Origin: Chelativorans multitrophicus
GTDB lineage: Bacteria > Pseudomonadota > Alphaproteobacteria > Rhizobiales > Rhizobiaceae
Reading direction: 5' to 3'
NCBI RefSeq assembly: GCF_011317445.1
Contig: NZ_JAAAPL010000007.1
Coordinates: 1 to 64,000, forward strand
Length of the DNA stretch: 64,000 bases
Position numbers and translations under genes: made by a program. This document shows positions 1 to 64,000 of this stretch, piece after piece. The notes under the pieces are model-generated. The model had not been told where the DNA came from, did no database searches, and saw only the letters and a list, made by a program, of their open reading frames with translations. Numbering within the stretch: the stretch's first letter is position 1; each line of letters starts with the position of its first letter.

Positions 1-83
1 TTTGAGAATCCGGCCACCACGATTCTCACAATAAAATGCCAAGTCCGGACGAAACCACCGTATTCTTACAATTAAGTGCCAAG
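1..83. repeat. Pair of insertion-sequence-end-like direct repeats abutting a truncated gene
   Basis: Two imperfect copies of a 22-bp unit lie at 22-43 and 62-83 (ATTCTCACAATAAAATGCC and ATTCTTACAATTAAGTGCC, each followed by AAG; 3 mismatches). Bases 4-10 (GAGAATC) and 21-27 (GATTCTC) form an inverted repeat. The reading frame of a recognisable SCO protein begins immediately after the second copy. Multiple terminal repeats next to an interrupted gene suggest the end of a transposon whose body lies left of the window. IS21-type elements have such ends, but the family assignment is a guess. Confidence 0.45.
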
Positions 84-285
84 CGACATCTCAGCCGTTG
101 GCCTCGCCGACCGGCTGCGCTTCCTGTGCACCGTGTACGATCCGAAGACCGGCCGCTACCGCACAGACTATGCCATCTACATCGGGGTCGGCACCGGCGG
201 CCTGTCGCTCGTTTTGATGGCATGCGTAATAGTGCGCACGTGGCGCAGCAACCGCCGTTTTGCACGCGCCGGGTCTGGATCATGA
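76..285 (+). pseudogene. SCO/SenC-family protein, C-terminal remnant
   Basis: About 67 residues remain: a FLCTVYDPKTGRYRTDY-like stretch, then one membrane segment (YIGVGTGGLSLVLMACVIV) and a basic tail. The pattern 'YDP..GRY' followed by a C-terminal TM helix is typical of SCO1/SenC copper chaperone-like proteins found in denitrification clusters. The thioredoxin-like domain with the copper-binding CxxxC motif is missing. A stop codon (TAA, 73-75) lies in frame just upstream inside IS-end-like repeats, so the gene is 5'-truncated rather than cut by the window edge. Its stop overlaps the ATG of the next gene (ATGA), so it was once translationally coupled to it. Confidence 0.6.
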
Positions 286-1889
286 GTTCCGACGCGAGCG
301 GGAACAATCAGCACGACTGGCCGCCGCTGCGCCACGCCAAGGCTGGCCTACGTCTCGTCTTCGACCAGTTGGAACGCGGTGCGGAAAGGCTGTTCTCGCC
401 CGCCTTCAATCCGCTGGCGCAGCTCGGCGCGATCTCCTTCTTCCTGTTCTGGGTGGTGGCGGTCAGCGGCATCTACCTGTTCATCTTTTTCGACACCGGT
501 GTCGTGAACGCCTATTCGTCCGTCGAATGGATCAGCGACGCGCACTGGTATCACGCGGGCGTCATGCGCAGTTTCCACCGCTACGCATCCGACCTCATGG
601 TGCTGAGCATCGCGCTGCACCTTCTCAGGGAGTTCTCGCTCGACCGCTATCGCGGCACGCGCTGGTTCTCCTGGTTTACCGGCATTCCGTTGATCTGGTT
701 TCTCTACATCTCGGGTATCACAGGATATTGGTTGGTCTGGGACAAACTGGCTCAGTATGTGGCGATAGTCTCGGCAGAGCTGCTGGACGTCGTGCCGATC
801 TTTGGCGAGCCGCTGGCGCGCAACTTCCTGACGCCGGAGCATCTCAGCAGCCGCTTCTTCTCGCTGCTTGTCTTCCTGCACATCGCAGTGCCGCTGGTGC
901 TGCTGCTCGGCATGTGGATCCACATCCAGCGCATCTCACGTCCCAAGGTGAATCCGCCGCGTCTCCTGGCCGCGCTGGTGCTTGCCGCGCTTCTGGCCGT
1001 GGCGCTGTTGACGCCGGCCGTCAGCCAAGGACCAGCAGACCTCACCAAGGTTCCCGCCGAGATCAGCCTCGACTGGTTCTATTTGCCCCTCTTGCCGCTG
1101 GCGGAAAAATGGGGTGGGTGGAGCCTCTGGGGCCTGCTTGTCGGCGTCTCAACCATGCTCGCCGCCATGCCTTGGCTGCCGCCCTTCCGCCGAGCCCCAG
1201 CCGCAACGGTCGATCTGCCCAACTGCAATGGCTGCAACCGCTGCGTCGAGGATTGCCCCTACGAGGCCATCCGGCTGGTGCCGCGCACCGACGGCGAGCC
1301 TTTTCCGCATCAGGCGGAAGTGTCGACGGATCTCTGCGTAAGCTGCGGCATCTGCATGGGTTCGTGCCCGTCCTCGACGCCGTTCCGACGCACGGTGGAA
1401 CTGAAGACCGGGATCGATCTTCCCGGCCAGCCCTTGCGTGAGGTGCGCGACAGCGTTGCCGCCGCCTCGTCCGAGCTTCGCGGCGACGGCAGGGTAATGG
1501 TGCTTGCCTGCGAGCATGGCGCTGGCAGCGGGGCCATCGGCGCCGTGGTCACCTTCCCCTGCGTGGCGATGATCCCGCCCTCGCTGATTGACTTCATCCT
1601 GAGCCGGAACCTTGCCGATGGAGTGATCGTCGCAGGCTGCGGCGAAAGCGTGTGCTACAACCGGCTCGGCGTCGAATGGACCAAGCAGCGCTTCGCCGGC
1701 GCGCGGGATCCCTACCTGCGCAAGCGCGTGCCGCGCGAGCGGCTCGCCACCATCTGGGCCTCGCCCTTCGAGACCAATCGCTTCGAGGCCGAAAAGGCGG
1801 CATTTGCCGAGCGTCTCCAAGGGTTGGCGAGCGCCCTCCAGCCCGTTGCGCGACGGAGCGCCAACGAGGAGTTGGAGGATCAGGCATGA
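282..1889 (+). CDS. Cytochrome b / di-cluster ferredoxin / MvhD-like fusion protein
   Basis: A 535-residue three-part redox protein. Residues 45-300 form a cytochrome b-like membrane domain with two His pairs spaced 14 apart (H99/H113 and H200/H214), the usual bis-heme b ligand pattern. Residues 315-325 (CNGCNRCVEDC) and 352-362 (CVSCGICMGSC) are two 4Fe-4S motifs. From about 400 to the end is an MvhD/FlpD-like domain (hydrogenase or heterodisulfide-reductase iron-sulfur subunit family) with Cys410, 427, 453 and 458. It may pass electrons between the quinone pool and a soluble partner; that role is inferred. The ATG at 282 is chosen over an upstream in-frame start because it overlaps the SCO stop codon and removes a non-homologous leader. 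It overlaps the next gene by 4 bp. Confidence 0.8.
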   Translation: MSSDASGNNQHDWPPLRHAKAGLRLVFDQLERGAERLFSPAFNPLAQLGAISFFLFWVVAVSGIYLFIFFDTGVVNAYSSVEWISDAHWYHAGVMRSFHRYASDLMVLSIALHLLREFSLDRYRGTRWFSWFTGIPLIWFLYISGITGYWLVWDKLAQYVAIVSAELLDVVPIFGEPLARNFLTPEHLSSRFFSLLVFLHIAVPLVLLLGMWIHIQRISRPKVNPPRLLAALVLAALLAVALLTPAVSQGPADLTKVPAEISLDWFYLPLLPLAEKWGGWSLWGLLVGVSTMLAAMPWLPPFRRAPAATVDLPNCNGCNRCVEDCPYEAIRLVPRTDGEPFPHQAEVSTDLCVSCGICMGSCPSSTPFRRTVELKTGIDLPGQPLREVRDSVAAASSELRGDGRVMVLACEHGAGSGAIGAVVTFPCVAMIPPSLIDFILSRNLADGVIVAGCGESVCYNRLGVEWTKQRFAGARDPYLRKRVPRERLATIWASPFETNRFEAEKAAFAERLQGLASALQPVARRSANEELEDQA

Positions 1890-2386
1890 GAACCGCCATG
1901 TCGATGCTCGGACGCTTTGCCGTGCTCGCCCTGATCTTCACAGGCGCCGCGGCGCTGTCGAACTGGCCTTCCTACCGCAGCTTCCCGGAGGGTGCCGGCG
2001 TCCTGACCCTGTCGTTCAGCCACAGCGCCGACCGAAAGGCGGCGTGCCGCAAAGCGACGCTGGAGGAACTGGCCGCATTGCCGGCCAACATGCGCCGGCC
2101 GGAGATCTGCCCGCGCGAGCGGCCCGCGATCAGGGTCGAGTTCGACATCGACGGCAAGCGCGCATTCGACGCCGACGTGCCCCCTTCGGGGATTGCCGGG
2201 GACGGACCGTCGCGCGTTCACCAGCGCTTTGTCCTGCCTGCCGGCCGATATGAAGTGGCCATTCGCATGCGCGACCGCCCAGACGGCGAATTCGCCTGGC
2301 GGGGCGAGCGATCCGTCGAACTCGGTCCGGCCGATCACCGTGTGATCGACTTCCGAGCCGACGCTGGCGGCTTTGTCTTTCACTGA
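1886..2386 (+). CDS. Conserved membrane-anchored or secreted protein of unknown function
   Basis: 166 residues. The N-terminus (residues 5-25) is a hydrophobic signal or anchor segment. The rest is polar and beta-rich in appearance, with two Cys (in KAACRKA and PEICPRE) and a repeated Arg/Glu pattern, suggesting a periplasmic domain. I do not recognise the family. The start overlaps the stop of the cytochrome b-ferredoxin fusion (ATGA), so the two are translationally coupled and the product is probably a partner of that protein. The next gene, hemerythrin, follows after 17 bp, so these belong to one transcript. Confidence 0.65.
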   Translation: MRTAMSMLGRFAVLALIFTGAAALSNWPSYRSFPEGAGVLTLSFSHSADRKAACRKATLEELAALPANMRRPEICPRERPAIRVEFDIDGKRAFDADVPPSGIAGDGPSRVHQRFVLPAGRYEVAIRMRDRPDGEFAWRGERSVELGPADHRVIDFRADAGGFVFH

Positions 2387-2403
2387 CGCGACAGGAGTGT
2401 CCA

Positions 2404-2808
2404 ATGGCCTTGATCGAATGGAAAAGTCACTACAGCGTCGGTGTCGACGCCGTGGACCACGAGCACCGAGAACTCATCGACCTCATCAACCAGCTTCACG
2501 AGAACCTGCTCGCGGGAAGCCCGGACCTTATGGTGACGGCTTTCCTCGGCGAGATATTCCGGGCGATTTCGGCGCATTTCGCGCTCGAGGAGCGTTTCAT
2601 GCGCGAGCATGGCTACGACCAGTTCGCCGAGCACAAGCAGGCGCATGAGCAACTACTGGACGAGATACGCGACATCATGGACGGCTACGAGGCCGACCCC
2701 GAAGGCACGTCGCAACAGCTATCGGATCGTCTGGACGCCTGGTTCACCTTGCACTTCAGGACGCATGACGCGCGCCTCCACCATAGGCTCGGCACCCATG
2801 ATCACTAG
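2404..2808 (+). CDS. Bacteriohemerythrin
   Basis: A single-domain hemerythrin of 134 residues, the normal length. The diiron ligand pattern is visible: the DHEH segment near residues 18-21, H58 and E62 (HFALEE), H77 and H81 (HKQAHE), and H117/D122 (HFRTHD). Bacterial hemerythrins bind O2 or NO reversibly at a non-heme diiron site, and their genes often accompany denitrification and NO-stress genes. It sits 17 bp after the preceding gene with a GGAG-like ribosome site, and its end overlaps the start of idi. Confidence 0.9.
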   Translation: MALIEWKSHYSVGVDAVDHEHRELIDLINQLHENLLAGSPDLMVTAFLGEIFRAISAHFALEERFMREHGYDQFAEHKQAHEQLLDEIRDIMDGYEADPEGTSQQLSDRLDAWFTLHFRTHDARLHHRLGTHDH

Positions 2809-3391
2809 GGCAGAAGGGCTGGACGACACGCCGATACGAAGGAAAGGACGTCACCCCCCGGACGAGCAAAACTTGATCCTGGTTGACGCAAACGACCGCG
2901 CTGTCGGCAGCGCAGGAAAGCTGATCGTTCACCAGAGGAACATGCGCCACCGCGCCATTTCGGTGCTGATCTTTGATAGCGCCGGCCGGATGCTGCTGCA
3001 GCGTCGCAGCGCAGCGAAGTATCATTCAGGAGGCTTGTGGACCAACGCCTGCTGCAGCCATCCGCGGCCGGGCGAATCTCCGGCCCATGCCGCCGAGCGC
3101 CGCCTGGGAGAGGAGATGGGATTCGTCGTCCCGCTCAGCTTTGTGTGCCGGTTCCAGTACGGCGCGCCAGTTGGAAACGGGCTATGGGAAAATGAGATCG
3201 TGCACGTCTTCTCGGGACTCTACGACGGCGAGATCGTGCCCGATGCGGACGGGGCCGACGATTTCCGCTGGCAGGCTCTGGCCTCTATCCGGGACGACAT
3301 TGCCACGCGAGCGGACCACTATACGGCCTGGTTCAGGCTCTACGAGAAGGCAAGCTGGTTCGAAAAGCAGCGACAGGCAGCGGTGCCCTGA
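2798..3391 (+). CDS. idi: Isopentenyl-diphosphate delta-isomerase, type 1
   Basis: A 197-residue Nudix-fold enzyme that interconverts isopentenyl and dimethylallyl diphosphate. The catalytic-cysteine motif TNACCSHPRPGE is present, with the downstream Nudix-like helix (AAERRLGEEMGF) and the WENEIVHVF motif that carries the acidic catalytic residue. The ATG at 2798 overlaps the hemerythrin end by 11 bp; a longer in-frame extension would run backwards through hemerythrin. The placement beside hemN and the anaerobic ubiquinone genes suggests supply of isoprenoid side chains for quinone and heme a/o under denitrifying conditions (inference). Confidence 0.9.
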   Translation: MITRAEGLDDTPIRRKGRHPPDEQNLILVDANDRAVGSAGKLIVHQRNMRHRAISVLIFDSAGRMLLQRRSAAKYHSGGLWTNACCSHPRPGESPAHAAERRLGEEMGFVVPLSFVCRFQYGAPVGNGLWENEIVHVFSGLYDGEIVPDADGADDFRWQALASIRDDIATRADHYTAWFRLYEKASWFEKQRQAAVP

Positions 3392-3491
3392 CCGCCAAGC
3401 GGCGCAGCACCAAAACCGGCAGGCCGTAAGTCGCCAGGTCATGCCCGGCGTGCGCGCTGACCGCCGCGATCTTGTCAGGAAAGCAGCCTGA

Positions 3492-4847
3492 TCAAGCCGC
3501 CCTGCTGTGGATCCGATTCGACTGACCGAGATAGGCATCGAAGGCGGCGGCGACTGCCCGTATGATGAAGCGGTGGTCCTGACGCACACGGATGAACCCG
3601 TCGCTGATGTCAATCACGCCATCCTGGACCAACGGTTTCAGCATGTCGGCTGCCGCATCGAGGATACCGGCCGCGTCGAAACCGCGCGCGATGCAGAGCG
3701 CCGGAATGTCCGCCTCGAAATCGCACATCAGCCGCTCGATGATCGCCGCCCTTATGCTGTCCTCGGCTGTGAGGCGGTAACCTTTGGCCGTTGCGAGATG
3801 GCGGCTGGCTATCCGCTGGGAATAGACGCCCGAAGCGACCTCGTTCTGGACGTATCCCTCGCCAACGCGGCCGATGGCCGATGCGCCGAAGCCGACCAGC
3901 GTTTCGCAGGTGTCGGTCGTATAGCCTTGGAAGTTGCGCCGTAGCCTGCCGGCCTTCTGCATCAGCACTAGCTCGTCGCCCGGTAGGGCAAAATGGTCCA
4001 GGCCCACCTGCCGGTAACCGGCAGCGACCAATGTCCCGGCGACGGCTGCTGCCTGTTCGCTGCGGGCGGCGCTACCCGGAAGCGCCGCCTCGTCGATCAT
4101 GCGCTGATGCTTCTTGAAGGAGGGAACGTGCGCGTAACCGAACACGGCGAACCGGTCAGGCCGCATCGTGACGGCGATGTTTGCGGTCTCGACGCAGGAC
4201 CGCACCGTCTGATGCGGTAACCCGTAGATGAGGTCGAAATTGATCTCAGCAACACCGGCTCTGCGGAGATCTAGAACGGCGGCGGTAGTTTGCTCCGGTG
4301 TCTGGATGCGGTTGACTGCCTTCTGTACGATCGGATCGAAGCTCTGTACGCCGAGGCTTGCCCGGCCGATGCCGGTCGCTCCCAGGGTCGCGGCCATCTC
4401 GGCCGTCAGGGTGCGAGGGTCGATCTCGATGGCGACCGCGGCCGTGTCCGTGAAGTCGAAGTTGCAGCGCAGCAGAGCCATCAGTGCTAGGAACTCCGCC
4501 GGTGCGATGATCGTCGGCGTTCCTCCGCCGAAATGCACGGCGCTGACGCCGAGCTGCGGCGGCGTGAGTTCCGCGACCATGCGGATCTCCTCGCGCAGCA
4601 CAACCAGATAGTCGAGTATCGGGGCGTCCTGACGCGTAATCGTAGTGTGGCAGCCACAGTACCAACACATCGACCGGCAGAACGGAATGTGCAGGTAAAG
4701 AGATACGGGATCGCCCGCCGGCAGGCTCTTCAACCAACCTCGATATGTATCGCCGTCGATATCCGACGAGAACTGCGGGGCCGTTGGATAGCTGGTGTAG
4801 CGGGGGAGGCGGGCCTCGCCGTATTTCGCCGGGATCGAAGTTTGCAA
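3492..4847 (-). CDS. hemN: Oxygen-independent coproporphyrinogen III oxidase
   Basis: A 451-residue radical SAM enzyme that decarboxylates coproporphyrinogen III to protoporphyrinogen IX without O2. The HIPFCRSMCWYCGCHT motif near residue 53 gives the CxxxCxxC cluster ligands (C57, C61, C64) and the extra Cys (C66) seen in genuine HemN. GGGTP (SAM binding) and the C-terminal HemN domain are present, and the length is normal for HemN. It converges on idi. A palindrome of the NnrR/FNR type lies 60-77 bp upstream of its ATG (4907-4924), fitting anaerobic induction to feed heme to nitrite and NO respiratory proteins. Confidence 0.93.
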   Translation of the reverse strand: MQTSIPAKYGEARLPRYTSYPTAPQFSSDIDGDTYRGWLKSLPAGDPVSLYLHIPFCRSMCWYCGCHTTITRQDAPILDYLVVLREEIRMVAELTPPQLGVSAVHFGGGTPTIIAPAEFLALMALLRCNFDFTDTAAVAIEIDPRTLTAEMAATLGATGIGRASLGVQSFDPIVQKAVNRIQTPEQTTAAVLDLRRAGVAEINFDLIYGLPHQTVRSCVETANIAVTMRPDRFAVFGYAHVPSFKKHQRMIDEAALPGSAARSEQAAAVAGTLVAAGYRQVGLDHFALPGDELVLMQKAGRLRRNFQGYTTDTCETLVGFGASAIGRVGEGYVQNEVASGVYSQRIASRHLATAKGYRLTAEDSIRAAIIERLMCDFEADIPALCIARGFDAAGILDAAADMLKPLVQDGVIDISDGFIRVRQDHRFIIRAVAAAFDAYLGQSNRIHSRAA

Positions 4848-4906
4848 CGGGAATATCCTGCGCTGGTCGTCGATTTATGAACTCTAGCCGCTGCTGCTGC
4901 CCGCCT

Positions 4907-4924
4907 CTTTGCGAAATGCCAAAG
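4907..4924 (-). promoter_or_regulatory. CRP/FNR-class (NnrR-like) box upstream of hemN
   Basis: The sequence is CTTTGCG-AAAT-GCCAAAG. The outer arms CTTTG/CAAAG are perfect and it has the same 18-bp length as the better boxes in this window, with two mismatches in the inner right half. It lies about 60 bp upstream of the hemN start. This is the weakest of the eight copies. Confidence 0.5.
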
Positions 4925-5079
4925 TTCAGGATCGCTTCGAGTATTCCTTCGAGAAGTTTGCGTTTCGACAACCTTGCCTGCCAGGATCTCCATGTACGAC
5001 ATCGGCGCGTGCGTTCACATCCGCGCCCTGCTGGCTGCGGGAGACCGACCTAGCAGCATACGCGCGGTCTCCCTTTCTT

Positions 5080-5991
5080 TCAGATCGATGCGGTCGCCTC
5101 CCATCCGGGCTTACCGTATGCGTACCCGTCGACCATCACGCCGGGCAGTTCGAGGCATGACAGAAGGAAGCGGGCGCTTTGGGGGTCCTGTCTGCCGTCG
5201 AGCAAGGCCCTGTAGGTCCTTGCCACTTCCACCATGTCCGCGGTCTGGGGCGAAAGACGCAGGCGCCGGATCCTGCGTGAAGTCAGTTCGCTGGGTATGG
5301 GCAGGAAGGCCTGCACTTGGTTGGATAGCGTCTGCACACCGTTGATCGCGAGGAATTCCTGATCGTCAAGCGTATCGACCGCGAGGCCGTCGGGATCCTT
5401 TTCGCAGGTGAACTGGCAGGAGTCCTTGTGCAGCCCACGATGCCGCGCGTGGTAGCACCGTCCGGAGATGGCGAGGGGCAGCCGGCCGAAGGCGAAGACC
5501 TCGAACTCGGTCTGGGGGAATGCCTGCGCCATGTGGCCGATGGCGGCCAGGGACAGTTCGACCGGTGGGCAAATCGAGCGTGCGCCACGATCGATCAGGA
5601 ACCGAGCCGAGCCTTCATTATAGACATTCAGGAAAGGCCCGGTGACGAAAGGCCTTCCTGAACGCGATGGTAGGGCGGTTATGTCGTTGATTTCAATCAA
5701 TCGTTCGTCGGTACATAGTTCCTCGACGCTCCGCCGCTCCCGCACGGTTGCTGGCGCAGCCAGGGTGGAAATCACCACCTCCTTTCCGGCGCGCTCCAGG
5801 CGTTCAATGATGTCTGGCCAAGCCGGATCGGAGAACGGCATCCGCTTGCCGCAGACAACTTCTCCGACATGGACCCGCTCGACCGGAGCTTCATCGGCAA
5901 TGCGGCGGTAGAAATCCGTCAACCTCGCACGTGACCAGTGGAAGAAGACTGGCCCCAGCGTCAACGCGGCTTTCTGCACGGTCATCTCCAC
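5080..5991 (-). CDS. ubiV: Anaerobic ubiquinone hydroxylation protein UbiV (U32 peptidase family)
   Basis: 303 residues of the U32 family. UbiV partners UbiU in O2-independent hydroxylation of the ubiquinone ring. The four Cys of the UbiV 4Fe-4S site are in place: one early (GEVVCGKRM) and the trio C-x12-C-x3-C (GRCYHARHRGLHKDSCQFTC). The gene overlaps ubiU by 10 bp and is the last of a minus-strand run DUF6455-ubiT-ubiU-ubiV. A homologous anaerobic ubiquinone pathway is established in Escherichia coli; here the set lies inside a denitrification island. Confidence 0.92.
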   Translation of the reverse strand: MEMTVQKAALTLGPVFFHWSRARLTDFYRRIADEAPVERVHVGEVVCGKRMPFSDPAWPDIIERLERAGKEVVISTLAAPATVRERRSVEELCTDERLIEINDITALPSRSGRPFVTGPFLNVYNEGSARFLIDRGARSICPPVELSLAAIGHMAQAFPQTEFEVFAFGRLPLAISGRCYHARHRGLHKDSCQFTCEKDPDGLAVDTLDDQEFLAINGVQTLSNQVQAFLPIPSELTSRRIRRLRLSPQTADMVEVARTYRALLDGRQDPQSARFLLSCLELPGVMVDGYAYGKPGWEATASI

Positions 5992-6980
5992 GACTTCTTG
6001 TAGGCGCCGGTCGTCTGTCGGCCGCCTTCCGACTGACCTGCCAGAATGCGATCGATCTCGATTCCGTCGCTGCCTTGCTCGACCGCGTCGACGGCTTTCC
6101 TGAAGGCGCGAACCACCTCGGTCACATAGCCCTTGCCACGCTGGCGCCCCTCGATCTTCAAGGCCGTCACGCCGGCCGCCTTCAGTCCGGCAATCATGCT
6201 TCCTGCATTCAAGCTGACGGGATCCTCGAAAAGGTAGGAGGTTTTGTCACCAGCCTTGAACCGTCCCTTGCACAGCGTCGGGTAACCCACCGGCGCGCCG
6301 GGTGCATAGCGGTCGATGGTGAAGCCGCAGAGTCGCGCCACGGTGCCGTCGATATCCTCCTCGTAACTGACCATTTCCGGCGGCGAGCACACACCGTTCA
6401 GGTTCGGCGACTTCCCGGTCGCGTAAGAGGAGAGATAGCAGCGACCCTCCGTCATCACGCAGAGACCGCCGAATACGAAGGCTTCCGTCTCGACGCGGAT
6501 CTCCCGGTTTAGTGTGGCAACTTCCTGGATGGACAGCACTCGCGGCAAGACGACCCGACGAACGCCGAACGTCTCGGCATAGAACCCGATCGCCTCCGGC
6601 GTGGCGGCCGCAGCCTGTACCGACAAATGAAGGCGGATTTGCTTGTGGTTGCTTGCGACGTGATCGAGCACGGCGATGTCGGCGGCGATTATGGCGTCCG
6701 CGCCGCACCCGACCGCCGCATCCGCCGCCTTGCGCCATCGGTCCACGCTGCCCACCCTGCCGAAGGTGTTAATGGCGACCAAAACCTTGCTGCCATGCGC
6801 GTGGGCGAAACGGACCCCTTCCGCCATTTCCTCCGTCGAAAAATTAAGCCCGGGAAAGTTCCGGGCGTTGGTTTCGTCGCGAAACCCGCAATAGACGGCG
6901 TCGGCGCCGGCCTGCACGGCCGCCCTCAGCGTTGCAGGCGTCCCTGCCGGGCATACCAGTTCCATACGCGTCGAGCTCAT
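5982..6980 (-). CDS. ubiU: Anaerobic ubiquinone hydroxylation protein UbiU (U32 peptidase family)
   Basis: 332 residues, normal for UbiU. The N-terminus ELVCPAGTPATLRAAVQAGA is the typical U32 opening. The cluster-ligand pattern C-x6-C-x16-C (GGLCVMTEGRC then NGVC) plus a later Cys (PTLCKGR) matches the UbiU 4Fe-4S site. UbiU forms a heterodimer with UbiV and works on octaprenyl-phenol intermediates bound with UbiT. It overlaps ubiT by 4 bp and ubiV by 10 bp, indicating tight translational coupling. Confidence 0.92.
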   Translation of the reverse strand: MSSTRMELVCPAGTPATLRAAVQAGADAVYCGFRDETNARNFPGLNFSTEEMAEGVRFAHAHGSKVLVAINTFGRVGSVDRWRKAADAAVGCGADAIIAADIAVLDHVASNHKQIRLHLSVQAAAATPEAIGFYAETFGVRRVVLPRVLSIQEVATLNREIRVETEAFVFGGLCVMTEGRCYLSSYATGKSPNLNGVCSPPEMVSYEEDIDGTVARLCGFTIDRYAPGAPVGYPTLCKGRFKAGDKTSYLFEDPVSLNAGSMIAGLKAAGVTALKIEGRQRGKGYVTEVVRAFRKAVDAVEQGSDGIEIDRILAGQSEGGRQTTGAYKKSWR

Positions 6981-7528
6981 GATTTCTCCTGCGATGGTCC
7001 GGGCTTTGCAGACGCGGCGAGCCGCCGCATCGCATCGAGGCCGCCGAGGATCCCGGCATTCGCCGCCCGGGCGAGAGCCCCGCTCAGTCCGAGCAGGTCG
7101 GCGGGGAGCAGTTCTGCATCCTCGATCGTATTTCTCAGAGCAAGCACCGCCTCGGTGCTGCCGCTGACCGAGATCACTCGGTTAAAGAACAGTGCATCCC
7201 CGTCGAGCGTGCCGTCGAGCAGGCCGAGCAACATCAGGAGAGGACCTCTGACCACGACGCTGGATGTCGCCGTTTGCTCCTTCCGCACAACGCGGACGAC
7301 CGATCGCATTCCGTCCGGGATGATCGTGAACGCAAATGCCAGGTCAACCGGATCGACGAAATAGCGCACGGATCGGTGCTCGCCCAAGCGTTCGAATAGC
7401 CCGGGTCGCTGCCGGGCAAGCGAGCGCAGGGATAGCGTCAGCATCGGGCCGAGCGGCAGCCCGGCAACGACCGGGCACAGTTGCCGGGCGAATGGCGGCA
7501 GTCTGCCTTCCGTTGCTTCCAGCGTCAT
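6977..7528 (-). CDS. ubiT: Anaerobic ubiquinone accessory lipid carrier UbiT (SCP2 domain)
   Basis: 183 residues with an SCP2 sterol-carrier-like domain across roughly residues 40-140. It includes a DLAFAFTIIPDG strand pair and the GPLLMLLGLLDGTLDGDALFFNR segment typical of UbiT. UbiT binds hydrophobic ubiquinone intermediates for UbiU/UbiV. Four-bp overlaps on both sides (with ubiU and with the DUF6455 gene) show one operon. Start and length fit the family. Confidence 0.9.
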   Translation of the reverse strand: MTLEATEGRLPPFARQLCPVVAGLPLGPMLTLSLRSLARQRPGLFERLGEHRSVRYFVDPVDLAFAFTIIPDGMRSVVRVVRKEQTATSSVVVRGPLLMLLGLLDGTLDGDALFFNRVISVSGSTEAVLALRNTIEDAELLPADLLGLSGALARAANAGILGGLDAMRRLAASAKPGPSQEKS

Positions 7529-7965
7529 CTCACGCTCGTCCGGCCGTTACCGCGACCCACATGTTCCAATTCGACCAGGCTGGCGGCGTTCGGACAGTAA
7601 TGACGGTACCGGCGTGCGAAATCGCCTGTGGCCAGGTCCCGCCGGCAGCGCCCGCGAGCGGGACATGCCATGCAGACCCGTCGCATGTCACGTTCCCAGC
7701 TGCCATGGCGTGCGCGGAGCGCATCCGGGTCGATGACAAGTGCATGCAAGGCCCCCGAAATGAGGTCCCGTGAGATAAAGGGAATCTGCAATCCAGCGCC
7801 GAGTTCTGTTTGTGTCAATCCGAGTTCGCCAAGGACACGGGCGCGTTCATGCGCATCAAGCGCTTGAATTTCCCTCGAAGTATCCATTCTGTGCTGCCGG
7901 TCGCATGCCCAAGCCGTCACCGAACTCCACAGTATACGCATTTCGCCAATCAGATGTCCGAGCAT
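7525..7965 (-). CDS. DUF6455-family cysteine-rich small protein
   Basis: 146 residues. The C-terminal third carries a compact Cys motif, CMACPARGRC, then a FARRYRHYCPN segment, so C-x2-C-x5-C plus a fourth Cys. This is the DUF6455 signature, and four Cys could hold Zn or Fe-S (inference). The frame is open far upstream, but the ATG at 7965 (MLGHLIGEM...) is chosen because the upstream part is antisense to ubiD and crosses the promoter palindrome at 8015-8038. It is first in the ubiTUV operon. A paralogue lies at 54462-54905 with the same motif and the same kind of promoter box. Confidence 0.75.
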   Translation of the reverse strand: MLGHLIGEMRILWSSVTAWACDRQHRMDTSREIQALDAHERARVLGELGLTQTELGAGLQIPFISRDLISGALHALVIDPDALRARHGSWERDMRRVCMACPARGRCRRDLATGDFARRYRHYCPNAASLVELEHVGRGNGRTSVR

Positions 7966-8014
7966 GGAAGCCTCCTGACCTATTGTTGGACACACTATTC
8001 CTGCTGAACTCGCA

Positions 8015-8038
8015 GTTCTTTGCACTTCCGCAAAGAAC
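8015..8038. promoter_or_regulatory. NnrR/FNR-class palindrome between the divergent ubiT-U-V and ubiD-ubiX operons
   Basis: Perfect 9-bp arms GTTCTTTGC-N6-GCAAAGAAC surround the core TTGCA-CTTC-CGCAA. It is 50 bp upstream of the DUF6455/ubiTUV operon start and 45 bp upstream of the ubiD start, so one site probably serves both divergent units. Confidence 0.7.
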
Positions 8039-8082
8039 GGATCAGCCAAGAGGTGATAGCTGCCGTCATTCTGGGCCGTTTC

Positions 8083-9591
8083 ATGCATCAGCGCCTTCTT
8101 CCGTCTTTCGCCGACCTCGGCTCGTTTCTCAGCCTCCTCGAATCTAGGGGGCAGGTGCAGGAGATCGACGCCTCCGTGTCGATGCAGCTGGAAATCACCG
8201 AGCTGCATCGACGAGTGATCGCAGCGAAGGGACCCGTGTTGCGCCTGTCGAAGCCGCTCGACGATCAAGGCAGGGCGTCGCGTTTTCCTGTCGTAACCAA
8301 TCTTTTCGGTACGACGGAGCGCGTCGCAAGCGGTCTGGGCACTAACCTTGCAGGATTGAAGACGCTTGGTGAATTGCTTGCCTGGATGCGGGCGCCGCGA
8401 CCGCCGACGACGTTGCGCGAGGCGCGGCTGATGCTGCCTGCCGCACGGGGTGCGCTGCTGGCTCGACCCAGGATCGTTACCCCGTCCCGCAACTGGCACG
8501 ACGCCGAACGGGACTTCTCTATCCTTCCCGTACAGCGTTGCTGGCCGGACGACGCGGGGCCGCTGATAACCTGGCCGGTGGTGGTCACCCGACCGCCGGG
8601 TGCAGACGATCCCGCCGCCTACAATCTTGGCGTCTACCGGATGCAAGTGATCAGTCCCGACCGCGCGATCCTGCGCTGGCTGCCTATGCGCGGCGGAGCG
8701 GCGCATCACTGGCTGTGGCAGGCGCAGGCGGCGGAGATGCCGGTCGCGGTCATTATCGGGGCCGACCCCGCGACCATGATCTCGGCGGTGATGCCCACGC
8801 CTGACGGCGTTTCGGAACTGGCGCTGGCCGGAATGATCAACAATCGGCGAATGGCGGTCGCGCCCTGCGCAAGCATTCCTCTTCACGTGCCCGCCAGCGC
8901 CGAGATCGTGCTGGAAGGCGTCGTCTCGCCGGGTGACATGGCGCTGGAGGGCCCGTTTGGCGACCACACTGGATACTACAACGCTCCCGCATCATATCCG
9001 GTGTTTCAGCTCAAACGCATTTGCGTGCGCGACGATGCGCACTATCTGACCACGTGCACCGGCCGTGCCCCCGACGAGCCTTCGGTTCTCGGCGAGGCGC
9101 TGATCGAGGTGTTCAAGCCGCTTCTGAGGCAGCAGATACCCGAGATCGTCGATGCCTGGCTTCCGCCCGAGGCCTGTTCGTACAGGATCGCCGTGGTTTC
9201 CATAGCGAAGAGTTACCCAGGTCAGGCGCGACGCGTCATGATGGGGTTTTGGTCGCTTCTGCCGCAGTTCTCGATGACAAAACTGGTCATAGTGGTAGAC
9301 GACGACATCGACATCCGGTCCTGGCCGGACGTCATGTGGGCCATCGCGACCCGGATGGATCCATCACGGGATCTGATGCGAGTAGACCGAACGCCCATCG
9401 ACCAGCTCGACTTCGCGTCTCCGCTCGAGGGCCTCGGAGGCAAGCTCGGGTTCGACGCGACACGCAAGATCGGGTCCGAAACCAGCCGCGAGTGGGGAAA
9501 GGAGCTGCGGATGTCGACGGACATCGAGCGACAGGTCTCCCTGCGCTGGACCGAATTCTTTCCGCAACGGGGCGACGGGAAGAAACAATGA
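8083..9591 (+). CDS. ubiD: UbiD-family (prenylated-FMN) decarboxylase
   Basis: 502 residues of the UbiD family, which decarboxylates aromatic or unsaturated acids using prenylated FMN, here most likely the 4-hydroxy-3-polyprenylbenzoate step of ubiquinone synthesis. The DLGSFLSLLESRGQ opening, the NLGVYRMQV stretch and the EGPFGDHTGYYN motif containing the essential acidic residues are visible. The ATG at 8083 gives the usual short N-terminus, but no strong ribosome site is seen and a GTG at 8053 is possible. The following ubiX overlaps its stop (ATGA). Pairing with ubiTUV across one promoter supports an anaerobic ubiquinone role. Confidence 0.85.
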   Translation: MHQRLLPSFADLGSFLSLLESRGQVQEIDASVSMQLEITELHRRVIAAKGPVLRLSKPLDDQGRASRFPVVTNLFGTTERVASGLGTNLAGLKTLGELLAWMRAPRPPTTLREARLMLPAARGALLARPRIVTPSRNWHDAERDFSILPVQRCWPDDAGPLITWPVVVTRPPGADDPAAYNLGVYRMQVISPDRAILRWLPMRGGAAHHWLWQAQAAEMPVAVIIGADPATMISAVMPTPDGVSELALAGMINNRRMAVAPCASIPLHVPASAEIVLEGVVSPGDMALEGPFGDHTGYYNAPASYPVFQLKRICVRDDAHYLTTCTGRAPDEPSVLGEALIEVFKPLLRQQIPEIVDAWLPPEACSYRIAVVSIAKSYPGQARRVMMGFWSLLPQFSMTKLVIVVDDDIDIRSWPDVMWAIATRMDPSRDLMRVDRTPIDQLDFASPLEGLGGKLGFDATRKIGSETSREWGKELRMSTDIERQVSLRWTEFFPQRGDGKKQ

Positions 9592-10166
9592 AAAAGCGGC
9601 TGATCGTCGGCGTCACGGGAGCGTCGGGTTCCATCCTGGCGCTCGAAACGCTTCGGTTGTTGTCGAATGCCGGCGTGGAGACGCATCTCGTCGTTTCGCA
9701 GGGCGCGCAGGCCACGATCGCCCACGAACTCGGCGCTGGCGGCCTGGCTCGCCTGAAAGCTGCGGCGACGCGCACCCATTCGCACGAAAATCTGGCCGCG
9801 CCGATCGCCAGCGGCTCGTTCAGGACCGATGGCATGATCGTCGTGCCGTGTTCGATGCGGTCACTGGCCGCAATGGCTCACGGTCTCGGCGACAACCTGC
9901 TGACCAGGGCCGCCGACGTCGTGCTCAAAGAAAAGCGCAGGTTGGTGCTCGCGCCGCGGGAAGCGCCCCTCCACGAAGGGCATCTCTCGGCAATGCTCAC
10001 CCTGGCGAGGATGGGTGCGATTGTGGCGCCGCCGGTGCCGCCGTTTTACGTCAAAATGGCGTCGGTCGATGAATTGATCCGGCAGATTGCTGCCCGACTG
10101 GTCAATTGGGCCGGCGTCGATCCTGGCGACGAGCTGAAGCGATGGGGCGAAGGGCAGGTTTCGTAA
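9588..10166 (+). CDS. ubiX: UbiX-family flavin prenyltransferase
   Basis: 192 residues, the normal UbiX length. It makes the prenylated FMN cofactor needed by UbiD. The N-terminal GVTGASGSILALE flavin-binding loop, the PCSMRSLAAMAHG motif and the REAPLHEGHL motif are all intact. It starts inside the ubiD stop codon, so enzyme and cofactor supplier are translationally coupled. Confidence 0.93.
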   Translation: MKKRLIVGVTGASGSILALETLRLLSNAGVETHLVVSQGAQATIAHELGAGGLARLKAAATRTHSHENLAAPIASGSFRTDGMIVVPCSMRSLAAMAHGLGDNLLTRAADVVLKEKRRLVLAPREAPLHEGHLSAMLTLARMGAIVAPPVPPFYVKMASVDELIRQIAARLVNWAGVDPGDELKRWGEGQVS

Positions 10167-10187
10167 ACGGGATTGTGCCTATCGCGA

Positions 10188-10376
10188 CTAGTGCCGCACC
10201 TTGCGCGGCCACCATCGCGCGACCGCTGCGAGGAAACGACGGAACCGTCTGAAGGGGCCATTCGATTTTCGGGACGCAATGAGCTCAGGCATTTCAAGCA
10301 GAGCATGCAACGTCGCTGGATGGCAAGTCATCAAATGAAGTATTTCCGAACGGGGCTGCTGTCGAGCCGGTGACAT
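10188..10376 (-). CDS. Small basic protein of unknown function, divergent from the DUF2249 gene
   Basis: 62 residues starting MSPARQQPRSEILHLMTCH and ending in a very basic tail (FRRFRRFLAAVARWWPRKVRH). A ribosome site AAGGAT lies 6 bp upstream of the ATG at 10376, and an NnrR-type box (10424-10437) lies 48 bp further up. No family is recognised. It could be a genuine small co-regulated protein or a chance frame; the ribosome site and shared box favour the former modestly. Confidence 0.4.
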   Translation of the reverse strand: MSPARQQPRSEILHLMTCHPATLHALLEMPELIASRKSNGPFRRFRRFLAAVARWWPRKVRH

Positions 10377-10423
10377 GGCCGTATCCTTTTTCAAAAGGAT
10401 AGGCGCGGTCATCGACGCTCTCC

Positions 10424-10437
10424 TTGCTCTTGCGCAA
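10424..10437. promoter_or_regulatory. NnrR/FNR-class box
   Basis: The sequence TTGCT-CTTG-CGCAA has one mismatch to the TTGCG-N4-CGCAA core seen elsewhere in the window. Its centre is 62 bp upstream of the DUF2249 gene ATG (10493) and it also faces the divergent small gene. Confidence 0.6.
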
Positions 10438-10492
10438 AGAAGTGGGTGATCGCATTTGGTCTGATGACGGCAATCAAGCCGTCAGGAAATCA

Positions 10493-10753
10493 ATGTCCGT
10501 CCAATCCCAGAATGACATGACCTTTGATGTGCGGAGACTTCCCGCGGCCAAACAACAGGCAGCAGTCTTGTCGATGTTCGATGGTCTCAGGCCAAGTCAG
10601 ACCTTCACTTTCGTCTGCGACTTCGACCCAACGGCGCTTGAGCGGAAATTCGCGGCTTTTTTCGACGTGGAGCACAGCTGGACTTGCATCTGGCAAGGTC
10701 CGCCCGAGTGGAGGATCGAAGTCGGAAAACGCACCGAAGTTAAGGCCTGGTGA
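10493..10753 (+). CDS. DUF2249-family protein
   Basis: 86 residues comprising a single DUF2249 domain (FDVRRLPAAKQQAAVLSMFDGLRPSQTFTFVCDFDP ... EWRIEVGKR). These SirA/TusA-like small folds are frequent in denitrification and NO-response clusters; their biochemical role is not settled. An AGGAA ribosome site precedes the ATG. A tandem version of the same domain is encoded at 17894-18421. Confidence 0.8.
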   Translation: MSVQSQNDMTFDVRRLPAAKQQAAVLSMFDGLRPSQTFTFVCDFDPTALERKFAAFFDVEHSWTCIWQGPPEWRIEVGKRTEVKAW

Positions 10754-10796
10754 ATCACGCCACCAAGGCCAATTGCGAAACTCGCTCGGGGCCGGT

Positions 10797-11186
10797 TCAT
10801 GATCCGTCGGGTTCAGCCGGGCATGCCGAGAGATGCCGCATGGCATATGCGCCGGCCCTCGCGGTCGTAGCAATGTCGTCAAAGAGGAGCGCGATATCCA
10901 GGTAAACACTGTTGTCACCTTCAGTCGCGGTCAGATCGTCGAGGTCCTGCAGGAAGAAAAGCACCGCATTGATGCGTTCGCGTTGATGGCGCGCGCTGGC
11001 AAGATGCTCGCATGCTTCCCGTCGTTCCTCCAAAGCGGCAAACCGAACAAGCGCTTCGTCGAGGCGAGAGTGGCATTCACAATCGAGCTGAACCTCCCTC
11101 ATCAAGGTCGTCAGTCGACGGACCACTGTCGGTCCCACGTTACGGGCGGGGCGATCGGTTCCTTGCGACAGATCATTCACGGGCAT
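10797..11186 (-). CDS. Predicted helical cytoplasmic protein of unknown function
   Basis: 129 residues, mostly charged and likely alpha-helical (LTTLMREVQLDCECHSRLDEAL, then EERREACEHLASARHQRERINAVLFF). There is no signal peptide or TM segment. The ATG at 11186 is chosen for its AGGAG-type ribosome site; the longer frame reaches back through the NnrR box at 11347-11370 and is unlikely. It is divergent from nnrS and probably shares that box. I do not recognise the family. Confidence 0.55.
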   Translation of the reverse strand: MPVNDLSQGTDRPARNVGPTVVRRLTTLMREVQLDCECHSRLDEALVRFAALEERREACEHLASARHQRERINAVLFFLQDLDDLTATEGDNSVYLDIALLFDDIATTARAGAYAMRHLSACPAEPDGS

Positions 11187-11346
11187 GTCGTCCTTGCTCC
11201 TGCGATGCTGCCGGGTATTTGTGTCGGTCGTCCGAATCCGCATTGGGGGCGAGCATGAGCGTCGAAGCGGGCATCCAGCACATCCTCCGACATCGGTTGG
11301 GCCGAAGCCGGCAAGACACATTAAATCATAGCGGGATTGGCTGCGG

Positions 11347-11370
11347 GTTGTTTGCGCCAGCGCAAACAAC
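11347..11370. promoter_or_regulatory. NnrR/FNR-class palindrome upstream of nnrS
   Basis: A 24-bp perfect inverted repeat, GTTGTTTGCG-N4-CGCAAACAAC, with the loop CCAG. Its centre is about 74 bp upstream of the nnrS ATG. It is among the strongest sites in the window. Confidence 0.75.
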
Positions 11371-11432
11371 AGGCCGATGATTTCTGAATTGATGGCCGCG
11401 CTTTCGTCCTGGGGTCGTCCCGCTGACAACAA

Positions 11433-12599
11433 ATGGAAAAGCAAACCGCTTCAATCCAGCACAGGTCTCCCAGCCGTTCAGGCATCACGAGGAGGCGGGA
11501 GCCTTTCAGGCTGTTCTTCCTCATAGCGGCGATGGACGCCATGCTGGGGGCTGCGGCTTGGCTGCCCCTGGCGTTTTTGACAGAAACCTTGTCCGGCGGC
11601 GGCGCCGGCGTGTGGCATCGAAACGCCCTGTTGTTCGGAACGATCCCTGCGGTCCTTGCCGGATTCCTGCTGACGGCCCTGCCTCGCTGGACAAAACAGC
11701 CCGCCGTTTCCCGCTCGACGAGGCGCCTTCTGGCTGCAACATGGGTGGCCGCGCGCGCGTCATCGTTCCTGTCCGCCACCGTGGGGCTCACCTTTGCCGC
11801 CATCTTTGTTCTGTCTCTCTCGATCGTCGCAGCCGGACCGGTGATCGCGGGCAGGGACCGTCGCAACGTCAAGGTCGTGCTGCTGCTGTCGTGCTTTTGC
11901 GCAAGCATCGTCGCAATGGCGGGAGCATGGCACGTCGAACTTGCGCTCAGGATGGCTATCGTGTCGATCGTCGGCCTGATCACGATCATTGGAGGGCGGA
12001 TCGTTCCTGCCCTGACTGCAGCCTACGCACAGCAGACGGGCGACCTGCGCTGCATCCGGCTCTCGACGCAGGTGGAACGCGCTGCGGCAATTGCGACGAC
12101 GTGCGCCCTTGTCGCATGGGCCGTCTCTCCGCAAGCACAGCTGACGGGCGCAGCGTGTGCCGCCGCTGCCGTCTGTCAACTCATGCGCGTTGCACAATGG
12201 CGCGGCTGGCAGGGCAGCGCGCCTTGGTCGATCATTGCATTGCACGTCGGTTATTGCTGGACCGTCGCCGGCTTCATGCTTCTGGCGCTCCATGTCTTTG
12301 TTCCGGAAACCGTCGGGCGGGGCGCCGGTATCCACGCCTGGACGATTGGTGCCTTCGGCATGATGAGCCTGGCCATCATGGCAAGCATGATCCGCAAGCA
12401 CAGCGGCCGCTCCTTTTCGGACTCCGTCCCGGCGACGGCGGCATTCGTATCGATCATGCTGTCGTGCCTTTCGCGGCTCGTGGCGGAGACGTCAGTTGCC
12501 GATGGCGGGCTTTGGATAAGGATGTCAGCCGGGCTCTGGGTCGCGGCCTTCAGTCTGTTCCTGGTGGCTTTCGGAGGCTACCTGCTGCGGCGTGAATGA
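11433..12599 (+). CDS. nnrS: NnrS-family heme-copper membrane protein (copy 1)
   Basis: 388 residues with about 12 hydrophobic segments. The family features IIGGRIVPALTAAYA, GFLLTALPRWT and HVGYCWTVAGFMLLALHVF are present, each contributing conserved Arg or His. NnrS is a heme- and copper-containing membrane protein induced with nitrite and NO reductases and implicated in resistance to NO-derived stress. An NnrR-type box lies directly upstream. A second NnrS is encoded at 21461-22666; the two are clearly diverged. Confidence 0.9.
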   Translation: MEKQTASIQHRSPSRSGITRRREPFRLFFLIAAMDAMLGAAAWLPLAFLTETLSGGGAGVWHRNALLFGTIPAVLAGFLLTALPRWTKQPAVSRSTRRLLAATWVAARASSFLSATVGLTFAAIFVLSLSIVAAGPVIAGRDRRNVKVVLLLSCFCASIVAMAGAWHVELALRMAIVSIVGLITIIGGRIVPALTAAYAQQTGDLRCIRLSTQVERAAAIATTCALVAWAVSPQAQLTGAACAAAAVCQLMRVAQWRGWQGSAPWSIIALHVGYCWTVAGFMLLALHVFVPETVGRGAGIHAWTIGAFGMMSLAIMASMIRKHSGRSFSDSVPATAAFVSIMLSCLSRLVAETSVADGGLWIRMSAGLWVAAFSLFLVAFGGYLLRRE

Positions 12600-12622
12600 T
12601 CGCGGGAGCAGGCCGCGCGTTG

Positions 12623-14038
12623 CTACCAGAACCAGAAAAGCAGGAGCCAGCCTGAATTGACGACGCTCATCCCCACAGCCACGGCCAGCACCGCCAATGC
12701 GCGGCGGCCTGTCCCATTTGTGTAGATCCCGCTGACTTGCCAGCAAAGGGTTCCCGACCAGATCGATGCCAGCGCGAGGAAAGAGGAGCGCAGCACGTCG
12801 ATGAACGGCAAAGCGACCCCGTCGGAGCGAAGCTGACTGACTGTGAGGGCGGAGAGGCCGAGGAAGACGCCGGCGCCGGCCAGCGGAATAAGTGTCTGCG
12901 CCAGGTGATGGAAGCGGGCCGTCGTCCACGGTCCAAGGCAGCGCGCCGCAATGGCGAGAATGAGTGTCACCGCGCTGCCGCAGGCGAGGGCGGTCGCCAG
13001 GATGTAGGCGACGAGAACGGTCCCGTCGAGCAGCGTCAGGACATCGTTACGCTCCGGGTAGTTGGTCAACAGCCACCACGGCGCGGACGTTTCGAGTGGC
13101 CAGGTCTCGCCGATCTCGACAAGCCGTTCGGCAGCCATTTGCTTGATCGCGACGAGCCAGGGACTTGCGGACCAGTGGAACGCACCCACGGCGACCCCCA
13201 TCAGCCCGAAGGTGATCAGCACCGTTTCCCAGGGCTTCGGGGTCTTTCCGGCGACATGGACGATCTCATGGCTGGGCGAGCGTCGGGCCAGGCGGATCGC
13301 ACCGCGAAAGCCGCTGCAGCGCCCGCACATGTGGCAGTCGCTGGCGCCGCGCATGGTCCGCAGTTGCACGAGAGGCGCGCAGTTCACCGGTCCCGGCTTG
13401 ATCTTCGACATCTGCGACTGTTGCCACAGGAACGGGTCGGTGCGGAAATGCAGCGGCGCCAGCTTTGCGAGCAGGCCGAAGACGCCGCTCACCGGACAGA
13501 GATATCGACACCAGACGCGCTTGTTGCGCCCGTAGAGATAACCGATCGCCGCAGCCGCAAGGGTCGAGCCGCCAAGGATCAGCAGGGCCGGGCGCGGATA
13601 TTGGTAGACGCTGATCATCTGTCCGTAGAGCGTGGTGGAGCCGAACGCGACGGTGGGCCAGCCGGGCCATGTCAGCCAGCGGGGGACTGCTCTCCCGCAT
13701 CCACGACTGCTGACGAATTCGGTAATGGCGCCCTCGGGGCACAGGAGTCCGCACCAGACCCGTCCGACCAGCGTCGTACTCAGAAGCACGAAGGGCCACC
13801 AGACGCCCCAGAAGACGAATTGAGCGAAACGGGTGAAATTGCTCCACAGATAGGCCGCATTGTCGGGAAGCGGGAGGAATACGGGGACGATCAGCAGCAC
13901 GGCATAGATCGACACCGCCAACCACTGCACGCGCCGGATTGCCGACTGGTGACGCCGGAGCCAGTCGCCGACGCTTTGCCATATGTCGCTTTCGGGCGCG
14001 GGCAAGGCTCGAATGGGCAGCGTGATCCGTATAGTCAT
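12623..14038 (-). CDS. ftrD: Membrane polyferredoxin of the FtrABCD iron uptake system
   Basis: 471 residues with several TM helices. Cys motifs of the NapH/NosR/CcoG type are visible: VWCGLLCPEGAI and VWCRYLCPVSG, plus NCAPL and CHMCGRCSGF. In the FtrABCD system the polyferredoxin is proposed to move electrons across the membrane for iron reduction during uptake. Its start overlaps the end of the FTR1 permease gene by 4 bp, and it is the last gene of the ftrA-B-C-D order. NosR-like function is an alternative from the domain alone, but the neighbours point to iron import. Confidence 0.8.
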   Translation of the reverse strand: MTIRITLPIRALPAPESDIWQSVGDWLRRHQSAIRRVQWLAVSIYAVLLIVPVFLPLPDNAAYLWSNFTRFAQFVFWGVWWPFVLLSTTLVGRVWCGLLCPEGAITEFVSSRGCGRAVPRWLTWPGWPTVAFGSTTLYGQMISVYQYPRPALLILGGSTLAAAAIGYLYGRNKRVWCRYLCPVSGVFGLLAKLAPLHFRTDPFLWQQSQMSKIKPGPVNCAPLVQLRTMRGASDCHMCGRCSGFRGAIRLARRSPSHEIVHVAGKTPKPWETVLITFGLMGVAVGAFHWSASPWLVAIKQMAAERLVEIGETWPLETSAPWWLLTNYPERNDVLTLLDGTVLVAYILATALACGSAVTLILAIAARCLGPWTTARFHHLAQTLIPLAGAGVFLGLSALTVSQLRSDGVALPFIDVLRSSFLALASIWSGTLCWQVSGIYTNGTGRRALAVLAVAVGMSVVNSGWLLLFWFW

Positions 14039-14886
14039 GACGGTCTGGGCGAAACATGCGGCAACCGCATTCGCAGCAGCGCGACCGCGACGATCCAGAA
14101 TGAAGCGTAGACGAGCGCGGACATCAGATCGGGCCGAGATCGATAGCCGGTCACCGAGGCGACGAAGCCGCCGAGCGGGCCGCTGTCGTCAAGCAGCCAG
14201 GACGTATCCCACAACGGTCCGCCGAGCGGAGAGACGAGGTCGAGTCCAATTGCGCGATCGAGTGCGGTCATGACCAGCGACGCTGCCAGCGCCAGCAGAA
14301 GGATCTCGGTGACTCGGAAGAAGACGCTCCAGGGAAAGCGCCGGGCGCCCACCTGAAGCAGCCAATAGGCCGAGCCGGCCAGCGCGAAGCCGGTTGCGGC
14401 CGCTGCGACATTGCCGGCGAGCGCCGTTTCGCCCACGGATGCGAGGATGCCGTAAAGAAAGACAACTGTCTCGCTGCCCTCCCGCGCGACAGCGATCATC
14501 GCCAGGAGAAAGAGGCTCCACCAGTCGGCGCCGGTCACCGCATGTTGGGCTCCCCGTTCGAGGTCTCGTTTCAGGCCGCTGCCATGATGGCGCATCCACG
14601 CAACCATCTGCAGGATGAGCAGGGCGGCGAACCCGGCCATGGCGATCTGGAAATAGTCCTCGCGATCGCCCTCCAGCAGGCTCGCAAAGGACAGAATGAC
14701 AACGGCCAGAATCAAGGCCGCTGCCAGACCGGCAACGACGCCGCCCCACAAGAAGCGCCTGCCGGTCGCGATCGCCTTCGCCTCGGCGTGATGTGTCAGC
14801 CACGCGTGGAGGATGCCGACGACGAGCAGCGCTTCCATGCTCTCGCGCCAGATGACGAAGGCCACTTGTCCATGAAGGCCGGTCAT
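14035..14886 (-). CDS. ftrC: FTR1-family high-affinity iron permease
   Basis: 283 residues with seven hydrophobic segments. Both RExxE iron-binding motifs are intact: R14-E15-x-x-E18 (RESMEA) and R136-E137-G-x-E140 (REGSE). It imports Fe(III) produced by a periplasmic ferroxidase-like partner. It overlaps ftrB and ftrD by 4 bp each. Confidence 0.9.
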   Translation of the reverse strand: MTGLHGQVAFVIWRESMEALLVVGILHAWLTHHAEAKAIATGRRFLWGGVVAGLAAALILAVVILSFASLLEGDREDYFQIAMAGFAALLILQMVAWMRHHGSGLKRDLERGAQHAVTGADWWSLFLLAMIAVAREGSETVVFLYGILASVGETALAGNVAAAATGFALAGSAYWLLQVGARRFPWSVFFRVTEILLLALAASLVMTALDRAIGLDLVSPLGGPLWDTSWLLDDSGPLGGFVASVTGYRSRPDLMSALVYASFWIVAVALLRMRLPHVSPRPS

Positions 14887-15242
14887 GGAGATGCAGGCTC
14901 CCTGGCGACCAGGGTGGCCGGTGGCATATCGAGATGAAAGTCGTCGAAGAAGCGGTATTCCCCGGGATCGAGGCTGCGGATGACGATGAAGGACGTGACG
15001 CCCGGGCCCAGCACCTTCTCCTTGCGCAGTTCGAGGCTCTCGAATTCGACGGGGCTAAGGCCAGTGTTGCGAAGTTCGAGCTTGAATCGCGTGCCGGCGG
15101 GAACCTCGATCGTCGAAGGCGAGATGGCGCCGTCCTTGAACTCGACAACAAAGACCGGATAATCTTCGGCGCTTGTCGGGACGGACATCGATAAAAGGGC
15201 TGCGCCGGTAGCGATCGGTATTAAGCGCGCGAAAACGGACAT
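14883..15242 (-). CDS. ftrB: Periplasmic cupredoxin-like protein of the FtrABCD system
   Basis: 119 residues with a signal peptide (cleavage near residues 24-25, TSA-ED). The mature part is a compact cupredoxin-like beta fold (FKDGAISPSTIEVPAGTRFKLELRNTG). In Bordetella and Brucella FtrB is thought to oxidise Fe(II) for the FTR1-type permease. It sits between ftrA and ftrC, with the 4-bp overlap to ftrC marking one transcript. Confidence 0.82.
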   Translation of the reverse strand: MSVFARLIPIATGAALLSMSVPTSAEDYPVFVVEFKDGAISPSTIEVPAGTRFKLELRNTGLSPVEFESLELRKEKVLGPGVTSFIVIRSLDPGEYRFFDDFHLDMPPATLVAREPASP

Positions 15243-15338
15243 CTCACACTTTCCAATGCAGGTTACTAAGCCACCGCGCCATACGAGCGCGGCGAGTAAG
15301 TCGCGTGCATGCCGGCGGCGCGGCGCGGCTGATTTGGG

Positions 15339-15884
15339 CTAGTAAGCGCCCTTCTTGCCAGTGCCCGCATAGGTGAACTCGTATTCGACCGTGAAGGTCT
15401 CGGGCCATGCGCCTACGCCCGTCTCCTTGTCGACGTGCCGGCCGAAGTGCGATGCGGCGTCGGGCGCCACCGACGCGATCTTGTAGACGAGCCGGTACTT
15501 TCCGGCGCCCATCAGTTTTACATTGTCGCCGTAATGGGGGCCGTCACTGGCGACCATCGGCATGAAGACACCACCTGTCTGCCCGTTGTCGTCGAGTTTG
15601 GTCAACGTGTATTCAATAGTCAGATTTGGGATCCAGTCGCCTTCGGCAAAGCCGTTGGCATTGTCCCTCGTGGCGTGGATGTCGGCCTCCAGATGGACGT
15701 CCGAATCCGCTGCTGGCCTCATGATATGCGCGGGCTCCATCTCGATCGGCTGCAGATAGACGGCGGCTACCTCCATGCCGTTCATCAGTTGGGGCTTGCC
15801 GATGGGATATTCCAGCGCAGACGCCCCGGAGATTCCCGCAAGCAAGGCTAGGGTTGATACGAACGGAATCGATAGGCGGTTCAT
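15339..15884 (-). CDS. ftrA: Periplasmic iron-binding P19/Tp34-family protein
   Basis: 181 residues with a signal peptide ending near ASA-LE. P19-family features are present: PIGKPQLMNGMEVAAVYLQPIEMEP, then the metal-binding stretch SDVHLEADIHAT, and later GPHYGDNVKL and FGRHVDKETG, which supply His and Met ligands. The ATG at 15884 has an AGGAGC ribosome site 4 bp upstream and is preferred over the start 7 codons earlier. It is first gene of the ftrABCD run; a 96-bp gap separates it from ftrB. An NnrR-type box lies about 170 bp upstream. Confidence 0.85.
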   Translation of the reverse strand: MNRLSIPFVSTLALLAGISGASALEYPIGKPQLMNGMEVAAVYLQPIEMEPAHIMRPAADSDVHLEADIHATRDNANGFAEGDWIPNLTIEYTLTKLDDNGQTGGVFMPMVASDGPHYGDNVKLMGAGKYRLVYKIASVAPDAASHFGRHVDKETGVGAWPETFTVEYEFTYAGTGKKGAY

Positions 15885-16052
15885 GTCGGCTCCTGGGTCT
15901 GGCAATCGGACCTCGCGACGCTTTCGTTGCGGGTCTCGGATGTTTCGCTACCGATCATCAAGGACGACCCATCCGAAATGAGTGAGAGCCCGCCCGAAGG
16001 TGGCAAAAATCATGACTTGAAAGGTCAACTTATCCGTCGAACCGCAGCGCTC

Positions 16053-16068
16053 TTTGCGCTAGCGCAAA
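16053..16068. promoter_or_regulatory. NnrR/FNR-class perfect palindrome
   Basis: TTTGCGCTAGCGCAAA is a fully symmetric 16-bp site, identical to the one at 54374-54389. It lies about 170 bp upstream of ftrA (minus strand) and about 450 bp upstream of the membrane protein gene at 16517. Which unit it controls is not clear. Confidence 0.7.
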
Positions 16069-16516
16069 CAAGATCGCGTTTGTCCCGATGGGCCCGCGAT
16101 GAGACCTGATTCAACCGGTGGGGCACAACATATTGAATCTGATCAGGAAGTGTCGCTGGTTCATGAGGCTAAACGATCGCTGGTTCCGAGGGTGTGGCGT
16201 CACCGAGAAAACATAGATTGACAATATATCTTTTGCCAAAGATGCTGAACTCCAGAAACAGATGTGAAGTCAACCGGATGTCTTCCTCAGCTACGCATTC
16301 ACGAGGTTCGACAGGGGCGTTCGAAGGCAGGGAGCGCCGGCCCGATTTCCATGCCCAGGCAGACCGGCTCGCTTTGCTTGTCGAGCTAAGCGGCGGCAAT
16401 CTTCTTGGCCCTCCGGGCGGCGAGCTTCTGTGGCTTTGCGACGGCCTCTGCCGTGATGCCACGCGGTGGGAGCAGGAAACCTCCGACGAGCGATCCGGCC
16501 TTACCGGAGGTTGGCG
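16069..16516. other. 448-bp interval with only one weak small reading frame
   Basis: A plus-strand frame with an ATG at 16278 runs to a TGA at 16518-16520 that overlaps the next gene's ATG (ATGA), which could be translational coupling (80 residues, no recognised family, no clear ribosome site). A TTGACA hexamer occurs near 16217, followed by an AT-rich stretch, so a promoter for the downstream operon may lie here. On the minus strand the stretch ending at 16386 reads like a basic Ala/Lys-rich protein tail without a body. None of these is firmly supported. Confidence 0.3.
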
Positions 16517-17872
16517 ATGATCGGTTCGAGCCTGTCACGTTGGACGATGGCCTTCTTCTCTGGCGCGGTGGCATTCCTGATCGCGGCTGAATGCCTGATG
16601 GTTGCCGGGTATGGCTTTCCGACGATGCCGGCGGAGGCACCGGAAACCTTGCTGCTCGTCCACACGGTGACGATCGGATGGCTCAGCCTGCTGATGTGTG
16701 GAGCTCTGCTGCAGTTCGTCCCGGTGCTGGTCGCACAGCCTCTCCGCGACGAGACCTTGGTTCTGCCAGCGCTGCTGTGTCTGCTTGCAGGCCTTACCTC
16801 CTTGTTGGCGGGGTTCCTCCGGCTCACAGGCACACTCGATAGCGATATCCCCTTCCTGCTGATCGGCGGCTGTCTGCTTCCTATTGGCTTTGGGCTGATT
16901 CTCTGGACGCTGGGCCGCACGCTCTGGCAGGCGCGGCCACTGCCGTTGCCGGCGCGCTTCGTTGCCGTGGGTCTGACCTGCCTGGCCACCACGTTCCTGC
17001 TTGGCGCATTTTTTGCGCACATCCTCTCCGGTCTGATCTCCGACGCGGCGATGATCGATTTTCGGACCCGGCTTCTTCCCGTTCATGCCGCCGCCGGTTT
17101 CGGCGGCTGGCTCACCTTCACGGCGATCGGCGTGAGCTACCGACTACTGCCGATGTTCATGCTGGCGCCCGAGGCCGAGCGCACGACCGGCCGCGTGGTC
17201 TGGTGGAGCGGCAGCATTGCGCTTCTGTCGATCGTCATGGGGGCGCCGGTGGAATTCGCTCTCGGTGGGAGTGGTCGAATTGCGGGCGTCATCGCCGGGC
17301 TGTCCGCCATGGCTGCGCTCGTGTGCTACGGTGTGGATCTGGTCTTCTTCTATCGCAACCGCAGACGGCGAAACATCGAACTGAACAGCAAATCGGCAAT
17401 CGGGGCCTTCGCTGCGCTATATCTCTCGGCGGCACTCCTTGTTGGTCTGCTTGCGACCGGCACGCTGGCCATTCATGCGGGCGCGCTCGTCTATCTCGTC
17501 GCGTTCGGCTGGCTGACAGGGCTGGGGCTCTCGCAGCTCTACAAGATCGTACCGTTTCTGACCTGGCTCGAATGCTACGGGCCCGTTATGGGCCGCAAGC
17601 CCACGCCGCGCGTGCAGGATCTGATGGTGGAAAGACGCGATGAACCATTGTTCGTGCTCTACTTCATCGGTGTCCTGGGCGGAACGGTTGCATTGCTGGC
17701 AGATGCGCCCAACCTCTTCCGCGTGACGGCGGCCACGACACTGCTTGCGACGGCCGCAATCGTCGTCGAGCTGGTGCTGGCGCGCAGGCTGTTCAATGTC
17801 GCCGCCGCTGTACGTTTTCCAAAAGGAACCACGCCGCCGCATCTGTTCCTGCCTGCAATTCGCAACCATTGA
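16517..17872 (+). CDS. Twelve-TM orphan membrane protein resembling heme-copper oxidase subunit I
   Basis: 451 residues and about 12 TM helices. Several helices carry a His in the style of CcoN/NorB-like subunits: LLVHTVTIGWLSLL, RLLPVHAAAGFGGWLTF and TLAIHAGALVYLVAFGW. A full set of heme-copper ligands is not evident and there is no partner cytochrome c gene beside it. GGAGG lies 6 bp upstream of the ATG at 16517, which decides the start against an in-frame upstream codon. It heads the operon with DUF2249 x2, DUF59, truncated hemoglobin and Rrf2 genes, so a role in NO metabolism is plausible but unproven. Confidence 0.7.
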   Translation: MIGSSLSRWTMAFFSGAVAFLIAAECLMVAGYGFPTMPAEAPETLLLVHTVTIGWLSLLMCGALLQFVPVLVAQPLRDETLVLPALLCLLAGLTSLLAGFLRLTGTLDSDIPFLLIGGCLLPIGFGLILWTLGRTLWQARPLPLPARFVAVGLTCLATTFLLGAFFAHILSGLISDAAMIDFRTRLLPVHAAAGFGGWLTFTAIGVSYRLLPMFMLAPEAERTTGRVVWWSGSIALLSIVMGAPVEFALGGSGRIAGVIAGLSAMAALVCYGVDLVFFYRNRRRRNIELNSKSAIGAFAALYLSAALLVGLLATGTLAIHAGALVYLVAFGWLTGLGLSQLYKIVPFLTWLECYGPVMGRKPTPRVQDLMVERRDEPLFVLYFIGVLGGTVALLADAPNLFRVTAATTLLATAAIVVELVLARRLFNVAAAVRFPKGTTPPHLFLPAIRNH

Positions 17873-17893
17873 CCAGGTTGCCTGGAGATTCCC

Positions 17894-18421
17894 ATGACCA
17901 TTCCCCACCGTGATCTCGACGTAAGGCCGATCCTGCGGGACGGTGGAGAACCGTTCAGCGCCATCATGGAAGCCGTGGCGGAACTGGCGCCTGGACAGAG
18001 CTTGCGGTTGCTTGCGAGCTTCAAGCCGATTCCCCTGTTCCAGGTGCTTGGCGCGCGCGGTTTCGAACCGGTATCTCGTGAGATCGGCGGCGGTGATTGG
18101 GAAGTCGTCTTCACGCCAGCCGCCGCGATTGCACCGGTTGTCGAAACCTCAGACTCGGTCGGTCACGGGGTTGGCGATGATTGGCAGGTTCCCGTCCGGG
18201 AGATCGATTGCCGTGATCTCGATCCGCCCGAACCCATGGTGAAGACGCTCGAGGGTGTCGAGGCTCTTGCCGCCGGGGAGACGATTTCGGCGCTGTTGCC
18301 GCGCGAGCCTCTGTTCCTTTTCAAGGAGTTGGAGGCAAGGGGACACCAGTGGCGCGGCGGGTTCGAGCCGGAGGGGCACTATCGCATCGTCATTCGTGCC
18401 GGCTCGTCCGGGGGAAAGTAG
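17894..18421 (+). CDS. Protein with two DUF2249 domains
   Basis: 175 residues made of two DUF2249 repeats, about residues 5-80 (LDVRPILRDGGEPFSAIMEAVAELAPGQ) and 95-170 (IDCRDLDPPEPMVKTLEGVEALAAGE). Each contains a short central LFxxLxARG-type helix (LFQVLGARGF; LFKELEARGH). The function is unknown; the domain is related to the SirA/TusA fold. It follows the membrane protein by 21 bp and precedes a DUF59 gene by 2 bp. Confidence 0.82.
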   Translation: MTIPHRDLDVRPILRDGGEPFSAIMEAVAELAPGQSLRLLASFKPIPLFQVLGARGFEPVSREIGGGDWEVVFTPAAAIAPVVETSDSVGHGVGDDWQVPVREIDCRDLDPPEPMVKTLEGVEALAAGETISALLPREPLFLFKELEARGHQWRGGFEPEGHYRIVIRAGSSGGK

Positions 18422-18423
18422 TC

Positions 18424-18762
18424 ATGAGCGATAAGCCAGGAGAAGGGTTGGCGGAGAGCGTTCGCCAGTCGCTCCGCATGGTGATCGACCCGGAGCTTGG
18501 CGAAAACGTCGTTGACCTCGGCCTGATCTACAAGGTGGCAGTCGTCGAGGCCGGAGTGGTGCACGTGGAGATGACGACCACCACGGCCGGGTGTCCCGCA
18601 GCAGCCTATCTTAGAGACGCCGTGGAGTCCGCCGCCTGGATCGTCGAAGGGATACAGCGTGTGGAAGTTGGGCTGACATATGACCCGCCGTGGACGCCCG
18701 AGATGATGAATGCAGATGCAAGAGCGCATCTGGGGTTTGCGAGAAAGGCGGCGGGCAGATGA
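18424..18762 (+). CDS. Metal-sulfur cluster assembly factor (DUF59/MIP18 family)
   Basis: 112 residues of the DUF59 family, related to SufT/PaaD and MIP18. The hallmark pattern is present: VIDPELGENVVDLGLIYKV, then TTTTAGCPAAAYL with the conserved Cys, and VGLTYDPPWTPEMM near the end. Members help mature or repair Fe-S proteins. It starts 2 bp after the DUF2249 gene and its stop overlaps the truncated hemoglobin start. Repair of NO-damaged clusters is a reasonable inference from context. Confidence 0.88.
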   Translation: MSDKPGEGLAESVRQSLRMVIDPELGENVVDLGLIYKVAVVEAGVVHVEMTTTTAGCPAAAYLRDAVESAAWIVEGIQRVEVGLTYDPPWTPEMMNADARAHLGFARKAAGR

Positions 18763-19223
18763 GCAAACAATCCGCTGGCAGGACAACGATCATCGTCGAC
18801 GGCGTCCCGTTGCCGGAAATCCTGGACGAACGCATGATCCACGACGTGGTGCATGGCTTCTATGAGGAGATCCGCAACGACGATCTCCTGGGGCCGATCT
18901 TCAACGGTGCGATCAACTCCGAGGCCTGGCCGCACCATCTTGCAAAAATGTGCGATTTCTGGTCGGCGACGTTGCTGCGCACGAAACGCTACGAGGGCCG
19001 GCCGTTGCCGCCGCATCTGGCCATTCCTGGCTTGGGCGAGGTGCATTTCCGCCGTTGGCTGATGCTCTTCCGTGCCACCGTTGACAGGCTCTGCCCAGCG
19101 GATGTTGCGGTCCTCTTCATGGATCGCGCGCTGCGCATCGCCCATTCCTTCCGCCTTGCGGTCGCGTTCAGCCGTGGCGACGACACGCTCGCGGTCCAGC
19201 CCATCCTCAAGGAAAGCCTCTGA
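18759..19223 (+). CDS. Group III truncated hemoglobin
   Basis: 154 residues. It shows the group III pattern: VVHGFYEEIRNDDLLGPIFN, then HHLAKMCDFWSATLL, then GLGEVHFRRWLMLFRATV with the proximal-type His in the HFxRW segment. These proteins bind heme and may detoxify NO or related species. It overlaps the DUF59 stop (ATGA) and is followed 37 bp later by an Rrf2 regulator. Confidence 0.88.
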   Translation: MSKQSAGRTTIIVDGVPLPEILDERMIHDVVHGFYEEIRNDDLLGPIFNGAINSEAWPHHLAKMCDFWSATLLRTKRYEGRPLPPHLAIPGLGEVHFRRWLMLFRATVDRLCPADVAVLFMDRALRIAHSFRLAVAFSRGDDTLAVQPILKESL

Positions 19224-19260
19224 TGTCGAACTGGCCAGCGAATGCGGCGAGGAATGGCCA

Positions 19261-19722
19261 ATGCGGCTGACGAGTTTTTCCGACTACGCGTTGCGGATGT
19301 TGATGTACGCCGCGACGGCGGGGGACCGACTGATTACCATTGAGGAGGCAGCGCGCGCCTTCAGCGTGTCAAAGACGCATCTGAACAAGGTCGCCAACAC
19401 GCTCACGCGTGGCGGATACCTCAAGGCCGTGCGCGGTCGCTCCGGAGGACTGATGCTCGACCGCCGGCCGGAAACGATTCGCATCGGCGACGTAATCCGA
19501 ATGACGGAGCCGGATTTCGCACTGGTCGAGTGCTTCGCAACGGGTAACCAGTGCATCCTCACGAACTCTTGCAAGCTGTCCGGCATGCTCGGCGAGGCTA
19601 TGGCCTCCTTCCATGAAACGCTCGATCGCTACACGCTGGCAGACATCACCCTGACGCCAGAGGATTTCTTCCCGGCACCGCTTCCTCCAAGACGCGCAAG
19701 CGCAGCACGACTTTTCGAATGA
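19261..19722 (+). CDS. Rrf2-family Fe-S regulator, NsrR-like
   Basis: 153 residues. The N-terminal winged helix (MRLTSFSDYALRMLMYAA ... VSKTHLNKVANTLTRGGYLKAVRGRSGG) is typical of NsrR/RirA-type Rrf2 proteins. Three Cys spaced C-x7-C-x5-C (ECFATGNQCILTNSCKL) match the Fe-S cluster site that senses NO in NsrR. The likely role is repression of NO-defence genes until NO destroys the cluster. The position right after the truncated hemoglobin gene supports NsrR over RirA. Confidence 0.85.
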   Translation: MRLTSFSDYALRMLMYAATAGDRLITIEEAARAFSVSKTHLNKVANTLTRGGYLKAVRGRSGGLMLDRRPETIRIGDVIRMTEPDFALVECFATGNQCILTNSCKLSGMLGEAMASFHETLDRYTLADITLTPEDFFPAPLPPRRASAARLFE

Positions 19723-19761
19723 GTCCGCTTTTCAGTTTGCTGCCGCGCAACGATCGCTTGC

Positions 19762-20028
19762 TTGAATGCGGTGAACATGGCCGTTTTCCAGATGCGGATA
19801 TCGGCTGTGAGACAGACACTACACGACGACATGACGATGGATGCAATAATGCGAGAATGGCCGGCCACCATCCGCGTCGTCCTCGATCATGGACTGCTGT
19901 GCGTTGGCTGCCCTATCGCCCCATTTCATACCATCATCGATGCCGCGAGAGAACACGATTTGGACCCGGCCTCGCTCGCTCGAGACCTGAAGAGGGCGGT
20001 TGCAGAAGAGGACACCGGCACCAGCTAG
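19762..20028 (+). CDS. DUF1858-domain protein
   Basis: Up to 88 residues. The DUF1858 signature is clear in the second half: MDAIMREWPATIRVVLDHGLLCVGCPIAPFHTIIDAA, with the CxxC typical of the N-terminal domain of ScdA/YtfE-like di-iron repair proteins. The start is uncertain: ATGs at 19762, 19777, 19792 and 19831 are all in frame and none has a good ribosome site. It converges with nnrR and overlaps its end by 4 bp. Confidence 0.75.
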   Translation: MNAVNMAVFQMRISAVRQTLHDDMTMDAIMREWPATIRVVLDHGLLCVGCPIAPFHTIIDAAREHDLDPASLARDLKRAVAEEDTGTS

Positions 20029-20735
20029 GTCTTGGACGTGCGTCCTTCCGCAAGCATGAGCAGTTGATGCGGCTCGGTCACGGTCACCTTCTGACGTCCG
20101 CTTTTGACCAGACCCTGTTCCTCCCACGCGGTGAGGAGCCGGCTGACTGTGTGCAACGTCGTTCCCGTCATCTCGGCGATATCCTGCCGAGAGATCGGAA
20201 AATCGATGAGCACGCCTTCGTCCGTCCTTCTGCCCGTTTGACTGACAAGTTTGAGGAGGGCGTGGGCGACGCGCCGGTCTACCTGTTCCGTCGACATTTC
20301 AACGACCCGCGTATGCGCGTCCTGCAGTCTGCTGCCAACTGTTCTGTATGTGTTGACGCCAAAATCAGGAAACGCGGCGGCGAATTCCGGCCAGAGCCGA
20401 CCCGGCCAGGCGAGCACCACGCAGTCGACGGCGGCGATGGCACTCGCCGGATAGGTCGTGCGGCCAAGCGCGTGGGCGATCCCCATCAGCTCACCGGGGC
20501 TGATGTAGCGCACGATCACCTGCTGGCCATCGGGCGTCGTCTTCACCACCCGCACATGCCCGTCGAGCAGCAGGAAGAAAGAATGCGCTTCTCCTTCCTG
20601 CTCGAAGACCGCTTCGCCCTTGGCGATGCGGAGCGAGCGGGCCTGCCCGACCATGCGGTCGAGATCAACCGCGGACAGGCCCTGAAATGGGGCAAGCCCG
20701 GAAATCAGCGAGCGGTCGAGACGGCTCAAGTTCAA
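20025..20735 (-). CDS. nnrR: CRP/FNR-family NO/nitrite-responsive regulator, NnrR-like
   Basis: About 236 residues from a TTG at 20735 (or 20729), preceded by an AAGGA ribosome site. The open frame extends to an ATG at 20876, but that extension would encode the palindrome at 20856-20871 and has no homology look. The protein has the cAMP-receptor-like effector domain (EQEGEAHSFFLLLDGHVRVVK, YISPGELMGIAHALG) and a C-terminal helix-turn-helix (ISRQDIAEMTGTTLHTVSRLL). No Cys cluster of the FNR type is present, so it fits the NnrR/DNR group. It is the obvious candidate to bind the TTGCG-N4-CGCAA boxes listed here. Confidence 0.85.
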   Translation of the reverse strand: MNLSRLDRSLISGLAPFQGLSAVDLDRMVGQARSLRIAKGEAVFEQEGEAHSFFLLLDGHVRVVKTTPDGQQVIVRYISPGELMGIAHALGRTTYPASAIAAVDCVVLAWPGRLWPEFAAAFPDFGVNTYRTVGSRLQDAHTRVVEMSTEQVDRRVAHALLKLVSQTGRRTDEGVLIDFPISRQDIAEMTGTTLHTVSRLLTAWEEQGLVKSGRQKVTVTEPHQLLMLAEGRTSKT

Positions 20736-20855
20736 GTTCCTTCGGTCATCTGCCGGCGACCGCCTCGGTCGGAGGCCACCACAGGAATGTCCCACACACA
20801 ACGCGTCGCGGCAATCCTCGCGCGCTGCGACCTTTTCGGCTCGCAGTACAATCTG

Positions 20856-20871
20856 TTTGCGTTGCAGCAAA
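20856..20871. promoter_or_regulatory. NnrR/FNR-class box between nnrR and pseudoazurin
   Basis: TTTGCGTTGCAGCAAA has one mismatch to the symmetric consensus. Its centre is about 77 bp upstream of the pseudoazurin ATG and about 128 bp upstream of nnrR, so it may allow autoregulation as well. Confidence 0.65.
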
Positions 20872-20940
20872 GTCATTGACGGAGGCGTGGCCTATACAAA
20901 CCCCAACGGTTGAATCCGTCATAAGAGGAAAGGCAATGTC

Positions 20941-21381
20941 ATGAGATTCAAAATCGCCATCGCGGCCGCGTTCGCCGGTCTTTTGCTGGCCGGCGCCGCC
21001 CAGGCCGCCGACCATCAGGTCCAGATGCTCAACAAGGGCGAGAAAGGCGCAATGGTGTTCCAGCCCGACTTCATCGTCGCCGCGCCCGGTGACACCATCA
21101 CCTTCGTGCCGACTGACAAGTCGCACGACGCCGAAAGCATCAAGGGGATGATCCCCGACGGCGCCGAACCGTTCAAGGGCAAGATGAACGAACAGATCAC
21201 CGTGGCCTTCGACAAGGAGGGAGTCTATGGCGTCAAATGCACGCCGCACTACGGTATGGGCATGGTCGCGCTCGTCGTCGTCGGCAAGCCGGTGAATCTC
21301 GACCAGGCCAAGGCCGTCAAGCAGACAGGCAAGGCCAAGAAGGTGTTCGAGCAGTTGTTTGCTGCAGTTCCCACGAATTGA
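20941..21381 (+). CDS. Pseudoazurin
   Basis: 146 residues including a 23-residue signal peptide (AQA-AD). This periplasmic blue-copper protein donates electrons to Cu nitrite reductase. The type 1 copper ligands are all present: H62 (SHDAES), C100, H103 and M108 (CTPHYGMGM). An NnrR-type box precedes it, and a strong hairpin (21418-21446) follows. It is the likely physiological donor for the NirK encoded at 23071. Confidence 0.95.
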   Translation: MRFKIAIAAAFAGLLLAGAAQAADHQVQMLNKGEKGAMVFQPDFIVAAPGDTITFVPTDKSHDAESIKGMIPDGAEPFKGKMNEQITVAFDKEGVYGVKCTPHYGMGMVALVVVGKPVNLDQAKAVKQTGKAKKVFEQLFAAVPTN

Positions 21382-21417
21382 CAGGCTGCATTGACTGCAT
21401 GGCGCCGGCCAGATGTC

Positions 21418-21446
21418 GGGTTCCCGGATCCAAGGGCCGGGAACCC
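21418..21446 (+). terminator. Strong hairpin after pseudoazurin
   Basis: Perfect 10-bp arms GGGTTCCCGG and CCGGGAACCC surround a 9-nt loop, 36 bp after the pseudoazurin stop and just before the second nnrS. There is no T-run, so it may be an attenuating or mRNA-stabilising hairpin rather than a classic terminator. Confidence 0.5.
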
Positions 21447-21460
21447 CTCGGGAGACGATA

Positions 21461-22666
21461 ATGGCAATAGCGCGCACCAGGCCGGGCAACTATCCGGCGC
21501 TTCTATCCTATGGCTTTCGGCCGTTCTTCCAGCTGGGTTCGCTCTATGCTGGATTGACGGTTCTGTTCTGGCTACCGCTATTTTACGGCAGGCTTGCGAC
21601 CGCAAGCATCTTCACGCCGATTGACTGGCACATCCATGAGATGCTGTTCGGCTATCTCGCGGCGATCGTGACAGGCTTCCTCCTGACCGCCATACCGAAC
21701 TGGACAGGTCGCCTGCCGGTGCAAGGCATGCCGCTTCTTGCCCTGGTTCTCCTGTGGCTTGCAGGACGGTTCGCCGTCTTCTTCTCTGCAGAAACCGGCT
21801 GGCTCGCCGCTGCGGCGATCGATTGCTCGTTTCTGGCAGCGGTCGCCCTGGCGGCCGCGACCGAGATTGCCGCCGGCCGCAACTGGCGAAATCTCAAAGT
21901 GCTTGTCCCGGTATCCGTGCTGCTTGCAGCCAACGTCCTGTTCCATGCCGAAGCTCACTTTGCCGGGATTTCCGACATCAGCCGCCGGCTTGGCATCGGC
22001 GCGGCGATCGTTCTCATTATGATTATTGGAGGACGGATCATTCCGAGCTTCACGCGCAACTGGCTAGCCCGGCAAAATCCGGGGCGGCTCCCGATTCCCT
22101 TCGGCCGGTTCGACACTGCGGCAATTATGCTTTCCGCCGCGGCGCTGGCGGCCTGGACATTTCTGCCCGACCGGGTTGAAACGGGCGCGGCACTACTTGC
22201 CGCTGCGTTATTCAATCTCCTCCGGCTACTACGCTGGGCCGGCGACCGTACGATGCGCGATCCGCTCGTCCTTGTCCTGCACGCCGCCTATTTCTTCGTG
22301 CCTGCCGGGCTGGTGCTCGCCGGTCTAGCGATCGTCGTTCCGGAAAGCGTTCCGACCGCGGCCGCCATTCATGCTTTCGGCGTCGGTGCGATCGGATGCA
22401 TGACGCTCGCGGTCATGACGCGCGCCACACTAGGCCACACGGGACGGGAATTGCGGGCTGACGTCGGCACCTGCCTGGTCTACACTGCAATTGTGGTGGC
22501 CGCGTTGCTACGCATAGCGGCAGCCTTCGCGCCCACGGAGGCCGGGCTGCTGCATGGATCGGCGGCCCTGTGGGTGGGTGCATTCCTCGGATATGGTGTC
22601 CTGTTCGGCGGCATGCTGGTGCGCCCCAAACTTCGTGCGCGGCAGCCAAACATCTCGCCTTCCTGA
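21461..22666 (+). CDS. nnrS: NnrS-family heme-copper membrane protein (copy 2)
   Basis: 401 residues, about 12 TM. NnrS motifs are clear: LLSYGFRPFFQLGSLYAG, WHIHEMLFGYLAAIVTGFLLTAIPNWTGR, MIIGGRIIPSFTRNWL and AIHAFGVGAIGCMTLAVMTRATLGHTGR. It is closer to the canonical NnrS than the copy at 11433. The ATG at 21461 has a GGAG ribosome site; the longer frame runs through the hairpin. It lies between pseudoazurin and nirK in the NO/nitrite respiration run. Confidence 0.93.
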   Translation: MAIARTRPGNYPALLSYGFRPFFQLGSLYAGLTVLFWLPLFYGRLATASIFTPIDWHIHEMLFGYLAAIVTGFLLTAIPNWTGRLPVQGMPLLALVLLWLAGRFAVFFSAETGWLAAAAIDCSFLAAVALAAATEIAAGRNWRNLKVLVPVSVLLAANVLFHAEAHFAGISDISRRLGIGAAIVLIMIIGGRIIPSFTRNWLARQNPGRLPIPFGRFDTAAIMLSAAALAAWTFLPDRVETGAALLAAALFNLLRLLRWAGDRTMRDPLVLVLHAAYFFVPAGLVLAGLAIVVPESVPTAAAIHAFGVGAIGCMTLAVMTRATLGHTGRELRADVGTCLVYTAIVVAALLRIAAAFAPTEAGLLHGSAALWVGAFLGYGVLFGGMLVRPKLRARQPNISPS

Positions 22667-22681
22667 AGCGAGGTTCCCAGT

Positions 22682-22909
22682 ATGGCTGCTTCGAATCGTA
22701 GTGAATGCACCGATCGTCTGGAGGCGATAGCCCGCGAGGCCTATGACCGTTGCCATCCTGACGACAGCTTCGACGACTTGGCGCGGCGGGCGCGCTTTTC
22801 GAAGGAAGACCGAGGCCTGCTGGACGATTGGCTCGCCTTTGCGCGACGGGAACTTCAGAGTGTCAGGAACGATCAAAAAACTGGCGCACCCCGTGGCGGG
22901 AACTGGTGA
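22682..22909 (+). CDS. Small hypothetical protein following nnrS
   Basis: 75 residues, acidic-basic mixed, probably helical (RLEAIAREAYDRCHPDDSFDDLARRARFSKEDRGLLDDWLAFARREL). A GCGAGG ribosome site precedes the ATG, and it starts 15 bp after the nnrS stop, so it is probably co-translated. No family is recognised. Confidence 0.6.
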   Translation: MAASNRSECTDRLEAIAREAYDRCHPDDSFDDLARRARFSKEDRGLLDDWLAFARRELQSVRNDQKTGAPRGGNW

Positions 22910-22985
22910 TGCCTCGCTCCATGCGTTTCCTCTTGACCCGCGATCCGACCGGCTTGGATCTCGCTGAAGCTACACGCATCGTACG

Positions 22986-23001
22986 TTTGCGCCAGCGCAA
23001 A
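22986..23001. promoter_or_regulatory. NnrR/FNR-class palindrome upstream of nirK
   Basis: TTTGCGCCAGCGCAAA has the same core and spacer as the nnrS box at 11347-11370. Its centre is 77 bp upstream of the nirK ATG. This is where an NnrR site is expected for nitrite reductase. Confidence 0.8.
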
Positions 23002-23070
23002 GACCATCTGCACCGAGGGCGATAGATATTCTCCGCAAAGAGCAATCAGGCTCAATAAGGAGACAAGAAG

Positions 23071-24171
23071 ATGTTCACGCGACGCGAAGCACTGTTTGGC
23101 GTGGCCGGCGCGGCGGTGATTGCAACGCTGCCCGTCGGGCTCAATATGGCCCACGCCGCCGATGTGGCAGGCCTCTCGCGCGAGAAGGTCGCGCTGGTCG
23201 CTCCGCCATTCGTCCATGCGCATCAGCAGGTCGCCACAGGCGGCCCGAAGGTCGTTGAGTTCCAGCTCACCATCAAGGAGCAGCCGGTCGTCATCGACGG
23301 TGACGGTACCACGCTGCAGGCAATGACCTATGATGGCTCGATCCCGGGGCCGATGATGGTTGTCCATGAAAACGACTATGTCGAACTGACGCTCATCAAT
23401 CCTGACACCAACGAGATGCCGCACAACATCGATTTCCACGCGGCCACCGGTGCGCTGGGCGGCGGCGCCCTTACAAACGTCAACCCCGGCGAGCAGGCGG
23501 TATTGCGCTTCAAGGCGACGCGTGCCGGCACGTTTGTCTACCACTGCGCACCTTCGGGCATGATTCCCTGGCACGTCGTTTCGGGCATGAGCGGAACGAT
23601 CATGGTGCTGCCACGTGACGGGCTCAAGGATCATGAAGGCAAGCCGCTGATCTACGACAAAGTTCTCTATATTGGTGAGAGCGACTTTTACGTCCCCCGC
23701 GACGAGAACGGCAATTTCAAGAAGTTCGAGACCCTTGGCGACAGCTACGACGAAACGCTGAAGGTGATGCGCGGTCTCATTCCGACCCATGTCGTTTTCA
23801 ACGGCAAGGTGGGTGCGTTGACCGGCGACAACGCCCTGAAGGCAAAGGTGGGGGAGAAGGTTCTGATCGTTCATTCCCAGGCCAACCGCGATACCCGGCC
23901 ACACCTGATCGGCGGTCATGGCGACTTTGTCTGGGAGCAGGGTAAGTTCGCCAACGCTCCGGACCGCGACCTCGAAACCTGGTTTATCCGTGGCGGCTCG
24001 GCGGGAGCTGCGTTCTATATGTTCCGCCAACCCGGCGTCTACGCCTACGTTAACCACAATCTGATCGAAGCTGCCGAACTCGGGGCCACGGCACACATCG
24101 TGGTCGAAGGAAACTGGGACGACGACCTGATGACGCAGGTCGCAGCACCTGGTCCCATCCCGACCAATTGA
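23071..24171 (+). CDS. nirK: Copper-containing nitrite reductase
   Basis: 366 residues; reduces nitrite to NO in the periplasm. The N-terminus ([11 protein letters not shown] ... AHA) is a twin-Arg-like signal peptide. All catalytic residues are visible: type 1 Cu ligands H118, C159, H168 and M173 ([16 protein letters not shown]), type 2 ligands H123, H158 and H328, and the active-site Asp121 and His278. An NnrR box lies upstream and pseudoazurin, the usual donor, is encoded nearby. A strong hairpin separates it from nirV. Confidence 0.97.
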
Positions 24172-24201
24172 TCGGGCGCAACACGCAATAGCAGTCGCTG
24201 T

Positions 24202-24230
24202 CGACCCGCCTTCGCCCTCAAGGCGGGTCG
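24202..24230 (+). terminator. Strong hairpin between nirK and nirV
   Basis: Perfect 11-bp arms CGACCCGCCTT and AAGGCGGGTCG surround a 7-nt loop. There is no T-run. It probably attenuates read-through or stabilises the nirK mRNA so that nirV is expressed less. Confidence 0.6.
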
Positions 24231-24249
24231 TCCGTGCGAGGACACAGTC

Positions 24250-25119
24250 ATGAAACTCAAGACCCCTTCATTGCTTGCCCTGACCGCGGCGCTCGGACTT
24301 GCGGCCGCCGTCGGGCTCGGCGGTCGCGGGGCAGACCCAACCACGAGCGTGGGACCGATCGCCACCATCGCCATCGCGCCGGGCTCGTTCACTTTCAGGC
24401 CGCCCGGCGATTATCTTCGGTCAAACCGGCCCGTCGACGCGCCGCTACGCAAGATGGATGTCCGCGCTGGCTTCGAGATCATGAAGTATCAGGTCAGCGT
24501 CGCCGACTATGCGCGCTGCGTGGCGGACGGTGCCTGCTTAGCCGCGGAGGGCCGTGCGTCGATGCCGGAAACAATGCCAGTGACCGGCGTCAACTATCGT
24601 GACGCCACCGCCTATACAGTTTGGCTATCTAGCGCGACGGGTGAAAGCTGGCGCCTTCCGACCGACGCGGAATGGGCTTTTGCCGCGGCAGAGCGCTTCC
24701 CTGACGAAGCGCTTGGACTGCTAGATGACGGCACTAACCCCGCCACGCGTTGGCTCGCTCGCTACCGCAACGAGGCAGGCAAGGCGGCGCCCGATCCCGA
24801 GCCGAAACCTCAAGGATTCTTCGGCGTCAACAGCAAGGGACTTGCCGACGTTGCAGGCAATGTTTGGGACTGGACGACGACCTGCTATGCGCATGCCAGC
24901 CTCAACGCCGATGGCAGCATCGCCGAAAGCACAGAGAACTGCGGTGTGCGCGTGGTCGGTGGCCGGCATCGGGGCTACATGTCCTTTTTCATCCGCGACG
25001 GCAAAAGCGGTGGATGTGCGGCCGGCATGGCGCCGCATAATCTTGGCATCCGGTTGGTTCGCGACAAGCCTTCGGCGATCGCCCGACTGAGGAGCCTGCT
25101 GAACAGGACGGCAAGCTGA
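24250..25119 (+). CDS. nirV: NirV, formylglycine-generating-enzyme-like protein
   Basis: 289 residues with a signal peptide and a FGE-sulfatase (SUMF1-like) domain: RLPTDAEWAFAAAERFP, GLADVAGNVWDWTTTC, GGRHRGYMSFF and HNLGIRLVRD. NirV is a common partner gene of nirK; its exact role is unresolved, and maturation of the reductase has been proposed. It follows nirK by 78 bp. Confidence 0.92.
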   Translation: MKLKTPSLLALTAALGLAAAVGLGGRGADPTTSVGPIATIAIAPGSFTFRPPGDYLRSNRPVDAPLRKMDVRAGFEIMKYQVSVADYARCVADGACLAAEGRASMPETMPVTGVNYRDATAYTVWLSSATGESWRLPTDAEWAFAAAERFPDEALGLLDDGTNPATRWLARYRNEAGKAAPDPEPKPQGFFGVNSKGLADVAGNVWDWTTTCYAHASLNADGSIAESTENCGVRVVGGRHRGYMSFFIRDGKSGGCAAGMAPHNLGIRLVRDKPSAIARLRSLLNRTAS

Positions 25120-25458
25120 TCTCGACCTGCCACCGGCGAAGTCGAAGCGGAGAACGTCCCCTCTCTTTCGCTGTGCCCGTCAAAGCCGCCGACAATCGAT
25201 TCGCCGTCGCAAATCGTTACTAAGACGCGCGGGGCGTCAGCTCTTCGGTGTTCCGACTTCAGTAGCCTTGGCTTGTCGACGCCCATTCTGCAGCGGCTGC
25301 AAATCAACCAGTCACAATCACAGTGAAAAGGTACTAGCAGTTTCTCAGCGCTCCACATGCAAGAGTCCGGGCTGAGCATCGCGCCGGCGCGCTACGATTG
25401 ACGCCCCCAGCGACAGAGGAACTAGGGAAGCACCGGCGAACAACGGAAATGGCCTCCC
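25120..25458. other. Intergenic stretch with no recognised content
   Basis: About 340 bp between nirV and the convergent LysR gene. Short open frames here are antisense or composition-driven. No hairpin with a T-run, palindromic box or repeat was noticed. It marks the boundary between the denitrification and glycine regions. Confidence 0.5.
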
Positions 25459-26370
25459 TCAGCCGGTCCTATCGCCGGGCCTTTCGGCTTGGCTGAGATG
25501 TTCCGCAATATAGGTTTCCAGGCAGTGTATCGCCTCAGCGGATTCGACCGCGAGGAGGCGATGCAGCCGAACCTCCAGATGCCCAAGCGAATTCAGCCCG
25601 TCGGGGCTTCCCAAGAGCCGAACGTCGCCCGGAAGAGTGCTCTGCACCATGGCGGTGACGCCGAGCCCGGCCCTAACCGCAGCAATTGCGGCGGTATAGC
25701 TCGAACTAAGGTAGCTGATGCGGCAGAGCTTCGCCTCCCTGTTCAGTTGATACAGCATAAGCTTCCGATAGATGCAGGGCGGCGGCGCCAAGACCAGCGG
25801 TAGGGGGCTTCGCATGTGTCCAAAATGATCCGCGCTGGTGAACCATACCAGCGGTTCCGTATGGATGAGCTTACCACTGCCGGCCCGCTGATTGTCGTGC
25901 AAGGCCACGACAAGGTCGAATTCGCCATTTTGCTGACGTGTAAGAAGATTCTCGCTGAGATCGCTCGTGACTTCGAGCATGACATTGGGATGGGCCTGCG
26001 CAAAACGTCCGAGCAGATGGGGTAGCATGGAGGCGGTGTATTCGCTCGGTGCGCCAAGCCGTACCCTGCCAGACACTGCCGGGCTTTGCATCAACGCCAG
26101 AACCTCATCATTTAGCGCCAGCATGCGGCGGGCATATTGTGCGAAAGTACGTCCCTGACCGGTGAGTTGCAGACTATGAGCGTCGCGCTGAAATAGCTGC
26201 GTGCCGACGACCTCCTCCAGCCGCTTTATCTGAAGGCTGACTGCTGACTGCGTGCGCCCCACCATCTCAGCCGCACGAGTGAAACTGCCCCCGTCGATTG
26301 CACTGACGAAACTGCGCATCAGGTCTGTAGGGATGTTCGGCACGACGATCCTATCATAAATGATCTTCAT
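25459..26370 (-). CDS. LysR-family transcriptional regulator
   Basis: 303 residues. The N-terminal helix-turn-helix (LMRSFVSAIDGGSFTRAAEMVGRTQSAVSLQIKRLE) and the LysR substrate domain are intact. It is divergent from glyA with a 105-bp gap, the classic arrangement for a regulator of the adjacent operon. By position it should control the glyA-lpdA-gcvTHP-sdaA operon, possibly in response to glycine or serine (inference). Confidence 0.85.
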   Translation of the reverse strand: MKIIYDRIVVPNIPTDLMRSFVSAIDGGSFTRAAEMVGRTQSAVSLQIKRLEEVVGTQLFQRDAHSLQLTGQGRTFAQYARRMLALNDEVLALMQSPAVSGRVRLGAPSEYTASMLPHLLGRFAQAHPNVMLEVTSDLSENLLTRQQNGEFDLVVALHDNQRAGSGKLIHTEPLVWFTSADHFGHMRSPLPLVLAPPPCIYRKLMLYQLNREAKLCRISYLSSSYTAAIAAVRAGLGVTAMVQSTLPGDVRLLGSPDGLNSLGHLEVRLHRLLAVESAEAIHCLETYIAEHLSQAERPGDRTG

Positions 26371-26475
26371 GCTAACATAAGAACTATGAACTTCAACAAT
26401 GATAATCGATGGATATCCTTTGCCGAAGAATCGGGCAGTCTGCGCTGACCCTCATCAAATCGGAGAATCAGAAAA

Positions 26476-27739
<1,264 letters not shown>

Positions 27740-27747
<8 letters not shown>

Positions 27748-29128
27748 TTTCGACCTGATCGTCATCGGCGCCGGCCCGGGCGGCTATGTCGCGGCACTCA
27801 GGGCGGCACAGGCCGGCATGCGGGTAGCCTGCATTGACGAGCGTGCCACCGCCGGCGGCACCTGCCTGAATGTCGGCTGCATTCCCTCGAAGGCGCTGCT
27901 GTCATCGACCGAACACTGGGCAGGGTTGAAGTCCCTCGCCGACCACGGCATCGAGACCGAAGCCGCCCGCGTTGACCTTTCGCGCATGATGGCGCGCAAG
28001 GACAAGGTGGTTTCCGACCTGACCAAAAGCATCGCCTTCCTGTTCAACAAGGCCGGCGTGGAATTCATCCACGGGCGCGCGAGCATCGCCGCTCCGGGGC
28101 GGGTCACAGTTGGCGTACGCGAGATTTCATCCCAGCACATCCTGATCGCCACGGGGTCCGCGCCTGCTGTCCTGCCCAATGTCCCCTTCGACGAAAAGCT
28201 CGTCCTGTCGTCGACCGGCGCCTTGTCGCTCGCCAAGGTGCCGGATCGGCTGGTGGTGGTCGGCGCCGGCGTCATCGGCCTCGAGATCGGCCAGATTTGG
28301 TCGCGCCTTGGCGCCAAGGTAACCGTCGTTGAGTATCTTGACCGCATCTTGCCCGGCATGGACGGCGAAACTGCCAAGAATGCCCAGCGAATCTTCGCAC
28401 GGCAAGGCATCGGCTTCATGCTGAACGCAGCCGTCGAGGCAGTCGTCGACAATGGCGAGACGGCAGAAATCAAAATCAAAAGCCGCGCGTCGGGCAAGGT
28501 TGAAAAGCTTCAGGCGGACGCTGTCCTCGTCGCCATTGGCAGGAAGCCCCACACCGGAGGACTGGGGCTTGAGGCTTTGCGCGTCAGGCGAGACGCCAGA
28601 GGCTTCATCGAAGTGGATGAGCAATTCCGAACAAGTGTGCCCGGCATCTTGGCTATCGGCGATGTCGTGCCCGGACCGATGCTCGCCCACAAGGCGGAGG
28701 AAGACGCCGTCGCCTGCATCGATGCGCTGGCGGGTAAGCCGCATTGCGCACCCGACTACGGCCTCGTGCCGGGCGTGGTCTATACAACGCCGGAAATCGC
28801 TGGCGTGGGTCTGACGGAAGACGATGCGAGTGCCGCAGGACGCGCAGTTTTGATCGGAAAGGCCAGCTTCCTTGCAAACGGACGCGCCCGCGCGATCGGA
28901 ACCACCGACGGCTTCGCCAAGGTTATCGCCTGCGCTGAAACAGGCAAGCTTCTCGGTGCGCATATCCTCGGCCACGGCGCCGGCGAACTGCTGCAGGAGC
29001 TCGTCCTGGCGCTTCGGTTCGGTGCGAGCCTGAACGATGTCGCCGGAACATCGCATGCCCATCCCGGAATGGGTGAGGCGGTGAAGGAGGCATGCCTGTC
29101 GGTACTCGACGCCAGAAGCTTGGACTGA
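27740..29128 (+). CDS. lpdA: Dihydrolipoyl dehydrogenase (L-protein)
   Basis: 462 residues. The FAD motif [17 protein letters not shown], the redox-active disulfide [16 protein letters not shown], the NAD motif [10 protein letters not shown] and the C-terminal [13 protein letters not shown] active-site His-Glu pair are all intact. It reoxidises the lipoyl arm of GcvH. The ATG at 27740 overlaps the glyA end. A decayed relative of this gene lies at 36207-38099. Confidence 0.95.
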
Positions 29129-29211
29129 AAGCACACTGACACCCGCCGTGATGCACAGGCGGTGTCCGTCGTGCGTTTCCACAATACACAATTTTCCGGT
29201 CGGAGCCTTTT

Positions 29212-30354
29212 ATGACCTTGCTAGACGACTTGCGACAAACGCCGCTCACCGCCTTCAACAGGGGGCACGGCGGCAAGATGGTGCCGTTCGCCGGCTACGA
29301 GATGCCGGTTCAGTTTCCCGACGGCGTTCTGAAGGAACACCTGTACTGCCGTGCGGCTTCCGGGCTCTTCGATGTCAGCCACATGGGGCAGGTCCTTCTT
29401 CGCCCGAAATCGGGCAGGATCGAGGATGCAGCTCTGGCGCTTGAGCGGCTCGTTCCGGTTGATGTCCTCGGCCTGAAGTCGGGGCGCCAGCGCTACGGCC
29501 TTTTCACCGCGGAAGATGGCGGCATCCTCGACGACCTGATGATCGCCAACCGCGGCGATCACCTGTTCCTGGTGGTCAACGCCGCCTGCAAGGCGCAGGA
29601 TGTCGCCCATTTCTGGGCCCACCTCGGCAATGACTGCGAGGTCGAGGAGCTCACGGATCGTGTCTTGATCGCCTTGCAGGGCCCGGATGCAGAGGCTGCG
29701 CTCGCGGTTCTCGCTCCTGAGGTGGCAAAGATGCATGCCATGGAGGTCGCCGACGTCAATCTGCTGGGAACGCCCTGCATCGTGGCACGGGCAGGTTATA
29801 CCGGCGAAGACGGTTACGAGATCTCGCTGCCCGCCAGCCATGCCGTGGCGCTCGCCGAAGCACTGCTGGAAGACGAACGCGTGCGACCCGTCGGGCTGGG
29901 TGCGCGAGACTGCCTGAGGCTGGAAGCTGGGATGTGCCTTTATGGCCACGACATCGACACCACTACCACCCCGGCGCAAGGCGCGCTCGAATGGGCGATC
30001 CAGAGGGTGTGGCGCAACGGCGGAGCACGCGCCGGCGGCTTTCCAGGCGCTGAAACGATCCTGAAAGAACTGGAGAGAGGGGCCTTTCGGCGTCGTGTCG
30101 GCCTGCGGATCGATGGCCGCGCGCCGATCTGCGAGGGCACCGCGCTTTTTGCTGACGAAGTCGGCGGCGAACCGGTCGGACAGGTGACGTCGGGCGGATT
30201 TGGCCCCGCCGTCAATGCGTCGGTCGCGATGGCACATGTTCCAACAGCTCTCTCCGCCGCGGACACGCCCTTGTTCGCCGAAGTCAGGGGCAAGCGCCTG
30301 CGCTTCTTCGTCTCCCCGCTACCTTTCATCAAGCAACGCTACAAACGGACTTGA
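29212..30354 (+). CDS. gcvT: Aminomethyltransferase (glycine cleavage T-protein)
   Basis: 380 residues. It transfers the methylene group from the aminomethyl-lipoyl arm to THF, releasing ammonia. GcvT landmarks are visible: [31 protein letters not shown] and the late [20 protein letters not shown]. It follows lpdA by 83 bp and precedes gcvH by 11 bp. Confidence 0.95.
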
Positions 30355-30365
30355 GGAGACTCGCA

Positions 30366-30728
30366 ATGCTGAAATTCACCGAAGATCACGAATGGCTGTC
30401 CATCAAGGGTGGCGTAGCGACGGTCGGCATCACCCGCTACGCCACCGAACTGCTGGGGGATCTGGTCTTCGTCGACCTGCCAGCGGTCGGCACCGTGCTC
30501 GAAAAGGGCGAGACGGCAGCCACCGTGGAGTCCGTCAAGGCCGCCTCCGACGTCTATTGCCCACTGGCCGACGAGATCATCGCGGTCAATGAACTCCTCC
30601 ACAGCGACCCTGCCATGATCAACCGGTCGCCCGAAAGCGAAGGCTGGTTCTTCAGGCTGCGCCTCGCAAACGTGGATGATGCCACAGCGTTGATGGATGA
30701 AGCCGCCTATCTGGCAATGGTGGGATGA
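30366..30728 (+). CDS. gcvH: Glycine cleavage system H protein
   Basis: 120 residues. The lipoylation site is K58 in [13 protein letters not shown]. This carrier shuttles the aminomethyl group between P, T and L proteins. An AGGAG ribosome site precedes the ATG at 30366. gcvP begins 10 bp after its stop. Confidence 0.95.
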
Positions 30729-30738
30729 GCACAAGCAG

Positions 30739-33585
30739 ATGAGCTACACCCCGACAGGCTACGCACCGTACGACTTCGCAAACCGCCGCCACATCGGCCC
30801 CTCCCCGCGCGAAATGGCGGAGATGCTGGAAACTGTCGGAGCCGAAAGCCTCGATGCCTTCATCGACGCAATCGTTCCCGCAGACATCCGGCAGACGCGC
30901 CCGCTCGCCTGGGGCAAGGCCCTTTCCGAGCGCGGCGTTCTGGAACGGCTGCGCAACGTGGCCAAGAAGAACAAGCCCAATGCCAGCTTCATCGGACAGG
31001 GCTACCACGGCACCTTCACCCCGCCGGCGATCCAGCGCAACATCTTCGAGAACCCGGCCTGGTACACCGCCTACACGCCCTATCAGCCCGAGATCAGCCA
31101 GGGCCGGCTTGAGGCGCTGCTCAATTATCAGACCATGATGACCAATCTGACCGGGCTCGACATCGCCAATGCGTCGTTGCTCGATGAAGGCACCGCCGCC
31201 GCCGAAGCCATGGCCCTGTGCGAACGTGCGTCGCGCACCAAGGCCCGCGCCTTCTTTGTCGACCATCATTGCCATCCGCAGACAATCGCCGTGGTTGCGA
31301 CCCGGGCGGAGCCGCTTGGATGGGAAGTGATCGTCGGCGATCCCTTCACCTATCTCGATCCGTCGCGCGTTTTCGGCGCCCTGTTTCAGTATCCCGGCAC
31401 CTATGGCCATGTGCATGACTTCACCGCTCCGATCGCAGCGCTCAAGGACGCTGGCGCCCTTGCCGTGGTGGCCGCCGACCCGCTGGCGCTGACCCTGTTG
31501 AAGCCACCGGGCGAGATGGGCGCCGACATCGCCATCGGCTCCAGCCAGCGTTTCGGCGTGCCCCTGGGCTATGGCGGTCCGCACGCCGCCTACATGACCG
31601 TGCGTGCCAACCTCGCGCGGTCGATGCCGGGCCGGATCGTCGGCGTCTCCATCGACGCCCGCGGCAATCGCGCCTATCGGCTGTCGCTGCAGACGCGCGA
31701 ACAGCATATCCGCCGCGAGAAGGCGACATCCAATGTCTGCACCGCGCAGGCGCTACTGGCCGTCATGGCCTCGATGTACGGCGTCTTCCACGGACCCGAC
31801 GGATTGCGGGCGATCGCCGAGCGCATCCACCGCAAGATCGTGCGGCTGGTCAAGGGACTGGAAACCCTTGGCTTCCCAATCGAACCGGTAAGTTTCTTCG
31901 ACACGGTGACAGTGGAATGCGGCCCCCGCCGCGACGCCATCCTGGCATCCGCCCTGCGCGAAGGGATCAACCTTCGCCCGATCGGCGAGACGCGGATCGG
32001 CATCACTTTCGACGAGACTGTCCGGCGCAGCCACACCGAGGCGATCTGGCGTGCTTTTGGCGGCGGCATGGCCGACGACGACATGACGCCTGACTACCGC
32101 CTGCCCGAGGCTCTGCTACGAACCTCGAGCTTCATGACCCACCCGGTCTTCCACATGAACCGCGCCGAAGCCGAGATGACGCGCTACATGCGCCGCCTCG
32201 CCGACCGCGACCTTGCGCTTGACCGGGCAATGATCCCGCTCGGCAGCTGCACCATGAAGCTCAATGCCACCGCCGAAATGATGGCGTTGAGCTGGCCGGA
32301 ATTCGCGAACATGCACCCCTATGCCCCCGCCGATCAGGCACAGGGTTATGCCGAGATGCTGAGCGACCTCGAGGCGAAATTGTGCCAGATCACCGGCTAT
32401 GACGCATTTTCGATGCAGCCGAATTCGGGTGCCCAGGGCGAATATGCCGGTCTATTGACGATCCGCCGCTATCACGAGGTGCAGGGCGACGGGCATCGCA
32501 ACATTTGCCTGATCCCGACCTCGGCGCATGGCACCAATCCGGCTTCCGCACAGATGGCTGGCATGAAGGTGGTGGTGGTCGGCGTGGCCGCCGACGGCAA
32601 CATCGACGTCGCCGACTTCCGCGCCAAGGCCGAAGCCCATGCCGAAAACCTCGCGGCTTGCATGATCACCTACCCCTCGACCCACGGCGTGTTCGAGACG
32701 ACCGTTCGCGAGATCTGCGACATCACCCATGCGAATGGCGGACAGGTCTATATCGACGGCGCCAACATGAACGCCATGGTCGGCCTGGCGCGCCCCGGCG
32801 ATATCGGCGGCGACGTAAGCCATCTCAACCTGCACAAGACCTTCGCCATCCCGCATGGCGGCGGCGGACCAGGCATGGGACCGATCGGCGTCAAGGCGCA
32901 TCTTGTGCCGCATCTGCCAGGCAACCCGCCTGCCGGCAAGTTCGCCATCTCGGCCGCACCGTTCGGCTCCGCCTCGATCCTGCTCATTTCTTGGGCCTAT
33001 TGCCTGCTGATGGGTGGTGAGGGCCTGACCCAGGCGACCAAGACCGCGATCCTGAGCGCCAACTACATCGCGCGGCGACTGGCATCCGCCTACCCGATCC
33101 TCTACAGCTCAGCCGCCGGCCACGTCGCGCATGAATGCATTCTCGATACGCGAGTGCTGAAGGAGCGCGCCGGGGTGACCGTCGACGACATCGCCAAGCG
33201 TCTTGTCGACTGCGGCTTCCACGCGCCGACGATGAGCTGGCCAGTGGCCGGCACACTGATGGTAGAGCCGACGGAAAGCGAGCCCAAGGCCGAGCTCGAT
33301 CGCTTCATCGAGGCCATGCTGGGCATCGCCGCCGAAGCGGAAGCGATTGCCGCCGGCACCCTGGACGCCCAGGACAACCCGCTGAAGCGCGCGCCCCATA
33401 CCGTCGAGGATCTCGTCGGCGAATGGGACCGGCTCTACAGCCGCGAGGCCGCCTGCTTCCCGGCAGGCTCGTTCCGCACCGACAAATATTGGCCGCCCGT
33501 CAACCGGATCGACAATGTCCATGGCGACCGCAACCTTGTCTGCACCTGCCCGCCGCTCGAAAGCTACGCGGAAGCTGCCGAGTGA
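30739..33585 (+). CDS. gcvP: Glycine dehydrogenase (decarboxylating), P-protein
   Basis: 948 residues, the full-length fused P-protein. The PLP lysine is in [22 protein letters not shown]-terminal ([18 protein letters not shown]) and C-terminal halves are both complete. It decarboxylates glycine and loads the lipoyl arm of GcvH. The ATG at 30739 is chosen over an in-frame codon inside gcvH. A strong hairpin follows (33592-33616). Its first 60 codons are matched by a decayed copy at 38315-38510. Confidence 0.96.
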
Positions 33586-33591
33586 GCCTGT

Positions 33592-33616
33592 CGCCCCCGG
33601 TCGCGCGCCGGGGGCG
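33592..33616 (+). terminator. GC hairpin between gcvP and sdaA
   Basis: Perfect 9-bp arms CGCCCCCGG and CCGGGGGCG enclose a 7-nt loop, 7 bp after the gcvP stop. There is no following T-run, so sdaA may still be reached by read-through. Confidence 0.55.
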
Positions 33617-33636
33617 TCCCCTCCAAGGATCGATAA

Positions 33637-35019
33637 ATGTTCCTGTCTGTCTTCGATATCTTCAAGATCGGCATCGGCCCCTCCTCGTCGCACACTATGG
33701 GGCCGATGGTCGCCGCTGGGCGCTTCATCGAGGCGCTCGCCGCCCAGCCCAACCGGACCGAATGCCGGCGGCTGACGGTTTCGCTGTACGGCTCCCTCGC
33801 CTTCACCGGCAAGGGCCACGCAACGGACCGGGCGGTGTTTTTGGGGTTGATGGGGTTTCTCCCCGATACGCTCGACCCCGACCAGGCCGAAGCCCTCGTT
33901 GCGCAGCTCCAGGCAACCCGCAGCATCACGGCGCCCGGCATCGGCGCAATAACCTTCGATCCGGACAGCGACCTCGTCTTCGACTACGGGCCGCCGCTGC
34001 CGGGCCATGCCAACGGCATGGTCTTCACCGCATTTGGACCCTCAGGCACTGTCCTGCTGCGCCAGGTCTGGTACTCGATCGGCGGCGGTTTCGTCGTTAG
34101 CGAAGACGAGCTCTCCGCCACCTCGACATCACGGGACGCTGCGCCAACCGATGTGCCTTATCCCTTCACCTCTGCCGTCGAGATGCTGCGGATGGGACGC
34201 GCCTCTGGACTGTCGATCGCGGCGATGAAGGAGGCGAACGAACGCGTGCGCCATGGTCGCGATCTGGAGCCGGGACTTGAACGACTGCAGGCGGCGATGA
34301 ACGGCTGCATCGATCGCGGCCTCAGGCAGGAAGGAATACTGCCCGGAGGACTGTCCGTGCGACGCCGCGCTCGAGGCCTGCACCAGCAATTGCTCGGCGA
34401 GCGCGGCAGCAACCGGACACAGCCGCACGCGGCGACCGACTGGCTGCTCGTTTATGCCATGGCCGTCAACGAGGAAAATGCGGCCGGAGGGCGCGTCGTG
34501 ACCGCGCCGACCAACGGCGCCGCCGGGGTCGTACCCGCAGTGCTGCGCTACTATCGCGGCCACTGTGTCGGTGCCAGCGCGGATGGCAAACGGCAGTTTC
34601 TCCTGACCGCAGCCGCCATCGGCGGGCTGATCAAGCACCGCGCCTCGATCTCGGGTGCGGAGTGCGGATGCCAGGCCGAAATCGGCTCGGCATCCGCCAT
34701 GGCCGCGTCCGGGCTTTGCGCGGCGCTTGGCGGAACCAACGAGCAGATCGAGAACGCCGCAGAAATCGCGCTCGAGCATCATCTCGGTATGACGTGCGAC
34801 CCGGTCGGCGGCCTCGTCCAGGTGCCCTGCATCGAACGCAACGGCCTCGGCGCGATCAAGGCAGTCTCCGCAGCCAGCCTGGCGTTGCGTGGCGACGGCC
34901 AGCATTTCATGCCACTCGACAATTGCATCCAAACGATGCGTCAGATCGGGCATGACATGTCCGAGAAGTACAAGGAAACGTCCATCGGCGGGCTCGCGGT
35001 GAATCTGCCCGAATGCTGA
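33637..35019 (+). CDS. sdaA: L-serine ammonia-lyase (iron-sulfur type)
   Basis: 460 residues; deaminates serine to pyruvate. The N-terminal beta domain begins [20 protein letters not shown], and the catalytic domain has [15 protein letters not shown] and the 4Fe-4S cysteines around [10 protein letters not shown] and [14 protein letters not shown]. With glyA and gcv it completes a glycine to serine to pyruvate route, which would let the cell use glycine as a carbon source. A GGATCGATAA region precedes the ATG, 51 bp after gcvP. Confidence 0.95.
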
Positions 35020-35234
35020 AATCTGGTGTTTCGCGCGCCGGCACAGCCTTCAACAAGACGATCGCGCAACAGTGCGACGGTCAAGGACGCCTGGTTTGTG
35101 ATTCCTCTTTGTCGATGGGTTTCGAAGGCCCAACGTGTCACGCTTTAACATCAATGAGCGTTTTGCCCGCCGGAGGGAAGATTTCGACGAGATCGACGAT
35201 GTTTGCGTCAAACTGCCTGACTGGCTTAGGCGCA

Positions 35235-35500
35235 TCCTACCGTTCGAGCCCGGCTTGCGACGGTGCTCAGGTGGAGGACGGTCGGCTGAAGTGCGCAGAG
35301 GTAATCATCGAGCGGCAAAAGCGTGCTTGCGCAAGGCGACGATCGCATCCTCCTCGGGGAGAGCATCGTCGAGCACGGGGCTTTCCGTCCCGTCAGCAGG
35401 TCGACCACCGAGGTTCGCTTCTTCTATTCGACGACCGTCTTCTGATTGATCCCGTAGCGCTTTGATAACGCTCTCAGGCTCTATTGACTATTTTGCATCC
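35235..35500 (-). pseudogene. IS481-like transposase N-terminal remnant
   Basis: Read on the minus strand through frameshifts and a stop, the segment gives SLRALSKRYGINQKTVVE, then KKRTSVVDLLTGRKAP, then TLLPLDDYLCALQPTV. This is the N-terminal helix-turn-helix and start of the core of IS481-group transposases. The DDE part is missing. It is one of several decayed elements between sdaA and the GntR gene. The remaining bases from 35020 to 35600 hold nothing else recognisable. Confidence 0.6.
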
Positions 35501-35599
35501 CTCGACGGATCGCCTCTGTCCTCCGTCGTCGTGGCGTTCGAGTATAAAGCTCGGCCATAGCGCATGTCGACGATTGTGAATGCGTACCGATGTCCCACT

Positions 35600-36206
35600 C
35601 ACCGGTCTACTCGATGCTAAGAACAACGCCGTCTGCCCGGGATCGACGTCGACGAATTTCGGATCGCCGATGAAGCGTCCGTTGTCGCGATCTTCATCGC
35701 CTCGCAGACGACGCGGATGTAATCGGTGCTGTTGTGGCCGAGCGCGCGCAGGTCGAAGTTCTCGAGGATGTTGAGCATCTGCACCAGCATCGCGCCGCCG
35801 CCGGGCGGAACGTTGGTCGATATGCGGTGGCCGCGATATTCGCCCCAGACCGGAGTGTTGATATCGGGCGCATAGGCAACAAGGTCATCGCGCGAAAGAA
35901 GGCCGCCATTAGCCTTCATGTCGGCGTCGATCTTCGCCGCGATGTCACGCTTGTAAAAGGCATCGGCACCGTTACCGGAAATCTCCTCGAGGGTGGCTGC
36001 TAGATCGGGATTGCGGACGCTGTCGCCCACCTTTTTCGGCGAGCCGTCCTCGCGACAATAGAGCTCCTGGGCGGCCGGTGTATGCCGAAGCCGCGCGTGA
36101 TGCGACACCCTGCCCATACTGCCGTCGTCGGACCACCAGGCGGCGACGTGCGGCCGCACCGTCCAGCCTGATCTGGCCCAGTCGATAGCCGGGATGATGA
36201 CGTCCC
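35600..36206 (-). pseudogene. Gamma-glutamyltransferase fragment
   Basis: An internal piece of GGT is readable: [16 protein letters not shown], then FYKRDIAAKIDADMKANGGLLSRDDLVAY, then STNVPPGGGAMLVQMLNILENFDL and EAMKIA. After that a frameshift leads into GRFIGDPKFVDVDPGQ in another frame. Neither the N-terminus nor the autoprocessing Thr region of the small subunit is present. At about 36206 it is joined directly to an lpd fragment on the opposite strand, showing a rearrangement junction. Confidence 0.8.
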
Positions 36207-36329
36207 TCCAGATCTGGTCGCGCCTTGGCGCCAAGGTGACTGTCGTGGAGTACCTCGACCGTATCCTGCCCGGCATCGACGGCGAGCTTGCCAAGAACGC
36301 GCAGCGGATTCTTGCGCGGCAGGGCATTA

Positions 36330-37383
36330 GTGCGTCGGGCGTTTAGGATGCAACGCATTTTGCATCCTTGAAGTAGTTCCAGCATTCGGCGGGTGAGAAC
36401 ATGTCGCAGGCATCGCCGACGGCTTTCCATAGGTCGTCATATGTTCGCGCCTTGGCTTTTCTGAGCAGAGCCTTGAGCTTGGCGAATGCCTTTTCGATGG
36501 GATTGAGGTCGGGCGAGTAGCGCGGCAGGAACAACACCCATGCGCCACGGTCTCGGATCGCCTGTGCGGCTCTCGGACTTTTGTGAACGTTGAGATTGTC
36601 CCAAACCACCACATCGCCCGGCTGCAGCATCGGCGCCAGTTGGGTGCTCACATAGGTGTCGAAGGCCTCGCCATCGATGGCGCTCGCGATCACCCAGGGC
36701 GCCACCAGTTCGTGGCAGCGCAGTCCGGCAATGAAGGTCTGGGTGTTCCATTTGCCAAAGGGTGCATCGGCAACCAGCCGCTTGCCCTTCAGGCTGCGTC
36801 CCCTGAGTGGCGTCATGTTGGTTTTGACCGAGGTTTCATCGATGAACACCAGCCGCGCCGGCGCCGCCCTGATCGCCGGCAGGCGCTGCCCGGCCCACGC
36901 ATCGCGCTCGGCCTTGACGTCAGCGCGTTCTCTCTCCGCCGCCAGCAGCGTTTTTTTTATAGCTATAGCCCGCCCTGCATAGGAATTTGGACAGGTTCGA
37001 AGGATCGGCCGCAATGCCGCGATCGACCAGCAGCGCCGCCGCAAGCTCCGGCATCGTGATGTCGGGCCGAGCTTCAACATGGCCGATGATGAAGTCGCGA
37101 TGGTCGCCAAGCTTGCCGCTGCCCTCCGGCCGGCCGATCCGGGCCGCCGCGACCGAACCCGTCTCGTCATAACGCGCCTTCAGTCGGACCGCTGTCGAAG
37201 GCGCAACCCCAAAACGAGCCGCCGCCCCTCGCCGCGTGTTGCCGCCGTTCACATCCGCTACAATCCGCTCACGCAAATCCGCCGATAAAGGTCTGCCCAT
37301 GATCCACCTCCGCAAACGGTGAATCACATTTCAATCCAAAGCGGAATCCCACAAAGCGGATTCGGCCTATGCGCCCGACGCTC
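36330..37383 (-). mobile_element. IS630-family insertion sequence
   Basis: A 1054-bp element flanked by TA on both sides (36328-36329 and 37384-37385), the IS630 target duplication. The ends are inverted repeats: inward from the left GTGCGTCGGGCGTTTAGG, and from the right (reverse complement) GAGCGTCGGGCGCATAGG. It contains one transposase split by a frameshift. It interrupts the relic lpd gene and looks complete and recent relative to its surroundings. Confidence 0.9.
36343..37300 (-). CDS. IS630-family transposase, expressed by frameshifting
   Basis: The upstream frame starts [20 protein letters not shown] (37300), carries the helix-turn-helix ([19 protein letters not shown]) and runs to GYSYKKN. 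The downstream frame continues [14 protein letters not shown] and holds the DDE core: [24 protein letters not shown] and [19 protein letters not shown]. The switch occurs at a run of eight A residues (T8 on the plus strand, 36951-36958), a typical slippery site in IS630 elements, so the split is probably programmed. Confidence 0.88.
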
Positions 37384-38196
37384 TAGCTTCATGCTAAGCA
37401 CGGCCGTCAAGGCGATCACCCGCGACGGCGACACGGCCAGCGTCGAGATCGAAAACGGCACCTTTGGGCGGCATCGAAACACTGGAAGTAGACGCCGTCC
37501 TCGTCGCCATTGGCAGGCGGCCCCACACTGCGGGCCTTGGGCTTGAGGCGCTGGGCGTCAGGCAGGATGCCAAGGGCTTTGTTGAGATCGACGCGCAGTT
37601 CCGCGCCAGCGTGCCCGGCATCCATGCCATCGGCGACGCCGTGCCCGGACCGATGCTCGCCCACAAGGCCGAGGAACACGCCATCGCCTGCATAGATGCG
37701 CTGGCTGGCAGGCCCAATGGCGCACCTGATTACGGTCTCGTGCCAGGCGTGATCTACACGGCACCCGAAATCGCCGGCGTGGGCCTCTCGGAAGACGATG
37801 CAAGTGCCACCGGGCGCGCCGTTCTCGTCGGAAAATCCAGCTTCCTGGCAAACGGGCGCGCCCGTGCGATCGGAGCCACCAACGACTTCGCCAAGGTCAT
37901 CGCCTGCGCCGAAACAGGCAAACTTCTCGGCGCCCATATCCTGGGCCACGGCGCCGGCGAACTGCTGCAGGAACTCGTCCTGGCGCTTCGGCTCGGCGTG
38001 TCGCTGGGCGATGTCGCCGGCACATCGCATGCCCACCCCGGGATGGGTGAGGCGGTGAAGGAGGCATGCCTGGCAGCCCTTTCCAGCACCACGACCTGAG
38101 ACGTCAGGCGGCCCCTTCCCGGCCTGACGGGATGGCCGTCTGACACATGCTCGAACAAGTGCGACAGCGATCTATTTCCTGCCTTGGAGACTCTTC

Positions 38197-38510
38197 ATGA
38201 CCTTGCCAGTTCGGTTGCGGCAAACGCCTCTGACACCGCTCAACGTTTTGAGGGTAAACGACGTGGACGATGCCACAGCGTGTATGGATGAAGCCGCCTA
38301 TCTATAGCAATGGTGGAATGAGGACGCGCCATACGACTTTGCAAATCGCCGCCATATCGGCCCCCGCACGAATGGCAGAGATGCTAGAAACGATCGAAGC
38401 CGAAAGCCTTGATGCTTTCGTCGACGCAATCGTTCCCGCAGACATCCGGCAGACGCGCCCGCTTGCCTGGGGCAAGGCGCTATCCGAGCGCGGCGTTCTG
38501 GACTGGCGTC
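38197..38510 (+). pseudogene. Fused relics of gcvT, gcvH and gcvP
   Basis: Bases 38197-38247 match the gcvT start (MTLPVRLRQTPLTPLN against [16 protein letters not shown]). Then 38248-38306 match the gcvH C-terminus (VDDATACMDEAAYL), and 38315-38510 match the gcvP start ([44 protein letters not shown] in the intact reading). About 1.4 kb between gcvT and gcvH is deleted, and gcvP stops matching after about 60 codons. With the lpd relic just upstream this reproduces the order lpd-gcvT-gcvH-gcvP. Confidence 0.85.
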
Positions 38511-38569
38511 GTAGTCATGAACGTGTTCTCTAAGACAGCAGCTCACTGAGTGATTGAGGAGGCGAGCGT

Positions 38570-38830
38570 TGTGTCACTCGTGTCGGCGAAAGTCCGATAG
38601 CCGCCATATTCGTCGACCTGCAGAATTTCGGCAAAGCCTGCGAGATGAGCGATCGGTCGTTCCGGTCCAGTGCAAGACATAGGCAACGCCAAGCGGGTTG
38701 ACATTGCCCCCTTCGATGTAATGCATGCATGCCGGTGGCGAAGTTTTCGCGCTACTTTGGCCGTTCGCCCGACCGGCTTTCTCTGGAAGACGTCCGCGGC
38801 TTCCAGATCCATCTGATCTCAACGCACTGA
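38570..38830 (-). pseudogene. IS66-family TnpC transposase remnant
   Basis: Minus-strand frames read PLGVAYVLHWTG, ERPIAHLAGF and EILQVDEYGGYR in turn. These match the IS66 TnpC core segment around 'GVAYVYAPDR ... HLAGFxGxLQVDGYxGY'. Frameshifts separate the pieces and both ends are missing. Confidence 0.65.
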
Positions 38831-38917
38831 CTGCCGGTTGGCCTTGATGACGTAACCCTTGTCGGCGACGGCCGCGTGCCGATCGACATTGGGGCCGAGG
38901 AGGTTTTAGATTATTCT

Positions 38918-39796
38918 TCAGCTTGTGAAGGCAGGCGGCGAAGCCTTCGCAGCTTTTAGATGACGGATCATCACCGACGCCGCTTTGTCGAGTTCGCGTG
39001 CATCCAATGCATCGAGGATTTCGAGATGCTCAGTGCAGGATGCGTTCAGGCGTCCCGAATCGATCAGCGATTCGTATTCCAGGAGCCGCCTCAGCTTGTT
39101 TTGTTGTGTGACCGCTTGCACCACATAAGGGTTGTGGGAGCATTCCGCGATGAACAGATGGAAATCCTCGTCCAGCCGGAAAAGTTCCGAGAGGTTTCGC
39201 GTGTGGGAATGTAGTACACGCTCGTGCTGAGCCCTGATCGCCGCGGCACCTGCAACGTCGTAGATGAAGGTGGACTGTAGGATCGCGCCTGGTTCTATCA
39301 GAAGCCGGAAGTCGTAGCTGGCATCGTTCGCCGCCTGCGAATTCAATGTCGGTTCGAACTGCCAACCATATCCCGGCATCCGCGTAATGATGCCTTCGTC
39401 TGAAAGCATGGAGAGCACTCGCGAAAGGGCAACCTTGCCGAGCCTGTAGCGCGAGAGGATGAAGCTTTCCGACACCTCGCGCGGGATCTGCCCTTCGAAC
39501 CAGTCGCGCGCAATAAGATGCTTGATGCGCTTTTCATCTTCCTGTGGAACGGCGGCAAGCAGGCGCCGTGCGATCTTCGGATCGGCGATGACGCGCAATC
39601 CACGTCCTTCGCCCTTACCGGCCGCGCCAATGCCGACAAGTTGCGACAACGCTGCCCTCAGAGGACTGCGCGACACACCGAACATTTGCGCAAGCTCGAC
39701 TTCGCGCAAGTGCGCGCCGGTTTCGAGCGCGCCGTCGGCAACCATCTTGAGCAGTTGCCGGGTTAGGCGCAATTGCAGGTCGCTCTTAGAGTCCAA
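38918..39796 (-). CDS. GntR/FCD-family regulator with two winged-helix domains
   Basis: 292 residues. The first winged helix is at about 5-70 (TRQLLKMVADGALETGAHLREVELAQMFGVSRSPLRAAL). A second GntR-like one is at about 85-150 (WFEGQIPREVSESFILSRYRLGKVALSRVLSMLSDEGIITRMPGYGWQF), then an FCD ligand-binding domain (YDFRLLIEPGAI, EHERVL-like helix, DEDFHLFIAECSHNP). Most FadR-type regulators have only one winged helix. It is the last gene of the minus-strand run that starts at 46399 and is the natural candidate to bind the motif at 46426-46443 and 49085-49102. Confidence 0.85.
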   Translation of the reverse strand: MDSKSDLQLRLTRQLLKMVADGALETGAHLREVELAQMFGVSRSPLRAALSQLVGIGAAGKGEGRGLRVIADPKIARRLLAAVPQEDEKRIKHLIARDWFEGQIPREVSESFILSRYRLGKVALSRVLSMLSDEGIITRMPGYGWQFEPTLNSQAANDASYDFRLLIEPGAILQSTFIYDVAGAAAIRAQHERVLHSHTRNLSELFRLDEDFHLFIAECSHNPYVVQAVTQQNKLRRLLEYESLIDSGRLNASCTEHLEILDALDARELDKAASVMIRHLKAAKASPPAFTS

Positions 39797-39808
39797 CAGC
39801 GCTCCTAT

Positions 39809-42082
39809 TCACGATTCGGTCGATCGGGTCTCGACTGGCTGTCCATCCTCGCGGCCTCCCGGCATGCGAAAGCGATCGGGATTGTCGAAGCGCCGCAGCA
39901 CATTGGCTGTAATATAGGCGATTTCGTTTTCATAGCCGTTCCAGGCCATCGAGCCCGCCCAGGCGATCGAGCCCGTGGAGAACACGGCGCCGCCGCCGGC
40001 CGTCTCGAAGAAGGTCAGGTCGGCGCGGATGATGTCGGCCTGCGTTCCCGACCAGTCGGGCGTCGGGTCCAGCAGATCCTCCGGCGTCATCAGGTAGATA
40101 TCGGTATGGCGCGTCGAGGAGGCGAGCACCAGCGCATGCGCCGGCGTTCCCTGCGCGGCGTCCGCCCGGTCGACCTCCAGGCCCGCGGCACCGCCTCCCG
40201 CTAGGCCGAAATCGCCGATCTTCGCCGTCTTGGACAACCCCTCGAAGATGAAGGCGGCGCGAGGGTCGCGGGCCGCGGGCGACAGCACGTAAGGCTCGCA
40301 AATATCGAACCCCTGCGAGGTCATGCCCACGCCACACAGATGGTTCGGCGGGCGCCCGTTGCGCCGCCACAGGCCGCCATACTCGCCGGTGAAGGCGTGG
40401 TAGAACTGGCCGTGCCCCGGCTCCCAGGGTCGGATCCCCGCTTCGGAGCGGCGGCACTCCATGATGCCGGGCATATCCTCGCTGAAGCTGACGACCCAGT
40501 AGAAGCCGTTGCCGCCGAGATACATCAGCCGGCCGCCGCGGTCGGTGAAGCCCTGGAGCGCGGCGATCATGTTGCCGGTGTGGTATTCGGGATGGGTCCC
40601 GGTGAGGATCACATTGTATCGGCCGAGGAGCTGCAAGCCTTCGGCATGCAGGTCCTCGTCGGTGATAACGTCGTAGTGCTGCCCGATATGGTCCAGCCAG
40701 CCGAGGATGTGGGTGTCGGCGTTGAACTGCCAGACATTCGAACCGAAGCCGCCAAGGAAGGATCTCACCTTCGGCTGCAAGTCGACGATCGGCCGCAAGC
40801 GCGAGCTGTGGAAGACGCCGCTTTCGTCGTCATGCGTCTCGTACACCGAGAAGCCGATGCCCGGGTTGGCCTGGAGGAACATATGGTGGCGGTCGAGCTC
40901 GACCGCCCGGCCCATGCCGATCTCCGTTCCGGGAACATCCATGCCCAGCCGGTGGTTGGCATAGGCCAGATAGCTGCATGTCGGGAACAGGAAGGCGACG
41001 GTGTTGCCGCTTGCCTGCTCGCGCGGCGGCCTCAGCGCGAAGACGCAGTAATAGGCGGCCTCCTCGTCGCCGTCCGGCACCAGGCGCACGGCATAGACGC
41101 CGCTCCCGAGCCCCTCGGGCACTGTGAAGGTGAAATCCACCGTCCAGGCGGCATCGTACATGTCGGTCGAATGGAAATGGATGGCCGAATAGAGATCCGG
41201 ACGCTTCTTCCAATCCAGATCCTGGCCCTTCCAGAGCCAGCCGGTCATGGCGCGCGCCGGCGCGTTGTGGATGCGGCCATGCAGTTGGAAGGGCGAGACG
41301 TCGCAGATCGTCTGCGTCGAGATCTTGCGCGAGAAGTCCCATGCCGCGCGCAAATTGCGCGTCCGCGACAGCCGCTCGAAATCGGCCAGCAGACGGCGAA
41401 GCGTGTCATGCGCCACCGCGGCCGAAAACAGCGCCGGGCGGTCGATCTTGCCGTCGAAGAACGTTCCCGGGCGACCGTTGGGGCCGCGGGTCGCGGCGAT
41501 CAGGATCTCCGTGGCGCCACTGGGCGCCGCGGTCGCAGGGACCGAGATCGCCTCCAGCTGCCCGTCCTCGCCGGCCGCGTCGCTCTCGGCCGAGATGCTC
41601 AGCGTCAGCCGGCCGTCGCCGCCCGAATAGGCGAGGGAAAGCACATGCCACATGTTCCTGGTGACCCGCCCCGTGGTGGCGAGCCTGCGGCCCAGCGCCT
41701 CGGCGAAGACGTGCCCCTCGGCGTCGATCCCGATCCGCGCAAAGCCCGGCATGGCGATCACCGTGCGCTCGCGCTCGTCCAGCAGCGTCGGGCTTGCCAC
41801 CGCCGCGAGGGTGAAGTCGTCGAGGTTCGACAACATCCCCCGCCCCGGCACGACGACGCAGGAGCCGGGGTAGAACCCCTTGGCCTCGGCCGGGCGCTCG
41901 CCGCCGAGATCCAGGGCGATCGCCTCGTCCTTGTAGCCGGGTCCTTGCGGGTTGGTGTCTCCTTGGATGATGCGGCGCAGGTCGGCGCGATAGGTGTGCG
42001 CGCCGAAGGAACCGGCCATGACGGCGAGGCGTTCCCCGGGTGCGACGGTCAGCTTGTCGAGATAGGCGACGATGGGCAGCAT
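39809..42082 (-). CDS. N,N-dimethylformamidase large-subunit-like protein
   Basis: 757 residues, close to the length of the DMFase large (beta) subunit. It has an N-terminal beta-rich half with a LamG-like middle (GTFFDGKIDRPALFSAAVAH) and a C-terminal half typical of the family: LFPTCSYLAYANHR, then FSVYETHDDESGV, DVITDEDLHAEG, ILTGTHPEYHTGNMI and GRLMYLGGNGFYWVVS. The family hydrolyses N-substituted formamides to amine plus formate, with a mononuclear iron site. The real substrate here is unknown. The small subunit gene is 13 bp upstream. Confidence 0.85.
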   Translation of the reverse strand: MLPIVAYLDKLTVAPGERLAVMAGSFGAHTYRADLRRIIQGDTNPQGPGYKDEAIALDLGGERPAEAKGFYPGSCVVVPGRGMLSNLDDFTLAAVASPTLLDERERTVIAMPGFARIGIDAEGHVFAEALGRRLATTGRVTRNMWHVLSLAYSGGDGRLTLSISAESDAAGEDGQLEAISVPATAAPSGATEILIAATRGPNGRPGTFFDGKIDRPALFSAAVAHDTLRRLLADFERLSRTRNLRAAWDFSRKISTQTICDVSPFQLHGRIHNAPARAMTGWLWKGQDLDWKKRPDLYSAIHFHSTDMYDAAWTVDFTFTVPEGLGSGVYAVRLVPDGDEEAAYYCVFALRPPREQASGNTVAFLFPTCSYLAYANHRLGMDVPGTEIGMGRAVELDRHHMFLQANPGIGFSVYETHDDESGVFHSSRLRPIVDLQPKVRSFLGGFGSNVWQFNADTHILGWLDHIGQHYDVITDEDLHAEGLQLLGRYNVILTGTHPEYHTGNMIAALQGFTDRGGRLMYLGGNGFYWVVSFSEDMPGIMECRRSEAGIRPWEPGHGQFYHAFTGEYGGLWRRNGRPPNHLCGVGMTSQGFDICEPYVLSPAARDPRAAFIFEGLSKTAKIGDFGLAGGGAAGLEVDRADAAQGTPAHALVLASSTRHTDIYLMTPEDLLDPTPDWSGTQADIIRADLTFFETAGGGAVFSTGSIAWAGSMAWNGYENEIAYITANVLRRFDNPDRFRMPGGREDGQPVETRSTES

Positions 42083-42095
42083 TGCGGACTGTCTC

Positions 42096-42422
42096 CTACG
42101 CGGCGTCGTCGGAGCCGAGGTCGAGCGGCCGGGCCGTCAGGTCCTTCCAGCGGCGCCGGAAGATGTCGCGCTCAGCCTCCAGCAGATCGGTGTAGACGAC
42201 GTCCTCGACCATCTCGATCGCCGAACCGCGCTTGAGCGGCATCCTGCCGAGACGCCAGCGGGCGTGGCGCCGTTCCACCACCAGCACGTATTTGAAGGCC
42301 CAGTCGGCCCCCCGCATGCGGTTCAAGACGCGCTGCAGACCCGGGCTATGGTAGCCGATCGGCGAGGCGAGGAATTCGCGGGCGAATTGCAGGTCGTTGG
42401 CGCTGAGCTGATAGCGGCCCAT
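42096..42422 (-). CDS. N,N-dimethylformamidase small-subunit-like protein
   Basis: 108 residues from the ATG at 42422 (MGRYQLSANDLQFAREFL). The stretches GLQRVLNRMRG and YVLVVERRHARWRLGRMP are typical of the DMFase alpha subunit, as is the following 'vYtdLleAErdiFRrRW' helix. An in-frame start 30 codons earlier exists, but this start fits the family and lies after the transporter-protein gene. It sits directly upstream of the large subunit. Confidence 0.82.
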   Translation of the reverse strand: MGRYQLSANDLQFAREFLASPIGYHSPGLQRVLNRMRGADWAFKYVLVVERRHARWRLGRMPLKRGSAIEMVEDVVYTDLLEAERDIFRRRWKDLTARPLDLGSDDAA

Positions 42423-42487
42423 GGCATGCTCCGATTGAAAAGGCCGGGACGCGGGCCTGCGCGCCCCGGCAAAGCCTCGGGAGAAGG

Positions 42488-43522
42488 TTAGTTCGTCTTG
42501 ATCCTGTCCCATGCGCGGGTATAGAGGCGCAGATCCTTGCCCATATCCTCGAAGATCTGCAGCTTCGCGCGCACGTCCTGCGGCGGATTGATCGACGGAT
42601 TGCTTTTCAGCTCCTCGGGCAGGAGGGCCACCGCCTCGGTGTTGACGACGCCGTTGGTCAGCCGCGCCGAGTTCTTGGCCGCAACCTCGGGCCGCAGCAG
42701 GAACTGCATGAACAGCTTGGCATTGTGCGGGTTCGGCGCGTTCGCCAGCAGGCAGACGTCCTCCTGGTACATGGTCGCGCCTTCCTCCGGGATGACGAAC
42801 CCCAGCAGCTCGGGATTCTGCAGCGTGTTCAGGACGCCGCCGACATAGTAGTGCGAGGCCGCGGTGTCGCCGGCGGTCACCAGCGGGATCACGTCATAGC
42901 GGAAGGCGCCGATATTGGGCTTCTGCTCCATGATGAAGGCCTCGGCCTTGGCGATCTCGTCGGGATCGCGGGAGTTGACCGAGGCGCCGGTCATGATTAG
43001 TCCGACCCCCAGCGTCTCGCGCAGGTCGTCTAGCATGGTCACCTTGCCGGGATTATCCTTGGCGTATTCGAAGAACTGCTTCCACGACTTCAGCTCCGGA
43101 ATATGCGTCTTGTTGTAGAGGATGCCCACCGACCCCCAGGCATAGGGCAGGCAGAAGTCGCCGTTCGGATCCTCGTGCGAGCGCAGGGCCGCCTTGTCGA
43201 TGGCGTCCCACCCCGGCAACTGGTTGGGATGCGCCGGCTGCAACAGGCCGAGCTGCTGCATGATGTCGTGCATGTGCACCGAGGGCCAGACGAGGTCATA
43301 TCCAGAGGCGCCCGCCTGGATGCGGGCCAGCATCTCCTCGTTGGTGGAATAGGTGTCCAGCGTTACATCGACGCCGAATTCCTTGCTGAAATCGTCGATG
43401 ATCTCCGGGTTGATATATTCGCCCCAGTTGTAGAGCGCGAGCTTGCCCTCGGCTGAGGCCAAGTGCCCCGACAGCATCAGGATTGCTGCCGCGCCCGCGA
43501 TCCGGGTCAATAGTCGTTTCAT
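42488..43522 (-). CDS. Spermidine/putrescine-type ABC transporter substrate-binding protein
   Basis: 344 residues with a signal peptide ending ASA-EG. Typical PotD/PotF features are present: LALYNWGEYINPEIIDDFSKEFGVDVTLDTYSTNEEML, then PYAWGSVGILYNK, and a late QEDVCLLANAPNPHNAKLFMQFLL. It is followed by the DMFase-like genes and preceded by the two permease genes. The ligand may be a polyamine or an amide-capped amine (inference from neighbours). Confidence 0.9.
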   Translation of the reverse strand: MKRLLTRIAGAAAILMLSGHLASAEGKLALYNWGEYINPEIIDDFSKEFGVDVTLDTYSTNEEMLARIQAGASGYDLVWPSVHMHDIMQQLGLLQPAHPNQLPGWDAIDKAALRSHEDPNGDFCLPYAWGSVGILYNKTHIPELKSWKQFFEYAKDNPGKVTMLDDLRETLGVGLIMTGASVNSRDPDEIAKAEAFIMEQKPNIGAFRYDVIPLVTAGDTAASHYYVGGVLNTLQNPELLGFVIPEEGATMYQEDVCLLANAPNPHNAKLFMQFLLRPEVAAKNSARLTNGVVNTEAVALLPEELKSNPSINPPQDVRAKLQIFEDMGKDLRLYTRAWDRIKTN

Positions 43523-43546
43523 GTCGCATACTCCCCTTTGTTGTTT

Positions 43547-44389
43547 TCAAGACTTGCGATTGCGCAGCAGCATGCCGACGGTCGCCACCGCGAAAGAGAA
43601 CAGGATGATCACGACTGCGAGCGCGGTGATCTGCGGCCGCAGGCCCCTGCGCATCATCGCCAGGATGAGCAGCGGCAGCGTCTGCGAGCCGACGCCGGCA
43701 ATGAAATAGGTGATGACCACGTCGTCCAGCGAGATGATGAAGGCCAGCAGGAATCCACCCAGCACGCCCGGCATGATGAGCGGCAGCGTCACGCGGCGGA
43801 AGGTGGTCAAGGCCCCTGCCCCGAGATCGGCGGAGGCCTGTTCGAGCGTGGTGTCCATGCCTGCGAGCCGGCTCGACACCACGACGAAGACGTAGCTGGA
43901 CAGGAAGGTGACGTGGCCGATGACGATGGTCAGCAAGCTGAGATGAAAGCCGGCGCCGACGAAGAAGATCAGCAGCGCAATGCCCAAGACGATGTCGGGC
44001 ACGAGCATCGGCAGGAGCAGAAGCGCCTGGTAGAAGCGCTTGCCGGCGAATCTGTAGCGGGCCAGGGCGACGGCGGTCGCCGTGCCGATGAGGGTCGATA
44101 TGCTGGCCGCGGTGGTCGCCACCAGGAAGCTGTTCTTCACGACCTCGAAGATGCGCTCCGGGCTCTCGGTAAAGGCAACATCGAAAGTGCCTTCGACGCC
44201 GGCGCCGCCGAAGATGGTCGCGTACCAGTCCAACGTGAAGCCGGTCCAGACCGCCATGTTGATCGGATTGGCGTTGAAGGAATAGACGACGATCAAGGCC
44301 AGCGGCATGTAGAGGAAAGCGAGGAACAGGAACCCGTAGCTGTTGAACAGCGCCGACCAGAGCTTTCCCGGCCTGAACCCGCGAAACAT
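43547..44389 (-). CDS. ABC transporter permease, PotC-like
   Basis: 280 residues with six predicted TM helices. The permease EAA-like loop is EQASADLGAGALTTFRRVTLPLIMPGVLGG. It overlaps the preceding permease gene by 1 bp (both share base 44389), indicating co-translation. It forms the membrane channel with the PotB-like protein. Confidence 0.9.
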   Translation of the reverse strand: MFRGFRPGKLWSALFNSYGFLFLAFLYMPLALIVVYSFNANPINMAVWTGFTLDWYATIFGGAGVEGTFDVAFTESPERIFEVVKNSFLVATTAASISTLIGTATAVALARYRFAGKRFYQALLLLPMLVPDIVLGIALLIFFVGAGFHLSLLTIVIGHVTFLSSYVFVVVSSRLAGMDTTLEQASADLGAGALTTFRRVTLPLIMPGVLGGFLLAFIISLDDVVITYFIAGVGSQTLPLLILAMMRRGLRPQITALAVVIILFSFAVATVGMLLRNRKS

Positions 44390-45294
44390 CAGACTGCTCC
44401 CCTCGCTTGTGCCCTAGCGGTCCGGGTGAACTGGATCATCAGCACCAGGACGACCGAGGCCATGATGAGCAGCGCCAGCGCCGCCCCGAACGGCCAGTCG
44501 CGCGATTGCAGGAACGATCGTTCGATGAGGTTGCCAGTCATCTGCACCTTCGAGCCGCCGAGGAAGGCGGGCACGATGAAATTGCCGAGGGCCGGGATGA
44601 AGACGATGACCGATCCGCCGGCGATGCCGGGCGCCGTCAGCGGCAGGATGACACGCAGGAAAGTCTGCAGCGGCGTCGCGCCGAGATCCTGCGAGGCCCT
44701 GATCAGCGAATAGTCGAGCTTTTCGACATTCGCATAGATCGGCAGGAACATGAACGGCGTGAAGATGTAGACCATGCCCACGATCACCGCGAAATTGGAG
44801 AACAGCATGTCCAGCGGTTGCGCGATCAGCCCCGCGCTCTGGAGCAGCGTGTTGATGAAGCCGGTCGGGCGCAGCAGCAGCAGCCAGGCATAGATGCGCA
44901 CCAGCAGGTTCGCGAAGAAGGGCAGCATGATCAGGAAGAGGACGAAGGTCTTGCGCCGTTCGCTCATCCGGCTCACCCAGAAGGCTGCCGGGTAGCAGAT
45001 CAGCAGCGAGAACAGCACGGTGAGGCAGGCGACCTTCAGCGAGCCCAGAAAGATCGACAGGTAGATCGGATCGAATTCCTCGTAGTCGTTCAGCGGCCAG
45101 CCGAGGATGCGCCCGTAATTGTACGGATACCAGTTCCATTCGACGCCGCCGTAGAGGCCGGGCTCGAGGAAGCTGTAGACGACCATGATGCCGAGCGGGA
45201 TCAGGAAGAATACGCCCAGCATCAGCGTGATCGGCGCCAGCAGCAGGAGGAGCGCGCGCCGCCTGCGGGACCTGACGGTGTCGCCGGCGATCAT
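44389..45294 (-). CDS. ABC transporter permease, PotB-like
   Basis: 301 residues with six TM helices. The EAA-like cytoplasmic loop is RASQDLGATPLQTFLRVILPLTAPGIAGG. It starts 1 bp after the ATPase gene stop. The polyamine-type permease pair plus PotD-like and PotA-like proteins makes a complete importer. Confidence 0.9.
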   Translation of the reverse strand: MIAGDTVRSRRRRALLLLLAPITLMLGVFFLIPLGIMVVYSFLEPGLYGGVEWNWYPYNYGRILGWPLNDYEEFDPIYLSIFLGSLKVACLTVLFSLLICYPAAFWVSRMSERRKTFVLFLIMLPFFANLLVRIYAWLLLLRPTGFINTLLQSAGLIAQPLDMLFSNFAVIVGMVYIFTPFMFLPIYANVEKLDYSLIRASQDLGATPLQTFLRVILPLTAPGIAGGSVIVFIPALGNFIVPAFLGGSKVQMTGNLIERSFLQSRDWPFGAALALLIMASVVLVLMIQFTRTARAQARGAV

Positions 45295-45295
45295 C

Positions 45296-46399
45296 TCAGG
45301 CTCCCGCGGCCGCGATGAGGTGCGCGGCCGCCGGCGCGTAGGCGATGCGCACGGCGGCTCCGGCGGCGATGCCCGGCTCGTCGTCGGCCCGGTCGTGGCG
45401 GTGATGGGCCGTCACGGTGCGCCCGAAGCCCACGTCGACATGGATGTGCATGACGGACCCGACGAAGACCGTGTCCTTCACCGTGCCTTCCAGCACGCAG
45501 CCCGGCTCTCCCTGCCCCGGGCCGACGATGTGCAGGTACTCCGGCCGCAGCACCAGCTTGACGCTGTCGCCGACGGCGAAACGATCATCCTGCGAGGCCA
45601 GCCTGCGACCGTTCGCAGTCTCCACGACGACACGCTCGCGCTCACGCGAGACGACCTTTCCGGCAAACAGGTTCGAGGTGCCGACGAAGTTCGCCACAAA
45701 CTCGTTGGCGGGCGCATCGTAGATCTCGACGGGACTGCCGATCTGCTGCAACCTGCCTTGGGACAGAACGGCAATCCGGTCCGACATCGCCAGCGCTTCC
45801 TCCTGGTCGTGGGTGACGAAGATGAAGGTGATGCCGACGGAATGCTGGAGGTTCTTCAATTCCATCTGCATGGCCTCGCGCATCTTGCGGTCGAGCGCCG
45901 AGAGCGGCTCGTCCAGCAGGAGGACGCTCGGCTTCAGCACCAGCGAGCGCGCGAGCGCGACACGCTGCTGCTGACCGCCCGACAACTGGCTGGGACGGCG
46001 GTTCCCGAAGCCGGAGAGCCTCACCATCTCCAGCGCCTCGTCGACGCGCCGGTTGCGCTCCGGCTTCTTGACGCAGGCCACGTCGAGCCCGTAGCCGACG
46101 TTCTGCGTGATCGTCATGTGCGGGAAAAGGGCATAGTTCTGGAACACGGTGTTGAAGGGGCGCCGGTGCGCCGGCACCGCCCTCAGGCTCCGCCCGTGGA
46201 GGATGAGGTCGCCGCCGTCCAGGTCCTCGAAGCCCGCGATGCATTTCAAAAGCGTAGTCTTGCCGCAGCCCGAGGGTCCGAGCAGGGTCAGGAACTCGTT
46301 GTTGCGGACGTTGATCGTGACATCATCCAGCGCGCGCACCGATGTGCCTTCCGGCGTGCCGTAGGCCTTATGCACGGAAGCAATCTGCAAAAAGTCCAT
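45296..46399 (-). CDS. ABC transporter ATP-binding protein, PotA-like
   Basis: 367 residues. Walker A GPSGCGKTT, signature LSGGQQQRVALARSL, Walker B VLLLDEPLSALD and the H-loop THDQEEALAMSD are intact, followed by a C-terminal TOBE domain. It is first gene of the seven-gene minus-strand run, and its start lies 26 bp downstream of the motif at 46426-46443. Confidence 0.93.
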   Translation of the reverse strand: MDFLQIASVHKAYGTPEGTSVRALDDVTINVRNNEFLTLLGPSGCGKTTLLKCIAGFEDLDGGDLILHGRSLRAVPAHRRPFNTVFQNYALFPHMTITQNVGYGLDVACVKKPERNRRVDEALEMVRLSGFGNRRPSQLSGGQQQRVALARSLVLKPSVLLLDEPLSALDRKMREAMQMELKNLQHSVGITFIFVTHDQEEALAMSDRIAVLSQGRLQQIGSPVEIYDAPANEFVANFVGTSNLFAGKVVSRERERVVVETANGRRLASQDDRFAVGDSVKLVLRPEYLHIVGPGQGEPGCVLEGTVKDTVFVGSVMHIHVDVGFGRTVTAHHRHDRADDEPGIAAGAAVRIAYAPAAAHLIAAAGA

Positions 46400-46425
46400 T
46401 CAGCACCCTCTGGAGACTCTTATTG

Positions 46426-46443
46426 TTTTTATGGACGTAAAAA
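46426..46443. promoter_or_regulatory. Shared operator candidate, transporter/DmpA intergenic region
   Basis: The sequence is TTTTTA-TGGACG-TAAAAA, an imperfect inverted repeat (TTTTTA/TAAAAA arms). A near-identical 18-mer (16 of 18 positions) is at 49085-49102 before the aminotransferase. It lies between the divergent potA-like and dmpA-like genes. The likely ligand is the GntR/FCD protein encoded at the end of the operon. Confidence 0.65.
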
Positions 46444-46493
46444 TACATACTTTGGCCACCAGGACAAACATATTCTTCGCCACGGAGGCGGGA

Positions 46494-47612
46494 ATGACAA
46501 AAGGCCGGATGGAAGGGACGGGCGATCGGAGGGCGAAGGGACGGGCGCGGGAATTGGGCTGGCGCCTGCCCGGGACGACCGGACACGACAATGCGATCAC
46601 CGATGTCGCGGGCGTGTGCGTCGGTCTGGTAACGCTGAACGAGCCGGAGGGGCGCATCCGCACCGGGGTGACTGCGATCCTGCCTTTCGGGCACGAGCGC
46701 GAACCGCGCATCGCGCATGCCGGCATCTACGTCCTCAACGGAAACGGCGAGATGACGGGCGCGCACTGGATTCGCGATGCCGGCTATTTCCTCGGGCCGG
46801 TGTGCATCACCAACACCCACAGCGTCGGTATTGCCCATCACGCCGCGGTCAAATGGATGATCGCACAGTATGAGGAGGCGTTCCGCGACCATCATCTGTG
46901 GGCCATGCCGGTGATCGCCGAGACCTATGACGGCGTCCTCAACGACATCAACGGCCAGCATGTGCGCGAGGAGCACGTTCTCGCCGCGCTCGACGGCGCC
47001 CGGCCCGGCCCCGTCGCCGAAGGCAACACCGGCGGCGGCACCGGGATGATCTGCTACGAGTTCAAGGGCGGCACGGGCACGTCCTCTCGCCGCGTTGAGC
47101 TGGGAGGCGCTCACTACACGTTCGGCGTGCTCGTGCAGGCCAATCACGGCCGCCGCGACTGGCTGACGGTGCTGGGCGAATCCGTAGGCAGGCAGTTGGA
47201 CGATCATCGGCTGCTGGACCGCGAGCGCGGCTCGATCATCGTGGTGATCGCCACGGACGCGCCCTTGCGGCCGGGCCAGCTCGACCGGCTGGCGCGGCGC
47301 GGCGCCATCGGCATCGGCCGTTCCGGCACGCCGGGCGGCAACAGCTCAGGCGACATCTTCCTGGCCTTCAGCACCGCCAATGCCCGCCCGCTTCCCCAGT
47401 TCGACGCCCCCCTGCAAGGCTTCACCCACCTCAACGACGAGATCCTCGACCCCGCCTACGAGGCGGCGGTCGAGGCGACCGACGAGGCGATCCTGAACGC
47501 GATGCTGGCGGCCGAGGACACGACCACGCTCAAGCCGCCGGGCCTGACCTGCAAGGCGCTCGATGCAGCGGCCGTGACGGACATCCTGCGCCGGGCAGGA
47601 AAGAGCGGCTAG
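46494..47612 (+). CDS. P1/DmpA-family aminopeptidase (S58 peptidase)
   Basis: 372 residues, the same size as DmpA from Ochrobactrum (L-aminopeptidase, D-amidase/esterase). DmpA is made as a precursor that cleaves itself before a catalytic Ser; here the site is G246-S247 (RGSIIVVIATDAPLRPGQL). The N-terminal GHDNAITDVAGVCVGLVT and C-terminal GIGRSGTPGGNSSGDIFLAFST segments match. GGAGGCGGG precedes the ATG at 46494; the longer frame reads through the operator. It probably releases amino groups from small amides or beta-peptides in the pathway of the neighbouring importer and formamidase. Confidence 0.88.
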   Translation: MTKGRMEGTGDRRAKGRARELGWRLPGTTGHDNAITDVAGVCVGLVTLNEPEGRIRTGVTAILPFGHEREPRIAHAGIYVLNGNGEMTGAHWIRDAGYFLGPVCITNTHSVGIAHHAAVKWMIAQYEEAFRDHHLWAMPVIAETYDGVLNDINGQHVREEHVLAALDGARPGPVAEGNTGGGTGMICYEFKGGTGTSSRRVELGGAHYTFGVLVQANHGRRDWLTVLGESVGRQLDDHRLLDRERGSIIVVIATDAPLRPGQLDRLARRGAIGIGRSGTPGGNSSGDIFLAFSTANARPLPQFDAPLQGFTHLNDEILDPAYEAAVEATDEAILNAMLAAEDTTTLKPPGLTCKALDAAAVTDILRRAGKSG

Positions 47613-47614
47613 AG

Positions 47615-47690
47615 CATTTTGCAGCCGGACGGAATCGTCTGACGTTGCACAAATGCGGCTAAAACAAATCGATAGAGCGTCCGCCGGCGG
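47615..47690. repeat. Rhizobial-type dispersed intergenic repeat (tentative)
   Basis: The stretch opens with TAGAGCATTTTGCAGCCGG, continues with GACGGAATCGTC and AAATGCGGCTAAAACAAA, and ends in TAGAGCG. It resembles dispersed palindromic elements that I recall between genes in Rhizobiales. It lies between convergent dmpA-like and aminotransferase genes. Only a genome-wide copy count could confirm it. Confidence 0.35.
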
Positions 47691-47695
47691 CGCGA

Positions 47696-49069
47696 TCAGA
47701 GGCCGACGTCGGCGAAGACCTCCGCCATCGTATCCTCGAGGATGTCGAATATCTCGCCGATCTGGCCCTCGGTGATGATGAAGGGGGGCCCGAGCACGAT
47801 CGCCTGGCCGAGCGGGCGGCAGATCAATCCCTTTTCGAGGGCCTTGTTGGCGATGCGCTCCGGGATCCGGAGCGCCCCGTCCAGCGGGGCCTTGCTGTTC
47901 TTGTCGGCGACCAGCTCGACCGCCCCCATCAGGCCGACGCCGCGCGCTTCGCCGGCATGGTCGTGCCTGGCCAGCCGGTCCAATCCCGCGAGGAAGCGCG
48001 GGCTAACGCGGCGCACATTGTCGAGCAGGCCCTCCGTCTCGATCACCTCCAGCGCCTTCAGCGCGATCGCGCTGCCGAGCGGGTTGCCGCCGGACGTGAA
48101 GCCATGCGGGAATTCCTCGGCCGCCTCGCAGGCGCGCGTCAGCGCGTCGGCGAGTTCCGGCCCGAGGATGATCGCGCCCATCGGGAAATAGCCAGCGGTG
48201 ATGCATTTGGAGGCGACGATGGCATCGGGCTCGACATTGTACTTGTCGCCGCCCCACATCTCGCCGGTGCGGCCGAAACCGGTGATCACCTCGTCGGCGA
48301 TGAGCGGAATGCCGTATTTGCGCAGGATGGGCCTGATCGCCTCGAAATAGCCCCTAGATGGCGGGATGACCCCGCCCGCCCCCTGCACGGGTTCGGCGAA
48401 CATGCCGGCGATGGTGTCCGGCCCTTCCTTGATAATCAGCTCTTCCAGCTTGCGGGCGAGGCGTTGCGAAAACGCGGCCTCGCTCTCGCCGGGCTCTCCG
48501 TAGCGCCAGTGGTGGGGGCAGTCGGCATGCAGGAAGCCGGGCAGCGGCAGGCCGAATTCCGCATTGTAGGTCTTGCCCGTCATCGACGCCGTGGCGACCG
48601 TCACACCATGGTAGGCGTTGACGCGGGTGATTATCTTGCGGCGCTGCGGCTGGCCGTTGCGACGGTGCAGCAGCCACAACATCTTGACGACCGTGTCGTT
48701 CGCCTCGGAGCCAGAATTGGTGTAGTAGACGCGGCCGCTCGGGAAGGGCGAAATTTCGATGAGCTTTTCGGAGAGCGCCACCGTCGTATCCGCGATCCTG
48801 CCGAAAAAGGCATGATAGCCCGGAAACCTGCGGGCCTGGTCGCAGATCGCCTCGATCAGCCCCTTGTGATTGAAGCCGGCGACATTGTTCCAGAGGCCGG
48901 AATTGGCATCCATGTAGCTCTTGCCATGGACGTCGAAGACATGAATCCCTTCGCCATGGGTCAGCACGACCGGTCCGTTCTGATTTAGTGTTTCAAGATC
49001 CGTGAACCCATGGAAAACGTTTTCCTGGTCGCGCTGCTCCCAAGAATTCTTGGCGCGGTGATACAACAT
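47696..49069 (-). CDS. Class III (omega) aminotransferase
   Basis: 457 residues. Class III features are present: YTNSGSEANDTVVKMLWL, AYHGVTVATASMTG, PVQGAGGVIPP, LIADEVITGFGRTGEMWGG and the PLP lysine in VASKCITAGYFPMGA. The family includes omega-amino-acid or polyamine to pyruvate transaminases. The ATG at 49069 follows GGGAGACAGAG; the longer frame crosses the operator. The same operator motif as in front of the transporter operon sits 16 bp upstream, tying it to that pathway as the probable step that removes the freed amine. Confidence 0.9.
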   Translation of the reverse strand: MLYHRAKNSWEQRDQENVFHGFTDLETLNQNGPVVLTHGEGIHVFDVHGKSYMDANSGLWNNVAGFNHKGLIEAICDQARRFPGYHAFFGRIADTTVALSEKLIEISPFPSGRVYYTNSGSEANDTVVKMLWLLHRRNGQPQRRKIITRVNAYHGVTVATASMTGKTYNAEFGLPLPGFLHADCPHHWRYGEPGESEAAFSQRLARKLEELIIKEGPDTIAGMFAEPVQGAGGVIPPSRGYFEAIRPILRKYGIPLIADEVITGFGRTGEMWGGDKYNVEPDAIVASKCITAGYFPMGAIILGPELADALTRACEAAEEFPHGFTSGGNPLGSAIALKALEVIETEGLLDNVRRVSPRFLAGLDRLARHDHAGEARGVGLMGAVELVADKNSKAPLDGALRIPERIANKALEKGLICRPLGQAIVLGPPFIITEGQIGEIFDILEDTMAEVFADVGL

Positions 49070-49084
49070 CTCTGTCTCCCAATG

Positions 49085-49102
49085 TTTTTTTCGACGTAAA
49101 AA
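49085..49102. promoter_or_regulatory. Shared operator candidate upstream of the aminotransferase
   Basis: The sequence is TTTTTT-TCGACG-TAAAAA. It differs from the copy at 46426-46443 at two positions, and the flanks are also alike (TGT before, ACA after one base). It is 16 bp from the ATG, a position suited to repression. Confidence 0.65.
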
Positions 49103-49649
49103 GACACTCACACAACGATGAAATTTGGTCAAGCGGTGTGAGTGGATGCGCCTCTTTATACCAGATGGACGGCGCTTCACCTGCTCGCAGCTACATGGCT
49201 GCTAATCGATATGGCCGACGCAGCGCAGAGGCGTCGAACGACCGTCAGTCCCCGGTGCATGGCGGCACTGTAATTCAGATATTGAGTGCCGTTCCGGTCT
49301 AAACCTGGCTATGGACGCAAAGGTGCGAAAATAGATGGATCGAAGAACCGGTTTTTGTGGGTCTGACAGCGGGGCTTTGACGACGTTCTTGCACGGGGAA
49401 AAGTCCTGAATGAGATTGATGCCGCCCCGACGCTGATTTCAGGCTTCTCTGATGCGCTCCAGGTAGATGAGGCGGCGGATGTTGTTAGACGAGGTTGGCC
49501 ATGCCGATCTTCAAGATGCACACGCTCATGCCGCCGTTTGTCCGATAACCCCACACATCAGATACCGCCCCGGCGCTGCTCGTACGGGCACTCCATATAT
49601 TTGCCGGGTGTCGATTTGAACGTCACTGTTACGTTCGCCACACCACATA
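49103..49649. other. Gene-free interval with a transposase C-terminal relic
   Basis: On the minus strand around 49430-49530 the frames give GMSVCILKIGMANLV, then after a frameshift NIRRLIYLERIREA. This resembles the extreme C-terminus of IS5-type transposases. Nothing else coding is seen. The interval separates the GC-rich aminotransferase cluster from the less GC-rich riboswitch operon. Confidence 0.4.
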
Positions 49650-52631
49650 TTAGTATGAAGCAGTCGCCGGAGCATAGAGCCCGGCTTCCTCTATAATGCG
49701 CCGATGAAGAAGCATGTCGCGAATAAGTTCTGCATGGTATCGTTTGACGATCTCTTCCCTTCGTTTTCGGTCAGCCGTTGCTTCAATACCTCCGATCACG
49801 GATGCAATTCGCTCAGATAAACGACGCAGTTCTTTCAGAATCACGGACTGATCTGCAAATGCCAAAAACGATTCTGGGGTTGATCTACCTACGCCGGTCG
49901 GCAAACTTGTTCCGAGATTGACGTATCCTTCCGGAAGCGAACCTTTCACATTTCTCACCGCTTTGAACTGTATGACGTCAAAGATCTGATCGACCGCCTG
50001 CTTTGCACCCGCGACACGGGTCGGATGATCGGTATCCGCGGCGACGTGCGGAAGCAATTCGAGTTTTTGGGGGAACTGCTCATTCAATGCTAGATAAGGT
50101 AGTAACGGCCCACTTAGGGCGCCGCTTTCCGCGTCACTGAAAATGTCTGCATCGATTGCAGCATATCGGACCTTACCAGATTGCAAGGCCTCCTTGAGGG
50201 CGCATACGTCGACAAGCTCGCCTCGGTCGAAGTTGATCAGAATAGCGCCGTGCGCCAATGCATCTAACAACTCGGAACTGATCAGGCCGGCATTGCTAAA
50301 TTTACCGCTCGCCTTGTTCAGCCTACCCAGTCCAACATGCACTGAAAGAACATTAGCGCCCAAGGCAGCGTCCATCGGACTGGCAAAATACTCGTAGCCC
50401 CCGGCTTCAATCCATGCCTTATGATGCTCTCGTGCATAGACGCGTACATGCATTCCAAAAGCCTTTGCAAGCTTGGCAACCTCGCGTCCAATGTTGCCAT
50501 AGCCGAGAACGGTAAACTTTTGTCCTTCCAGCTTCGAGGTCGGAAAGTCCTTCAGATCTCTACCGGTATCGAACTTTCCTGCAATCGACCGCTGATGCAA
50601 TTCGTTTACAGGAAGATCAGGAACAACCTTAATGAGCGCCTTCATCGCCATTTGGGCTGTAGCCCGACTGTTTATACCGGGAGTATTCATGAGCGGGGCG
50701 TTGCCACCGTCGCCATCCGGGCCACCCCAAGAATCCGAGAGCATGTTCCCGGTTCCTGTACCGATGCGGACGCCGCCGAGTGGGAATAAGGACTGTTTAG
50801 GGATGAAGGTAGCCGCCGTAATAAGCGCATCATATTCTCCTTTTGCAGTGCATGCGAGGAGTTCGGTCTCCGTACTCAAGCTTGGCTGATAGAAGAAATG
50901 AATCTTGCCTTTCTCTAATTCCTGATTTCCTTCAATTGGACCGCAATGGAATACGCCCCCCTTACTTTGAATGTGTTCCTCCACTTCGCTGTGATCCGGA
51001 GCACCGTGATCGTCGAGGCGCAGTCCAATCAAGTCAGACACCAGAACCGTGTATGCCCGATCGGGATCATCCTTCCGGAGAGGGCCACTATCGACCGCTT
51101 TAAGTTCGCAGGTTTCGCCTTGACTGGCCAGCTCCTCCTCAAGCACCGATATCTTGGCTCGGCGGTAGGCATATTCCAGGTTCTCCAGAAGCAGGTGAAG
51201 ATCTTCCGGGTCGCGGATGCCACCTACCCAAGCGCGGTAGTCGCCGGGCATGCCGGGAAAAGCATTCACATATCGAGCAGCGTCCAGCCCCTCTTCGAAG
51301 TCGCCGTTTACGTGCGTTATGCCTTCATAACCCAGGAGTTGTTTGGACCGGGCTATGATGCGGGCATGAACCTCCTTGTCGCAGATATCCGGATCCTCGA
51401 CTTTCAAAAGCATCACGGCGGCACCGCGCCGCTCGGCTTCGGTGACAGTGAATTTCAGGAGAGACGAGCGTTTAATCCAGTCCGAAATAACTCGCCGATT
51501 TTGAACAGAACGGCGGTTCAAATCGCTAACAGAACCTACGCGGCGAGCAGCCTGCAGCAAACCGAACGTCGTTTCGGCAAAGGCTAACGCACTATACGTG
51601 TTGATCACGCCGCCGAGCATTCTGTCCTGATTTGCGTCGTAAAAGGGTCCGATGGCCACAGACCGCTTGCCGGTTAAAGGCGTTTTTGGATCGACAGAAG
51701 GTGCAAGCTTGAGCTGCCGGGGTATTGCCCAAGCAGGATCGTTCTGGTTGCTTTCGATGAGCCTCAGTGCTTCCGGCGTAAGAGAGATAACAAAATAGCC
51801 CGAGATGCCGCCGATCGCCTTTTGAAATGGCATGAACAAGCAGCACTTTGTGACAACTTGCCGGACGAACTCTTCCCCCCACGGCATAGCACCCAACATC
51901 GACGTGGCATCGAAAATCACGTGACGGCTTTCCGGATCGCGATCCAACCAAGTCACAAGCTCCTTGATCTCGGCCTGTGTATAGGAGTTGGCACCAGTGG
52001 TCTCATGGCCGACCCCGATAAACAAGCTGATGCCCAACGCTTCCAACTGATCCGCCGTTGGAATAGTGCCGTCAGTATCAGCGAAGTGAAGCCGATCCAC
52101 GTCACCATTCTTTACAAATTTTTGCATCTCAATTAGCTGTGTCGCCCAGGATTGACGAAAGAACCCAGCGCTGACGGCCTTCGACGATTCAGGTCTTGGC
52201 GTGTCCACGTAAACCTGCTGCTTTAACTGGTTGGGATTCATGAGATGCATGATGGCAACGGTAAAGCCGCTGTGGCCGCCGCCTAGGCCGACCGCCATCA
52301 GATTCTGTGACGGGAACTCGAAATACTGATGTATTGACCTCATCATATCCTTCAGAATTTTATCAGCTGGATAACCTCGATGCATGCTGCGCGCTATTTC
52401 GGCCGTGGTGAACGGACCAATATCGTTGCCCTTATCGTCGACCTTTCGATAGTTCATTTCGAGCCATCTATCGAACTCGACCCGGCGTTGCCTGCTATGA
52501 ACCTCATCGAGCGTAGCGTCAGTGATGGGACCGACGCCGAAAAACGGATTTGACGGCGCTTTGGGAGGGCCTGGACGGGTCAGATTTCTTTCTTTGTCGA
52601 GTTGGTCCCTCAATGTCGAAGTCGTCGCCAT
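49650..52631 (-). CDS. Fused class V aminotransferase (SerC-like) / D-2-hydroxyacid dehydrogenase (SerA-like)
   Basis: 993 residues in two catalytic halves. Residues 25-500 are a phosphoserine-aminotransferase-like PLP domain, with GHETTGA (209-214), FDATSMLGAMPW (D241, PLP ring contact) and FQKAIGG (PLP lysine K271). Residues 525-910 are a 2-hydroxyacid dehydrogenase. The nucleotide loop is GYGNIG (710-715), followed by VYAREHH where NAD enzymes usually have Asp, hinting at NADP. Active-site candidates are R803 (NFDRGELVD), E835 and H862 (LLPHVAADT). A helical tail of about 100 residues replaces the ACT domain of many SerA proteins. SerC-SerA order suggests transamination coupled to reduction of the keto acid, for example serine to hydroxypyruvate to glycerate or the glyoxylate equivalent (inference). 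The base composition is lower in GC than its neighbours. It lies 36 bp downstream of the GcvT-like gene, under a glycine riboswitch. Confidence 0.8.
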   Translation of the reverse strand: MATTSTLRDQLDKERNLTRPGPPKAPSNPFFGVGPITDATLDEVHSRQRRVEFDRWLEMNYRKVDDKGNDIGPFTTAEIARSMHRGYPADKILKDMMRSIHQYFEFPSQNLMAVGLGGGHSGFTVAIMHLMNPNQLKQQVYVDTPRPESSKAVSAGFFRQSWATQLIEMQKFVKNGDVDRLHFADTDGTIPTADQLEALGISLFIGVGHETTGANSYTQAEIKELVTWLDRDPESRHVIFDATSMLGAMPWGEEFVRQVVTKCCLFMPFQKAIGGISGYFVISLTPEALRLIESNQNDPAWAIPRQLKLAPSVDPKTPLTGKRSVAIGPFYDANQDRMLGGVINTYSALAFAETTFGLLQAARRVGSVSDLNRRSVQNRRVISDWIKRSSLLKFTVTEAERRGAAVMLLKVEDPDICDKEVHARIIARSKQLLGYEGITHVNGDFEEGLDAARYVNAFPGMPGDYRAWVGGIRDPEDLHLLLENLEYAYRRAKISVLEEELASQGETCELKAVDSGPLRKDDPDRAYTVLVSDLIGLRLDDHGAPDHSEVEEHIQSKGGVFHCGPIEGNQELEKGKIHFFYQPSLSTETELLACTAKGEYDALITAATFIPKQSLFPLGGVRIGTGTGNMLSDSWGGPDGDGGNAPLMNTPGINSRATAQMAMKALIKVVPDLPVNELHQRSIAGKFDTGRDLKDFPTSKLEGQKFTVLGYGNIGREVAKLAKAFGMHVRVYAREHHKAWIEAGGYEYFASPMDAALGANVLSVHVGLGRLNKASGKFSNAGLISSELLDALAHGAILINFDRGELVDVCALKEALQSGKVRYAAIDADIFSDAESGALSGPLLPYLALNEQFPQKLELLPHVAADTDHPTRVAGAKQAVDQIFDVIQFKAVRNVKGSLPEGYVNLGTSLPTGVGRSTPESFLAFADQSVILKELRRLSERIASVIGGIEATADRKRREEIVKRYHAELIRDMLLHRRIIEEAGLYAPATASY

Positions 52632-52667
52632 GGTATATTATTCCTCGTGCCTAAAGTTGCTTAGCTT

Positions 52668-53192
52668 TTAATACTTAAGGTCAAACTGCCGATGATCGAT
52701 CTGCCAGAAGAAGAAGCGATCACTATTGTCATGGCGACGTTGGGAGAGAAGGACTGAGTCCAACCACGTCCTAATGAGACCACCCTGAAGGGGTATGACG
52801 TTGCCTTCTTCCGGCAGACTGATCTTAGTTCCTGCCTCTGCGCCCCGAATGGCGATGAGAACCCGATCGAGCGGACTGACGCTAAGGTCAAGCCCTTTGG
52901 CAAGCTTGCTCAGATGTGCCTCGTCCTGTGCCGCACAACCCGGATCGGACACCAGCATGAAGTGATCGGCACGAAGGCGGATGACAGCCATGTCATTAAG
53001 ACGACTGGCATTGTCATTGAATTGACAAAAATGCGATGGCGGCGCCATCGAATCGAATGGGCAGGCGCTGTGGAGATCAACGCTCGCCGGACAAGTGAGC
53101 GGCACGGGCCAGCCGATAAAGGCGACGAAACAGACCCCTGACTGCTGATGCAGATCTTGCAGTACTGAGTGGTTCGTTTCTTCGCCTGCCAT
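52668..53192 (-). CDS. Short GcvT/folate-binding-like protein under a glycine riboswitch
   Basis: 174 residues from the ATG at 53192, with a TGGAGAAG ribosome site. The middle, NDMAVIRLRADHFMLVSDPGCAAQDEAHLSKLAKGLDLSV then DRVLIAIRGAEA, resembles the GcvT stretch 'vyRlgeDrflLVvNaa..ekDlawL..' and 'lialQGP.A'. It is less than half the length of GcvT and lacks the GYTGEDGYE part, so it may be a regulatory or partial folate-binding module, or related to sarcosine oxidase gamma. The longer frame would read through the riboswitch. It is first gene of a two-gene operon with the fusion enzyme. Confidence 0.55.
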   Translation of the reverse strand: MAGEETNHSVLQDLHQQSGVCFVAFIGWPVPLTCPASVDLHSACPFDSMAPPSHFCQFNDNASRLNDMAVIRLRADHFMLVSDPGCAAQDEAHLSKLAKGLDLSVSPLDRVLIAIRGAEAGTKISLPEEGNVIPLQGGLIRTWLDSVLLSQRRHDNSDRFFFWQIDHRQFDLKY

Positions 53193-53238
53193 AACTTCTC
53201 CAGAAAAGCACGAAGCCGGCCGCACCGTGCAGCCATTC

Positions 53239-53430
53239 CGTGCCCCTCTGTCTGAAGCCTGAGAGACTCGCGCTGCCGGATAGGGCTCCGATAGCACTTA
53301 CACCTTCGGCGCGGGATCTTTGACAGGCCCCGTCTTTCCAGAGTGTCGCCCTGCTTACGGTTCTTTTGCCTGAGAGATTTTGGGCGTATTCCCCTTCGGC
53401 GGCAGCCGTGCGCTGCTCTCTCCCGCAACC
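53239..53430 (-). ncRNA. Tandem glycine riboswitch
   Basis: Read on the minus strand, aptamer 1 (about 53430-53335) has GGGAGAGAGC, GCCGCCGAAGGGGAA, ATCTCTCAGGCAAAAGAACC and ACACTCTGGAAAG. Aptamer 2 (about 53335-53239) has GCGCCGAAGGTGTAAG, GTCTCTCAGGCTTCAG and ACAGAGGGGCA. These are the conserved elements of the cooperative two-aptamer glycine riboswitch. It ends about 47 bp before the ATG at 53192. In most bacteria it turns on glycine cleavage or export when glycine is high; here it controls a GcvT-like protein and the aminotransferase-dehydrogenase fusion. Confidence 0.92.
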
Positions 53431-54373
53431 AGTTGAGGCCATTTAACCTCGCCGACGGAGAAATGCATAACCTACTCGCTGCAACTTGTCACCTGCACGC
53501 GACACCGCGGCTCACGATTATTGTTAGCCTCTTAGATCGTGTCGCTGTGTTCTGGCCCGATCACGTCAGCTTTCGACCTCCAAAGCCTGCCAAGTTGCTC
53601 GACAGTTTGTTAGCCGCGGAGTTGCCACGTACTAGGTACTGCCGCCACAATCTCGAAACGTTTCGGCTCCTCGGCTACCAATTCAATGTGCATCCCTGAG
53701 CTGATTTCGTCCAACAGTGGCCTCAGGCCGCATTGCGAGGCGTGGACAATGCCAACCCGCTGCTAGAGCTGATCAGGGTAATATTCCGGCTCGATAGGTC
53801 AGATTGACCCATTCCAACAGCTTGCGCACTCCAGCCTCGCGCCTGCAACTTGATCTGCCCGATAGCAATGTTCTTCTCGACCGAGGATGCGGAAAACCAA
53901 ACCGACCTTGTGCCGCAGGCGGTCTATATCGACGCCCGGTCCCGAGACATCGCAACCCACAGCGCGTTCAGACAGTACAATAGCATACTTTTCTCCGATC
54001 GCTTCGCCCCCGGTCATCGCGGACAAAGCGAGAATCCGTTAGGTTCTGTTTGCAATCTTCGACAACACCCCCCGTTATGGCCCTGCAGCACCTTGGTGGT
54101 TGAGACACGTAAAACGAAGGATCGGGCACTGCTTCGCTGCTCCGACATCGGTCCGGGCCTTTCCCGCCGTCTCGGAAGAGCGGTCTTTTGAGCGGTTCTG
54201 GCGCTGCGATGACACACGCGCGCGCCAGCGGCGGTTCCGGCCTCAGCCTGCCGGTCGTTATCCGTCTCCGATCTTTTCATCAGAGTACTATCGAGGCGGG
54301 AGCGGGCATTGCCAGCCTATCAGGTCAGGATCGCCTATCGGACGCCGCACCGGCGCTCTCCGTGCTTGAGAAC
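53431..54373. other. About 940 bp without a recognised gene
   Basis: Several short frames exist on both strands, none with a recognisable motif or a good ribosome site. The segment lies between the less GC-rich riboswitch operon and the DUF6455 gene with its NnrR box. It may be decayed DNA at a recombination boundary. The promoter of the riboswitch transcript must lie in its first 100 bp, but I see no clear -35/-10 pair. Confidence 0.4.
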
Positions 54374-54389
54374 TTTGCGCTAGCGCAAA
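54374..54389. promoter_or_regulatory. NnrR/FNR-class perfect palindrome, outlying copy
   Basis: TTTGCGCTAGCGCAAA, identical over 16 bp to the site at 16053-16068, and here extended to CTTTGCG-CTAG-CGCAAAG. Its centre is 80 bp upstream of the DUF6455 gene ATG, the same spacing as at nirK and nnrS. Confidence 0.75.
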
Positions 54390-54461
54390 GAACGAGCCGT
54401 TTCAGCACCTTATTATCAATATGGAAGTCCGTTCGTTTGAGAAACCGGGAGGGCGCGTCAC

Positions 54462-54905
54462 ATGAGCAGCAACCTGATCAAAAACACCCTCGGTGCGTGC
54501 CGGTCCGCAATCGCCATTTTCAAAGACCGCAGGCGGAGCAAGGCAGCGAGAAGGGATTTCTGGGCGCTTGGCATGGAGGAATGCACAGGCAGGTTGAACG
54601 CCCTCGGCATGTCGCCCAGCGAATTTGACAACGCCATGCACCTGCCCTGTGCCGCGCAGGATCTCCTCACGCTGGCGATGCGTTCAGTTGGAATCGATCC
54701 TAACAGCTTTCATACGCTGGAGTTCGCGTATGGCCGCTTCATGTACCGAACCTGCATCACATGTCCCCATCGCCGCAGATGTCACAGCCATCTAGAGGCC
54801 TTCGATTTCGAGGATCGCTATCGAGAGTTCTGCCCGAACAAGGATAATTTTTCGGAGCTACTCAGGCAACGGATGCAGTCTCAGGTCGGCTGTAAACTTT
54901 CATGA
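54462..54905 (+). CDS. DUF6455-family cysteine-rich protein (second copy)
   Basis: 147 residues. The C-terminal motif CITCPHRRRC, then FEDRYREFCPNKDNFSELL, matches the DUF6455 signature found at 7525-7965 (CMACPARGRC ... FARRYRHYCPNAASL). The N-terminal half is helical and otherwise diverged. A perfect NnrR-type box lies upstream. It is surrounded by mobile-element debris, far from the denitrification island, but apparently still wired to it. Confidence 0.78.
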   Translation: MSSNLIKNTLGACRSAIAIFKDRRRSKAARRDFWALGMEECTGRLNALGMSPSEFDNAMHLPCAAQDLLTLAMRSVGIDPNSFHTLEFAYGRFMYRTCITCPHRRRCHSHLEAFDFEDRYREFCPNKDNFSELLRQRMQSQVGCKLS

Positions 54906-55107
54906 TTGAACGCGGAAGCTCTGCAGCGGACGGCATTAGGAAATGTTCGATGATCTGTCGGCTGCTCGCGCTGCCCGTCACTTCCAAAGCGGCCGGAGTT
55001 CGTAAGACCATATGTCCGCATCTGTCGGTGAGGTGGCTCGCCCTACACTGCGCGTCCGAGGGTTGCTCGGGCGGGCCGAGCCGATCCTCATCACAGGAGG
55101 ACGAGCC

Positions 55108-55227
55108 GTGGCAGATTATAAAAAGAAGCATTTATCGGAATCGATGTCACGAAGCTGAGGCACGCCATCGCGATTGCCGATTCCCGTCGGGATGGAGAAG
55201 TTCACTTCTTCGGCGAGGTAGACGCGC
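55108..55227 (+). pseudogene. IS110-family transposase N-terminal remnant
   Basis: The frame starting at 55131 reads FIGIDVTKLRHAIAIADS then RRDGEVHFFGEVDA, the RuvC-like N-terminus of IS110 transposases (GIDVxKxxHxxAI). A GTG at 55108 could be the old start in a shifted frame. The gene breaks off at about 55228, where an opposite-strand IS4-like fragment begins. Confidence 0.65.
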
Positions 55228-55550
55228 AACGGATCACCGACACGTTCGATTGTGTATTCGGTCGTGTCCTGCAGGATAAGGATTGGGCCTTCGCGCGCCG
55301 CAGTGGCGGCGAAATGACAGGCGAGAATACTATGTTCGGTCACCTAGGTTGTCAAAGAACCGGTAGGCGGCCTAGGTCGCTGCCCAGTCGCCGCAACCTG
55401 CGGGGATCGGCCTTGCCCGGCGCAGCTTACATCTGATCCAGCAACCGTCGCAGTCGACGGGCAAGGCGCTTATTATCATGAAGACCGGCCGCAGAAAGTT
55501 CTTCCTCCTGCCAAGCGGCTTCGCTGCTCCTGGATCTGCTTCGCATCCAT
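55228..55550 (-). pseudogene. IS4/Tn5-type transposase N-terminal remnant
   Basis: Minus-strand frames give AAWQEEELSAAGLHDNKRLARRLRRLL (the Tn5-type DNA-binding domain), then GDWAAT-stop-AAYRFFDNL, where an amber codon replaces the usual Lys. Next comes HFAATAAREGPILILQDTTEYTIERVGDP, the first acidic catalytic motif (DTTE). The remainder of the DDE domain is missing. It abuts the IS110-like fragment. The 270 bp from 55551 to 55822 hold no recognisable gene. Confidence 0.7.
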
Positions 55551-55822
55551 GACGCCCCGTGATTCGGCGTCACGGACAGAATCACGGCAGACTCAAACGA
55601 GGCAACAGCGCATGCCAACGATGTGGGTAATTGAAAGTTTCGCCGAAGGGATACGACGATACTGTCCTGTTTCGTGTTTCTTTAGCTTTTCTTCGCGGCC
55701 CGGAGCCTTCGCGGTGATACTCAGGAGCTGACCGTGAGGAAGCTGCCCAGGAAAGTTGCCAAGGATTTCTGCGCTTCGGCCGGATCATGACGCGCCCGCT
55801 CGTTAGCCTGAAGGTCGGCCAT

Positions 55823-58800
55823 TCAAGGCTTGAGCGTGGCTCTCATTGATTCCCGTTCCAGGATCTGCTCGCTCTCGGTCTGCCTCGCGACAAACTCACC
55901 ATGCCGGACGCTCGAGTACACCTTCATCACGGCATCCAGTCCGTCCTGATCGGACTGCGAAACGGAAGGATGCGTGACCTGCCGATTCGCAATTGATCCT
56001 CGTGCAAGCTCTCTTGCGCCTTCGTCGCCGAATCGGGACTCGACCGATTTCTTGAGCGCTGAGATCTCTTCGTTGACCGCTGGATCAAACGAAACCGTCT
56101 TGAATACCTCGGCCCGCTCCTGATTGTCCTTGGCCTGGGCAACTTTCGCCAGCATCGCTTTCGCCTCCTCCGACACATCCCTCACCTCGACCGCGTCGGC
56201 CCTCATCTGACGTTCGACATCGTAACGATAAGTCTGCACGGAACGATGTTCGAACTCTGCGGTACGCACGACATTCGGTCCTATCGCGGCGGCACCTCGT
56301 TCGGCCGCTCCGCGCTCTTCGCGCGCCTTGGCGCCGGCGAAAAACCCTTCTCGGCCGCGAAGCTCACCAAGCAGGCTGAAGTCGGCCGAGATACGCTGTG
56401 CAGCGCTCGTTGGTCCGTCGCGTGCGATGATGTCGTCGAGACGCCGTTCCGCCGACTTCGGATCACGGTAGGCTGCCTCGAGGTAAATCGAGAGGGCCTG
56501 GCGCTCACGCTGCACATCTGCGTCCCGACCGATGGCAGCAGCAATGCCGGCGTCGTCCAATGCTCGCCCAAGACTGTCGCGACGAATGCCGTCTAGACCG
56601 ACGGCTTGGAACGCAGGGATGAGCACCCGCCTCTCATCGCTTGCTCGATCCCCAGTGCTGCTCGCAGGCTTTTCGTCTCCACTAGTCCCGGTAGGTTGCC
56701 GACGGCCGGCGTCATCCGAAACGATGAGCTCCTCCGGGGCCGAGCGCTGCCGTGTGGCTTTCGCGTCTGGCTCGTCCTTTCTCGCCGCCGGCTGCTCCAC
56801 TGCGCTTGCCCCACCCCTCCCGTCGCTCCGTCCGCCGCTTCCCTTCGCTATAACGCCCGTTTCCATCTCCGACCTCCGTCGATTCTGACCAGACTCTGCG
56901 CGCGCCCACTCCTCGTTCGCGACCGGACCGGTCGCCTGGCGCCGTCCCTCCCCTTCACGGCCCTTCTCCGCCACAGCACCCGCTTCCGCGGCTCGCAACT
57001 CGCCCAGCCTCACCTTCTGCTCCGCGCTGAGTTCATCATGGGTCGCGTAGGCCACCGAAGCCGACTTGATCTCGTTGCGTCCGATCTGCCGCGCAAGTTG
57101 CCTGAGATCGCGCGCCGTCTCGGTTGCTACAAAAATCGTAGCGCTCTCGCGCTGCCTGGTCAGCGCGACATAGCTTGAGGCTGCACGCCAATGATGCGTG
57201 TGCAGGAGATAGGTATGGTCAAGCGTCTTGCCCTGCCCCTTGTAGATTGTGCCGGCATAGCCGTGCCTAAACCCTGAAAACTCCGACGCGTACCACTCAA
57301 CTTTTCTTCCTTCCCGACCCGCTGCAGCATCGAGCGTCACACCGATCCGGCCAAAGTTCCTGTCGATTCTGTCAATGACGCCGGCATTGCCGTTATAGAT
57401 GCCGGCTCCCTTTGCCGTGTCGGTGAACTGCACCCGGTCACCGACCGCGAAGGGCGCCTCCCCATGTTTGGTGGTGAACACAAAGTCCTCGCCGAGTTCG
57501 CCTCGCTCCTTGCGCACCGCTCGCAGATCCTTGTTCAGGACATCGACATCCTTGTTGGTGTAGGCGAACACAAAGCGCGACGATGAAGGATGATCGTGCG
57601 AATCCTTGGCCCACTGCTCGACCAGCTTGCCCCGCAACTCTTCTTGCTTTGAAGTCCAGACTATCGCCTTGTTACGAGCAAACGATCGAAGGGCGTCCTC
57701 GAAGCGTCCATCTGACAGATCGCGGGCCGCCGCGCGCTGCCAATCCACCTTCTGGCGCGTAACCTGCGTGATCTCCGCCGAGCCATGCTCTTTCTTTAAC
57801 TCGGTGAATAACCCGCCGCGTTCGATCGAACCAAGCTGCCGGTCGTCGCCGGCCAGGATGACCTTGGCGCCATACAGTCGGGCCTCGCGCAGCACCTCGC
57901 CCGTAACCTTGGCGTCCATCATCGCCGCCTCATCAACGACAACAAGAGTGCGCCGATCCCACTGCACGCGTCCGTTCTTCAACCGAAACAGCTCCGCATG
58001 AACGGTTGAGCTTCGACTAAGCCCCGCACGGCCAAAACCGGAAGAGCCAAAATCCGTACGGCCCAGGCCTGGGCCAAAGCCCTCGTCTTTCATCGCCTGC
58101 GCCACGGCATTGGTCGGCGCCAGGCCGATAACACGATAGCCCGCCGCCTCATGCGCCTCACGGATCGAACCAAGGACAAAACTTTTTCCCGTGCCCGCAC
58201 GTCCTTCGATGATTTTCAGCCCGCCCGAACCCGTCGCATGATCGAACGCCGCAAGCTGGTCCGCCCGCAACGCGCGCGCGGCCGTTACGCGCTGCCTGGC
58301 GACATCCCCCAGATTTCGGTGTGATCCACCGACCACTTGCCGACCATCGGCAAGAGCCAAAACCTCCTGATCCCGCACAGCCCGCGTCGTCCAGCGCCCG
58401 ACACCGTCTCCTGTATCCCGGTCATGCAATGCCAGCACATCGCCTCGGCCGAGCACCTTGGCCTTCACCTCTGACCGCTCGCCCTCGTCGCGAATATGCT
58501 TTTTCAAATGCCGATCGAGATCATACTCGGAAAAACTCGCCTGGTTGCGCGTCAGCACGCCAAGCACGTGCTCGGGATCGCGCGCCGCCTGTTCGTTCGC
58601 CTTGCGGATCTGCTCGGCACGCACATTCGCCTCAGCCTCTGGCACCCGCATGCGGATCGGCCCAATATGTTCCTGCGGCACCGCGCTCGTCGCGTCGACC
58701 CGGATCGAAAGGCCCTGTTCGGCAAAATACCGGTTCTGGTGATCTCGCCACAATTGGCCCCAGGCTTCGCCTTCCGCCACGATGGCTCGCCCCCCGCCAC

Positions 58801-59311
58801 GCTTGATGACGGGATCGAGATCGCGCGCCTTCTTCGCCGCAAAACCATCCTCTCCCAAACGTCGCGTCGTGATCAGCAAATGCGCATGATAATTGGCCCG
58901 CTCCCCTTCGCTCTCCGCCCCGTGCGGTGAATGCACGTCCAGCTGCACCGCCAGGCCTTTGGAGACAAAATGCTCGATCGCGAACGACCGTGCCAGTTCG
59001 ACGCGATCGTCATGACCGAGCTCGGTATTCGCCGGCAGCGCCAGCACGATCTCGCGGGCGAGTTGCGCGTCCTTGCGCTTCTCCATGGCCTCTGCTGCAT
59101 TCCACAGCGTGTCGCTCGACGACAGCTCGGCAGGTGCTCCTTCCGGCAGCAGCACCTCGTGATGCTCCGGGGCTTCGCGGTGCTTGAAATAGAACACCTC
59201 GCCGGTGCGTTCGGCCCGGATCGCCTCACGGCCGCTATAGGCGGCTGAGCGTACGGCGCTGCCGCCGTCGGCACGGGAAATGTAGCGGGCACGGGCAAAG
59301 GCGATGGCCAT
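55823..59311 (-). CDS. traA: Ti-type conjugative relaxase-helicase TraA
   Basis: 1162 residues from the ATG at 59311 (MAIAFARARYISRADGG). The N-terminal MobA/MobL relaxase region has RSAAYSGREAI, the early active-site region, and the metal-binding motif NYHAHLLITTR. The middle holds an SF1 helicase with Walker A EGRAGTGKSFVLG and Walker B LVVVDEAAMMD, plus a late SF1 motif (GYAGTIYKGQGKTLDHTY). The C-terminal 350 residues are charged and low in complexity. It nicks oriT and unwinds the transferred strand. It is divergent from traD and traG, the gene layout around oriT in Ti-like systems. Confidence 0.92.
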   Translation of the reverse strand: MAIAFARARYISRADGGSAVRSAAYSGREAIRAERTGEVFYFKHREAPEHHEVLLPEGAPAELSSSDTLWNAAEAMEKRKDAQLAREIVLALPANTELGHDDRVELARSFAIEHFVSKGLAVQLDVHSPHGAESEGERANYHAHLLITTRRLGEDGFAAKKARDLDPVIKRGGGRAIVAEGEAWGQLWRDHQNRYFAEQGLSIRVDATSAVPQEHIGPIRMRVPEAEANVRAEQIRKANEQAARDPEHVLGVLTRNQASFSEYDLDRHLKKHIRDEGERSEVKAKVLGRGDVLALHDRDTGDGVGRWTTRAVRDQEVLALADGRQVVGGSHRNLGDVARQRVTAARALRADQLAAFDHATGSGGLKIIEGRAGTGKSFVLGSIREAHEAAGYRVIGLAPTNAVAQAMKDEGFGPGLGRTDFGSSGFGRAGLSRSSTVHAELFRLKNGRVQWDRRTLVVVDEAAMMDAKVTGEVLREARLYGAKVILAGDDRQLGSIERGGLFTELKKEHGSAEITQVTRQKVDWQRAAARDLSDGRFEDALRSFARNKAIVWTSKQEELRGKLVEQWAKDSHDHPSSSRFVFAYTNKDVDVLNKDLRAVRKERGELGEDFVFTTKHGEAPFAVGDRVQFTDTAKGAGIYNGNAGVIDRIDRNFGRIGVTLDAAAGREGRKVEWYASEFSGFRHGYAGTIYKGQGKTLDHTYLLHTHHWRAASSYVALTRQRESATIFVATETARDLRQLARQIGRNEIKSASVAYATHDELSAEQKVRLGELRAAEAGAVAEKGREGEGRRQATGPVANEEWARAESGQNRRRSEMETGVIAKGSGGRSDGRGGASAVEQPAARKDEPDAKATRQRSAPEELIVSDDAGRRQPTGTSGDEKPASSTGDRASDERRVLIPAFQAVGLDGIRRDSLGRALDDAGIAAAIGRDADVQRERQALSIYLEAAYRDPKSAERRLDDIIARDGPTSAAQRISADFSLLGELRGREGFFAGAKAREERGAAERGAAAIGPNVVRTAEFEHRSVQTYRYDVERQMRADAVEVRDVSEEAKAMLAKVAQAKDNQERAEVFKTVSFDPAVNEEISALKKSVESRFGDEGARELARGSIANRQVTHPSVSQSDQDGLDAVMKVYSSVRHGEFVARQTESEQILERESMRATLKP

Positions 59312-59557
59312 GCCGACAGAATGCCGCATCTGAAACCCAAGCGCAAGCAAGCATTCGAAGAATGCATATTGCGTCTGCACATATCCGTCACATGGTATCT
59401 AGACAGGGGGCGGCAGCCATGGCAAATTGAAGACAGCGCGCGTCAGGCCCAAAGGCCGGTCGACCGCACCAGCCGAGCGATTCAGGGTTTGAAGGCGCCC
59501 TTCCCGGCTGGCAAACTCCACACGGGCTTGGGAAGACGGAAACGGAGACATCCGCCA
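59312..59557. other. Divergent traA/traD intergenic region, candidate origin of transfer
   Basis: In Ti-like systems oriT lies between the divergent tra operons, exactly this position. The minus strand at 59495-59502 reads AAGGGCGC, as in the nick region of the RSF1010/Ti type as I recall it. A perfect inverted repeat GCATTC-GAA-GAATGC is at 59351-59365. The two signals are suggestive only. Confidence 0.4.
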
Positions 59558-60103
59558 ATGGCCCGCACCTCGCTTGCCGAACGCATGAGCCGCCTGGAAC
59601 AGCAACGGGCAAAACTCGCCGAGCAGGAAGCAAAGCTGAAGGCCGACGAGCGCAAGCAGCGAACGCGCCGCCTGATCGAGGCCGGCACGCTCATCGAAAG
59701 AGCCGGCCTGCTAGACCTCGAAGAGACATCTCTTTATGGCGCGCTGCTGTCACTGGCTGGTTTAGCGGGCGACAAGGCAAAAGTTGCAGAATGGGCGAAG
59801 GCCGGTAAAGCAGCGCTTGATGAGCAGACCAAAGCCGACGACGCTGCAAGGGAACCGCTGACCGTCACCTTCCCTGCGCCGTTGCCAACCTCGTTTGCTA
59901 CACGCTTGCGCGCCGCAGGTCTGCGCTGGAACAAGCTCCTGCAGCACTGGGAGGGTTTTGTCGATCACATCGCGGTGGCCGCGCTAACGGCGGAACACGG
60001 CGGCTCGGTGACACGCCTTCGCTCTGGCGATGTCCTTGACGGGGATGGCCTGGCCAAAAAGTCAACCGGTGGCAGACCGTCTGGCAAGTCACCGGGCTCG
60101 TAG
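59558..60103 (+). CDS. Conjugal transfer protein TraD-like
   Basis: 181 residues. The N-terminal coiled-coil stretch SRLEQQRAKLAEQEAKLKADERKQRTRRLIEAGTLIERAGL is typical of the TraC/TraD family of Ti-type systems, accessory relaxosome proteins. The C-terminal half (LRAAGLRWNKLLQHWEGFVD) is an added domain seen in longer versions. The ATG at 59558 follows ACGGAGA. It is 25 bp upstream of traG. Confidence 0.8.
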   Translation: MARTSLAERMSRLEQQRAKLAEQEAKLKADERKQRTRRLIEAGTLIERAGLLDLEETSLYGALLSLAGLAGDKAKVAEWAKAGKAALDEQTKADDAAREPLTVTFPAPLPTSFATRLRAAGLRWNKLLQHWEGFVDHIAVAALTAEHGGSVTRLRSGDVLDGDGLAKKSTGGRPSGKSPGS

Positions 60104-60128
60104 CGACAGGCGCGCGGTGGGACAAAAG

Positions 60129-62177
60129 ATGCTCGGTCGACTTTCCTACAATTCGTTCCGCATTGCCATCAAGGCATCGATCGCCATCCTGCCGCTCGAC
60201 ATCTGGTATCCCGCCTGGCGTTATGCTTACGCGCTCTGGGGTGACGCGCTGATCGGCTGGTACCAGAGCGGCCTGTCACCAGCATCGGTCACGTACCGGC
60301 TTGGCTACGCGGCTTGGCCTTCGGTTGCTTTGATCGGTCCCGCCGCGACTATGACGATCGCGTTGATGTTGCGGCGATCAGGAATGGTGTTGCCGCTCAC
60401 GGCGATCGCCGGCGTGTTCGGCATGGCCGCTGCCACGTTTCTCAGTGTCTGGCCCGAGGCGATACGATTGCTTTCTTATAGGCCTGCCTACGCCTGGTCC
60501 GACATTTTGCGCACCGCGGACATGTCCGTCTTCTATGCCGGCGTCGTGGGCTTTCTCGCGACCATCGCCGGCGTAAGAATGCTGATGGGCAAGTCGCTGC
60601 GCGGCCCGGGAATAAGACCGGTTGAGCGCGCCGCCTCGGACATTTTTGGCCACGCCGACTGGATGGAGATCCGCGAAGCGCAAAACCTTTTCTCCAATGC
60701 GAACAGGTCCTCGGATGCAAAAAACCTCGGGGGTGTCGTCATCGGCGAGGCCTATCGCGTCGATCATGATGCACCGGCAAGGCGCAGCCAAAAGTTCGAT
60801 CCACATGATCGCAAGACATGGGGCAAGGGCGGCAAGGCGCCGTTGCTCACCTTTGATCTTTCCTGGGGCGGCACGCACGGTCTCGTCTTTGCCGGCTCCG
60901 GCGCCTACAAGACTGTGTCGGTCTGCGTGCCGACTTTGCTTACCTATCGCGGCCCGATCGTCACCCTCGATCCGTCATCGGAGCTGGCGCCGATGCTGAC
61001 TGGCGCGCGCACGGGCATGGGTCGGCGCGTTATCTCGATCGATCCGATGAAGGGGACCGGCAGCTTCAATGCGCTCGGCTGGCTGGACAAGGAGTCGCCG
61101 CTGATCGACGGTGACATCCGCTCCGTCGTCGACTGGATCTGCGGCGAGAAGGTTTCCGCAACCCGCGATGCGCCGCACGCCACCTCGGGAAAAGCCTTCT
61201 TCGAGGGCCGCGGCAAGGCGATCGTCGAGGCGCTTTTGTCCGACATCGTCTTCGATGGTGAGTTGCCGGACGACAAGCGCAACCTCGTCACGCTGGCCGA
61301 ACGGCTTGCCTTTCCGGAAAAGGCGATGCGGGACGAGCTGGCGCGCATCCACGAACATTCGTCTTCGCACCGTGCCCGCCATCTCGCCGGCCAGCTGATG
61401 GATCTGGTTGCCGAAACGTTTTCCGGTGTCTACGGCAATATGAGCGAACAGACCGAATGGCTGGCCAATCCTGCCTACGCAAAACTCGTTTCCGGCAATA
61501 GCTTTAAGACAGCGGATCTTGTCGCCGGCGATCTCGATCTTTTCATCAACTTGCCCATGAAGGTGCTGGAATCGACACCGGCGCTTGCCCGCGTCGTCGT
61601 CGGATCGCTGCTCAATGCCGTCTACGAGGCCGACGGCCGTTTGCCCGGCGGCCGTGTCGTCTTCCTGCTCGATGAAGTCGCCCGCCTCGGCTACATGAAT
61701 TCGCTTGCCAGGGCGCGCGACGCCGGTCGCAAATACGGCATTACGCTGGTCATGCTCTACCAGTCCGAGGGCCAATTGAAAGAACAATGGGGCGACGGCG
61801 GCAAAAGCGCCTGGTTCGAAAGCGCTTCCTGGCGCTCCTATGCCGCGATCGGCTCGCTCGAACAGGCCCGTGCCGTCTCCGAGGCGCTCGGCGAGCATGG
61901 TGTCGTCTTGAACAGCGAGACGAAGAACCGGGGCAAGAGCGCGAAGCCGCTCGAGATCGGCACCGCCTCGACCGGCGCCTCGGAGCAACGTTCGGAGCGC
62001 GGCCGGCGTCTGGCAACCGTCTCCGAAATCCTGGCCGACGCTCGGGCCGACGAGCAGTTCGTCTTTGTGCAAGGCAGAAAGCCGCTGCGCTGCGGACGCG
62101 CTATCTATTTCCGCAGACCGGAGATGGTCGCAAAGGTCGCAGACAATCGTTTCGCGCCGCATGCGACGATTACGTGA
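60129..62177 (+). CDS. traG: Type IV coupling protein TraG
   Basis: 682 residues of the VirD4/TraG family, with several N-terminal TM helices (roughly residues 15-160). The NTPase domain has the phosphate loop FAGSGAYKTVSVCVP and Walker B VVFLLDEVARLG. It links the relaxosome to the secretion channel. The ATG at 60129 (MLGRLSYNSFRIAIK) is preferred over upstream in-frame starts inside traD. Confidence 0.92.
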   Translation: MLGRLSYNSFRIAIKASIAILPLDIWYPAWRYAYALWGDALIGWYQSGLSPASVTYRLGYAAWPSVALIGPAATMTIALMLRRSGMVLPLTAIAGVFGMAAATFLSVWPEAIRLLSYRPAYAWSDILRTADMSVFYAGVVGFLATIAGVRMLMGKSLRGPGIRPVERAASDIFGHADWMEIREAQNLFSNANRSSDAKNLGGVVIGEAYRVDHDAPARRSQKFDPHDRKTWGKGGKAPLLTFDLSWGGTHGLVFAGSGAYKTVSVCVPTLLTYRGPIVTLDPSSELAPMLTGARTGMGRRVISIDPMKGTGSFNALGWLDKESPLIDGDIRSVVDWICGEKVSATRDAPHATSGKAFFEGRGKAIVEALLSDIVFDGELPDDKRNLVTLAERLAFPEKAMRDELARIHEHSSSHRARHLAGQLMDLVAETFSGVYGNMSEQTEWLANPAYAKLVSGNSFKTADLVAGDLDLFINLPMKVLESTPALARVVVGSLLNAVYEADGRLPGGRVVFLLDEVARLGYMNSLARARDAGRKYGITLVMLYQSEGQLKEQWGDGGKSAWFESASWRSYAAIGSLEQARAVSEALGEHGVVLNSETKNRGKSAKPLEIGTASTGASEQRSERGRRLATVSEILADARADEQFVFVQGRKPLRCGRAIYFRRPEMVAKVADNRFAPHATIT

Positions 62178-62189
62178 TCGGACAGCGCG

Positions 62190-63362
62190 ATGCGCAGGAT
62201 CGGCCTTGCAGAAATCCTCCTCGGCCTCGTTGCGCTGATCGTCATCCTTGCCGTCGCCGAAACCTATGCCGGTATTATTCTTGTCATCGCAGTTGCCATC
62301 ATGGCCTGGCGGCTGGCACGCGCGGCAACGCACGGCGTTCCGATGTCCCGCAAAATCCGGATGGAAAATGGAGGCGCTCAAGGAGCGGGTGACGAAGTCC
62401 CCGTTCTACCGATCCGCGTCGCAAAAGATCGGCCGCTTGAAGAAATCCTTGCGGAACTCGACGCCATGACCGGCTGGCATTCGGTCAAGGCAGAGGTCAG
62501 GAAACTGGTCGCGGTGCTGCAGGCGGAACAGGAACGCCGCCGGTACGGCATCGCGACCACGCCTCCCAGCCTGCATCTGGTCTTCCTCGGCAACCCCGGC
62601 ACCGGCAAGACCACGGCCGCCCGCCTCATGGGCGAGATGTTTCGCACCCTCGGCCTACTCAAATCCGGTCATGTCGTCGAGGTCGACCGAAGCCAGCTCG
62701 TCGCCGGCTATATCGGCCAGACCGCGATCAAAACGCGCAAAGCTATCGAGGCAGCCCTCGACGGCGTGCTCTTCATCGACGAGGCTTATGCGCTGGCCCC
62801 ACAGCATGCCGGCAATGACTTTGGCCGCGAGGCGGTCGACACTATGCTCAAGCTCATGGAGGACCACCGCGACCGTCTTTGCGTCATTGTTGCCGGTTAC
62901 ACCGGCGAGATGCGCCGCTTTCTCGATTCGAACCCCGGCCTTCGATCGCGTTTCACTCGCACCATCCTGTTCGAGGACTATGCGCCCGCCGAGCTTCTTG
63001 CCATTTTCCGCGACCTGGCCAAACGCGACGGTTTTGTTCTCGATGCGGCGGCCAGCGAAGCCGCCGAACTCGCCTGCGTGCGCATGGAGGCCGAATATGG
63101 CGGCGACGCGACCTGGAATCAGATCGCCGAGCAAAACTCGTCGGACCAAGAGCTTTGGGACCAAAAAGCTCCGGACAAAAGTTCCTTCGGCAATGGGCGC
63201 GCCGTGCGCACGCTGTGGGAGCGCACGCGCGAGGCCCAGGCCATGCGGTTGGCAACGAAAGGCGTCGGAAGTGCCGGCCGCGACGCCATCATGCGCATCG
63301 ACGTCTCCGACATAGAAGCCGCGGAAACCGATCGGACAAAAGCGGCGGGAGCAGGCCGGTGA
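62190..63362 (+). CDS. Membrane-anchored AAA ATPase of the CbbX/SpoVK type
   Basis: 390 residues. Two hydrophobic segments occupy residues 8-45, then a CbbX-like AAA domain with Walker [12 protein letters not shown] (134-141), Walker [13 protein letters not shown], sensor stretch [24 protein letters not shown] and arginine-finger region. Near residues 308-335 an extra polar segment ([20 protein letters not shown]) interrupts the region before [16 protein letters not shown]. It follows traG by 12 bp, so it is part of the conjugation operon, perhaps remodelling transfer proteins (inference). Confidence 0.85.
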
Positions 63363-63799
63363 CCGCCGGCACATCTCTTGCAGATATCGGGGCGGTGCTC
63401 GTGCGCTGGGCAAAACTCGTCCCTGCCCTGCTCTGGCGCGATCCGATCTTTCGTTACGCCGCGATCGCCGCTGCCGTCGCGATGATCTTTCTCATCGCGC
63501 GCCTGGCGCAGGATCTTGCCGGGCCGGGCGCCATACCGCCGGCCGGACAGGCCACACAGGGGTCCGGCGGACCGGCCGGCGATCCCGGCCATGTCGATGA
63601 AGGCGACGATGCGCGCGGCACCGGAATGGAACAGGATGAAGAGCAGCCGCCGCGGCCCGGATCGGCCTCGACGTTACCGGCCCGGGAGGAGACGACGCCG
63701 CGCGTGATCGCGCCGGGCCGGTCGCTCGAGAATATCGAGGTCGAGCCGGCGCCGGCCGACAGTTTTGGCACGATGCCGACAGGAGACCCAAAAAGATGA
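63359..63799 (+). CDS. Small membrane protein of the conjugation operon
   Basis: 146 residues from a GTG at 63359 that overlaps the ATPase stop. One TM helix (residues 34-52, [19 protein letters not shown]) is followed by a long disordered Gly/Pro/acidic tail, probably periplasmic. No family is recognised. Its stop overlaps the start of the next gene (ATGA). Confidence 0.65.
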
Positions 63800-64000
63800 C
63801 ATCACAGGGCAAGACCTTCATGGCCAGCGCGGCCGCCCTTGCGATCGCAAGCTTCTGGCCTGGGGTGACGCCCGTTGTCGCGCACGATGGGACCCCCGAA
63901 ACCGTCGAGCAGCGTCTCGAGCGTATCGAGCAGAAGCTCGACCGCATCCTTGAACGCCTCGAAGAAGAGGGACTGAAGACTGGGCCAGTCGCGGCCGGCG
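63796..64000 (+). CDS. Exported coiled-coil protein, cut by the window end
   Basis: The first 68 residues are visible: a signal peptide ([19 protein letters not shown] to about VVA-HD), then a short coiled coil (VEQRLERIEQKLDRILERLEEEG). No stop is reached before the end. It follows by 4-bp overlap, so it belongs to the same conjugation operon. The family is unknown. Confidence 0.6.
   Translation, partial: MTSQGKTFMASAAALAIASFWPGVTPVVAHDGTPETVEQRLERIEQKLDRILERLEEEGLKTGPVAAG

Follow-up and report, generated by a model that had tools for sequence, protein, structure and literature searches.

Discovery and organization of the locus

The locus raises the question of why a gene for a two-domain enzyme related to SerC and SerA should lie behind a glycine riboswitch, and what such an enzyme might do. 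In the window, a stretch of 64,000 nucleotides from Chelativorans multitrophicus, a tandem glycine riboswitch (53238-53435), a GcvT-like frame (52668-53192) and the fusion gene (49650-52631) follow one another in a single run on the minus strand. A sequence-only reading had described this arrangement, and Rfam, open reading frame and Pfam/NCBIfam checks bore it out. The region comprises:

53486..53492, minus strand: GTGACAA, a -35-like box that gcv leaders of both genus and family have in common
53348..53435, minus strand: glycine riboswitch aptamer 1 (Rfam RF00504, 59.3 bits, E 1e-9, whole-window scan)
53238..53351, minus strand: glycine riboswitch aptamer 2 (Rfam RF00504, 51.7 bits, whole-genome scan, above cut-off)
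53201..53250, minus strand: putative expression platform (minimum-free-energy fold of the window leader)
52668..53192, minus strand: gcvT', a truncated, decayed gcvT frame of 174 codons, open throughout, ATG at 53192
53034..53050, minus strand: hairpin resembling a terminator, within gcvT' (7 bp stem, T5; hairpin search)
49650..52631, minus strand: gene for the 993-residue SerC-like/SerA-like fusion (open frame, no internal stop)
51117..52631, minus strand: N-half (residues 1-505), a SerC-lineage PLP aminotransferase of class V with D241 and K271 (hhalign, AF2, Foldseek)
49653..51053, minus strand: C-half, residues 527-993, 2-hydroxyacid dehydrogenase (2HADH) fold (Pfam PF02826, alignments, Foldseek)
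47696..49180, minus strand: class III aminotransferase downstream of the fusion (Pfam PF00202; NCBIfam NF004767, 540 bits vs cut-off 517)
46431..47612, plus strand: S58 (P1/DmpA-type) peptidase (Pfam PF03576)
42488..46399, minus strand: Pot-type ABC transporter, comprising ATPase, two permeases and binding protein (Pfam)

A DMFase-like hydrolase also adjoins the fusion cluster. The GC content falls from 62–69% to 52–55% at the fusion, which thus looks inserted. The third-position GC contents of gcvT' (0.59) and the fusion (0.56) match each other, unlike those of the genome's own gcvT (0.72), the class III aminotransferase (0.82), the S58 peptidase (0.85) and a TraA-like frame (0.69).

A gcv leader in front of a decayed gcvT

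The predicted two-aptamer riboswitch was confirmed, with both aptamers well above the RF00504 gathering score of 32 bits, although the Rfam scan of the window reported aptamer 1 alone and aptamer 2 came from the scan of the whole genome. The genome carries a second tandem (60.8 and 55.1 bits) preceding a 364-codon gcvT, and the window leader is homologous to this gcv leader. Besides the window leader, 14 of 15 further leaders compared contain GTGACAA, the one lacking it being that of L135. When the fusion strand was scanned from 52550 to 53700, which is a weak test, the sole promoter-like site lay upstream of the riboswitch and none was found between riboswitch and fusion. In the minimum-free-energy fold, the 3' strand of the aptamer-2 P1 stem (CAGAG) has an alternative pairing with a stretch over the gcvT' ribosome site, suggesting a putative switching mechanism at the platform; the P1 strand and a GCACG block are common to the window and genus leaders, and the whole leader folds with a z-score of -1.87.

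The GcvT-like frame matches Pfam GCV_T (PF01571) with 28.6 bits (cut-off 25.6), covering only profile positions 80-150 of 255, and scores 47.4 of 459 bits over 67 matched residues with the GcvT model NF010093, short of a full-length aminomethyltransferase. The 174-residue GcvT-like protein of the earlier reading thus exists as a frame with a GCV_T match, but the evidence does not support it as a normal working partner. Judged by sequence, riboswitch and frame constitute the 5' part of a gcvT operon, of which the gcvT portion has decayed while the RNA structure stayed. In 14 close leaders with their GcvT (12 from the genus, 2 from the family), the RNA is 82–90% identical to that of the window and the GcvT 39–47% identical to gcvT', versus 87–95% and 69–87%, respectively, for the genome's own pair. 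Of 79 consensus pairs, the window riboswitch retains 67; when equally many changes were placed at random, 46 ± 4 pairs survived, and none of 2000 trials reached 67. Codon positions in gcvT' differ 53/28/64 times over 116 codons, and the minimum at second positions indicates that part of the divergence dates from when gcvT' still worked as a protein, a period in which the RNA may also have been kept. No relatives of gcvT' were found in other genomes among 297 of the order at E 1e-15, and plasmids yielded only complete gcvT genes (32–37%). Counting both strands, the region contains two terminator-like hairpins, and shuffled sequences averaged 0.9; the difference is not significant.

The window switch thus shares with gcvT tandem glycine riboswitches (RF00504) its two aptamers above cut-off and the platform blocks of the genus leaders, but precedes a decayed gcvT and a fusion instead of a complete gcvT operon. 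Such riboswitches normally control gcv genes or glycine transporters, but genes of the serine pathway have been described behind them before: serC and/or serA are under glycine riboswitches in one Clostridium species (PMC3766115), as is a metagenomic serC (PMC2211319). In these cases, too, relatives of the serine pathway are placed under a glycine riboswitch, but the text available from the two sources names serC/serA genes and describes neither a fusion nor a gcvT remnant.

Sequence comparison of the two halves

The matches of the fusion to Pfam 2-Hacid_dh_C (E 5.6e-24) and NCBIfam SerC (E 1.7e-18) are not due to chance, and an alignment of 29 family members showed a mean column identity of 73%, with D241, K271, R803 and H862 identical in all; the claim that both halves are real and conserved is upheld. 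Compared with L085, the closest relative found, codon positions differ 211/125/601 times over 992 codons. The window protein departs from 9 of 291 otherwise invariant columns, the highest value in the alignment (other rows 0–7). A ribosome-site-like GAGGA, noted by eye, precedes the fusion ATG. The full-length AF2 model was moderate (pLDDT 76, pTM 0.61).

The N-half aligned with 25 SerC sequences of the order at hhalign probabilities of 98.5% (local) and 99.5% (global), and its AF2 model (pLDDT 84.8, pTM 0.85) was most similar in Foldseek to M. tuberculosis SerC (3vom, TM(target) 0.76). No credible sequence relative was found in the PDB (four matches, E 0.33–0.76). The class V fold and the PLP lysine and aspartate are all present, as expected for an intact aminotransferase half. 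As in SerC (TIGR01365 serC_2 / PRK03080), the N-half has the fold, the PLP Lys, the 'DATS' Asp and an H-R pair (H84-R85, 29/29), and aligns over the full profile length. It differs from SerC in scoring far under the family cut-offs (TIGR01365, 60.6 of 448.2 bits; NF002841, 66.8 of 477), in being joined to a reductase, in occurring in addition to canonical SerC, which is retained in all 20 fusion bearers tested, and in an altered 'GHYR' site. The latter reads 'ARYV', the second H/R pair of SerC aligning with R453 and V/I455. We take the positions of both pairs to be the substrate-phosphate site of SerC; since H84-R85 is kept, the real substrate may have an anionic side chain.

The NAD-binding domain of the C-half was clearly recognized (PF02826, 84.9 bits vs 25.1), whereas the SerA/PGDH model TIGR01327 gave 70.6 of 454 bits. 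The fold, the GxGNIG motif and the triad Arg and His (R803, H862) are shared with SerA and the glyoxylate/hydroxypyruvate reductases. The canonical Glu, which falls at residue 834 in both alignments (A 16, P 5, others 7, E 1; n=29), is missing in the window protein and in 28 of 29 family members, the exception being L047. The dehydrogenase half, read earlier as intact, therefore stands as to fold, R803 and H862 but is not fully canonical. PMC6303947 gives the 2HADH triad as Arg-Glu-His and names an active type lacking Glu, and the C-half may accordingly be active.

Further differences from SerA and other 2HADHs are a loop of NADPH type (A733-R734 and H737, all three invariant in 29/29), an insertion before the His, a predicted helical C-terminal tail and the lack of an ACT-domain match. 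Also lacking, in both the MAFFT and hhalign alignments, is an Arg matching that of the SerA 'IRSAT' stretch, presumably the substrate phosphate contact; residue 605, its MAFFT partner in an unsure alignment, is occupied by A (25), V (3) or T (1) in the 29 members, and hhalign places a gap opposite the stretch. The genome encodes six other 2HADHs.

Distribution and genomic context of the fusion family

Members of the family are encoded on rhizobial plasmids, in Labrys, Kiloniella and Rhodobacteraceae, and in metagenome-assembled genomes of Nitrosomonas and SAR324. No fusion was detected in 15 of 16 genomes of the genus. Full-length plasmid copies, where annotated, are labelled 'NAD(P)-dependent oxidoreductase', and the searches made found no assigned function. 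None of 60 relatives' loci carried a glycine riboswitch at the Rfam gathering score (6 half-only, 4 with fewer than 120 bases upstream and 3 repeat records included; L073-L084 excluded). The family therefore needs no glycine control. On the evidence of these 60 loci, conserved riboswitch control is rejected as a property of the enzyme family, and the pairing looks private to this genome.

A conserved operon partner was likewise rejected, as clustering of the neighbours at the fetched loci revealed no gene widely shared at a fixed place beside the fusion. The large clusters consisted of frames that overlap the fusion gene; a cluster of the L045_449 type, present at 11 loci, lay at scattered distances; and the smaller groups comprised an unknown protein of 474 residues following the fusion (L009-L012) and, separately, cases of synteny between close relatives. 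A single origin of the fusion was also rejected: a C-half tree with 53 rows from fusions (repeats among them) and 15 from stand-alone halves (L049 and L076 excluded as too short) needs at least five state changes, three of them forced by well-supported branches, so the fused/alone split is not one clean event. Several of the stand-alone rows are unsure because of their long branches.

In L017, a DUF4147-MOFRL glycerate kinase gene follows the fusion match at a distance of 80 bp, and another adjoins a stand-alone C-half in L167. Of the loci examined, with repeats and short contigs counted in, this amounts to 1 of 52 with a fusion and 1 of 7 with only a half. The genome itself has a MOFRL-domain protein of the glycerate 2-kinase type. 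The window S58 peptidase shares 56% and 58% identity with the peptidases that adjoin C-half genes standing alone in L043 (Shinella) and L050 (Sinorhizobium), and the Pot-type ABC proteins are 50–63% identical to the sets found there. In Shinella HZN7 (L181), the same cluster lies beside a relative of the C-half that is not annotated (61% across 427 residues).

Proposed function and alternatives

A transamination with a subsequent reduction, as first predicted, is the most likely chemistry. The fusion is probably not an enzyme of ordinary serine synthesis, considering the canonical SerC in all tested bearers, the lack of a phosphate-site Arg, the missing Glu and the NADPH-type loop. The glycerate 2-kinase genes, next to a fusion in one case and to a lone reductase half in the other, instead point to conversion of serine via hydroxypyruvate to D-glycerate; together with the loop and the absent Arg, this leaves serine to glycerate as the best-supported guess.

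From the gcv-leader homology, the decay of gcvT', the kept RNA structure, the features of both halves and the MOFRL protein, we infer the following course of events. The fusion gene would have been placed, probably via mobile DNA, behind a captured piece consisting of the promoter-like box, the tandem riboswitch and the first part of gcvT; the gcvT part would then have decayed and the riboswitch stayed. As it is undecayed, the riboswitch most likely still turns leader expression on at high glycine. The N-half would turn an amino acid into its 2-keto acid by transamination, most likely L-serine into hydroxypyruvate, and the C-half would reduce this with NADPH to a D-2-hydroxy acid (D-glycerate) that could enter glycolysis through glycerate 2-kinase. 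The net result would be an outlet for glycine via serine, presumably through serine hydroxymethyltransferase, to glycerate. As a whole, we favour this reading tentatively and hold it at somewhat less than an even chance. Against it stand the absence of riboswitches at relatives' loci, the rarity of glycerate kinase, the S58/ABC cluster, the missing Glu, H84-R85, the gcvT' hairpin and codon pattern, and the nine departures from invariant columns. A more specific version, in which the defunct gcvT frame stays open for the sake of a glycine-gated translation that lets transcription reach the fusion, which then drains glycine via serine to D-glycerate, seems to us unlikely.

The riboswitch and gcvT' could also be a passenger fossil of a gcv operon, with the fusion driven by its own promoter and insensitive to glycine. 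The arrangement's uniqueness, the hairpin within gcvT' and a GAGGA that would serve the fusion ATG directly all agree with this, and the RNA was possibly kept while serving a complete gcvT, as the codon pattern permits. The RNA structure persisted despite the decay of gcvT', however, gcvT' and fusion are alike in composition, and the weak promoter test placed the sole site before the riboswitch; we regard a passenger as possible but rather doubtful. Less probable still is a role in taking up and degrading an amine- or peptide-like compound together with the peptidase, transporter, class III aminotransferase and DMFase-like hydrolase, the amino acid not being serine. The similarity of the peptidase and four transporter proteins to those in L043 and L050, and the third such site in L181, argue for it. 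On the other hand, five of six stretches around such clusters (L179-L184) contained no fusion relative at E 1e-5, one of the five being the closest copy of the cluster (permease 88%), which on a plasmid of Pseudorhizobium flavum comprises genes for an aminotransferase, a glutamine synthetase, a peptidase, a transporter and a DMFase-like protein; no peptidase match was found among the fusion loci searched at E 1e-25, and the GC drop sets the fusion apart as an apparent insertion.

Ordinary serine synthesis on one polypeptide, the SerA half oxidizing 3-phosphoglycerate and the SerC half making phosphoserine, is improbable. Phosphoserine transaminase and phosphoglycerate dehydrogenase are among the nearest named models, H84-R85 is invariant, and a fusion is easy to imagine given that the genome's own serC and serA are neighbours; yet both halves score far below the curated cut-offs, and the change of 'GHYR' to 'ARYV' adds to the evidence already weighed above. 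Both reactions are reversible for such enzymes, and the fusion could thus oxidize D-glycerate or another D-hydroxy acid and aminate the product to an L-amino acid, in a non-phosphorylated serine synthesis. The glycerate kinase neighbours are compatible with this, as they mark the metabolite only and not the direction, but the NADPH-type loop would favour reduction in vivo and glycine-ON control would not favour the production of serine, and we give such reverse use little credence.

The fusion represents a conserved, widespread and uncharacterized family of two-domain enzymes and, if transamination is coupled to reduction, would take an amino acid all the way to a D-hydroxy acid on a single protein. 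With a structure-kept switch before a decayed gene and a new one, the window offers a natural experiment on how riboswitches gain targets. Should read-through gated by gcvT' be true, it would amount both to a new one-protein route and to a case in nature of a riboswitch rewired by way of a gene remnant.

Organization of the riboswitch locus

On the minus strand, the window carries in 5' to 3' order a tandem glycine riboswitch, a truncated and decayed GcvT-like frame (gcvT') and a gene encoding a fusion of a SerC-like N-half and a SerA-like C-half, whose frame begins 36 bases past the gcvT' stop.

Features of the locus
53435-53348, minus strand: tandem glycine riboswitch, aptamer 1 (59.3 bits)
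53351-53238, minus strand: tandem glycine riboswitch, aptamer 2 (51.7 bits)
53192-52668, minus strand: gcvT', 174-codon frame with a GcvT-like stretch (profile search and frame reading)
52631-49650, minus strand: fusion, 993-codon frame (open reading frame)

The sequence-only reading had described this order correctly, and the residues it named (D241, K271, R803, H862) are all present and do not vary across the 29 aligned family members. Its claim of control by a glycine riboswitch holds for this one genome, by sequence only, and is not supported for the family: an Rfam scan at gathering score found a glycine riboswitch at 0 of 60 other family loci. Of these loci, 50 have the fusion and some 500 bases or more of upstream sequence, three of the 50 repeating a record. 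Within the genus, the fusion was matched at E 1e-100 in one of 16 genomes, namely Chelativorans multitrophicus itself.

Origin of the leader

The genome encodes a second tandem glycine riboswitch upstream of its own 364-codon gcvT. The window leader is 81% identical to this gcv leader over 189 bases (BLASTN), with 161 of 183 aligned riboswitch bases identical, and gcvT' aligns with residues 3-153 of the own GcvT (50 of 116 residues and 58% of bases identical). A gcvT was found at 28 of the 29 glycine-riboswitch loci compared (L105-L133), the exception being L124. At the 14 closest loci (L112, L115-L123, L125, L126, L128 and L129; 12 of the genus and two of the family), riboswitches are 82-90% identical to the window's and GcvT proteins 39-47% identical to gcvT', versus 87-95% and 69-87%, respectively, to the genome's own pair. 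For two more distant family members, riboswitch and GcvT identities were 86% and 32% to the window and 84% and 55% to the own copy (L131), and 75% and 34% versus 80% and 45% (L133). In the remaining 12 rows, from other families, riboswitches were 72-82% identical to the window's and GcvT 29-45% identical to gcvT', the latter over as few as 28 residues. Across the compared loci, the window RNA is thus still close whereas the protein part has decayed. No match to gcvT' was found at E 1e-15 among 297 genomes of the order, own genome aside. These comparisons mark the window leader as a gcv remnant.

A consensus structure was inferred from 14 other leaders (the own copy and 13 more), leaving out the window and the outlier L131. 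Of 79 consensus pairs with window bases on both sides, 67 were standard, four of these changed on both sides. The other leaders, each left out in turn, kept 70-80 of 76-82 pairs, while random placement of the 81 changes that separate the window from the own leader (272 bases compared) kept 46 ± 4 pairs, with a maximum of 59 in 2000 trials. The window RNA is therefore somewhat looser than working copies, yet far from random, and part of its changes may predate capture. The window and 14 of 15 other leaders compared have a -35-like GTGACAA upstream of the riboswitch. In the minimum-free-energy fold, the 3' strand of aptamer-2 P1 pairs with a stretch over the gcvT' ribosome site, a predicted alternative pairing that would fit a glycine-ON switch.

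GTGACAA is absent from L135 (G013:C6:114500-120500; the same riboswitch as at L124), an odd second tandem glycine riboswitch (~1265-1455) in a genome of the same genus. No gcvT was found near it; the first long frame downstream (~1639-2325, ~180 bases away) codes for an L,D-transpeptidase (YkuD), a possible glycine/cell-wall link.

GC drops from 62-69% to 52-55% at the fusion. GC3 is alike in gcvT' (0.59) and the fusion (0.56), against 0.72 in the own gcvT, 0.82 in the class III aminotransferase, 0.85 in the S58 peptidase, 0.69 in the TraA-like frame and 0.75-0.87 in three other fusion genes. DNA matches to transposase genes of rhizobial plasmids, some named IS4, lie upstream (~55030-55657), between the riboswitch and a relaxase frame of TraA type (55823-59380, by eye). 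Most simply, leader and fusion arrived with mobile DNA and have been neighbours for some time.

The fusion family

Relatives of the fusion share 53-74% identity. Searched genome contigs yielded 22 loci (L022 with the C-half only, several running off contig ends), and 31 plasmid records cover at least 80% of the fusion. In an order-level sample, 38 of 397 genomes matched at E 1e-100, own genome counted: 27 approximately full length, two truncated or split at contig ends and nine C-half only. The class-level sample gave three of 385, own genome counted, and matches beyond Alphaproteobacteria came from MAGs of Nitrosomonas, SAR324 and Oceanospirillaceae. Full-length plasmid copies are annotated, where annotation is given, as 'NAD(P)-dependent oxidoreductase'; no description of the fusion was found in the literature searched, largely open-access papers. 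The C-half is also found on its own (15 loci in the C-half tree), and an Ensifer adhaerens plasmid (L049, 6986-8734) encodes an N-half-only version of 582 residues, 70% identical and annotated as hypothetical protein.

Of 291 alignment columns that do not vary among the other 28 rows, nine differ in the window (0-7 in other rows), D241, K271, R803 and H862 not among them. Differences from L085, another fusion gene, fall mostly on third codon positions (211/125/601). The gene evolves under selection on its protein, perhaps slightly relaxed in the window.

In Nitrosomonas and SAR324 MAGs, the fusion is followed by a ~474-residue protein with no meaningful Pfam match; its invariant blocks HNEVK..AN and SFDFDN have a kinase-like appearance.

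The ~474-residue protein
L009, 3989-5413
L010, 4412-5830
L011, 9012-10442
L012, 3037-4350

Predicted function of the two halves

The N-half matched 25 SerC of the order with hhalign probabilities of 98.5% (local, residues 21-496) and 99.5% (global), and its AF2 model (pLDDT 84.8, pTM 0.85) was structurally closest to M. tuberculosis SerC, followed by 3-hydroxykynurenine, alanine:glyoxylate and serine:pyruvate aminotransferases. Two residue pairs hold the substrate phosphate in SerC; the H-R pair is kept as H84-R85, whereas the second (GHYR) aligns with ARYV.

The C-half has a clear 2-hydroxyacid dehydrogenase (2HADH) fold. When it is aligned with SerA and six further 2HADHs of this genome, the Arg of the SerA IRSAT motif, a phosphate contact, falls on residue 605 (A 25, V 3, T 1 of 29), but hhalign places the IRSAT stretch opposite a gap, so the local alignment is unsure; neither method aligns an Arg. 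Where SerA has an Asp in the loop after the second strand, the C-half has an invariant Ala-Arg (A733, R734, with H737). Both alignments place the catalytic Glu of FENEP at residue 834, which is A in 16 rows, P in 5, another residue in seven and Glu in L047 only. For 2HADHs, lack of the Asp suggests NADPH preference, Arg, Glu and His make up the triad, and a type that has Lys in place of His and lacks the Glu is active (PMC6303947). Given the lack of an aligned Arg, the Ala-Arg loop and the mostly missing Glu, the C-half probably reduces an unphosphorylated keto acid with NADPH, in most members by a changed proton relay. The chemistry first proposed for the fusion, transamination followed by reduction, for example of glycine or serine to glycolate or glycerate, is plausible.

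Ordinary serine synthesis is unlikely: canonical SerC scored over cut-off in 20 of 20 fusion-bearing genomes tested, and Chelativorans multitrophicus has adjoining serC and serA of its own. Glycine-riboswitch control of serC and serA is reported for a single Clostridium species, serine genes being rare in the regulon of this riboswitch (PMC3766115), with a further serC case in a metagenome (PMC2211319); PMC6944388 served for genomic contexts and PMC7266159 for background.

Genomic neighbours and a proposed route

A DUF4147-MOFRL protein begins 80 bases past the fusion match at L017; it scores above the Pfam cut-off and matches NCBIfam models of glycerate 2-kinase below theirs. An apparent operon in G018 (L167, the same place as L037) comprises an FAD oxidoreductase, an aldehyde dehydrogenase, the C-half alone and a DUF4147-MOFRL protein. 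By tblastn, the kinase was found at L017 and L037 among 59 loci (52 fusion, seven half-only), and among 12 half-only loci at L167, plus a weak match ~7 kb away at L173. An FAD oxidoreductase with GcvT domains lies upstream in P. aminovorans (L042), and L048 has a BCCT transporter nearest to the glycine betaine model but just under cut-off; at many other loci the neighbours are unrelated. Few as they are, these clues speak for serine/hydroxypyruvate/D-glycerate and for glycine or one-carbon metabolism.

The fusion may alternatively be linked to some amine- or peptide-like compound, as C-half-alone genes at L043 and L050 are directly flanked by an S58 peptidase and a Pot-type transporter that share 50-63% identity with the window's, with Shinella sp. 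HZN7 (L181) a third such place; however, of six regions retrieved around such clusters, five, the nearest (P. flavum) included, held no fusion relative. The L181 C-half relative (11514-12788; 61% over 427 residues, no gene listed) adjoins the peptidase and transporter genes. The window cluster itself (39809-49180; class III aminotransferase, S58 peptidase, Pot-type ABC transporter, DMFase-like hydrolase) is common to Pseudorhizobium flavum plasmid 2 (permease 88%) and Rhodobacteraceae M382, both with a glutamine synthetase gene between aminotransferase and peptidase.

In the proposed mechanism, glycine binding to the tandem aptamer would form aptamer-2 P1 and free the gcvT' start, and ribosomes tracking the polymerase through the dead frame would let transcription reach the fusion, which would explain why gcvT' is still open. 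The Chelativorans multitrophicus genome encodes one MOFRL-domain protein. Glycine would be converted to serine by serine hydroxymethyltransferase, and the fusion would then take serine via hydroxypyruvate to D-glycerate.
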